36,398 nucleotides of DNA. Origin: Bacillus sp. AFS055030. Its GTDB lineage: Bacteria > Bacillota > Bacilli > Bacillales > Bacillaceae_G. Below the pieces are notes generated by a model, which did not search any database, had not been told where the DNA came from, and saw only the letters and a list, made by a program, of their open reading frames with translations. The stretch's first letter is position 1; every line of letters begins with the position of its first letter. Position numbers and translations under genes: made by a program. This document shows, one piece after another, positions 1 to 36,398 of this stretch. The stretch is taken from positions 1 to 36,398 of the forward strand of contig NZ_NUGT01000089.1 in NCBI RefSeq assembly GCF_002574545.1. Reading direction: 5' to 3'.

Positions 1-8
1 AAACAAGC

Positions 9-216
9 GAAAAATGGAAAGGTACTTCCTCATAAGAGGTTCATGAGGAAGGAAATCAGTGAAAAATGGAAATGTACTTCCTCATAAGAGGTTCATGAGG
101 AAGGAAATCAGTGAAAAATGGAAAGGTACTTCCTCATAGGAGGTTCATGAGGAAGAAAACAAGGGAAAAATGGAAAGGTACTTCCTCATAAGCGGTTTAT
201 GAGGAAGGAAACTGTG
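9..216. repeat. four tandem 52-bp repeats, each with a hairpin
   Basis: Four head-to-tail copies start at 9, 61, 113 and 165, exactly 52 bp apart. Each contains an inverted repeat CTTCCTCAT ... ATGAGGAAG (first copy 25-33 and 43-51) around a 9-nt loop. Stems are nearly invariant while loops and linkers vary, and the last copy extends its stem by two pairs. No reading frame fits. The array may continue to the left of the window. It could be a repeated hairpin family of this genome, a stack of terminators, or a structured RNA; the sequence does not decide. Confidence 0.9.
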
Positions 217-261
217 AGTAAAATGAGCTGAATAACTGTCCGTGGATTGAATGTAAAATTT

Positions 262-289
262 TTGACTCTTATAAAATATTTCATAAATA
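262..289 (+). promoter_or_regulatory. probable sigma-A promoter of the DUF3298-type gene
   Basis: TTGACT (262-267) and TAAATA (284-289) are separated by 16 bp, about 50 bp before a GTG start that has its own strong ribosome binding site. The -10 match is only moderate. Confidence 0.4.
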
Positions 290-340
290 AATTAAAAGAA
301 ACTCATACTATTTTTTAATAAAGATAGTAGGAGGAGTCTA

Positions 341-1057
341 GTGAAAAAGTTTCTATATTATTTTTTATTAATCATCATGACTAGCAGTATTAATTTGTGC
401 TCTATTAAATTTGTTAATGCGGAATCGAAAGCCGAGATCAATGAAAACGCATTAACGAGACATATTAAAATTACTGAACAAAAACTAAATGATGCCCCGA
501 TTAAGTTTCCTCAAATAAGTGGAGCATCTAATTCAAAAGCACAACAAAAGATCAATGGGATCTTAAAACAAGGTGCTGATTTAGCCAATAGTAATCGTTT
601 GAAGCTATTAGAAGACGAGAAAGAAGCAAAGTCAAAATGGGATGCTAGCCAAGGGCCGTGGAGACCATATGAATATGTTTTTACTTATAAAGTACTATAT
701 AATAATCTTGATAAATTAAGTGTTATTTATAATGAATATTCATATACAGGTGGAGCACATGGAATGACAATTGGTACTACATATAATTTTGACGTAAAAA
801 CAGGTGAAGTAGTTCCGTTGTCTAAGTTAATAAACGAAAATACAAAATCCGTACAAGAATATGCTTATCAGCAATTACAAAAGAAATATAAAGGATATGT
901 ATTAATAAAATCTCCTAACGAGATTGACTTAAGTGACAAAAATCGATTATGGGCATTTGACCATGCGGGCATAAAATTAATTTTTAAAGAATATGAAGTA
1001 GCTGCATACGCTGCAGGCATGCCAGAAGTCTTTATACCTGTGCAGGTTTATCAATAA
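341..1057 (+). CDS. secreted DUF4163/DUF3298 (PdaC/RsiV-like) domain protein
   Basis: A 238-residue protein. Residues 1-27 form a signal peptide: basic MKK start, hydrophobic core, then a probable cleavage near VNA-ES. The mature part has the DUF4163 plus DUF3298 architecture seen in the N-terminal half of PdaC and in RsiV. Visible landmarks are YEYSYTGGAHG (about 130-140), the stretch TTYNFDVKTGEVVPLSKL, and a C-terminal VFIPVQVY strand. No deacetylase or protease domain follows, so this is the stand-alone extracytoplasmic domain; its ligand is unknown. The GTG start is supported by GGAGG at 330-334. It is a single-gene unit closed by a strong terminator. Confidence 0.8.
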   Translation: MKKFLYYFLLIIMTSSINLCSIKFVNAESKAEINENALTRHIKITEQKLNDAPIKFPQISGASNSKAQQKINGILKQGADLANSNRLKLLEDEKEAKSKWDASQGPWRPYEYVFTYKVLYNNLDKLSVIYNEYSYTGGAHGMTIGTTYNFDVKTGEVVPLSKLINENTKSVQEYAYQQLQKKYKGYVLIKSPNEIDLSDKNRLWAFDHAGIKLIFKEYEVAAYAAGMPEVFIPVQVYQ

Positions 1058-1069
1058 AGTATATTTATT

Positions 1070-1120
1070 AACAAAGAAAAAGGACCTTCATGTAAAAAAA
1101 AGGTTCTTTTCTTTGTTTAT
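1070..1120 (+). terminator. rho-independent terminator, probably bidirectional
   Basis: A long imperfect stem pairs ACAAAGAAAAAGGACCT with AGGTTCTTTTCTTTGT. The A-rich left arm and T-rich right arm let it work on both strands. It lies 13 bp after the DUF3298-type gene and also faces the minus-strand DUF2164 gene. Confidence 0.8.
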
Positions 1121-1321
1121 TTGATAAACTTGATTAATGAAAATAAACATTTTCGTAAATAATGGTAGAGTCTGCATGAAAACATTCATTTGTTTTAACA
1201 ATATAAGAATAAGTTGAACAACTATATTAATATTGAATAATCTAAAATAAAGTATGTACGATTAAGAAGGTGTGTTAAAGGTCGTAAAAAAACAAAAAAC
1301 AAAGAAGTTTACTAAAACAAC

Positions 1322-1567
1322 TTAATCTTCAATCTGTTCTTTTAGTAATAAAGCATAAAGATCTTCAACTCGTTCGGACATAAATTTTTGGGAGTCTTCA
1401 ACTCCCTTATTGTAAAACATTGGTCCAAGTTTTTGTGATATAAAGTCTAATAGCAACATTGAACTTAATTCACTTAACTCTTCGTCTCTTTCTTGTATGA
1501 AATACGTTTGTAGTTGATGAATCGCAAATTTTTGTTGATCTGGCGAAAGCTTAGTAGTTTTAGACAT
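1322..1567 (-). CDS. DUF2164 family protein
   Basis: A small acidic helical protein of 81 residues. The segment GPMFYNKGVEDSQKFM (about residues 48-63) followed by a Leu-rich end is typical of DUF2164, a family of small proteins of unknown function common in Bacillaceae. The ATG start has a GAGGAG-type site just upstream on the minus strand. It is transcribed alone, divergent from the suf operon. The roughly 200 bp between its stop and the terminator at 1120 hold nothing I can identify. Confidence 0.75.
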   Translation of the reverse strand: MSKTTKLSPDQQKFAIHQLQTYFIQERDEELSELSSMLLLDFISQKLGPMFYNKGVEDSQKFMSERVEDLYALLLKEQIED

Positions 1568-1696
1568 TTAATTCTCCTCTTTTTTAGTTGTAATATTAGA
1601 TTTTTTATTTCCTATATATATAGTATCTCTATTCATTCATTTTTTGAGAAAAATATTTACACGTAATAAAACTTTTTTGGTAAAATAGTGCACGGC

Positions 1697-1725
1697 TTGA
1701 AAATACTTTTTAATTGCTTTAAGAT
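1697..1725 (+). promoter_or_regulatory. probable promoter of the suf operon
   Basis: TTGAAA (1697-1702), a 17-bp spacer and TAAGAT (1720-1725) make a good sigma-A promoter with a leader of about 80 nt before sufC. A weaker pair upstream (TTTACA 1656-1661, TAAAAT 1681-1686) has a 19-bp spacer. Two direct copies of AATGAGAAT (1729-1737, 1740-1748) sit at the predicted transcription start and could be an operator. Confidence 0.55.
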
Positions 1726-1810
1726 TAGAATGAGAATAAAATGAGAATGAACTTAAAATAGCCATTTTCTATTTTATAGAATTTTTATGTAATATTATGG
1801 AGGGTGTAAA

Positions 1811-2596
1811 ATGGGAGCTTCTACATTAAAAATAAAAGACCTTCAAGTAGCAATTGAAGGAAAGCAAATTTTAAAAGGTGTAAACCTTGAAGTAAAAGGT
1901 GGAGAAATTCACGCAATCATGGGACCAAATGGTACAGGTAAATCAACTTTATCTTCTGCGATTATGGGTCATCCTAAATATGAAGTAATCGGTGGTAGCA
2001 TCGAGCTTGATGGCAACGATGTTTTAGAAATGGAAGTTGATGAGCGCGCTCAAGCTGGTCTTTTCCTTGCTATGCAATACCCAAGTGAAATTAGCGGAGT
2101 AACAAACGCAGATTTCTTACGTTCAGCAATGAATGCACGTCGTGAAGAAGGCGATGAAATTTCATTAATGAAATTTATCCGTACATTAGATAAAAACATG
2201 GAATTCTTAGAAATGGATCCAGAAATGGCTCAACGTTACTTAAATGAAGGCTTCTCAGGTGGAGAGAAAAAACGTAATGAGATTCTTCAAATGATGATGA
2301 TCCAACCTAAAATTGCTATTCTTGACGAAATTGACTCAGGTTTAGATATCGATGCATTAAAAGTGGTTTCTAAAGGTGTTAACGAAATGCGTGGAGAAGA
2401 GTTTGGTTGCTTAATCATCACTCACTACCAACGCTTATTAAACTACATTACTCCTGACTTCGTTCACGTTATGATGCAAGGTCGTATTGTAAAATCAGGT
2501 GGTCCTGAATTAGCAGCTCGTTTAGAAGCTGAAGGATATGACTGGATTAAACAAGAGTTAGGTATCGAAGACGAGACTGTTGGGCAAGAAGCTTAA
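1811..2596 (+). CDS. sufC: Fe-S cluster assembly ATPase SufC
   Basis: ABC-type ATPase of 261 residues that works with SufB and SufD as the cytoplasmic scaffold for Fe-S cluster assembly. Walker A is GPNGTGKST at residues 38-46, the ABC signature SGGEKK starts near 149, and Walker B ILDEIDSGLD carries the catalytic Glu near 173; the H-loop is ITHYQR. Length is normal for SufC. GGAGGG lies just before the ATG. First gene of sufCDSUB; sufD starts 20 nt after its stop. Confidence 0.98.
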   Translation: MGASTLKIKDLQVAIEGKQILKGVNLEVKGGEIHAIMGPNGTGKSTLSSAIMGHPKYEVIGGSIELDGNDVLEMEVDERAQAGLFLAMQYPSEISGVTNADFLRSAMNARREEGDEISLMKFIRTLDKNMEFLEMDPEMAQRYLNEGFSGGEKKRNEILQMMMIQPKIAILDEIDSGLDIDALKVVSKGVNEMRGEEFGCLIITHYQRLLNYITPDFVHVMMQGRIVKSGGPELAARLEAEGYDWIKQELGIEDETVGQEA

Positions 2597-2615
2597 TCGG
2601 ATAGGAGGGATTCTC

Positions 2616-5582
<2,967 letters not shown>

Positions 5583-5629
5583 TCCTCTGAGCTTTAATCC
5601 TCCTCTTCTATAAGAAGGGAGTATGAATA

Positions 5630-7027
5630 ATGTCTACTAATTTGCCGGATATTAGTGATTATAAATATGGTTTTCATGACCGTGACGTATCAATCTTCCG
5701 TTCAGAGCGTGGTTTAACAAAGGATATCGTTGAAGAAATTTCACGTATGAAAAATGAACCACAATGGATGTTAGATTTCCGTTTAAAATCTTTACAACAT
5801 TTCTATGATATGCCAATGCCTCAATGGGGTGGAGACTTAGCAGATTTACGCTTTGATGAAATTACTTACTATGTAAAACCATCAGAGAAAACAGAAAAGT
5901 CTTGGGATGAAGTACCTGAAGAAATCAAAAATACTTTTGATAAATTAGGTATTCCTGAAGCTGAACAAAAGTATTTAGCTGGTGTATCTGCGCAGTATGA
6001 GTCTGAGGTAGTTTACCACAGCATGAAACAAGACTTAACTGATCTTGGTATCTTATTTACTGATACAGACACAGCATTACGTGAGCATGAAGAAATTTTC
6101 AAAGAGCACTTTGGAAAAGTAATTCCTCCTACAGATAACAAATTTGCTGCATTAAACTCAGCTGTTTGGTCTGGTGGATCATTCATCTACGTACCAAAAG
6201 GTGTTAAAGTTGATACGCCATTACAAGCATATTTCCGAATTAACTCAGAAAATATGGGTCAATTTGAGCGTACATTAATTATCGCTGACGAAGGTGCACA
6301 CGTACATTACGTTGAAGGATGTACTGCTCCTGTTTATACAACAAACTCACTTCACTCTGCAGTAGTAGAAATCATCATTAAGAAGGATGCATACTGCCGC
6401 TATACAACAATTCAAAACTGGGCGAATAACGTATTCAACCTAGTTACGAAACGTGCTGTATGTGAAGCGAACGCAACAATGGAATGGATCGATGGAAACA
6501 TTGGTTCAAAATTAACAATGAAATACCCAGCAGTTATCCTTAAAGGTGAAGGTGCTCGTGGCCTAACACTTTCTATTGCAATTGCAGGTAAAGGACAACA
6601 CCAAGATGCTGGTGCTAAAATGATTCACTTAGCTCCAAATACTTCATCTACAATTGTTTCGAAATCTATTTCAAAACATGGTGGTAAAGTAACGTACCGT
6701 GGTATCGTACACTTCGGTCGTAAAGCAGCTGGATCACGTTCAAATATCGAGTGTGATACGTTAATTATGGATAATGCATCAACTTCTGATACAATTCCAT
6801 ACAACGAAATCTTAAACGACAATATTTCTCTTGAGCATGAAGCGAAAGTTTCAAAAGTATCTGAAGAGCAATTATTCTACTTAATGAGCCGTGGTATTTC
6901 TGAGCAAGAAGCTACAGAAATGATCGTAATGGGCTTCATTGAGCCATTTACAAAAGAATTACCGATGGAATATGCAGTTGAAATGAACCGTCTGATTAAA
7001 TTCGAAATGGAAGGTTCTATTGGATAA
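5630..7027 (+). CDS. sufB: Fe-S cluster assembly scaffold SufB, 3' end recoded by the integrated element
   Basis: A 465-residue SufB, the scaffold subunit on which the nascent cluster is built with SufC and SufD. The C-terminal region ([19 protein letters not shown], then SRGISEQEA) is complete, and length is normal. An AGAAGGGAG site precedes the ATG. The gene ends inside attL: the last codons from about 7007, the stop and the terminator at 7037-7060 come from the mobile element. The protein is unchanged because the element encodes the same ending, [11 protein letters not shown]. Confidence 0.98.
7007..7020 (+). other. attL core
   Basis: ATGGAAGGTTCTAT is identical to 23564-23577. Flanks continue with synonymous differences: TTCGAA here against TTCGAG at attR, and GGATAA against GGTTAA. 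Strand exchange most likely falls within these 14 bp. Confidence 0.88.
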
Positions 7028-7036
7028 CAAATGATT

Positions 7037-7060
7037 AACCCTTGTATATCAAGGGTTTTT
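7037..7060 (+). terminator. element-borne terminator for sufB
   Basis: AACCCTTG pairs perfectly with CAAGGGTT around the loop TATAT and is followed by TTT. It lies 10 bp after the sufB stop on the element side of attL, so it replaces the native suf terminator, now at 23599-23629. It also separates sufB from the convergent integrase gene. Confidence 0.85.
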
Positions 7061-7073
7061 CTTATGTTTGCAT

Positions 7074-7111
7074 GTACAAAGTTTAATTTCGTGCAAAGTT
7101 CGTGCAAAGTT
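7074..7111. promoter_or_regulatory. left integrase arm-type sites
   Basis: GTGCAAAGTT occurs at 7091-7100 and 7102-7111, 11 bp apart, with a variant GTACAAAGTT at 7074-7083. An inverted near-copy (TTGCAAAGTT on the minus strand, 7173-7182) lies in the integrase gene. The same motif is reiterated at the right end, as expected for binding sites of the integrase N-terminal domain. Confidence 0.75.
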
Positions 7112-7126
7112 GAAATTATTTTAACG

Positions 7127-8314
7127 TTAATTGAAGTTATTTTTAACATGATTATTTGTGACGTAAGCAGTGAACTTTGCAAGTTCATCTGTTTGAATTT
7201 TTCCTGTAATATGCCCATATGTTCTACTTAATTCTTTTGTGTCTTTATGACCTAATCTTTTTGCTATATATATTTCACTTACACCTGATTCAAGGAGTAA
7301 AGTGGCATGAGTGTGCCTGAAAGCATGTAAGCCCCTATATTCAACCCCTGAAGCCTTATGATAGTTCTGAATCGTTTCACGAATGATTGAAGGTGTGAGA
7401 TAATGCCCATTATAATTTTGAAAGATGATTCCATCATTATTTTTCTTGAATCTTGGATTTCCAAGAATCAGTTCATTTTGTTTTGCCTTGAATTTTTTCA
7501 GTTCACGAATAACTTCTTCATCGATGCTGATTACACGATAAGATGAATCATTTTTCAATGTTGTAAGCTGCACTTTGTTATTATCATCACGGCTTGTTTG
7601 CTTGTTGATATCAATCGTATTTCCTTGAACATCTTCCCATCCTAATGCAAGGGCTTCTGATATTCTTAAACCCGTTTTGTATAGTAACATAATCAACATG
7701 TAATACAAACGGTATTCAGGGAACCTTTGATGCTTGTAGGTTCTTAAATAATCCAAAAGTTGATTCATTTCATTAAGGCTGAAATATTTCACTTTTTCAT
7801 CTTCTTTTTTCAAAGCAACATTGTCTTGAACTTCTATCTTCAATCTATCTGCTGGATTCTTTTCAAGCACCTGAAGTTCTTGAACGGCATAAAACAAAAT
7901 ACTTTTTATCACCGATAGATATTTTCGCCTTGACCCTATTGAATATTTAGGCTTTCCATTCTTATCAAGTTCTCCAAAGGCTGCAAGCCAATCTTTCACT
8001 TCTATCCTTGTGATTTTTGCAATTTTTTTATGACCAAAGGCAGGCATCACATGATTTTTTATAATTACTTCAAGCTGTCTGAATGTTGAAGGCTTTGTTG
8101 ATTGCTTTTTCCATTTCAGCCATTGTTCCACAACATATTCAAATGGCATGTTTCTATCCGCTATAGTTTGGCTATAGTATTTTCTTTCTTCGGTTTTTGC
8201 AGCAGCAATTTCAGCTTCTTTTTTTGTTTTGAAACTTCCGATACCTTTTAATTTTCCATCTATATAAATTTGCACCTGATAATTTCCGCTTGGTAATTTT
8301 CTTATGTTTGCCAT
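7127..8314 (-). CDS. int: tyrosine recombinase (integrase)
   Basis: A 395-residue phage/ICE-type integrase. Residues 1-45 resemble the AP2-like arm-binding domain, about 55-165 the SAM-like core-binding domain, and 180-380 the catalytic domain. Catalytic residues visible are R217 (TGLRISEA), K254 (TLKN), H330 and R333 (HAFRH), H356 (RLGHKD) and the nucleophile Y366 (SRTYGH), so it should be active. It lies next to attL facing sufB and is 17 bp downstream of the repressor gene, probably co-transcribed. It would integrate and, with the excisionase, excise the island at sufB. Confidence 0.97.
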   Translation of the reverse strand: MANIRKLPSGNYQVQIYIDGKLKGIGSFKTKKEAEIAAAKTEERKYYSQTIADRNMPFEYVVEQWLKWKKQSTKPSTFRQLEVIIKNHVMPAFGHKKIAKITRIEVKDWLAAFGELDKNGKPKYSIGSRRKYLSVIKSILFYAVQELQVLEKNPADRLKIEVQDNVALKKEDEKVKYFSLNEMNQLLDYLRTYKHQRFPEYRLYYMLIMLLYKTGLRISEALALGWEDVQGNTIDINKQTSRDDNNKVQLTTLKNDSSYRVISIDEEVIRELKKFKAKQNELILGNPRFKKNNDGIIFQNYNGHYLTPSIIRETIQNYHKASGVEYRGLHAFRHTHATLLLESGVSEIYIAKRLGHKDTKELSRTYGHITGKIQTDELAKFTAYVTNNHVKNNFN

Positions 8315-8331
8315 GCTGTCTTTTCCCCTTC

Positions 8332-8745
8332 TTAACCTTTTAAAATGATTTCGATAACGCTTTTTATTTTTGCTTTTTCTTCTTTGGTCAAAAGCCTGTC
8401 CTGAAAAAATATTGGATGATTGGAATCTAATAAAAAATCAAGGTGGAACGGTTCCTGTTCTTGCTCTGCTAGTGACCATTCTATATCTTCCTGTCTGTTT
8501 TTTTCGTTTTTTATTTTAATAAAATCAGATGCATCAATATATCCTGCTGCTGCCATTAAATTTTCATATGGTTCATCTAAACCTTTTGCCAATCTTTCTA
8601 TAATTTCTGGAGAAGGTCTATCTCGTTTGCCGCTTTCAAGATGTGAAATGTACATAGCAGAAACACCTGATAATTCCCCAAGTTTATTCATTGAAAGGTT
8701 TTTTTCTTCTCTTTTCTTTTTGAGATAATCTGCAAATTTTTTCAT
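8332..8745 (-). CDS. Xre-family repressor (cI/ImmR/Stl-like master regulator)
   Basis: A 137-residue protein with an N-terminal helix-turn-helix: residues 5-62, with NKLGELSGVSAMYISHLESG as the core. The short tail ends in LTKEEKAKIKSVIEIILKG, typical of small Xre repressors. No S24 Ser/Lys self-cleavage domain and no ImmA-like protease gene is visible, so derepression probably needs an anti-repressor or a helper-phage protein. It shares a leftward promoter with int. It most likely binds the four palindromes at 8776-8862, controlling itself and the excisionase-replication operon. Confidence 0.88.
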   Translation of the reverse strand: MKKFADYLKKKREEKNLSMNKLGELSGVSAMYISHLESGKRDRPSPEIIERLAKGLDEPYENLMAAAGYIDASDFIKIKNEKNRQEDIEWSLAEQEQEPFHLDFLLDSNHPIFFQDRLLTKEEKAKIKSVIEIILKG

Positions 8746-8772
8746 TAATAATCACTCTCCCTTTTAATTACA

Positions 8773-8862
8773 ATTATAAACAATAATTTATAATGTGTAA
8801 ACTATAGTTTGTATAAAATGTAGTTTATGGTGATATAATATTTTTTATAAACTATAGTTTAT
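8773..8862. promoter_or_regulatory. divergent switch region: two promoters and four 16-bp operators
   Basis: Leftward promoter: TTTACA at 8796-8801, 17 bp, TATAAT at 8773-8778 (minus strand). Rightward promoter: extended -10 TGATATAAT at 8831-8839, with a poor -35. Four versions of the palindrome ATAAACTATAGTTTAT lie at 8776-8791, 8797-8812, 8813-8828 and 8847-8862; the last is perfect and the others differ at two positions each. The first two cover the leftward -10 and -35; the third covers the rightward -35 and the fourth its start point. This is a lambdoid-type genetic switch. Confidence 0.85.
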
Positions 8863-8913
8863 GGCAAAAAAGAGTAAAATGTTTTAAAAAATACACCAAG
8901 GAGGAATAAGCAA

Positions 8914-9204
8914 ATGCTTAACATTTCTTTAGACGAAAATGAATTAAAGAAATTATATTTAGAAGAAGTCCGTAAACGTGTGGATGAAATTGAGGAACAG
9001 AAGTTGTTTATAGATGTTAATGAACTTTGCAAAATGCTTTCACTAAGCAGACCAACAGTAGAAAAATTATTTATTTCCAATCCGAATTTTCCTTCTTTGC
9101 GAGTGGGTAAGAAGTGGTTATTTCCTCGTAAAGAGGTAGAGGAATATATCAAACGTTGGTCAAGTGATGTTCGAAAGAATGGTGGCATTGTAGATTGCAA
9201 TTAA
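8914..9204 (+). CDS. xis: excisionase-like helix-turn-helix protein
   Basis: A 96-residue protein with an HTH_17/excisionase domain at about residues 34-80 (LCKMLSLSRPTVEKL ... LRVGKKWLFPRKEVEEYI), preceded by a charged helix. First gene of the rightward operon; AAGGAGG (8898-8904) is 9 nt before the ATG. The predicted role is directing integrase towards excision, though such proteins may also regulate transcription. The excisionase name rests on the fold and on its place in the switch. Confidence 0.8.
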   Translation: MLNISLDENELKKLYLEEVRKRVDEIEEQKLFIDVNELCKMLSLSRPTVEKLFISNPNFPSLRVGKKWLFPRKEVEEYIKRWSSDVRKNGGIVDCN

Positions 9205-9226
9205 GAAAAGAATAACTTCAGCATGG

Positions 9227-9448
9227 AATAGGCTTTGACAAAAAGCAAGAAGACCCATAGCGGATAGCTATGAGCCTTCTTTGTAGTTGCATGCCAATGT
9301 GATTAATCAACCTTCCCTTTTGTCATAGCCTATTTATAACCTTTTGCCAAGGTTGAAATTATAATCAAAAAAGAAGTTCATTAATCATTATGCCACCATA
9401 GAACAAGTTTAAGCATAATAATGTCACTCTTTTATTGTTGTAATTTCA
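9227..9448. repeat. two large imperfect inverted repeats between xis and rep
   Basis: Structure 1: AATAGGCTTTGACAAAA (9227-9243) pairs with 9318-9334 with one mismatch. Inside it AAGAAG/CTTCTT (9247-9252, 9276-9281) encloses CATAGC/GCTATG (9256-9261, 9267-9272). Structure 2: the segment from TGAAATTA at 9354 to CATTATGC at 9386-9393 is mirrored by 9413-9448. No coding frame spans the 287-bp gap. Possible roles are an antisense-controlled leader of rep, a structured small RNA, or a single-strand origin. Confidence 0.75.
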
Positions 9449-9491
9449 TCTCCTTGGAGGGAAGAAATATCAATGATTAAGGAGTTTTTTA

Positions 9492-11309
9492 ATGAAAACG
9501 AAAATAGCAACCGAAGCAGCAAAGACAAAAAAAGAGACCGATGAAATTATAGTAGCAACAATTTCAAGTGACGATTTGGATATAGATTTAGAAAAGATTG
9601 TGGATGTCATGACTGATTATTTTGATATTCAAAAACTTGATTTGGATGAAGATTATGCTCGAATGTATTTTAGGAAACCTGAGAATTATGTTCACGAACC
9701 AGAAGGTCTGTGTGTTTTGGGTTTCAAAATGAATTGGGAATTATGTTCAGCTAAAGAGGTCGATCTTAATCTGGACGATCTGGAACAAGAATTGCCCGAT
9801 TTTTTAACCTCCTTTATTGATGCAAAAAATTTTTTCGAAGGTTTGAGCGATTCAGCAATAAATACGAGTCTTATTCATGGAAATCCGAAAAGGATTTTTA
9901 ATTTATTTAACAGAAGAAAAAATTTGCTGTTTGATTATAAACGTATAATCAAACATTTGGAATACCATGAAGAGATTTTGCAATTTATTGATGAAATATT
10001 AAAAGAACGACAATATGAAATTAATGAACAATTAGATGATAACCTCAAAATTGAAAAAAACAATGAACAAGAGGTTGCCGAAAAATTAATTCATAAATTA
10101 AAGACTGTAAAATTTAATGATTCGCTTTACACATACCATCATAAATGCTTTCGTACGGGTGATTTTCTTGCCCAAAATGTCATTAGGGAATTAAAAGGTT
10201 TTGGGGTTAGTTCAAGATATTTGAATGAGGTCGTAAAGCAAATCAAGATTCATTCCCCATCAATAGAAAAACCTCAAGACGGTTGGTCAATCAAATTTCA
10301 AAATGGTTGTTTGTATAATGGTGAATGGTACCCTATTGATTTTACAGGTTTTACACCTCATTATATCAATCTTCGGTATGATCCTCACGCTGAATCGGTT
10401 CCAGTGGTAGACAGGTTTCTAAATTTCTTCACTGGAGATGATGAGGATTATCGGAATTTTATCCTAGAAACCATTGCACTTTGTTTGATTACAGATCCGA
10501 ATGTAAAACGGTTTGAGGATTTTCAGCGAATTACGTTTTTTCATGGAGACGGAAAAAACGGCAAAGGAGTGCTGCTGAATATAATCCGTGCGCTGTTAGG
10601 AGGGGAAAACGTGTCCTCTCTTTCACTTGAGAATATTATAGATGAAAAGTATTTATTTAGTTTGAGAAATAAACTAGCTAATTGTGGGGATGATCTTGAA
10701 AACAAACCGATTAATGCTAGGACAACGAAGGCGCTTAAAAATTTAGCATCCAATGATCCGATACAAATAAGAAAAATGTATGAAAACTCAACAGAAGAAG
10801 TTCTAACGGCAACTCACATATATAGTACAAATCATATTTTGACATCAAGTGAAAAAGGGAATGCTTGGAAAAGAAGGTTAATATGGTGTCCTGCTTTTGA
10901 AAAACCAATTGTCAAAGATCCCGATCTTCAAAAAAAATTAACGCAGCAGGATGCTCTAGAATATATGTTACGGCTTGTCATGGAAGCATATTTCCGATTA
11001 TATGAAAAAAGGGCATTTACAAAATGCCAAAAGGTTCAAGATTGTACGGACAATTACCATGAAGAAAATAATACTGCCTTAAGTTGGATTCGGGCAAAAG
11101 GTAAAGATTTTTTTATTAATAAACGTTCCCCTCAAGTCTACAACGATAATAAGGGCGATGATTTTGCGACATGGCATAAAGAAAATTACGGTGGAAGACC
11201 TCCAATTAATTGCATACAATTGAAAGAAAGTATCATGGAAGTTCATAATTTGGTTGTCAAACCTACAACGGTTAAAGGAAAACCAGAACGAGTGTTTAAA
11301 GAAAACTAG
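9492..11309 (+). CDS. rep: P4/D5-type replication protein (SF3 helicase)
   Basis: A 605-residue protein. Walker A is GDGKNGKG near residues 352-359. It is followed by the Walker B-like acidic segment LANCGDDLE near 394 and a sensor-like STNHI near 445. The preceding region (about 210-330) resembles the D5_N domain of phage/plasmid P4-family primase-helicases. The first 200 residues are acidic and show no recognisable primase active site, so primase activity is not claimed. AAGGAG lies 6 nt before the ATG. It is expected to unwind DNA at the origin-like region just after the gene and drive replication of the excised island. Confidence 0.88.
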   Translation: MKTKIATEAAKTKKETDEIIVATISSDDLDIDLEKIVDVMTDYFDIQKLDLDEDYARMYFRKPENYVHEPEGLCVLGFKMNWELCSAKEVDLNLDDLEQELPDFLTSFIDAKNFFEGLSDSAINTSLIHGNPKRIFNLFNRRKNLLFDYKRIIKHLEYHEEILQFIDEILKERQYEINEQLDDNLKIEKNNEQEVAEKLIHKLKTVKFNDSLYTYHHKCFRTGDFLAQNVIRELKGFGVSSRYLNEVVKQIKIHSPSIEKPQDGWSIKFQNGCLYNGEWYPIDFTGFTPHYINLRYDPHAESVPVVDRFLNFFTGDDEDYRNFILETIALCLITDPNVKRFEDFQRITFFHGDGKNGKGVLLNIIRALLGGENVSSLSLENIIDEKYLFSLRNKLANCGDDLENKPINARTTKALKNLASNDPIQIRKMYENSTEEVLTATHIYSTNHILTSSEKGNAWKRRLIWCPAFEKPIVKDPDLQKKLTQQDALEYMLRLVMEAYFRLYEKRAFTKCQKVQDCTDNYHEENNTALSWIRAKGKDFFINKRSPQVYNDNKGDDFATWHKENYGGRPPINCIQLKESIMEVHNLVVKPTTVKGKPERVFKEN

Positions 11310-11319
11310 TTATTTTACG

Positions 11320-11360
11320 AAATGGGTTCCCAAAAGCAAAAGGGTACCCATTTTATTTTT
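11320..11360 (+). terminator. terminator after rep
   Basis: AAATGGGTTCCC (11320-11331) pairs with GGGTACCCATTT (11342-11353) with one mismatch. A T-rich run follows. Confidence 0.75.
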
Positions 11361-11418
11361 TACAAAAAAGCCTACACCTTCATTTTTTAATAAAAAAATG
11401 CAAAATTTCGCAAGAAAA

Positions 11419-11744
11419 AACTACAATCTAGTACAAAATTGTAGTTAATGTATTTTTTTTGTAGTGGGCATTAGCCCAGTAATATCAAGGGAGTGAAGTG
11501 GAAAAATACAAAAATACATTTTTTAAAAAAAATAATATTTTATACAAATATTAAATTGAAAAATTAAATATAACTTAATTTTGGTACCCATTCTCTATCT
11601 TATATTTTTTTAAGGTACATGAAGAATTAATAAAAATAAATTAATTAACAAAATGTATTTTTGTATTTTGTAATCCAAAGCCCTTGCGGCTGTAAGGCTG
11701 AACCCAACTACAACAAAACTACAATCCAATTCAAAAACTACAAT
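11419..11744. other. candidate replication origin: iteron-like repeats flanking an AT-rich core
   Basis: AACTACAAT-type repeats lie on both sides of an AT-rich stretch: 11419-11427, inverted 11438-11446 and 11458-11465 on the left; 11706-11714, 11717-11725 and 11736-11744 on the right. A 19-bp inverted repeat AAATACAAAAATACATTTT (11504-11522, mirrored 11650-11668) bounds the core. Staphylococcal pathogenicity islands place an iteron-flanked AT-rich origin just after rep, which is the arrangement here. The whole non-coding stretch runs 11310-11928; outside these repeats I see only small hairpins such as TGGGC/GCCCA near 11465-11478. Confidence 0.6.
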
Positions 11745-11952
11745 CTTGTTGGTAAGAATGAGAATTTGTTTGTTGAATAGGTGAAAGGAAACGTGAAGGG
11801 TGGAAAAACAACACCCTTAAACCGTCGATTACATCTATAAATCTTTGCTAGAGGTCTTTTTAATGGTATACAAAAGTCTTTAGTATGCGTAAAAATCGAC
11901 TAAAATACACATAATAAAATAAATCAAAATGACAAGAAGTGCGGTGAAAATA

Positions 11953-12126
11953 GTGAAAAAAGATGCCGAGATTCAAGCGCTGATTGATGAAGGACGGAAA
12001 GCATATTATCGCCAATATCGGCAGAAACCAGAAAACAAGGCTAAAGCTCGACAATACCAAGATAACTTTTTTCTCAAAATAGGTTTAGAACAATTAAATT
12101 CTAGAGGAGATAAAGCAAATCCATGA
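11953..12126 (+). CDS. small conserved mobile-element protein
   Basis: A basic 57-residue protein with the segment DEGRKAYYRQYRQKPENKAK. It resembles short proteins with a YYRxYR...NPxK pattern that I recall from Gram-positive phages and integrative elements; their function is unknown. GTG 11953 is chosen because GGTGA (11943-11947) precedes it; the frame is open to an ATG at 11929 that lacks a ribosome site. Its stop overlaps the next start (ATGA), so the genes are coupled. Confidence 0.6.
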   Translation: MKKDAEIQALIDEGRKAYYRQYRQKPENKAKARQYQDNFFLKIGLEQLNSRGDKANP

Positions 12127-12239
12127 GCGAATATGTTTACAAGATTGTAGGCGCTCCTTCTAAAAAAATTACAGCATTGAGAACAAAATATAATTTTAAA
12201 GAAATGAAGAGGGCTAGGTGGAATCGTGAAAATAAATAA
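12123..12239 (+). CDS. 38-residue basic protein
   Basis: An ATG at 12123 overlaps the previous stop as ATGA and opens a 38-codon frame ending at 12237-12239, overlapping the next gene by 14 nt. The product is very basic (ALRTKYNFKEMKRARWNRENK at the C-terminus, shown here in part). I do not recognise it. Evidence that it is a gene is the coupled overlap on both sides. Confidence 0.5.
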   Translation: MSEYVYKIVGAPSKKITALRTKYNFKEMKRARWNRENK

Positions 12240-12834
12240 TTTAAATGTGATAGAAAAAGTTCAGGGGTTTGTAAGACCGCCAGAAGAGAACCTTATTGGA
12301 TTTTACTTAAGTCATCAAGATGCTCAAGCGTTAAATAGCCTAACCAGCCGTTGGAACTTACACGGGAATGTAGATCCTTATGCTGAAACCATACGGAAGG
12401 CGATCGATGAAAGGCATAGTCTTAAAGAAGTGACACTTTCAAAAACAGGGCGGCATAATAATCAGGGCACAGTCTGGCTTGAAAAGGATGTACGGAAAGC
12501 GTTGATAAATGAAGCTGCTGCATTAGGACTGGACGTAGCTGACTATCTTAGAGGCATTGTTTATTCTCTTAACCAAAAGTTAGTTCAAGAAGAAATAGCA
12601 GAACGAGAACGGCAAGGTAAAATTCGACATGATAAAAGAAAGATACCTGTGTCACTAACACTGGATAAAGATTTACGAGAAAAGTTGTATAAGCGTTTTG
12701 AGAGAGAACTGCAGGACGAAGAGTTGAAAGAAAAGGTGAAAAGACAACGGACACCAATGAACGGGACAACGGTGGAAGATAGAATGTTGCAAGAAGTGCT
12801 GAACAATCATTTGCTTGAGTACTTGAACAAATGA
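12226..12834 (+). CDS. protein with three ribbon-helix-helix-like segments
   Basis: A 202-residue charged protein I do not recognise by name. Three segments each read as a short beta strand followed by two helices, as in CopG/Arc-type units: from FYLSHQDAQALNSL (about 27-65), from TVWLEKDVRKALINEA (about 84-115), and from VSLTLDKDLREKLYKRF (about 141-200). It could be a DNA-binding protein made as one chain, for regulation, partition or replication control. The GTG start has AGGTGG at 12215-12220. It lies between the putative origin and the terminase-like gene. Confidence 0.65.
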   Translation: MKINNLNVIEKVQGFVRPPEENLIGFYLSHQDAQALNSLTSRWNLHGNVDPYAETIRKAIDERHSLKEVTLSKTGRHNNQGTVWLEKDVRKALINEAAALGLDVADYLRGIVYSLNQKLVQEEIAERERQGKIRHDKRKIPVSLTLDKDLREKLYKRFERELQDEELKEKVKRQRTPMNGTTVEDRMLQEVLNNHLLEYLNK

Positions 12835-12950
12835 TTAGTTAAAGATATCCCCCCTCAATTTTATTAGCATCTTGCCTTATGGGAAGACCGGCGCCAAGGG
12901 AGGCTTTTCTAAATACACAGTACATTTGAAAAAAAGTTGGAGGTGACAAT

Positions 12951-13301
12951 ATGTGCAAGATTGAGAACCAGACCAAAGCAAATATGCAGCGGCTGGGAAT
13001 CTACAGACCAGAATTTGACCAGACCATTCAAATTTATTCGGGCTTAATCGAGCATTATAATGACCTCTTAAGAGAACTAAGAAAGTCGAAGTTTAAAGTG
13101 ATTGAACCGACAACAAGGAACAATGACAGCATGAAAAAAAGTCCTCTGATTGGTGTCTTAGAAACCCTAAGAAAAGACATTTTGACTTATTCAAATTGCT
13201 TGGGGTTGACTCCTATGGGACTAAGAAAAATCAATGATGAAACTAAAAATGCAAACAAGAAATTAAGCAAATTGGAAGAGGCACTAAGTAATTTTAATTG
13301 A
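12951..13301 (+). CDS. terS: terminase small subunit-like protein (P27 family candidate)
   Basis: A helical protein of 116 residues. The layout matches P27-type small terminase subunits: a helix with IYSGLIEHYNDLLRELRKS (about 28-46), a variable loop, then a Pro-led helix SPLIGVLETLRKDILTYSNC, and the LGLTP signature (84-88) before an Arg/Lys-rich end. Such proteins recognise DNA for packaging. In satellites a private TerS redirects helper-phage packaging to the island. No large terminase is present. TTGGAGGTGA precedes the ATG. The family call is from pattern only; a generic helical protein is the alternative. Confidence 0.6.
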   Translation: MCKIENQTKANMQRLGIYRPEFDQTIQIYSGLIEHYNDLLRELRKSKFKVIEPTTRNNDSMKKSPLIGVLETLRKDILTYSNCLGLTPMGLRKINDETKNANKKLSKLEEALSNFN

Positions 13302-13315
13302 AGGAGGTGTACAAA

Positions 13316-13441
13316 ATTCTATCCTATCAAGTTCATCGTTCAGTCGAATATCTGAACCAACGAGAATCAAAATTAAACCGATTTGAAAAAACAAAAGGCA
13401 TACTTCAAAGGCGGCTGCAAAAGTTAAAAGTCCAGGTATAA
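13316..13441 (+). CDS. possible small basic protein after terS
   Basis: A frame of about 41 codons ends at 13439-13441 and encodes a Lys/Arg-rich helix (SVEYLNQRESKLNRFEKTKG and onwards). AAGGAGG at 13301-13307 is well placed for an ATT at 13316, a rare start; GTG 13307 overlaps the ribosome site and is unlikely. The strong site right after terS suggests translation, but the missing standard start keeps this doubtful. Confidence 0.3.
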   Translation: MLSYQVHRSVEYLNQRESKLNRFEKTKGILQRRLQKLKVQV

Positions 13442-13509
13442 AACCTGCCGTATTAATTTCAAGTGCTTTTTGAAATTTATTAGTTGTAAACTAATCCTCC
13501 AATCTTTTG

Positions 13510-13540
13510 GCAGCTATTTTAGATAGCTGCTCTTTTTTTG
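13510..13540 (+). terminator. strong terminator closing the satellite core operon
   Basis: GCAGCTA (13510-13516) pairs perfectly with TAGCTGC (13524-13530) around a 7-nt loop, followed by TCTTTTTTT. It separates the replication/terS genes from the defence cargo. From here to the next gene at 13682 I see no further clear signal. Confidence 0.9.
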
Positions 13541-13681
13541 TTTTGCATAATAAAGCATGCACTGATTGATAAAATGTAAAGGTTTATTTAATGCAGATTA
13601 TAGAAATATACTGTAGAATTATTTGTAAGAAATGCCATTTTCTATTTAAAAATTTTCTATAACTCATAAGGAGGTGGAATT

Positions 13682-14485
13682 ATGCTCTTTCAGGAACAAA
13701 AAAAATCGGGTTTGGTTCGATTATCAGATTGTATAAAACACGGAGTGTATAACGCAGCCCAAGACACAAAAGAGCTGAACATAGTTTCCCTTTCCCAAAA
13801 ATCACAAATTCAGTATTCAAAAGAAATAGCGGCTAAGATGGAGAAAGGAGAGATTGATCCTAGTGAGGCAGAAGAGCTAATAAAAACAAATGGAATGAGC
13901 TTAGATGATGCTATTAGAGGGGCAGCAATACAGTCAGCTTTACATAATCAGTGTTTAACTACTATTCTTACCACATGTTTTACCTTAGAATCATACATAA
14001 ATTCATTTGCATACTATCTTGCAAAACATCACGGACGCAAAGGGAAACTTAATGGAAAACAGCTTCCTTATACTGATGAATTTACAAAATTGAGTACCGT
14101 AAAGAAATGGATTAAAGTTGTTAAAATCTCAACAGGCATAGAGTACCGAACTGATGCGGCTGACAATCCTTTTGGTGACCTAAAAATACTATTTAAATTT
14201 AGGAACGATCATGTTCATGACAAAGTAGTAGGTATGTCCAATGATAAGTCATTGACTAGTTATAATGGAAAACTGCCAGATCCTGTATTTGGTCTTTTGG
14301 ATATAAACCATGTCTTGTTTGCAGTAGATACTTACTGGAATCTAATTAAGTGGGTCCATAGGCAAATTGGAGTTAGTCAAGAAGAATTTCATATGCACTA
14401 TAATCTAAGCCCATGGATTAGTCCAGAGGTGGAGAAAGAAATAAGGGACATTGCAACAACTAATGATGGATTTATGGAAGATTGA
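13682..14485 (+). CDS. HEPN-like protein with Rx4H motif
   Basis: A 267-residue, mostly helical protein. Residues 90-115 (LTTILTTCFTLESYINSFAYYL) form a long helix, and FKFRNDHVHDK holds R174 and H179, giving the Rx4H arrangement of HEPN ribonucleases. It resembles the stand-alone HEPN-type proteins of mobile elements. No MNT-type nucleotidyltransferase partner is adjacent. First gene of the cargo, with AAGGAGG 9 nt before the ATG. In this setting an RNase acting in abortive infection is plausible but inferred; nuclease activity is not shown by sequence alone. Confidence 0.6.
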   Translation: MLFQEQKKSGLVRLSDCIKHGVYNAAQDTKELNIVSLSQKSQIQYSKEIAAKMEKGEIDPSEAEELIKTNGMSLDDAIRGAAIQSALHNQCLTTILTTCFTLESYINSFAYYLAKHHGRKGKLNGKQLPYTDEFTKLSTVKKWIKVVKISTGIEYRTDAADNPFGDLKILFKFRNDHVHDKVVGMSNDKSLTSYNGKLPDPVFGLLDINHVLFAVDTYWNLIKWVHRQIGVSQEEFHMHYNLSPWISPEVEKEIRDIATTNDGFMED

Positions 14486-14565
14486 AATAAGACTGGAGAT
14501 AAAGGGAGCCTTTCCAAGAATTATACAATATAAATGAAGAATTGGTGTCAGAAAGGAACGGTCAA

Positions 14566-14856
14566 ATGAAAAGAGAAGAGGTTTTAGCTGCCCTTAAAGC
14601 AGGAGAATTTGATGGTATAAGTCATACGTATCAACCATACAGTGATGGTTACAGTAAAAATAGTTATCAAAAAGAAATGAGTGTATCCTGTGGGACTATT
14701 GAGGTAACTAAAATTACTACAGGTAAATTCTTTGACGGAAAGGAAAATGAACCATTTGAAGATAGGAGAACTGAAGTGTTAAGTGATTATGAAGCGGTTG
14801 ATTTTATAGAAAGTCGTCCGTATTACTTTAAACAAAGAAGACCAGATTTATTTTAG
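14566..14856 (+). CDS. small hypothetical protein
   Basis: A 96-residue acidic protein that I do not recognise. The start is ATG 14566, with AAAGGA at 14552-14557; the frame is open further upstream but has no better signal. The sequence alternates short strands and helices (SVSCGTIEVTKITTGKFF, then DYEAVDFIESRPYYFKQR). It lies 80 bp after the HEPN-like gene on the same strand with no terminator between, so the two may be expressed together; a role as partner or antitoxin is possible but unsupported. Confidence 0.55.
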   Translation: MKREEVLAALKAGEFDGISHTYQPYSDGYSKNSYQKEMSVSCGTIEVTKITTGKFFDGKENEPFEDRRTEVLSDYEAVDFIESRPYYFKQRRPDLF

Positions 14857-14935
14857 ACAAAACTCGAAATGCACAAATAAAACAAAAAAGCTCGCCCGAA
14901 GGTGAACTGTCTTGCTGTGGGTGAATATGAAAAAC

Positions 14936-14962
14936 AAAGACCGCTGAAAAGTTGGTCTTTTT
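14936..14962 (+). terminator. terminator after the HEPN-like gene pair
   Basis: AAAGACC (14936-14942) and GGTCTTT (14954-14960) form the stem, followed by a short T-run. Confidence 0.7.
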
Positions 14963-14978
14963 AATTTATTCACATACA

Positions 14979-14999
14979 GAACGTCAGTTCGTATATAAT
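14979..14999 (+). promoter_or_regulatory. LexA (SOS) operator overlapping a promoter
   Basis: GAACGTCAGTTC (14979-14990) has the GAAC-N4-GTTC core of the Bacillus LexA/DinR box and lies just before a perfect TATAAT (14994-14999). The central four bases deviate from the strict consensus. The -35 is weak (near TTCACA 14969-14974). The YolD-like start is 24 nt after the -10. Confidence 0.75.
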
Positions 15000-15022
15000 G
15001 GTATCAAAGGAGATGATTCATT

Positions 15023-15361
15023 ATGACTATTCGTGACCGTGGTAAAATGAAATGGCAATCGGCTTCTTTCATACCGCTAGCATTCGAAATGACCAGAGAA
15101 ATGTTTAAGGACCAAGCTCGGACTGCTAAGCCAATATTAGACGAATATCAAGCGGAGGAGTTTGACCTACGTATTGCTTACGCAATGGAATACAGCCATG
15201 CTGTAAAGCTGACAATATGGAATAATGGATATACTCATGAAATGACTGGGCGTGTTCATTATATCGATCCGATAACGCATGAGTTGCGGATTGAGGAGAA
15301 GCCTGGCGAATATGAACGGGTGGCATTCGATAGAGTTGTTGGAGTCAAGGTTTTGAATTAA
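15023..15361 (+). CDS. YolD-like family protein, SOS-controlled
   Basis: A 112-residue member of the YolD-like family. The start (RDRGKMKWQSASFIPLAFE) holds the family's RGxxKWxxA...P pattern; the C-terminal half is a beta-rich domain. Such genes usually precede a UvrX/ImpB-type Y-family DNA polymerase on phages and plasmids, but no polymerase is found here: the next gene is the Type ISP enzyme. AAAGGAG precedes the ATG. The LexA-type operator suggests damage-induced expression, the only SOS link visible in the island. Confidence 0.85.
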   Translation: MTIRDRGKMKWQSASFIPLAFEMTREMFKDQARTAKPILDEYQAEEFDLRIAYAMEYSHAVKLTIWNNGYTHEMTGRVHYIDPITHELRIEEKPGEYERVAFDRVVGVKVLN

Positions 15362-15378
15362 GCGACCTCATACATTTA

Positions 15379-15407
15379 GTCAGCCTTTTATGGGTTGGCA
15401 TTTTTTT
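15379..15407 (+). terminator. terminator after the YolD-like gene
   Basis: GTCAGCC (15379-15385) pairs with GGTTGGC (15393-15399), including two G-T pairs, followed by seven T residues. Confidence 0.75.
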
Positions 15408-15513
15408 GTCTTATTATTTAAATGGCATCTATTAGGGATGGTAAGAATTCAAGCAACTAAAAATGGTCTGTTTCATCCATAAAAAAAGTAAAGAGCAACT
15501 GCTATTAAAATTT

Positions 15514-15542
15514 TTGAAGTATAGTGCTGAGGCTAGTATGAT
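15514..15542 (+). promoter_or_regulatory. promoter of the Type ISP gene
   Basis: TTGAAG (15514-15519), a 17-bp spacer and TATGAT (15537-15542) form a good sigma-A promoter about 70 bp before the start codon. Confidence 0.6.
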
Positions 15543-15611
15543 AAACTTGAGGTAGACATTAGCAGCATTGAGACTTAGTGTTTAGGTGTAGTTTTGGAGG
15601 GTTGAATATAT

Positions 15612-18600
15612 ATGGAAGAAACAACAGTTTATCAAGCGGTAAGCCATTCATTTGATAAGATAATCCATGATTTAGAAGGAAAGGATATGGTCCAACGTGA
15701 TCGTGGGACACTTTTTGAATTGTTGGTTACAGCATATTTGAAACATGAGCCTATGTATGCACGTTTGTTTGATGAAGTATGGATGTTGGGGAGTGTTCCT
15801 GAAGAGTATGGAGTTCCTAAGAAAGATACTGGTGTGGACTTGGTTGCTCGGAATAGGGAAACTGGTGAGTTGGTTGCTATTCAATGTAAGTATTATTCGA
15901 AAGATACGACAATACAAAAGTCTCATATTGATTCTTTCCTAAACGAAGTAGGGAAGAGCTATTATGCAGAAGGGATTATTGTTACTTCAACGGATAAGTG
16001 GAGCAGTAATGCGAATGACGCTCTGTTGAATCGTGATAAGAATATTGCTCGTATTGGGTTGTCTCAGTTGCGTGATAGTGAAATTGATTGGTCAAAGTTT
16101 TCAGTTGAGAAACCGAAGATAGTTGAATTGAAAACTGCTAAACAACCACGACCTCATCAGATTCCAGCGATTGAGGCAGTAGTAAATGGATTTGGGTCTG
16201 TTGATCGTGGAAAGCTGATTATGGCTCCAGGTACAGGGAAAACCTATACTTCTATGGTAATTGCTGAGAAGATGGCAGAGAAGAAAGATGGAACCTTTAG
16301 GGTATTGTATCTTGTTCCTAGTATTCAGTTGCTTTCTCAATCATTGAGAGGTTGGACTGCGGATTCTAAATATCGTCAAGATATGGATACTTTTGCAGTT
16401 TGTTCGGATAGAAAAGTTACAAAGAAGGAAAAAGGTGAAAATGAGTTTGAGGATATTGCAGCAGCAGACTTGGGTTATCCAGCGACAACGGATTATCAAA
16501 AGCTATTGGAACGTCAGAAAGATATTGACTCAGCTAAAAGTCATAGCAAGTTCTTAGTAGTGTTTTCAACGTATCAGTCAATTGATGTAATCAGTGAGGC
16601 ACAGAAGAATGGTTTCTATGAGTTTGATTTGGTTGTCTGTGATGAAGCGCACCGTACAACTGGTGCAACAGAAGCAGGAAAAGAAGCTAGCCCTTTTGTG
16701 AAAGTGCATAGCGATAACAATATTAAAGCTAAGAAACGTTTGTATCAAACAGCAACGCCTCGGATTTATGGAGAAGATGCCCAGCAGAAAGCAGATGAAA
16801 TGTCTGTCATTATTGCGGATATGAACGATGAAAACATTTATGGTGAAGAGTTTTACCGTATTGGCTTTGGAGATGCAGTAAACAAAGGGATTTTAACGGA
16901 CTATAAGGTAATGGTTCTAGCCGTTGATGAAGAAGTGATTGCTCGTCGTTTTCAAACTATGTTGGCGAATAAAAAAGATACAGAACTTGAATTTGATGAT
17001 GTAACGAAAATTATCGGTTGTTGGAATGGTTTAATTAAACGTAAGAGCAATTCTAACGTGATTTCTGCCAATCCTATGAAACGTGCGATTGCTTTCGCTG
17101 GAACGATTCGTGAGTCGAAATTGATTAAAGAAATGTTCACCGAAGTTGTGGATATGTATATCAATGAGTCAGGAGACCAAACAGAGACAGTTCGAGTTGA
17201 AATTGATCATGCAGATGGTTCAATGAATGCGTTGCAAAAGAATGAAAAGATTTCTTGGTTGAAAGCGGAAGTTCCACCAAACACATGTCGTATCCTTTCT
17301 AATGCACGATTCCTTACAGAAGGTGTAGACGTGCCTGATCTGGACGCTGTTATGTTCTTAAAACCTCGTAAATCACGTATTGATATTGCACAAGCTGTTG
17401 GGCGTGTTATGCGTAAAGCAGAAGGAAAAGATTATGGATATGTCATTCTTCCTATTGGTATTCCAGCTGGTGTTGATGAAAATACGGTGTTAGGTAAAAA
17501 TGAAAAGTATCAAGTAGTATGGGACGTTCTAAATGCGTTGCGTTCACTAGATGAACGTTTTGATGCAACAATCAATAAATTGGAATTGAACAAGAAGAAA
17601 CCTGAACAGTTACAAGTTATTGGGGTAGGTTCTGCCCCAGACGAAAGTGAAGGCGGATTTACCATAGCAGAGCCAGTAATAGAACAGTTGTCGCTAAATC
17701 TTGATGAAGAAGATTTCTCGGACATTGAACGTGCGATTTACGGAAAGATCGTAAAGAAGGTCGGTAATGTACGATATTGGGAAGATTGGTCGAAAGACGT
17801 TGCGGAAATTGCTCAGCAACACATGATGCGCATTCAAGTAATGCTGGAAGATACGAATAGTGAGGCATACAACGCTTTCCAAAAATTCGTATCAGGACTA
17901 CGGCATAACATCAATGGTGCCATTTCAGACCAACAAGCCATTGAAATGTTGGCTCAACACTTGATCACGAAACCAGTATTTGAAGCATTGTTTGATTCAT
18001 ATAGTTTTGCGAATGATAATCCTGTATCACGAGCTATGGACACTATGTTGAAAGTTATGGACGAACAGGGGCTTGTGAAGGAACAGAAACGCTTAGAAGA
18101 CTTCTATGAGAGCGTGCGTGTGCGTGCTGAGGGAATTGATAACCTCAAAGCAAAACAGGACATTATCATTCAGCTTTACGATAAGTTCTTTAGGGTAGGG
18201 TTCAAGGAAACGACAGAGCGTTTGGGAATTGTGTTTACGCCAGTTGAAGTTGTGGATTTCATTATTCATTCCGTAAATGAAGTGCTGAAGAAGCACTTTG
18301 GTAAGTCGATTAGTGATGAAGGGGTTCATGTACTCGATCCTTTTATTGGTACAGGGACGTTTATCGTTCGATTGTTGCAGAGCGGATTGATTTCTAAGGA
18401 AGATTTGTTGCGTAAGTACACTCAAGAACTTCATGCCAATGAAATTGTGCTGTTGAGCTATTACATTGCTGCGATTAATATTGAAGAAACATTCCATTCA
18501 ATTATGGAAGGTGATTATAAGTCGTTTGAAGGTATTGTTTTGACGGATACGTTTGAAAGTACGGAGAAAGAGGATTCGTTTGAGGATGATTTGTTTGGAG

Positions 18601-20345
18601 AAAATAATGAACGTCTTGAACGTCAACGAAAAGAGCCAATTTTTGCGATTATTGGAAATCCTCCGTATTCTAAAAATCAACGAAATGGGAATGAAAATAA
18701 TCAAAATAATTCTTATCCTAGGTTAGAGGATAGTATTACAAATAGTTATGCCAAATACTCAAAAGCAACTGCTAAAAATAGCTTATTTGATTCTTATATT
18801 GAAGCATTCAGATGGTCGTCGGATAGAATTACGAATAAAGGTGTAATTGGTTTTATAACTAATGCATCATTTATAGATAGCCAGAGTACTGATGGTTTAC
18901 GTAAATGTTGGTATGAAGAGTTTAATTATATTTATATATTTAATTTACGTGGAGATGCTCGAACTCAGGGAGAACAACGTAGAAAAGAATCGGGAAATGT
19001 TTTCGGTGGAGGAAGTCGAACTCCTGTTGCAATCACTTTATTGGTGAAAGATGGATACAATAACCATGAAATTTACTATCATGACATAGGAGATTACTTA
19101 ACTCAACAACAAAAATTAGATATTTTAGAAACATCGAAATCAATCAATGGAATTGACTGGAATGTTATAGTTCCTGATTCAAATAATGACTGGATTAATC
19201 AAAGAGACGAAAACTATTTATCATACCCTGCAATAGCTGGAGAAAATGAGTCGTATTTTAATGTGTTTTCATTGGGTGTACAAACATCTCGTGATGCTTG
19301 GGTAATGGGCTACTCAAAAGAAAAGACTATTGCTAATGCAGAAAGAATGGTCGCAAATTTTAACTCTGAAATTGATAGACTCAAAAACATAAAAGATTCG
19401 AACGAAAAGTTATCTAAAATCAATAATTCTGATTCTTTTATAAAATGGTCTGATGGATTGAAGAAGCGACTAGTTAGTAATGAAAGAATCGAATTAAGTA
19501 GAACAAATGTTACCAAGTCATTATATCGTCCATTTACGAAGAAATATTTTTACTATGATAAACCAATTATTCATCGACCTGCAAAATATAAAGAGGTATT
19601 TGGAGATAACAATAAAATAATCTTTATTACTGGAATAGGTATTTCTAAAGATTTTTCTGCTTTAATGTTAGATAATATTCCTAATTATCATACGATGGAT
19701 ACTGGAAAAGGATTTTTCTTGAATGATTCCAGTAAATTGGGATCACTATTTACAGACAATAGTAATATCACGGATTATATTAAGGACAAACTAAGTTTAT
19801 CTGATGAAGAGGTATTTAATTATGTTTATGGTGTATTCCATTCACCTCATTATCGTGAAAAATATGCCAACGACCTAAACAAAGCATTGCCACGTATCCC
19901 AATTTTGAAGAACAGAGAAAAGTTTGTTGAAGTTGGTCGAAAACTTGCAGATTTACATTTGAATTACGAGAGTGTTCCTGCGTACGAACTAGTAAACATC
20001 GAGTACAAATCTCAAACGCCATCGTATCGTGTACAAAAGATGAAACATCCAAAACGTGGTCAATTTGATACTATCGTATTTAACAGCAACATCACGATTA
20101 GCAATATTCCTGAAAAAGCTTATGAATATGCGGTAAATGGTCGCCCTGCAATTGAATGGATTATTGATCAATATCAAGTTAAAACAGATCAGAAGTCAGG
20201 AATTACAGATGACCCAAATGATTATTCTGATGATGAAAAGTATATCTTCAATTTATTGTTATCTGTGATTAATGTATCTGTTCAAACGGTTGATTTGGTA
20301 AACAGCTTGCCACCGTTTGAAATTGTAGATGTAGAGTTGAAATAA
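15612..20345 (+). CDS. Type ISP restriction-modification enzyme (LlaGI-like)
   Basis: A single 1577-residue chain combining restriction and modification. An Mrr-type nuclease lies at about 1-165 with D76 (TGVDLVA) and the QCK motif (91-93). An SF2 helicase/translocase follows, with APGTGKT (205-211), DEAH (344-347), TATPR (380-384) and the GRVMR motif VI near 597. A gamma-type N6-adenine methyltransferase has GIVFTPVEVVDF near 872, DPFIGTGTF near 907 and NPPY near 1015. The remaining 500 residues should hold the recognition domain. Size and order match LlaGI/LlaBIII, which methylate one strand of an asymmetric site and translocate before cutting. No separate specificity gene is needed. GGAGGG precedes the ATG; all key motifs are intact. 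Confidence 0.95.
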   Translation: MEETTVYQAVSHSFDKIIHDLEGKDMVQRDRGTLFELLVTAYLKHEPMYARLFDEVWMLGSVPEEYGVPKKDTGVDLVARNRETGELVAIQCKYYSKDTTIQKSHIDSFLNEVGKSYYAEGIIVTSTDKWSSNANDALLNRDKNIARIGLSQLRDSEIDWSKFSVEKPKIVELKTAKQPRPHQIPAIEAVVNGFGSVDRGKLIMAPGTGKTYTSMVIAEKMAEKKDGTFRVLYLVPSIQLLSQSLRGWTADSKYRQDMDTFAVCSDRKVTKKEKGENEFEDIAAADLGYPATTDYQKLLERQKDIDSAKSHSKFLVVFSTYQSIDVISEAQKNGFYEFDLVVCDEAHRTTGATEAGKEASPFVKVHSDNNIKAKKRLYQTATPRIYGEDAQQKADEMSVIIADMNDENIYGEEFYRIGFGDAVNKGILTDYKVMVLAVDEEVIARRFQTMLANKKDTELEFDDVTKIIGCWNGLIKRKSNSNVISANPMKRAIAFAGTIRESKLIKEMFTEVVDMYINESGDQTETVRVEIDHADGSMNALQKNEKISWLKAEVPPNTCRILSNARFLTEGVDVPDLDAVMFLKPRKSRIDIAQAVGRVMRKAEGKDYGYVILPIGIPAGVDENTVLGKNEKYQVVWDVLNALRSLDERFDATINKLELNKKKPEQLQVIGVGSAPDESEGGFTIAEPVIEQLSLNLDEEDFSDIERAIYGKIVKKVGNVRYWEDWSKDVAEIAQQHMMRIQVMLEDTNSEAYNAFQKFVSGLRHNINGAISDQQAIEMLAQHLITKPVFEALFDSYSFANDNPVSRAMDTMLKVMDEQGLVKEQKRLEDFYESVRVRAEGIDNLKAKQDIIIQLYDKFFRVGFKETTERLGIVFTPVEVVDFIIHSVNEVLKKHFGKSISDEGVHVLDPFIGTGTFIVRLLQSGLISKEDLLRKYTQELHANEIVLLSYYIAAINIEETFHSIMEGDYKSFEGIVLTDTFESTEKEDSFEDDLFGENNERLERQRKEPIFAIIGNPPYSKNQRNGNENNQNNSYPRLEDSITNSYAKYSKATAKNSLFDSYIEAFRWSSDRITNKGVIGFITNASFIDSQSTDGLRKCWYEEFNYIYIFNLRGDARTQGEQRRKESGNVFGGGSRTPVAITLLVKDGYNNHEIYYHDIGDYLTQQQKLDILETSKSINGIDWNVIVPDSNNDWINQRDENYLSYPAIAGENESYFNVFSLGVQTSRDAWVMGYSKEKTIANAERMVANFNSEIDRLKNIKDSNEKLSKINNSDSFIKWSDGLKKRLVSNERIELSRTNVTKSLYRPFTKKYFYYDKPIIHRPAKYKEVFGDNNKIIFITGIGISKDFSALMLDNIPNYHTMDTGKGFFLNDSSKLGSLFTDNSNITDYIKDKLSLSDEEVFNYVYGVFHSPHYREKYANDLNKALPRIPILKNREKFVEVGRKLADLHLNYESVPAYELVNIEYKSQTPSYRVQKMKHPKRGQFDTIVFNSNITISNIPEKAYEYAVNGRPAIEWIIDQYQVKTDQKSGITDDPNDYSDDEKYIFNLLLSVINVSVQTVDLVNSLPPFEIVDVELK

Positions 20346-20390
20346 AGTCACAATGTTTATAAAAAGCTGTACCTTGTTATTCTAAATTTT

Positions 20391-20415
20391 AGCCCCTTTA
20401 TAGGGGTTTTTATTT
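20391..20415 (+). terminator. terminator after the Type ISP gene
   Basis: CCCC (20393-20396) and GGGG (20403-20406), with flanking A/T pairs, are followed by TTTTTATTTT. Confidence 0.85.
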
Positions 20416-20721
20416 TGCCATAAAACGTCCATATTATTGGATAGGAAGTAATGTTTCAAGGGCGAATAATAAGGTGATTATTATTTTATCCGCCAGTTAG
20501 TGAAAGGGTTTTATGCATTTCCTAAATAATCATCTGTCCTTAACAGTAGAATGTCTTTTACTGCCGACCAAAAAAACAGATTCTAATTGAATATCAATGG
20601 TATAATGGTTTTAATTTTAAGGGTTTTAGCATGTCAGTTAGTTCAACTGCAATTATTTGTAAATGTGATGTAAAATGTCTGTAGCATATATATAAATAAG
20701 CTTCAATGGGGTGGGGATGTA
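20416..20721. other. non-coding gap before the three-gene cassette
   Basis: No convincing gene. It holds a hairpin AATAATAA/TTATTATT (20465-20472, 20478-20485) and an AT-rich stretch near 20680-20700 that probably contains the cassette promoter, though no clear -35/-10 pair stands out. The G-rich segment GGGGTGGGG just before 20722 serves as ribosome site. Confidence 0.5.
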
Positions 20722-21972
20722 ATGATTGAGAATTACAATGACTTATCAGATTTGCAAAGAAGTAATGTTGAATATTTTTTAGCAAGAGCTGATTCTAATA
20801 GGTTAAATATATTGCATGACAAATTTAATGTAATCCGTGGTAGAAATCATATTAATTACAGAGAAAATGTTGTTCGTGATTTGATGATTGGTCAAGTTCC
20901 ATTTTCACCTTTTTTGACCTGGCTTTGTCATGTGGAATTGGAAGGGAATGACTCATTATTTATTTACGAGGCAGAGGAAGAGGATTTTCTGAATGAACAT
21001 ACAATAGACTCTTTATATGAATCCCAAATTAATAATTTAACTCCACTATATAATATTAATCCTGATCAGTTGAAAAAAATTGAACTTGTTGATGTATCAA
21101 AAATACCCGAGAAGGAACAAGTAATTTTTACAATTGCAGCACCCTCTCAAATACAAGTAAAAAAACTGGATGGGCAAATCGAATTGAGAAACCATGTCTA
21201 TCTTGCATATATCGTTGTTGATTTTAAAATCAAATCAGTCATATTATTTATGCATCCAACTGCTGGACTCACCTCTATATATGGTGAAAGTAAAAAAAGG
21301 GAAATCGATGATGTGACTTGGATTATCCTACACTATTTTAGGGAAAATATCCTTGAATTCACTCTAAAAGAACCAGAATGGATTGTAAATGCTTTGGCAA
21401 AGATTTCTGAGGAATATTTTTACCATAATAATCCTATAATAGAAGAAAAAATTGAAAATTTTTCTGAAAAGTTTATGCCTGATATAATAAAAATGCTCAA
21501 AGAATTTGATCCTCATATGGACAGGGAGGATTCTTTATTAAGGCTTAAAAGAGGTATAGAGGGTATATATGAAAGTGAAATGATTGTAATTCATAAACGA
21601 ATTGAAAGAGAAATTTCGTTCCGTATATTTCTACAACAATCCGATAGAGGATTGACTCAATTTAGAGCAAATACTCGTGGTAAAGCCTTAAGTCATGCGG
21701 AAGCTGCAGATATTATTCGCTTAATGTGGGAACACGGTGAAGTTTTAAATGTAGGAATAATTCATGCTGAAAACCAGAAGGAATATCCATATATTATAAA
21801 GAAATTAGAAAAGTATTATTCATTAAAAAAATATACAACTTCAGGTACTGAGAAGGAGGTAGTAGATAATGTTTTACGAAAACTTAATAAATACAAAGAG
21901 GAAGTTGAATCTATCTATTCCTTCTCAGGTATTGAAGAAATTGGACTTGGAATTGACGATTCTCAAGCCTGA
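20722..21972 (+). CDS. hypothetical protein, gene 1 of the three-gene nuclease cassette
   Basis: A 416-residue soluble protein that I do not recognise; no signal peptide or membrane segment. The N-terminal 220 residues mix helices and strands (a beta-rich stretch HVYLAYIVVDFKIKSVILF near 175-195). The middle is helical and acidic (about 235-300). The C-terminal third has FRANTRGKALSHAEAADIIR (about 310-330) and a lysine-rich helix. No ATPase or nuclease motif is seen. The ATG is the only sensible start. The next gene begins 104 nt before its stop in another frame, and the nuclease gene follows, so the three are probably one operon; it could be sensor or regulator. Confidence 0.75.
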   Translation: MIENYNDLSDLQRSNVEYFLARADSNRLNILHDKFNVIRGRNHINYRENVVRDLMIGQVPFSPFLTWLCHVELEGNDSLFIYEAEEEDFLNEHTIDSLYESQINNLTPLYNINPDQLKKIELVDVSKIPEKEQVIFTIAAPSQIQVKKLDGQIELRNHVYLAYIVVDFKIKSVILFMHPTAGLTSIYGESKKREIDDVTWIILHYFRENILEFTLKEPEWIVNALAKISEEYFYHNNPIIEEKIENFSEKFMPDIIKMLKEFDPHMDREDSLLRLKRGIEGIYESEMIVIHKRIEREISFRIFLQQSDRGLTQFRANTRGKALSHAEAADIIRLMWEHGEVLNVGIIHAENQKEYPYIIKKLEKYYSLKKYTTSGTEKEVVDNVLRKLNKYKEEVESIYSFSGIEEIGLGIDDSQA

Positions 21973-22270
21973 TGCCACAGCATCACCACACTATTTATCC
22001 CGAAAAACAGGTATTCCACTTTCACTGATGGGAACAATTTTATCAACTTTGGTTCATGATTCAGTGCTTGATGCTAGATTCTTTATCTTCTGTAACAATG
22101 ATGATCCAGAATTAATCCATGGTTTTGAATTTATGGGTAAAAAAGAACTTCGAGATTTTATTATTGCCCAAAAATTTACTTGCCCTCATTGTGATTCAAA
22201 ATTAAATACCCAAAATATTAGGGTAGCATTTGTGAAGAAAGAGCTACCCCCACCCCCAAAAGCACTTTGA
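21869..22270 (+). CDS. winged-helix-like / zinc-ribbon protein, gene 2 of the cassette
   Basis: A 133-residue protein starting inside gene 1. A perfect AAGGAGGT (21853-21860) lies 8 nt before ATG 21869, which supports real initiation despite the 104-nt overlap. Residues 38-75 (SPHYLSRKTGIPLSLMGTIL and on) read like a winged-helix DNA-binding unit. CPHC near residue 109 looks like half of a zinc ribbon, with no second pair of cysteines visible, so metal binding would need a partner or a dimer. A Pro-rich tail ends the chain. Probably the DNA- or partner-binding adaptor of the cassette; function is inferred only. Confidence 0.75.
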   Translation: MFYENLINTKRKLNLSIPSQVLKKLDLELTILKPDATASPHYLSRKTGIPLSLMGTILSTLVHDSVLDARFFIFCNNDDPELIHGFEFMGKKELRDFIIAQKFTCPHCDSKLNTQNIRVAFVKKELPPPPKAL

Positions 22271-22282
22271 GGTGATAATTTT

Positions 22283-23053
22283 ATGAAAGACACAATCTCA
22301 GGAAAGAAATTTATGGTTACTGCACCTGATCATGAGGTATGGACGCCAATACCCAACGAAGAATTAGATTACTATCAACAACTTATTAATAATGTCCGAA
22401 CGACTCTAGAAGCTGGTACTAAGAAAGAAAAAGGCGATGCATTAGAAAATCTAATGACATATGTATATGAAAGGTTTGAAATTGCATATGTTGAACCTAA
22501 CGTACATAGAGGGGATAATCAAATAGATCATATAATTGAATTCATTGATGGAATGGTGCCACCTTTTATATATAGGCATATTGGGATTAGAATGATTGGG
22601 GAATCTAAAAATCATAAAGAGTCTATTGGAGTAAGAGAGGTAACCGATTTGGTTGAACTATTACGCTCAAAAAAAGCAAATGTAGGTGTATTTAGTTCAT
22701 TTAAAACCTTTAGTAGAGGAAGAAACAAAAGTCCATGGATTAATGCTGAAGGAAAGAGAAGAAAACTAGCTTTAGCAAATAATAATGAAAAAATAATTCT
22801 TGGTTTTACGGTTGATGAATTAGAGTCACTTAAAACTAATAATTTTTATACTCTATTAAAACAAAAATATTTTTCATTAATTGACGAAATCGATGATGAT
22901 GTTACTGATTATCCTACTGAAGATTTAGCTCTGCCATATCATATCAGATTATATGATTCCTTAAGACAATTAAAAGAGAATGGAATTATTGATGATGAAA
23001 GCTTTCAAAAAGGAAAATCCGCTCTTGAAAGGCGCTATGGAGAACTTATATAA
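22283..23053 (+). CDS. PD-(D/E)XK restriction-type nuclease with SHOCT-like tail, gene 3 of the cassette
   Basis: A 256-residue protein. Residues 45-165 have an Mrr/REase-like core: a helix with KGDALENLM (conserved Glu), then NQIDHIIEF (catalytic Asp), then RMIGESKNHK (ExK motif), followed by GVREVTDLVELL and GVFSSFKTFSRG. These are the elements of a PD-(D/E)XK nuclease. The last 30 residues (LRQLKENGIIDDESFQKGKS) look like a SHOCT motif, usually found at protein ends and linked with oligomerisation. GAGGTGA lies before the ATG, 12 nt after gene 2. The active site looks intact, making it the likely effector. Confidence 0.82.
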   Translation: MKDTISGKKFMVTAPDHEVWTPIPNEELDYYQQLINNVRTTLEAGTKKEKGDALENLMTYVYERFEIAYVEPNVHRGDNQIDHIIEFIDGMVPPFIYRHIGIRMIGESKNHKESIGVREVTDLVELLRSKKANVGVFSSFKTFSRGRNKSPWINAEGKRRKLALANNNEKIILGFTVDELESLKTNNFYTLLKQKYFSLIDEIDDDVTDYPTEDLALPYHIRLYDSLRQLKENGIIDDESFQKGKSALERRYGELI

Positions 23054-23154
23054 TGCTGAAATGGTGGCAGAAAAAAGAACGAATGTTTTGTTAAAGACAT
23101 GCAATAGTACGTAGAAAAAAACTTCATAGTTTACGGAACCTAAAGGGAAGATGG

Positions 23155-23176
23155 AGATCGCTGCAGCGGTCTTTTT
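23155..23176 (+). terminator. terminator of the three-gene cassette
   Basis: AGATCGC (23155-23161) and GCGGTCT (23166-23172) enclose the loop TGCA, then TTTT. Confidence 0.75.
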
Positions 23177-23273
23177 GTTTTATGATTTTTCGTAACTTAA
23201 CCAACCGAAAATCCAGCCGTCTAGATTGGCTTTATAGACCGTTTATAATATAAACAAAGTCTCATGAGCAAAT

Positions 23274-23312
23274 GAAAAAAACTAACAGATTTTATTCTGT
23301 TAGTTCTTTTTT
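23274..23312. terminator. bidirectional terminator near the right end of the island
   Basis: ACTAACAG (23281-23288) and CTGTTAGT (23297-23304) form a perfect stem with an A-run before and a T-run after, so it can stop transcription on both strands. It insulates the island from the chromosome. Confidence 0.8.
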
Positions 23313-23408
23313 GATATCCTCTTTCCACAAGCAATCTATTATGTCGAAAATTGCATTTTAAAGCCCTGCAAACCCATAGTTTATGCAGCTTCAACCCATG
23401 CCATAAGC

Positions 23409-23451
23409 GTGCAAAGTTCGTGCAAAGTTTGTGCAAAGTTCATGCAAAGTT
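23409..23451. promoter_or_regulatory. right integrase arm-type sites, four phased copies
   Basis: GTGCAAAGTT occurs at 23409-23418, 23420-23429 and 23431-23440, with ATGCAAAGTT at 23442-23451. Spacing is exactly 11 bp, so all sites face the same side of the helix. They lie about 115 bp inside attR and match those inside attL. Confidence 0.8.
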
Positions 23452-23563
23452 TAGTTTATAAGAACAGTTTGATATAATTTCCAAAACGCTTTATATCAAT
23501 AGTTGAAGGGGCTTTTTTGGATGTAGTTTGATGCTATTTTACGCACAATTAATCAAGTTCGAG

Positions 23564-23577
23564 ATGGAAGGTTCTAT
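23564..23577 (+). other. attR core with leftover sufB 3' end
   Basis: Identical to 7007-7020. The frame through it (23549-23584) still encodes [11 protein letters not shown] and a stop with different codons from the live copy. Similarity to sufB stops just upstream, so this is only an att-site remnant. Confidence 0.88.
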
Positions 23578-23598
23578 CGGTTAATATTGTTTTTAGTG

Positions 23599-23629
23599 GA
23601 GGCGAACTTTTTTAGTTCGTCTCTTTTTT
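23599..23629 (+). terminator. native suf operon terminator, displaced by the island
   Basis: GAGGCGAAC (23599-23607) pairs with GTTCGTCTC (23615-23623), with one G-T pair, followed by TTTTTT. It lies 15 bp after the old sufB stop, the usual spot for an operon terminator, and is now 16.6 kb from the gene it served. Confidence 0.8.
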
Positions 23630-23828
23630 AGTAGTTTTAAGAAATTTTCCTACCATGCAGAACAAGCTAACTATCGTGTTCGTCATTACAGTAAAGTGGC
23701 GGTAAAATAATGAAGAAATGAGCTCTGCAAAAAAGCATTCCCCAAAAAAGTGAAGAATGGTTTTTTATGACTATCTGTTTTAGGAAATGATCTTTCTACT
23801 ATACAACTCATTAAGATAAATAATGGTT
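23630..23828. other. intergenic stretch with a short coding remnant
   Basis: A frame ending at about 23710 reads YHAEQANYRVRHYSKVAVK and then a stop, with no start or ribosome site in front; it may be the tail of a decayed gene. A hairpin CATTC/GAATG (about 23738-23760) followed by TTTTTT could be that gene's terminator. Nothing else is recognisable. Confidence 0.35.
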
Positions 23829-23856
23829 TTGATAAAATAGATAGACCATTTATGAT
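23829..23856 (+). promoter_or_regulatory. probable promoter of the DinB-like gene
   Basis: TTGATA (23829-23834), a 16-bp spacer and TATGAT (23851-23856), about 62 bp before the start codon. Confidence 0.5.
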
Positions 23857-23918
23857 AAAATTTAACTTGAAAGATAAGTTAGTAAGAGGGAATTTATTTC
23901 TATGTGGGAGGGTTTTTT

Positions 23919-24440
23919 ATGAATTTTAACCTTGGTGAAGCGATTGAAGTTTTAGAAAGAACACCTAAATCATTAGAGTACTTATTATCTGGTTTATCTC
24001 AATCTTGGTTAAATTGCAATGAAGGTGAAGGAACGTGGAATGCTTCAGAAGTAATCGACCATTTAATCGAGTGTGAAAAAACAAATTGGATTCCAAGGTT
24101 GAACTGTATTCTTAATAAAGAAGGAAGCAATCATTTTCCTCCATTCGATCGTTTTTCTCATTTGCATGAAAAACATGAAAAATCAGTAGAAGAAAGATTA
24201 CTTGAATTCAAGAATTTAAGAGCAGAAAATATTACAAAACTACGATCATTGGTTAACCCTGATTTACATCTAGAATTAGAAGGGGTTCATCCAGATTTTG
24301 GAACAGTTAAATTAAGAGAATTACTATCTACTTTTGTTGTACATGATCTAACGCATATAACTCAAATTACAAGAGTGATGGCAAAAAGATACAAAACTGA
24401 CGTAGGACCTTGGATTGCTAATTTAAGTATATTAAAGTAA
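23919..24440 (+). CDS. DinB/YfiT-family metalloprotein
   Basis: A four-helix-bundle protein of 173 residues. The three-histidine metal site of the DinB_2/YfiT superfamily is visible: H48 ([10 protein letters not shown]), then H142 and H146 ([11 protein letters not shown]). Members include thiol transferases, but the substrate here is unknown; it is unrelated to DNA polymerase IV despite the name. ATG 23919 is chosen over the earlier GTG because GGGAGGG lies 7 nt in front. First backbone gene after the island, monocistronic. Confidence 0.85.
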
Positions 24441-24470
24441 TAGCTAGTGTTTAAAATAGGTATTATTTAT

Positions 24471-24494
24471 ACTCGGGGATTTCCGAGTTTTTTT
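24471..24494 (+). terminator. terminator after the DinB-like gene
   Basis: ACTCGG and CCGAGT form the stem around GGATTT, followed by seven T residues. Confidence 0.9.
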
Positions 24495-24543
24495 ATGTTA
24501 AACTATTATTTAAACTATAGAGAAAATAGGGGAGAAATTTAGC

Positions 24544-25374
24544 TTGGATATCTTTCTACAAATTCTTATACTCATCAGTATAGGACTTGCTGCAGGAACG
24601 GTCGGATCATTGATTGGTTTAGGTGGAGGAATTATAATTGTTCCAATGCTACTTAATATTGATCACTTTTTATCCGCATTTTCGACTGTACCAATTCATG
24701 TTGCAGTTGGAACTTCATTGATTACAATTGTTTTTTCTTCACTTTCATCTACCCTTTCGTACCATAAACAAAAACGAATCGATTATAGGAGTGGTATTTT
24801 ATTTTTAATAGGTAGTATTCCTGGTAGCTTAATCGGTACATATATCAATTCGCTTTTGAATACAGAGCGGTTTACTTTATTTTTTGGTATATTTTTAATC
24901 TGTATATCAATCTTTTTATTTATTTCTTCAAAGTTAACTAAAAAATCAAAGGAAGTACATAAGGGTATTATACGAACATATACGAATGATGAAGGCGAGG
25001 CATATACTTATAGTTATAGTCTTCCATTGGCGATTTCTTTATCAATTTGTGTTGGAATCATATCAGGATTATTTGGAATTGGTGGAGGAATATTGTTAGT
25101 ACCAATGATGGCGTTTTTATTTGGTTTTCCACCTCAATTAGCTGTTGCGACTTCAATGTTTGTCGTGATGTTTACGACACTTGGAAGCTCGATTTCATAT
25201 ATCACATTAGGAGAAGTAAATTTCTATTATATTCTTTTACTTATTCCTGGCGCATGGTTTGGTGGAAAAATCGGGGCGTATATTAATCAAAAATTAAAAA
25301 CTGAAACAATCTCATTAATTTTAAGGTTAGTCGTATTATTTTACGGCATAAAATTAATTATAGAAAATAGATAA
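24544..25374 (+). CDS. yunE: TauE/SafE (TSUP) family permease, YunE-like
   Basis: An integral membrane protein of 276 residues with about eight hydrophobic segments. It has the internal duplication of this family: GTVGSLIGLGGGIIIVPML near residue 20 and GIISGLFGIGGGILLVPMM near residue 170. TSUP proteins move sulfur- or carbon-containing anions; the substrate cannot be read from sequence. The TTG start follows GGGGAG. It lies 17 bp before yunD, and the gene order matches the B. subtilis yun cluster. Confidence 0.88.
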   Translation: MDIFLQILILISIGLAAGTVGSLIGLGGGIIIVPMLLNIDHFLSAFSTVPIHVAVGTSLITIVFSSLSSTLSYHKQKRIDYRSGILFLIGSIPGSLIGTYINSLLNTERFTLFFGIFLICISIFLFISSKLTKKSKEVHKGIIRTYTNDEGEAYTYSYSLPLAISLSICVGIISGLFGIGGGILLVPMMAFLFGFPPQLAVATSMFVVMFTTLGSSISYITLGEVNFYYILLLIPGAWFGGKIGAYINQKLKTETISLILRLVVLFYGIKLIIENR

Positions 25375-25391
25375 AAAAGGATGGCGGAACA

Positions 25392-26795
25392 ATGGAAACA
25401 AATCAAACTATAAATATTCGGTTGTTCCATACAAATGATATTCATAGCCACTTTGAATCGTGGGCAACAATCGTCGGTTTGTTGAAGTCTAAAAGAGAGA
25501 TAGCTAAAGGAAAAGGTGAGGCTACACTTACTTTCGATATTGGGGATTTTGTTGATCGATTTCATCCAATTTCGGAGGCCACTTTAGGTAAGGGCAATGT
25601 GGAACTTTTAAATGATGCAAAGTTTGATGCAATTACAATTGGAAATAATGAAGGAATTACTTTATCAAAAGGTGAGTTGTTAAACCTTTACGAAAATGCA
25701 AAGTTTGATGTATTAGTCGGTAATTTAACCATTACAGATGATGGTATTGAAAGCTTTAGTAAGCCTTTTGAAATATATGAAAAAAATGGAGTAAAGCTAG
25801 GCGTAATTGGGTTAACTGTAGCTTACCCTGTCTTTTATGAAACTTTAGGATGGCGTATAAAAGATCCGTTTGAAATGTTAAGACACATCCTACCAATTGT
25901 CAAAGCGCAATCAGACATTGTTATTATACTTTCTCATTTAGGTATGAGAGACGATCAGAGAATCGCTGAGCAATTTTCAGGAGTCGATATTATCTTAGGT
26001 GCACATACTCATCATTTATTTCCAAATGGTGAGTATGCTGGTGAAACTTTACTATGTGGAACAGGTAAACACGGTAACTATTTAGGCGAGGTTTTAATTA
26101 CTGTAAATAAAGAGACGAAAAGTATTATCAATACAGAAGCTTCAGTTACTGAAGTACATACAGTCCCTAAATATTATCAAGATGAAATGACGAAAATGAT
26201 GTTGGCTAATTTAATGAGACTAAGTGAAGAAATTTTAAATGAACCAGTGACACAACTACCGAGTAACATGGGTGTAAATTGGTTTAAAGATAGTCCTTTA
26301 CCGAAATTATTAGCGAATGCACTTCGCAAATGGACTAAATCAGATATCAGTATACTAAACTCTGGTATTTTATTAGATGGCTTAACGCAGGGACTTATAA
26401 CAAAGGGGGACATTCATCGAATTTGCCCACATCCTATTAATCCATGTGTCGTTCATTTGACTGGTAAGGAATTACTTGAGGTTTTAAATCGATGTGAAGA
26501 GAAAGAATTGACTCATTTAAAGATGAAAGGTTTTGGATTTAGAGGAAAAGTAATTGGAAAAATGGTTTATGATGGGATCACTATTGTAAAAAGGGATAAG
26601 AAAAGGCTTTTTTATCAAGAGGATCTTTTTATTAATGGAGAAATGCTAGATTTAAATCGAATATATGAGATCGGAACTTTGGATTTATTTACGTTTGGAC
26701 ATTTAATTCCTACAATTCGTGATGCTAGTCATAAAAGGTTCTTTATGCCTGAATTTATTCGCGATGTGTTGTTTTGGGCTTTAAAAGATGAATAA
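25392..26795 (+). CDS. yunD: metallophosphoesterase / 5'-nucleotidase family protein YunD
   Basis: A 467-residue two-domain protein. The N-terminal calcineurin-like metallophosphatase domain shows the metal motifs LFHTNDIHSH (about 11-20), GNNE (near 80), SHLG (near 178) and GAHTHH (near 203). The C-terminal half is the 5'-nucleotidase substrate domain. No signal peptide is visible, unlike the secreted UshA-type enzymes, so it is cytoplasmic. Probably hydrolyses nucleotide-like phosphoesters; the substrate is unknown. Likely co-transcribed with yunE. Confidence 0.9.
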   Translation: METNQTINIRLFHTNDIHSHFESWATIVGLLKSKREIAKGKGEATLTFDIGDFVDRFHPISEATLGKGNVELLNDAKFDAITIGNNEGITLSKGELLNLYENAKFDVLVGNLTITDDGIESFSKPFEIYEKNGVKLGVIGLTVAYPVFYETLGWRIKDPFEMLRHILPIVKAQSDIVIILSHLGMRDDQRIAEQFSGVDIILGAHTHHLFPNGEYAGETLLCGTGKHGNYLGEVLITVNKETKSIINTEASVTEVHTVPKYYQDEMTKMMLANLMRLSEEILNEPVTQLPSNMGVNWFKDSPLPKLLANALRKWTKSDISILNSGILLDGLTQGLITKGDIHRICPHPINPCVVHLTGKELLEVLNRCEEKELTHLKMKGFGFRGKVIGKMVYDGITIVKRDKKRLFYQEDLFINGEMLDLNRIYEIGTLDLFTFGHLIPTIRDASHKRFFMPEFIRDVLFWALKDE

Positions 26796-26867
26796 AATTT
26801 ATCAAGATTAGACAGGTTACACTTTTGCTTTTTTCTCATATTTTAGAATGAGAAAGGAGCGTTGAAC

Positions 26868-27170
26868 TTGATCAATTTAAGTCCAATTCAAATCGAAAAT
26901 CATACATTTAATGCTGTTACGGTTTTACTTCCAAAAACTACTTTATTGGTCGTTATGAATGATAAAGGGTATATAATGTGTGGAGCATTAGATGTAGCAT
27001 TATTAAATGACAGACTGCGCGACCGTCAAATTATCGCAGGCCGAGCAGTTGGTGTAAAAACAATCGAAGAATTATTAAATGCGCCTTTAGAATCCATTAC
27101 TGTTGAAGCAGAGAAGTTAGGCATTCAAAAAGGGATGATTGGAAGAGACGCATTATTAAAGATGATATAA
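26868..27170 (+). CDS. yunC: DUF1805 protein YunC
   Basis: A 100-residue protein that matches YunC closely as I recall it, for example GYIMCGALDVALLNDRL and AGRAVGVKTIEELL. Function unknown. TTG 26868 is taken as start because AAAGGAG (26853-26859) is 8 nt upstream and the product then begins MINLSPIQI like its relatives; a TTG at 26862 is too close. It follows yunD by about 70 bp and is closed by a terminator. Confidence 0.9.
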   Translation: MINLSPIQIENHTFNAVTVLLPKTTLLVVMNDKGYIMCGALDVALLNDRLRDRQIIAGRAVGVKTIEELLNAPLESITVEAEKLGIQKGMIGRDALLKMI

Positions 27171-27171
27171 A

Positions 27172-27199
27172 AAAGCCACTAAGTTCTTTTAGTGGCTTT
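27172..27199. terminator. terminator after yunC
   Basis: AAAGCCACTAA and TTAGTGGCTTT pair perfectly around a 6-nt loop, with an A-run before the stem. Confidence 0.9.
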
Positions 27200-27316
27200 A
27201 GTTTATAGATAAAGTACATCCTCTTAGTCTAAATGCTCCAAAAATTGATTATTACAAAGTATTAACTGTTAGGATCAGCCATATATTTAATTAAAAAATT
27301 GTTCAAGGAGAAAACA

Positions 27317-28420
27317 ATGAGAGTTGTTGAAGCTTCAACACTTGTTCCAGGCTCGATCCTAAGAAAACCTGTTTTTAATGAACATGGAAAAATAATCGTT
27401 AATGCAAATATTCCTTTAACAGAAGAGATAATTAAGCGAATTCATAAGTTAACCATTCCATTTGTTATAGTAGATGATCAATTATCAGAACTTTTAAAGG
27501 AAAAAGCAATGATTTCGGATGAACTTCGCATTGAAATCACCCAAAAAATAGAAGATGGTTTTGTTAAATTAATTAATACAGATTTTTCTTTACGATGGCT
27601 ATCTTCAGAAAAAAACTCATCAAGGCTTAAAGAAATGATTAAATCACTGCAAAACGAACTATGGCAACAAAAAGATGTTTTATCTCTATTAATTGACGTA
27701 TTACGATATGACAAGGATATCTTCACTCATTCACTGAATGTAGCTATGTATTCTTTAGGTATTGGAATGAAATTAAATTTAAATAAAACCCAGCTTAATT
27801 TATTAGGATTAGGTGCACTTTTACATGATGTTGGGAAAATAGCTATTCCGAAAGAGATTTTAAATAAACGAGATCGCTTAACTGAGGATGAATATGATCT
27901 CATTAAACAACATACAATTGCTGGATACGACCTCCTACGACAAATACCTTCTATTCAAAGAGTTGTTTCTGATTGTGCATTACAGCATCATGAAAGGATC
28001 GATGGGAGCGGCTATCCAAAAGGATTATTTGGTGAGGAAATGCATCTATTCGCAAAGATTATTGGAATTTGTGACTTTTTTGATGCGGTTACTTCAAACC
28101 GAGTTTATCGACAAGCAATGCTCCCATGTGAAGGCTTAACATTATTAATTAGTGGGAGTGCTAAATTATTTGATGCTAAATTAATTAGCATATTTAGCTG
28201 TCTTCTAACCATTTATCCAACGGGATTACATGTAAAATTGAATGATGGTAGATGCGGGATTGTTTCTAGGCAAAATGATGCATCTTCAGAACGTCCATTT
28301 GTCCAGATAATTGAAGAAAACGGAATAAAGGTAAGTACTCCTTATGAAGTGAATTTAGATAAAGAAGTGAAATTAGAAATTATCGAGTGTACTCAAATAG
28401 TAAAAAAAATCGTTTATTAA
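27317..28420 (+). CDS. HD-GYP domain protein, probable c-di-GMP phosphodiesterase
   Basis: A 367-residue protein. The N-terminal 120 residues form a region without known motifs, and the HD-GYP domain spans about 125-305: LLHDVGKIAIP with H170 and D171, KQHTIAGYDLL, then HHERIDGSGYPKG from about 224, containing the GYP triad. The signature is complete, so cyclic di-GMP hydrolysis is likely. A small C-terminal beta domain follows. ATG 27317 has AAGGAG 6 nt upstream. It lies between yunC and yunB as a separate unit. Confidence 0.9.
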   Translation: MRVVEASTLVPGSILRKPVFNEHGKIIVNANIPLTEEIIKRIHKLTIPFVIVDDQLSELLKEKAMISDELRIEITQKIEDGFVKLINTDFSLRWLSSEKNSSRLKEMIKSLQNELWQQKDVLSLLIDVLRYDKDIFTHSLNVAMYSLGIGMKLNLNKTQLNLLGLGALLHDVGKIAIPKEILNKRDRLTEDEYDLIKQHTIAGYDLLRQIPSIQRVVSDCALQHHERIDGSGYPKGLFGEEMHLFAKIIGICDFFDAVTSNRVYRQAMLPCEGLTLLISGSAKLFDAKLISIFSCLLTIYPTGLHVKLNDGRCGIVSRQNDASSERPFVQIIEENGIKVSTPYEVNLDKEVKLEIIECTQIVKKIVY

Positions 28421-28488
28421 TTGTTCAAATCCTATAAGAATGAACAGGTAATGACATGCATACCCATTAATAAGGGGGCATGGATTCG

Positions 28489-29316
28489 ATGAAAAGATTT
28501 AAATACAGACGTGTTCCAAAAAGAAAACTTTTTGTTTCAAAAAGAAAATCTTTTGGAGGATTTAAAACTGGTTCAACAACGAAAATTACTCAATCAATCC
28601 GTAATCTATTTCCAAATAAATTCGTAGTTATTAGTATTGTCTTATTATTTTTCTCCTTATATGCATTTTGGGAAATCGATAAAATTTTATCCCCAACGAT
28701 CTTAAAATATTCTGAGAAACAAACAAAACGAATTGCTTCTTTAGTAATCAATGAAGCATATGAATCTGCTTCTAAAGAATTACAAGGGCAGGAAATTATT
28801 ATTCGTGATATAGATGAAAACGGTAAAGCAGTAATCAGTACGAATACATATTTAATTAATAAAATAATCGGTTCGACGACTAAGCAAGTTGAAGAAAATA
28901 TACGTAGGGTTGAAAATGGGGATATATCATTTTTATCGTTATCAAAAGCCGAAATGGAAAAAATGAAAGCAGATAATGATGGTTTTTATTTAAAAGTACC
29001 TATTGGAGTCGTTACTAATACAGTACTTTTAGGAAAACTTGGGCCGACTATACCAGTTCGCTTTTCTGTAGTCGGTGATGCCGTGGCTAATGTTACCCAA
29101 GAAGTTAAGCCATTTGGATTTGATAATTCTGTTGTAGAAATTATTATGAATGTAGAAGTAAATATGAATGTAATTATCCCTTTTAGTACTAAATCAACAA
29201 AGGTGAAAGTAGAAGTCCCAATTGCAACTGAAATTATCGATGGAGAAGTTCCTAATTTCATTCCATTTACTCAAGATACTCAGCAAACTCCATCAACTAT
29301 AAAAGGAAAAAAATAA
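28489..29316 (+). CDS. yunB: sporulation protein YunB
   Basis: A 275-residue protein with a very basic N-terminus and one membrane anchor (VVISIVLLFFSLYAF, about 44-60), then an extracytoplasmic domain. The segment VPIGVVTNTVLLGKLGPTIP is characteristic of the YunB family, which in B. subtilis is made in the mother cell under sigma-E. ATG 28489 is preferred over ATG 28480, which touches the AAGGGGG site. A terminator follows. Confidence 0.88.
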   Translation: MKRFKYRRVPKRKLFVSKRKSFGGFKTGSTTKITQSIRNLFPNKFVVISIVLLFFSLYAFWEIDKILSPTILKYSEKQTKRIASLVINEAYESASKELQGQEIIIRDIDENGKAVISTNTYLINKIIGSTTKQVEENIRRVENGDISFLSLSKAEMEKMKADNDGFYLKVPIGVVTNTVLLGKLGPTIPVRFSVVGDAVANVTQEVKPFGFDNSVVEIIMNVEVNMNVIIPFSTKSTKVKVEVPIATEIIDGEVPNFIPFTQDTQQTPSTIKGKK

Positions 29317-29327
29317 ATTTAAAATAG

Positions 29328-29372
29328 AGCAGACTAACTTAGTACAGTTGTATAAATTAGTCTGCTTTTTCA
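29328..29372. terminator. terminator between convergent yunB and lytH
   Basis: AGCAGACTAA (29328-29337) and TTAGTCTGCT (29357-29366) pair perfectly, then TTTT. Confidence 0.85.
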
Positions 29373-29422
29373 TTTTACTTTCGAGAAACTTTCTCTTATA
29401 AGCTCGTCAAGTCTGCGAATTT

Positions 29423-30406
29423 TTATTTGCTTCTATCCTGACGCTCCCAAAGACGTAATTTTGGATAAGGATCAAAAGACCACTCTGCGTAGCCATTGTC
29501 TTTGTATATGCCGTAGTGCAAATGCGGAGGAAACTTTCCAGACGTCCCTGGAGGTCCATAACCAGTACTTCCAACATATCCGATGAGTGTTCCAGGCTCT
29601 ACAACTTGTCCTCTTTGAATATCTTTATTGAATCCACCTAGATGAGCGTAATAATGATAATTATTATTTAAGTCTCGAATTCCGATTCTCCATCCTCCAA
29701 TTCGATTCCAGCCTTTTGTCTCAATAATTCCATAACATGTGGATCTAACAGGAGTACCATAATTTGCAAATATGTCAGTACCCTCATGAACTCTTCGTCC
29801 ACCAAAGCTTCGAGGTGCACCCCAAGTACTGCGATAACTATGTGTACTACGAATTGGTAATGGGAATGCATTACCTTCTATATTTAATTTTCCGTAGTAT
29901 TGGTACAATTTTGCATATTCATCGATAATATCAACAGTTATTGCTCTTTGGTAGTAATCCCATAGCATCATTCGAATATATTGCCTAGTTGGGCCATAGA
30001 AATGTAATCGGTGAATGAAAGTGTACAGAATATCCTCATCATCTTCTAATGAAGCTTTTCCATCATTATTTCCATCTAAACCGATTCCACTAAATAAATG
30101 AATAGTAGGAGCGTATGTGTCTTTCTTAACTGGATTGGTTAATCCGCTCCAATCCTCTGGTTTAATATAGATCGAAAGGACTCCATTTTCACGTTTTGGT
30201 ATATCGTTTCGTACACTCCGTACATTTCGTTCATAAGTATCTATCGCTGCAAAGTAATACCATGGAATAAAGGTTAGTGTTTCACCTTTTTTATATAAGG
30301 CCATTCGTTCTTTGTTAAGCTGAGCTTGATCTATTTCTTCTGCATTTGCAAATGATGGCATAATGAAGATAACCACCATACATAAAAGTACAATTATTTT
30401 TTTCAA
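29423..30406 (-). CDS. lytH: L-Ala-D-Glu endopeptidase LytH (M23 family)
   Basis: A 327-residue secreted zinc peptidase. It has a signal peptide (KKIIVLLCMVVIFIMPSFANA), a long N-terminal region, and a C-terminal M23 domain with HEGTDIFANYGTPV (HxxxD ligands), HYYAHLGG and the HLHYG (HxH) motif. In B. subtilis LytH (YunA, about 326 residues) trims spore cortex side chains to L-Ala during sporulation. TTG 30406 is chosen because AAAGGA lies 8 nt upstream; ATGs at 30415 and 30412 overlap that site. Confidence 0.93.
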   Translation of the reverse strand: MKKIIVLLCMVVIFIMPSFANAEEIDQAQLNKERMALYKKGETLTFIPWYYFAAIDTYERNVRSVRNDIPKRENGVLSIYIKPEDWSGLTNPVKKDTYAPTIHLFSGIGLDGNNDGKASLEDDEDILYTFIHRLHFYGPTRQYIRMMLWDYYQRAITVDIIDEYAKLYQYYGKLNIEGNAFPLPIRSTHSYRSTWGAPRSFGGRRVHEGTDIFANYGTPVRSTCYGIIETKGWNRIGGWRIGIRDLNNNYHYYAHLGGFNKDIQRGQVVEPGTLIGYVGSTGYGPPGTSGKFPPHLHYGIYKDNGYAEWSFDPYPKLRLWERQDRSK

Positions 30407-30597
30407 AACCATCATCCTTTAAATTGATTTACATCTATAGTTTGGTTAAAGGAGCGACTTTCATAAATGGAAATTATAGGATAATAGAGATATTAATACG
30501 AAAGTTTTTCATATCCTCGAAAAATGTAGTAATATATAAACTATTGGAAGAGAAAATGAAATATGTCGTAAACGAATAAACGTTGGAGGAATTTCAA

Positions 30598-31482
30598 ATG
30601 GCATCAAAAAAAGAAGAATATTTAAGAAAGCCTGAGTGGCTAAAAATAAAATTAAACACAAATGAATCTTACACAGAATTAAAGAAGATGATGCGATCAA
30701 AAAATCTTCACACTGTTTGTGAAGAAGCTCGTTGTCCAAATATCCATGAATGTTGGGCGGTTAGAAAAACAGCTACATTTATGATACTTGGTGCAGTTTG
30801 TACTCGTGCATGTCGTTTTTGTGCAGTTAAAACTGGTTTACCAACTGAACTTGATCTACAAGAACCAGTTCGAGTTGCCGAATCAGTCACTCAAATGAAT
30901 TTAAAGCACGTAGTAATTACAGCGGTTGCTCGTGATGACTTAAGAGATGGCGGAGCAGCTATATTTGCAGAAACTGTTAGAGAAGTTAGAAAAGCAAATC
31001 CATTTACTACAATTGAAGTATTACCATCTGATATGGGTGGGAAGTTTGAAAACCTTAAAATGCTAATGGATGCAAAACCAGATATTATGAACCATAATAT
31101 TGAAACGGTTAGAGAATTAACTCCACGTGTTCGTGCAAGAGCTACGTATGAAAGATCACTTGAATTTTTACGTAGAGCAAAAGAAATTAACCCTAGCATC
31201 CCTACAAAATCAAGCATCATGCTTGGATTAGGTGAAACAAACGAACAAATTTATGAAGCAATGGATGATCTACGTGCTGCAGGTGTAAATATCATTACAT
31301 TAGGTCAATATTTACAACCTACGAAAACTCATTTAACTGTAAAAAAATACTATACTCCTGACGAGTTTGCGGCTCTAAAAGAAATTGCTTTAGGAAAAGG
31401 TTTCTCACACTGTGAGGCTGGTCCTTTAGTTCGATCATCATACCATGCTGACGAACAAGTAGAAGCTGCTAAACAAGCATAA
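30598..31482 (+). CDS. lipA: lipoyl synthase LipA
   Basis: Radical-SAM enzyme of 294 residues that inserts two sulfurs into octanoyl groups to make lipoyl cofactor. The auxiliary cluster cysteines are C41, C46 and C52 ([12 protein letters not shown]) and the radical-SAM cysteines C68, C72 and C75 (CTRACRFC). The RSSYHA serine near the C-terminus is present. It depends on Fe-S supply, here from suf in the same region. ATG 30598 has GGAGG at 30582-30586. Confidence 0.98.
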
Positions 31483-31485
31483 AAA

Positions 31486-31697
31486 AAAGCACTAGCTGAT
31501 GCTAGTGCTTTCAGTGTGTAGACAAAGTACAAAAAACTTGATTTTCAGACTGATTGCAAGCGCTTGTCTTTCGAGGCGCGAAGCCTGGTGAGGAGCAGAG
31601 TTACCTTAGACGGTAATGAGCACCGCAGACAGGCGAAGCAACGAAGAAAGCGAGCGTTTGTCAACAGTCTGAAAGCACTAGCTGATGCTAGTGCTTT
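31486..31697. repeat. structured intergenic repeat between two identical terminator hairpins
   Basis: A 26-bp terminator with stem AAAGCACTAG/CTAGTGCTTT occurs identically at 31486-31511 and 31672-31697. Between them, 31543-31674 is a large imperfect hairpin bounded by TTTCAGACTG and CAGTCTGAAA, with inner arms near GGCGCGAAGCCTG and CAGGCGAAGC and a tip AGTTACC/GGTAAT. It is markedly richer in GC than its surroundings. It resembles a repeat I recall between Bacillaceae genes, with unknown function. The outer hairpins end lipA and the convergent yutC. Confidence 0.85.
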
Positions 31698-31710
31698 TAT
31701 TTTGTGATTA

Positions 31711-32322
31711 TTATTTTGAAATCTGATCAAAATGCAAGCTTTGTTTATCGATATCAAAACCTTTAGCCAATTCTTTTATTTGTTGCTCTAATTGACCATC
31801 ATTAAGCTGACCGTATTTATTTAGGTCCTCGATATTATTTATATTTTGAATTGAATTTGAAGTAAAGATATGGTAATAACTAGGAAGTGCAGATTGAGCA
31901 GTTTTTTCAACTTGTTTTCTAGCTAGTTTTTTATCACCATCAGATCGATAAGCAATCAATACTTCCTGGTCTGTTACTAGTGTAGCTGCATCGTCAATAT
32001 TAGGAAGCTTTACAACTAAATAAGAAATGAATTTTGACACTTCTTGTTTATCAATTGTTAATGTATAATCACCATCTTTACCTAAAACATCTTGCTTTTG
32101 TAGTCTAGAAAAGCCATAATCTTTGTAAGAGTTATTTGACATTTTTGCATTAACATCGCCTAAATCCATTGGACTCGTATTTAATTGTTTAGGTGTTGGA
32201 TTTGATCGATGTTCATTTTTATATGTTACATCCTCATAATCGAACTGTCTCGATTTACTTGGACCGAATGAACATCCTGTTAATAAAAATAAAGTTAATA
32301 AACAAACTAAATATTTACGCAT
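31711..32322 (-). CDS. yutC: YhcN/YlaJ-family sporulation lipoprotein YutC
   Basis: A 203-residue lipoprotein. The signal ends in the lipobox LLTGC, so the chain is cleaved and lipid-anchored at that Cys. The C-terminal region (VTDQEVLIAYRSDGDKKLAR and QVEKTAQSALPSYY) is the YhcN/YlaJ domain found in lipoproteins of the forespore membrane. ATG 32322 has AAGGTGG 8 nt upstream; the frame is open a few codons further. Context (lipA-yutC-yutD) matches B. subtilis. Confidence 0.85.
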   Translation of the reverse strand: MRKYLVCLLTLFLLTGCSFGPSKSRQFDYEDVTYKNEHRSNPTPKQLNTSPMDLGDVNAKMSNNSYKDYGFSRLQKQDVLGKDGDYTLTIDKQEVSKFISYLVVKLPNIDDAATLVTDQEVLIAYRSDGDKKLARKQVEKTAQSALPSYYHIFTSNSIQNINNIEDLNKYGQLNDGQLEQQIKELAKGFDIDKQSLHFDQISK

Positions 32323-32413
32323 ATTAAATACCACCTTTTAATAATCAATGTAAAATTAGTATGCCTTAATATTGGTTACATATTAATGGGAGTAAAAGGA
32401 AGGAGAATACAAA

Positions 32414-32689
32414 GTGGTTTGCATACAGAATATTTGCTATGAAATAGTTGAAAATTATCGTGAAGGATTTAATGAAGAAGCCTTCAAAGCGAGATATGCA
32501 GAAATCCTTTCAAAATATGATTACATTGTTGGGGATTGGGGCTATGAGCAATTAAGACTTAGAGGATTTTTTGATGATTCTCAAAAAAATGTTCCATATG
32601 ATTCAAAAATAAGTACGTTACGTGAATATATTTATGAGTATTGTAATTTTGGTTGTAAATATTTTGTAGTTAAGAAAGTAAAAAATTGA
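32414..32689 (+). CDS. yutD: DUF1027 protein YutD
   Basis: A 91-residue protein with the YutD pattern YDYIVGDWGYEQLRLRGFF followed by YIYEYCNFGCKYFVVKK. Function unknown; widely conserved in Bacilli. The GTG start follows AAGGAAGGAG (32397-32405). Monocistronic with its own terminator. Confidence 0.9.
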   Translation: MVCIQNICYEIVENYREGFNEEAFKARYAEILSKYDYIVGDWGYEQLRLRGFFDDSQKNVPYDSKISTLREYIYEYCNFGCKYFVVKKVKN

Positions 32690-32713
32690 TGGGGAAAAAA
32701 TCCCATCATTTTT
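32687..32713 (+). terminator. terminator of yutD
   Basis: TGATGGG and CCCATCA pair around an A-rich loop, followed by a long T-run. The stem overlaps the yutD stop region. Confidence 0.9.
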
Positions 32714-32723
32714 TTATTTTATT

Positions 32724-32896
32724 TTGTGGATAAAATATTTTTTGATTTTTTGAAACAGTATAAACCTTGTGGATAAGTTTGAATCTTTCAACAAAACATG
32801 TGTATAACTATAGACTTAATCACAAAAATAGTGGACAACTCTTTAGTTATCCACTATTTTTCAGATTATTTAGTAAAAATAATTTATTTATCCACA
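32724..32896. promoter_or_regulatory. cluster of DnaA boxes
   Basis: Three perfect TTATCCACA boxes: 32725-32733 and 32768-32776 (minus-strand sense) and 32888-32896 (plus). Two one-mismatch boxes: 32799-32807 (TTATACACA sense) and 32847-32855 (TTATCCACT). All lie in 173 bp of AT-rich intergenic DNA between yutD and the DUF3055 gene. Neither dnaA nor dnaN is near, so this is not the usual oriC. B. subtilis has DnaA-box clusters away from oriC that affect initiation control and some genes. Confidence 0.8.
32824..32861. terminator. bidirectional terminator downstream of the glpX operon
   Basis: AAAAATAGTGGA and TCCACTATTTTT pair perfectly, with an inner AACT/AGTT extension. It serves the minus-strand glpX-DUF3055 operon and contains one of the imperfect DnaA boxes. 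Confidence 0.85.
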
Positions 32897-32907
32897 GAAA
32901 TGTAATA

Positions 32908-33177
32908 TTAGAAAATTATTTCACTAAGAAAATCTAATAATTCTGCAGCCTTTTCTTCAGAAATTCCGAAAGCAAATTCTAAGTAACCTTCTTCTTTTAA
33001 ATCATCTGAACCAATAATTGCAAATCGATTACTTTGCATATCCATTATCATTACTTTGCCATAATGACGATCAGAATATACTAAAGCAAGATCATGTCTT
33101 TGCTCTTCTCCCATAAAGCTTACAAAACGAGTCTTTGCTTGAATAGTGTCATCATATAAGAAAAAACGCTCTGACAT
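32908..33177 (-). CDS. DUF3055 protein
   Basis: An 89-residue protein beginning SERFFLYDDTIQAKTRFVSF and ending in an acidic helix, as in the DUF3055 family of Bacillaceae; function unknown. It starts 4 bp after the glpX stop, with GGAGG inside the glpX end, so the two are one operon and translationally coupled. Confidence 0.82.
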   Translation of the reverse strand: MSERFFLYDDTIQAKTRFVSFMGEEQRHDLALVYSDRHYGKVMIMDMQSNRFAIIGSDDLKEEGYLEFAFGISEEKAAELLDFLSEIIF

Positions 33178-33180
33178 TTT

Positions 33181-34158
33181 TTATTCCTCCATTATACTAA
33201 TTAGATTGGGTTTGTATCCTAAATGGTGATGCGCTTTAATATGTCGCACAGTTTTTGTTTTACTTCTCATAACAATCGAATGAGTTTCGACTAAGTCTCC
33301 TCCTAAGAAAGTAACACCTTCAAGTAATTCACCTGAAGTAACGCCTGTAGCAGCAAAAATTGCATCGTCACCTTTTACTAAATCATTTAATGTTAATAAT
33401 TGTCTTGGGTTAGAAAGACCCATATCCATACAACGTAGTTCTTCTTCTTTATTCATTGGTACTAATCGGGCTTGCATGTCACCACCAAGAGCTTTTATTG
33501 CTGCAGCGGCTATAACACCTTCTGGAGCACCTCCAGTACCTACGAAAAGATCGATTCCGGTTTGAGGTAATGCTGTAGCTATAACAGCACCAACATCTCC
33601 ATCACCAAATAATTTAACTCTGGCACCTTTTTCACGAATTCGTTCAATAATTTCCTCATGACGAGGTCTTTCTTGGACAATTACTGTTAAATCATGTACA
33701 CGTTTATTGTTTGCTTCAGCAATAATATCTATCGTTTTTTCAATCGGATCATCTAATGATATTTTACCAGCAGCACGAGGACCTACAGCTATTTTTTCCA
33801 TATACATGTCAGGTGCATGTAATAAGTTACCTTTATCAGAAATTGCGATTACTGCCATTGCATTTGCATGGCCTTTAGCAAGGATATTTGTTCCTTCTAG
33901 AGGATCAACTGCAATGTCTACTTCTGGTCCATTACCAGTTCCTAATTTCTCACCTATATAAAGCATTGGTGCCTCATCGAGTTCACCTTCACCAATTACT
34001 ACAGTACCCGCCATATTTACTGAATCAAACATCGAACGCATTGCAGAAGTAGCAGCGTCATCAGCTTCATTTTTCTTACCGCGTCCCATCCATTGAGCAG
34101 AAGCAAGGGCAGCAGCTTCAGTAACTCTTACAATCTCTAGTGCTAATTCACGCTCCAA
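33181..34158 (-). CDS. glpX: class II fructose-1,6-bisphosphatase GlpX
   Basis: A 325-residue metal-dependent enzyme that hydrolyses fructose-1,6-bisphosphate in gluconeogenesis. Visible motifs are [17 protein letters not shown], the active-site [13 protein letters not shown], and [22 protein letters not shown] 34158 is the start: GGGGG lies 8 nt before it and the product then begins [20 protein letters not shown] as in relatives; a GTG nine codons earlier is open but has no ribosome site. A probable cre site upstream fits catabolite repression. Confidence 0.95.
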
Positions 34159-34209
34159 AAGTCCAACCCCCAGAAAAATATTCACCTATATAATATAACA
34201 AAAATCGGT

Positions 34210-34223
34210 AAGAAACGCTTTCA
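34210..34223 (-). promoter_or_regulatory. probable CcpA-binding cre site of glpX
   Basis: On the minus strand TGAAAGCGTTTCTT agrees with the cre consensus TGAAAGCGTTTTCA at 12 of 14 positions. It lies about 52 bp upstream of the glpX start codon, where repression of a gluconeogenic gene would be expected. Confidence 0.6.
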
Positions 34224-34307
34224 TTTGTCGATTTTTTTCGAATTTAGCTATAAAATAAATATAAGTCCATAAAATGTAGAAGATAGAACTGAGAAGGAAG
34301 TGTACAT

Positions 34308-34757
34308 ATGTATTTTGTAAATCGTCAAAACATATTAGATCGAATTGAAATTTTAAATTCTATGCTGGAGTTTTATGTGTCAAACAGCCATCCAAAAAAT
34401 AAAGTAGAAGAATTAGCATTGGAAAGAATGACACATCTTTTGATTGACAGTATGTTAGATATTGGAAATACAATGATTGATGGCTTTATCATGAGGGACC
34501 CAGGAAGCTATGATGATATTGTTGATATTCTAATGGATGAAAAGGTTATAACTGCATCAGTTGGAGAATCAATAAAAAAATTAATTCCAATTCGAAAACA
34601 TCTATTACAAGATTACACATCTTCAATTACAGAAAAAATAGTGATGACATTAAGCGAAAATATAGAAGCATATAAGGAATTCCCAGTTTCGGTTCAAGCT
34701 TTTCTTGATAAAGAACTAGGAGTAATAAATGCTTTTAGTGGTGATGAGGAAAAATAA
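34308..34757 (+). CDS. yutE: DUF86 / HepT-like protein YutE
   Basis: A 149-residue helical protein of the DUF86 (HEPN, HepT-like) family. The family's RNxxVHxY active site corresponds to IRKHLLQDY here, with the catalytic His replaced by Gln, so the RNase centre looks dead. No MntA-type antitoxin gene is adjacent. This stand-alone form is conserved in Bacillus as YutE; function unknown. AAGGAAG lies before the ATG. Confidence 0.85.
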   Translation: MYFVNRQNILDRIEILNSMLEFYVSNSHPKNKVEELALERMTHLLIDSMLDIGNTMIDGFIMRDPGSYDDIVDILMDEKVITASVGESIKKLIPIRKHLLQDYTSSITEKIVMTLSENIEAYKEFPVSVQAFLDKELGVINAFSGDEEK

Positions 34758-34790
34758 TCTTAATTTCTCATTTGAAAATTTGATTCTGAC

Positions 34791-34820
34791 GCTGTTTGCT
34801 CCACTTACTGAGTGAACAGC
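34791..34820. other. hairpin between yutE and yutF
   Basis: GCTGTT (34791-34796) and AACAGC (34815-34820) with inner CTC/GAG form a stem-loop 20 bp before yutF. No T-run follows, so it is not a standard terminator. Confidence 0.45.
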
Positions 34821-34840
34821 TACTAGTAAGGAGTGGCAAT

Positions 34841-35611
34841 ATGAAACAATATAAAGGATACTTAATCGATCTAGATGGAACGATGTATCGTGGTGAGGAG
34901 CAAATAGAGGAAGCTAGTCTTTTTATAAAAGCGCTGAAGGAAAAAAATATTCCATATCTTTTTGTAACGAATAATTCTACACGTAGACCAGAACAAGTTG
35001 CTGATAAACTAAATTCCTTTAATATTCCAACTACAAAAGAACAGGTCTTTACAACGAGTAATGCCACAGCAAATTACATAAAAGAACAAAAGGCAGATGC
35101 TACGGTTTATATGATTGGTGAAGAAGGCTTACAATATGCCTTAGAGGAAGTTGGCTTAACAATTACAGATGAAAATCCTGATTTTGTCATTAGTGGTTTA
35201 GACCGTAGTATTAATTACGAGAAATTAGCAAAGGCTTGTATAGCTGTAAGAAATGGCGCGACATTTATTTCTACTAATGGCGACATCGCAATTCCAACAG
35301 AAAGAGGTTTATTACCTGGAAATGGTTCACTAACATCTGTTATCGCAGTTTCTACTACAGTAAAACCAATTTTTATTGGAAAACCTGAATCAATTATTAT
35401 GGAACAAGCATTAAAAGTTCTTGGTGTAGCAAAAGAAGATACACTAATGATTGGTGATTATTATGATACAGACATTATGGCTGGGATTAATACTGGTGTT
35501 GACACATTAATCGTCCATACTGGTGTTACGACGAGAGATATGTTGTCAAATTACGAAGCGCAGCCAACTTATTCAGTTGACTCATTAGAAGAGTGGATTA
35601 AGTATATTTAA
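34841..35611 (+). CDS. yutF: HAD-family (NagD-like) phosphatase YutF
   Basis: A 256-residue HAD-IIA hydrolase. Motif I is LIDLDGTMYRG (residues 8-18), motif II VTNNSTR, and motif III/IV region FIGKPES followed by MIGDYYDTDIMAG. The C2 cap between motifs II and III marks the NagD/p-nitrophenyl phosphatase group. The natural substrate is unknown. ATG 34841 has AAGGAG upstream; the frame extends earlier without a good start signal. Confidence 0.92.
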   Translation: MKQYKGYLIDLDGTMYRGEEQIEEASLFIKALKEKNIPYLFVTNNSTRRPEQVADKLNSFNIPTTKEQVFTTSNATANYIKEQKADATVYMIGEEGLQYALEEVGLTITDENPDFVISGLDRSINYEKLAKACIAVRNGATFISTNGDIAIPTERGLLPGNGSLTSVIAVSTTVKPIFIGKPESIIMEQALKVLGVAKEDTLMIGDYYDTDIMAGINTGVDTLIVHTGVTTRDMLSNYEAQPTYSVDSLEEWIKYI

Positions 35612-35627
35612 GCGTAAACCAGAAAGA

Positions 35628-35661
35628 AACCACTAGTAAAGTAAATACTAGTGGTTTTTTT
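35628..35661 (+). terminator. terminator of yutF
   Basis: AACCACTAGTA (35628-35638) and TACTAGTGGTT (35646-35656) pair perfectly, then a T-run. Confidence 0.92.
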
Positions 35662-35722
35662 GTGCATTTCAAATGTAAAGTAGTCTCAAATGTGGATTCA
35701 CATTTTTTTTTTCCACTCTTTT

Positions 35723-36244
35723 TTATTCATCTTCCGCTTTAATTTGATCAGCCTTTTTATGTGCGGCGCGATGAGCAAGTCTGCTAGAAGCAGCTGCTGC
35801 AATCGCTCCAACAATATCATCTAAAAATGTATTTACTAAGCCTGTTGATTTATCGTTTAATCTTTCTAAAATTCCAGGTTTTAATTTATCGATGTAACCG
35901 TAATTCGTGAATCCAATTGAACCATATACATTTACGATCGATAAGGCAATTATTTCATCAATACCATAAAGACCTTCATCTTTTTTGATAATAGCCAACA
36001 AAGGCTCCTGTAATTTATCTTGCTCTGCCAAAATATCTAATTCAATACCAGTAATGATGGCATTTTGTATCTCACGTTTTGTCATGACCCTCTCAACATT
36101 GTGTTTACACTCTTCTTTAGATAAATTTTCATGATATTTACTTTGTAAAAAGTAAACTAATTCCGCAATGTCATCGAGTGTAACACCTCTTTTTTCTAAT
36201 AACGATAATGCAGTCTTTTCTAAATCGTGATTTAAATATTCCAT
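35723..36244 (-). CDS. yutG: phosphatidylglycerophosphatase A-related protein YutG
   Basis: A 173-residue protein of the PgpA-like family. Typical segments are IITGIELDILAEQ, LLAIIKKDEGLYGIDEIIAL and VNTFLDDIVGAIAAAASSRLAH. The last contains the conserved FxDD acidic pair. Unlike E. coli PgpA it shows no strong transmembrane helices, as expected of the Bacillus YutG group, so the phosphatase role is uncertain. AAGGTG precedes the ATG. The 154 bp to the window end show no assignable feature. Confidence 0.85.
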   Translation of the reverse strand: MEYLNHDLEKTALSLLEKRGVTLDDIAELVYFLQSKYHENLSKEECKHNVERVMTKREIQNAIITGIELDILAEQDKLQEPLLAIIKKDEGLYGIDEIIALSIVNVYGSIGFTNYGYIDKLKPGILERLNDKSTGLVNTFLDDIVGAIAAAASSRLAHRAAHKKADQIKAEDE

Positions 36245-36398
36245 TTCATCACCTTTTCCTTATCGATTGATTTAATTACTATAAAAATAACTAAAATGGA
36301 GATTTCATAAAATAAGTAAAACTTTTACTATAAATTATTTGAAATAAGAGGATTAATTATATATGATTCGATATCGAACAAAATTCCCCTTTATAAAT

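What the first reader, a model, noticed from the sequence alone, without database searches (positions are those of the whole stretch)
20722..23053. Candidate undescribed three-gene defence cassette: unknown 416-aa protein, winged-helix/zinc-ribbon adaptor, PD-(D/E)XK nuclease with SHOCT-like tail
Three tightly packed genes (104-nt overlap, then a 12-nt gap), with their own terminator, sit beside a Type ISP enzyme in the cargo zone of an island. The third gene has an intact nuclease motif set (KGDALENL, QIDH, ESK). The first two match no defence system I can name. Sensor plus DNA-binding adaptor plus nuclease is a logical design.
Basis: partly seen in the sequence, partly recalled or inferred. 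Interest (0 to 1): 0.85.

Follow-up and report, generated by a model that had tools for sequence, protein, structure and literature searches.

The report
Prophage three-gene nuclease defence cassette
Three genes that travel together on bacterial viruses and their satellites probably form an undescribed device in which a DNA-sensing protein switches on a DNA-cutting enzyme to block rival viruses, but this has not been tested in the laboratory.

Summary
In detail: three co-directional genes (20722-21972, 21869-22270, 22283-23053), 104-nt overlap, 12-nt gap, terminator behind. The same trio stands in 20 of 20 distinct loci gathered with gene 3; protein distances co-vary. Nuclease residues E55, D82, E107, K109 and gene-2 zinc ligands C75, H84, C105, C108 are invariant in 20 of 20. 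Genes 1 and 2 reach no Pfam, PADLOC or NCBIfam cut-off; PHROGs lists all three as unknown. In 8 of 20 loci the trio sits where lambda keeps rexAB: same strand, behind a CI-like repressor. In the window it ends a 16.6-kb satellite-like island in sufB. A divergent version, with gene 2 and 3 homologous and gene 1 unrecognisable, lies in Staphylococcus phages and a SaPI-like contig. Gene 1's model best matches RdgC, the fold relative of lambda RexA, at low TM-score and without sequence support. Best reading: a Rex-like exclusion system whose effector is a Mrr-type nuclease instead of a membrane pore. Defence itself is inferred.

The parts
20722..21972 (+). Gene 1 (416 aa): proposed sensor; alpha/beta protein, RdgC/RexA-like fold suggested
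   Evidence: ORF; PHROG 6078 E 1.3e-12; model pLDDT 84.8, pTM 0.80; Foldseek top hit RdgC 2owl E 5.9e-4, prob 1.00, TM 0.30/0.39
21869..22270 (+). Gene 2 (133 aa): proposed adaptor; winged helix plus C75/H84/C105/C108 zinc site
   Evidence: Overlaps gene 1 by 104 nt; PHROG 6096 E 7.4e-4; model pLDDT 94.4; ligands 20 of 20
22283..23053 (+). Gene 3 (256 aa): Mrr-type PD-(D/E)XK nuclease, proposed effector
   Evidence: Mrr_cat E 4.9e-4 in the window, 19 of 20 members match at E <= 1; PHROG 6350 E 5.8e-22; E55, D82, E107, K109 20 of 20
23153..23174 (+). terminator-like hairpin behind gene 3 (another at 23280-23305)
6995..7027 (+). attL: 3' end of sufB, left end of the island that carries the trio
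   Evidence: 33-nt direct repeat, 85% identical to 23552-23584
23552..23584 (+). attR: second copy of the sufB 3' end, right end of the island
   Evidence: in 3 of 12 congeners the sufB end lies close before the window's right flank
7127..8314 (-). tyrosine integrase of the island (context)
   Evidence: Phage_integrase E 2.7e-21
8332..8745 (-). XRE-type repressor of the island (context)
   Evidence: HTH_3 E 3.9e-13
9492..11309 (+). DUF5906 primase/helicase-like protein, satellite-type replication gene (context)
   Evidence: DUF5906 E 9.5e-15
15612..20345 (+). Type ISP restriction-modification enzyme: neighbouring cargo, not part of the cassette
   Evidence: Type_ISP_C E 1.8e-96; no relative at E <= 1e-10 in the held flanks of the other 19 trio loci

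Best explanation
The three genes encode one complex that a prophage or satellite expresses in the lysogenic state to exclude other phages. SHOWN: a three-gene operon with conserved order and long gene-1/gene-2 overlap, an intact Mrr-type nuclease, an invariant zinc site in gene 2 (main family), and residence behind a CI-like repressor, at other prophage slots, or on satellite-like elements. INFERRED: gene 1 is a DNA-bound sensor of the RdgC/RexA fold that dimerises on DNA and recognises a structure or protein made by an incoming, replicating phage; gene 2, made in step with gene 1 through the overlapping start, docks the nuclease on gene 1; when gene 1 is triggered, gene 3 cuts DNA, either the phage's or all DNA in the cell (abortive infection). 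It would work like lambda RexAB, with a nuclease in place of the RexB membrane effector. No methyltransferase belongs to the conserved unit, so self-protection would have to come from the trigger, not from DNA marking.
For: All three genes in 20 of 20 distinct loci; Mantel r 0.87-0.94, 0 of 2000 permutations each; catalytic and zinc residues 20 of 20; gene 1/2 overlap 68-128 nt in 20 of 20, starts chosen by script. Lysogeny-module position in 8 of 20 loci: opposite-strand XRE, same-strand XRE, trio, and in 5 of the 8 a same-strand integrase; in the other 3 the held stretch ends within 750 nt. The 8 same-strand XRE genes are all HTH_3 by Pfam. Variant cassettes sit after a TerS-like gene (by eye) in a viral contig and between endolysin and integrase in Staphylococcus phages Henu2 and vB_Q2. 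In the variant, gene 3 and gene 2 are homologous (hhalign 99.5% and 90.1%) but gene 1 is not recognisable, as a fast-changing sensor would be. Gene 1 model: PDB top hit RdgC, prob 1.00, E 5.9e-4; a phage 'Recombination-associated protein' ranks seventh in BFVD, E 0.015, prob 0.95. RexA is a structural relative of RdgC (PMC11077077, abstract, passages and five sections).
Against: No phage-resistance experiment. RdgC TM-scores are low (0.30/0.39, rmsd 11.4), it is the only PDB hit at E <= 0.001, and the RexA structure is not among the 50 rows listed. The four BFVD hits at E <= 0.001 are unnamed or uncharacterised. No sequence similarity to RdgC (hhalign 0.4%), a loose DUF4747-type set (0.1%) or CarolAnn gp44 (0.2%). 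The faint gene 1-lambda RexA match (score 29.4, 0 of 60 shuffles as high) covers 43 columns and is the best of about ten comparisons. 12 of 20 loci do not show the repressor-trio arrangement. The lysogeny-module position also fits a switch function. Zinc ligands are absent in the variant.
Confidence: 0.55

Rival explanations
1. A modification-dependent (Type IV-like) restriction complex: gene 1 and/or gene 2 read a modified base on incoming DNA and gene 3 cuts near it, as Mrr does in one chain.
For: Gene 3's best family is Mrr_cat, 19 of 20 members at E <= 1; gene 2 is a winged helix; no methyltransferase in the unit, as far as Type ISP relatives show.
Against: No known modified-base reader was found by Pfam in the 20 gene-1 members or in the window's gene 2; Mrr_cat is shared by many systems, so it does not point to modification.
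Confidence: 0.2
2. Not defence: a prophage regulator or DNA-metabolism module that tunes induction, excision or recombination, as RexA does for the lambda switch and RdgC for RecA.
For: Sits in the lysogeny module in 8 of 20 loci; RdgC-like fold; RexA biases the lambda switch independently of RexB (PMC11077077, abstract and introduction).
Against: The unit also sits at a late lysis end, before HNH and terminase-like genes, and in stretches with no repressor or integrase profile hit (7 of 20: L022-L026, L035, L037), and after TerS or endolysin in the variant, which fits portable cargo better than a switch part; catalytic nuclease residues strictly kept.
Confidence: 0.17
3. A toxin-antitoxin or addiction unit: gene 3 is a DNase toxin held by gene 1 and/or gene 2, stabilising the element.
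For: Overlapping, probably co-translated genes on mobile elements; nuclease last in the operon.
Against: Toxin-antitoxin pairs are mostly small two-gene units (general knowledge); gene 1 (about 400 aa) is large for an antitoxin and is the least conserved gene (31% mean identity against 41% for gene 3).
Confidence: 0.08

Closest known systems
Lambda RexAB and RexAB-type systems (CarolAnn 43/44, Sbash 30/31, P. putida RexABpp)
   Same: Prophage-borne; expressed with or near the prophage repressor in lambda, CarolAnn and P. putida (Sbash uses its own promoter); DNA-binding first protein of RdgC-like fold (suggested for gene 1); sensor plus effector logic. Seen: PMC11077077 abstract, passages, five sections; PMC6426606 passages and section 6; PMC6426596 passages; PMC12894663 abstract and section 8.
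   Different: No sequence match to RexA (PF15969, PADLOC RexA), DUF4747 or CarolAnn gp44; no four-helix membrane RexB; instead a winged-helix/zinc protein and a Mrr-type nuclease; three genes, not two.
RdgC (E. coli recombination-associated protein; ring-shaped DNA-binding dimer)
   Same: Best fold match of the gene 1 model (2owl, prob 1.00, E 5.9e-4).
   Different: No profile similarity (hhalign 0.4%); gene 1 is 113 aa longer and has a nuclease gene behind it in 20 of 20 loci.
Mrr-type restriction endonucleases (Pfam Mrr_cat)
   Same: Gene 3 nuclease domain with E-D-ExK set; 19 of 20 members match Mrr_cat at E <= 1, best 3.9e-6.
   Different: Mrr carries its DNA-binding domain in the same chain (recalled); here the DNA-binding candidates are separate proteins, and gene 3 has its own C-terminal extension.
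PHROGs 6078, 6096, 6350
   Same: Near full-length matches to genes 1 (residues 64-393), 2 and 3.
   Different: Listed as unknown function; the library output does not link the three to one another or to defence.

Membership tests
RexAB-type exclusion system | First protein is a sequence homologue of RexA (PF15969, PADLOC RexA) or DUF4747 | tested here: not met
   No hit in PADLOC for the window's gene 1 or in Pfam for 20 members, while lambda RexA itself hits both libraries; hhalign to a DUF4747-type set 0.1%
RexAB-type exclusion system | First protein has the RexA/RdgC fold | tested here: inconclusive
   RdgC top hit, prob 1.00, E 5.9e-4, but TM 0.30/0.39
RexAB-type exclusion system | Partner is a four-helix inner-membrane protein | tested here: not met
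   Partners are a winged-helix/zinc protein and a nuclease; no transmembrane predictor was run
RexAB-type exclusion system | Genes lie with the CI-type repressor in the lysogeny module | tested here: inconclusive
   8 of 20 loci; not seen in the other 12, window included
RexAB-type exclusion system | Excludes other phages | not testable with these tools
   needs plating assays
Mrr / Type IV restriction | Mrr-type nuclease domain with intact catalytic residues | tested here: met
   19 of 20 members at E <= 1; E55, D82, E107, K109 20 of 20; the window member itself 20.6 bits against a cut-off of 21
Mrr / Type IV restriction | Known modified-base reader domain in the system | tested here: not met
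   none in Pfam scans of 20 gene-1 members and the window's gene 2; the other gene-2 members were not scanned
Mrr / Type IV restriction | Cleavage depends on DNA modification | not testable with these tools
   needs biochemistry
Restriction-modification system (with the Type ISP neighbour) | Methyltransferase is part of the conserved unit | tested here: not met
   Type ISP relative at E <= 1e-10 in 1 of 20 loci, the window; flanks held are 5-21 kb upstream and 3 nt to 13 kb downstream
Any named defence system in PADLOC 2.0.0 | Match to its protein models | tested here: not met
   0 families for the window's genes 1, 2, 3 at E <= 1

The most novel reading that the evidence does not exclude
A new class of phage-exclusion system in Bacillota: a RexA/RdgC-fold DNA clamp, carried in lambda's rex position, that licenses a Mrr-type DNase through a winged-helix adaptor; the sensor gene has been replaced or has diverged beyond recognition between Bacillus-type and Staphylococcus-type versions while adaptor and nuclease stayed, so different versions would read different phage triggers.
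Probability: 0.4. Interest if true: 0.82.

Novelty: new variant of a known kind. Interest (0 to 1): 0.65.

Why it matters
What RexA senses, and how a DNA-binding sensor is coupled to an effector, has stayed open since Benzer's rII work. A soluble, nuclease-ended system of the same logic would make that question biochemically tractable: one can add DNA and look for cutting. It would also give a function to three PHROG families listed as unknown, explain hypothetical genes in the lysogeny slot of several Bacillota prophages and in Staphylococcus phages such as Henu2, and show one cassette serving temperate phages and their satellites alike.

Tried and rejected
Sequence homology of gene 1 to RdgC, RexA, a DUF4747-type set and CarolAnn gp44 by profile comparison: no usable signal. 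The test has little power: the accepted relatives RexA and RdgC also fail it (0.05%). The one raised score (gene 1 against lambda RexA, 29.4, shuffled maximum 23.0 in 60) did not hold for other RexA-type sets and is not used as proof. The DUF4747-type set is loose: of its 7 proteins 2 pass Pfam's DUF4747 cut-off, 1 is below it, L021 has no hit, and 3 were taken for similarity to L021 (E 1.5e-15 to 1.5e-5).

Membership in ABC three-component systems (considered because gene 2 has the size of a middle component; recalled): no NCBIfam hit and no ABC ATPase gene in the unit. Partnership with the Type ISP enzyme: rejected, 1 of 20 loci. SHOCT tail as a functional part: 1 of 20.

PDB sequence searches with genes 1 and 3 gave nothing meaningful. 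tblastn against named phages and plasmids found nothing for the window's gene 1 and gene 3, L036 gene 1 and L037 gene 3 in phages and L036 gene 3 in plasmids; only the divergent L010 nuclease reached named phages (7 records, 5 names). A search with gene 2's profile in 398 genomes gave the window plus two weak partial hits (4.9e-4, 9.4e-4), not followed. Of 5 genomes hit by PHROG 6350, 2 hold the trio (the own genome, G529), 1 the variant (G743), 1 a nuclease in another context (G670), and G412, with a stop inside, was not followed. Viral scans for the L021 RexA-like protein and the L010 nuclease found no relative.

Literature (open-licence PMC only; search listings; passages of PMC13373217, and PMC11087260): no paper was seen that describes this trio; the three PHROG numbers, as typed, occur in no held paper. 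Papers in subscription journals and preprints outside PMC were not searched.

The other integrases, ImmA genes and opposite-strand XRE genes rest on those profiles.

Full report
OBSERVATION. Genes 1 and 2 reach no Pfam, PADLOC or NCBIfam cut-off; gene 3 touches Mrr_cat (E 4.9e-4, 20.6 bits, cut-off 21) and, weakly, SHOCT. All three match PHROG families of nearly the same length and unknown function: 6078 (E 1.3e-12), 6096 (7.4e-4), 6350 (5.8e-22).

A TRUE UNIT. Gene 3's alignment found 11 loci in bacterial genomes and 11 in viral contigs; gene 1's alignment found 8 in viral contigs, all on contigs already among those 11. All three genes stand in the same order and direction in 22 of 22 and 8 of 8. 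Both query alignments had been built from six trios, and the confirmation step favours close relatives, so more divergent or stand-alone copies are under-sampled. After dropping duplicates (L029, L030, L031 and the 8 gene-1 loci) 19 remain, 20 with the window. By PHROG profile, 4 of 4 genomes with a 6078 match hold the trio (loci read), and of 5 with a 6350 match 2 hold it, 1 holds the variant below, 1 does not, 1 was not followed. The gene 1/gene 2 overlap is 68-128 nt in 20 of 20, with starts chosen by script. Pairwise distances co-vary between the proteins (Mantel r 0.94, 0.87, 0.87; 0 of 2000 permutations each), and the window against L016 and L017 shows dN 0.22-0.31 with dS 1.4-2.4, near saturation. 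The hosts named by records are Bacillota: Cytobacillus, Domibacillus, Alteribacillus, Niallia, Paenibacillus, Pontibacillus, Tumebacillus and one metagenome bin. The family is rare: PHROG 6078 in 4 of 397 genomes of the order, PHROG 6350 in 5 of 398 of the class, own genome included; gene 1 in 1 of 19 genomes of the window's family, its own.

PROTEINS. Gene 3: 19 of 20 members match Mrr_cat at E <= 1, best 3.9e-6; E55, D82, E107 and K109 are invariant. Gene 2: its profile meets winged helices (eS25 E 0.0018, AdcR 0.029), its model (pLDDT 94.4) resembles archaeal TFE and MarR-type proteins at E 0.02 and above, with no match at 0.001, and C75, H84, C105, C108 are invariant. Gene 1: each of the 14 Pfam names listed is met by one member only, best E 0.0061. 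Its model (pLDDT 84.8, pTM 0.80) has one PDB match at E <= 0.001, E. coli RdgC (2owl_B, E 5.9e-4, prob 1.00, TM 0.30/0.39). In the viral library 4 hits pass 0.001, all unnamed or uncharacterised, and a phage 'Recombination-associated protein' ranks seventh (E 0.015, prob 0.95).

CONTEXT. In 8 of 20 loci (L018, L019, L020, L027, L028, L032, L033, L034) an opposite-strand XRE gene is followed by a same-strand XRE gene, the trio and, where the stretch reaches, a same-strand integrase (5 of 8), with an ImmA-like peptidase in 6 of the 8. All 8 same-strand XRE genes are HTH_3 proteins. That is lambda's cro-cI-rexAB arrangement. 7 of 20 loci gave no XRE, ImmA or integrase hit. L025 and L037 have the trio after a lysis-type amidase; L035 and L036 have it before HNH and terminase-like genes (read by eye, whose output was cut in the middle). 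L021 has, 2.2 kb upstream, a pair resembling the DUF4747 plus membrane-like protein pairs of L085-L087; the L021 protein itself has no DUF4747 hit, so this label is by eye.

WINDOW ISLAND. Integrase 7127-8314, XRE 8332-8745, a small HTH (excisionase-like, by eye) 8914-9204 and DUF5906 primase 9492-11309 lie at the sufB 3' end. Its last 33 nt recur at 23552-23584 (85%), and GTGCAAAGTT repeats, perhaps integrase arm sites, lie at 7085-7119 and 23403-23459. All 13 genomes searched in the genus, own included, have sufB. Of the 12 others, 3 (L096, L099, L105) have the window's right flank close behind the sufB end, 2 (L095, L097) further off, and 7 do not show it in the 1.5 kb held; the island's first 573 nt occur in none of the 12. 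The trio is thus the last cargo of a 16.6-kb satellite-like island. Packaging genes were not looked for systematically, so 'satellite' rests on integrase plus primase.

DIVERGENT VERSION. The PHROG 6350 hit in G743 (E 2.4e-13) opened a second form: 359 + 119 + 214 aa with a 65-nt overlap (L010). A relative is in viral contig L112 (361 + 120 + 212 aa, 38-nt overlap), right after a TerS-like gene (by eye), and nuclease matches over 74% of the query are in 7 Staphylococcus phage records under 5 names. Two were read, Henu2 and vB_Q2: 349 + 121 + 227 aa, 86-nt overlap, between endolysin and integrase, all annotated hypothetical. Gene 3 is homologous to the main family (hhalign 99.5%, E 3.9e-22), gene 2 too (90.1%, E 1.6e-6; score 41.2 against a maximum of 13.7 in 30 shuffles), but without the zinc ligands; gene 1 shows nothing (score 15.0, shuffled mean 14.9). 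So the zinc site is not essential to the design, and the first gene is the variable part.

READING. The strongest inference is a portable, lysogenically carried exclusion system: variable DNA-bound sensor, adaptor, nuclease. Shown: unit, conservation, locations, nuclease type. Inferred: DNA binding by gene 1, complex formation, trigger, target of cleavage, and defence itself. A modification-dependent restriction complex and a switch or DNA-metabolism role remain open.

NOVELTY. No PADLOC 2023 model and no paper seen in the searches made describes the trio; recent systems outside those sources could include it. I rate it a new variant of a known kind (prophage exclusion), with a chance of being a new class.

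Noticed in passing
window 6995-23584: A satellite-like island with a DUF5906 primase integrates in the 3' end of sufB; att repeats are clear and 3 of 12 congeners show an empty site.
   Followed up: yes
window 13682-14485: 267-aa island protein with an RNDHVH stretch like a HEPN Rx4H motif (motif recalled); no Pfam family above cut-off and no PADLOC hit.
   Followed up: partly
L021:4582-6290: A 315-aa protein resembling, by eye, Bacillota DUF4747/RexA-like proteins, followed by a hydrophobic 254-aa protein, 2.2 kb upstream of the trio: possible RexAB-type pair; the first protein has no DUF4747 or PADLOC hit.
   Followed up: partly
L085:771-2277, L086:1210-2587, L087:1030-2434: DUF4747-type proteins (L087 below the Pfam cut-off) directly followed by membrane-like proteins in Bacillota: probable RexAB-type systems; the L085 protein has no PADLOC hit (the other two were not scanned).
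   Followed up: partly
L017:10640-13335: An IS21-type istAB pair (by eye) lies just behind gene 3, whose last 30 or so residues differ from its relatives; probably a disrupted copy.
   Followed up: no
L117 (NZ_CP100403.1 91588-93582): A 664-aa haloarchaeal plasmid protein carries a stretch like the L010 nuclease at its C-terminus (26% identity, E 6e-5).
   Followed up: no
L115 (MK211557.1 11094-13103) and L116:2516-4525: Three hypothetical genes of Staphylococcus phages Henu2 and vB_Q2 form the divergent version of the cassette between endolysin and integrase.
   Followed up: yes
L094, near positions 1176 and 2725: A relative of the L021 RexA-like protein beside a serine-integrase-like gene (by eye), the same kind of slot that the trio uses in L019.
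   Followed up: no
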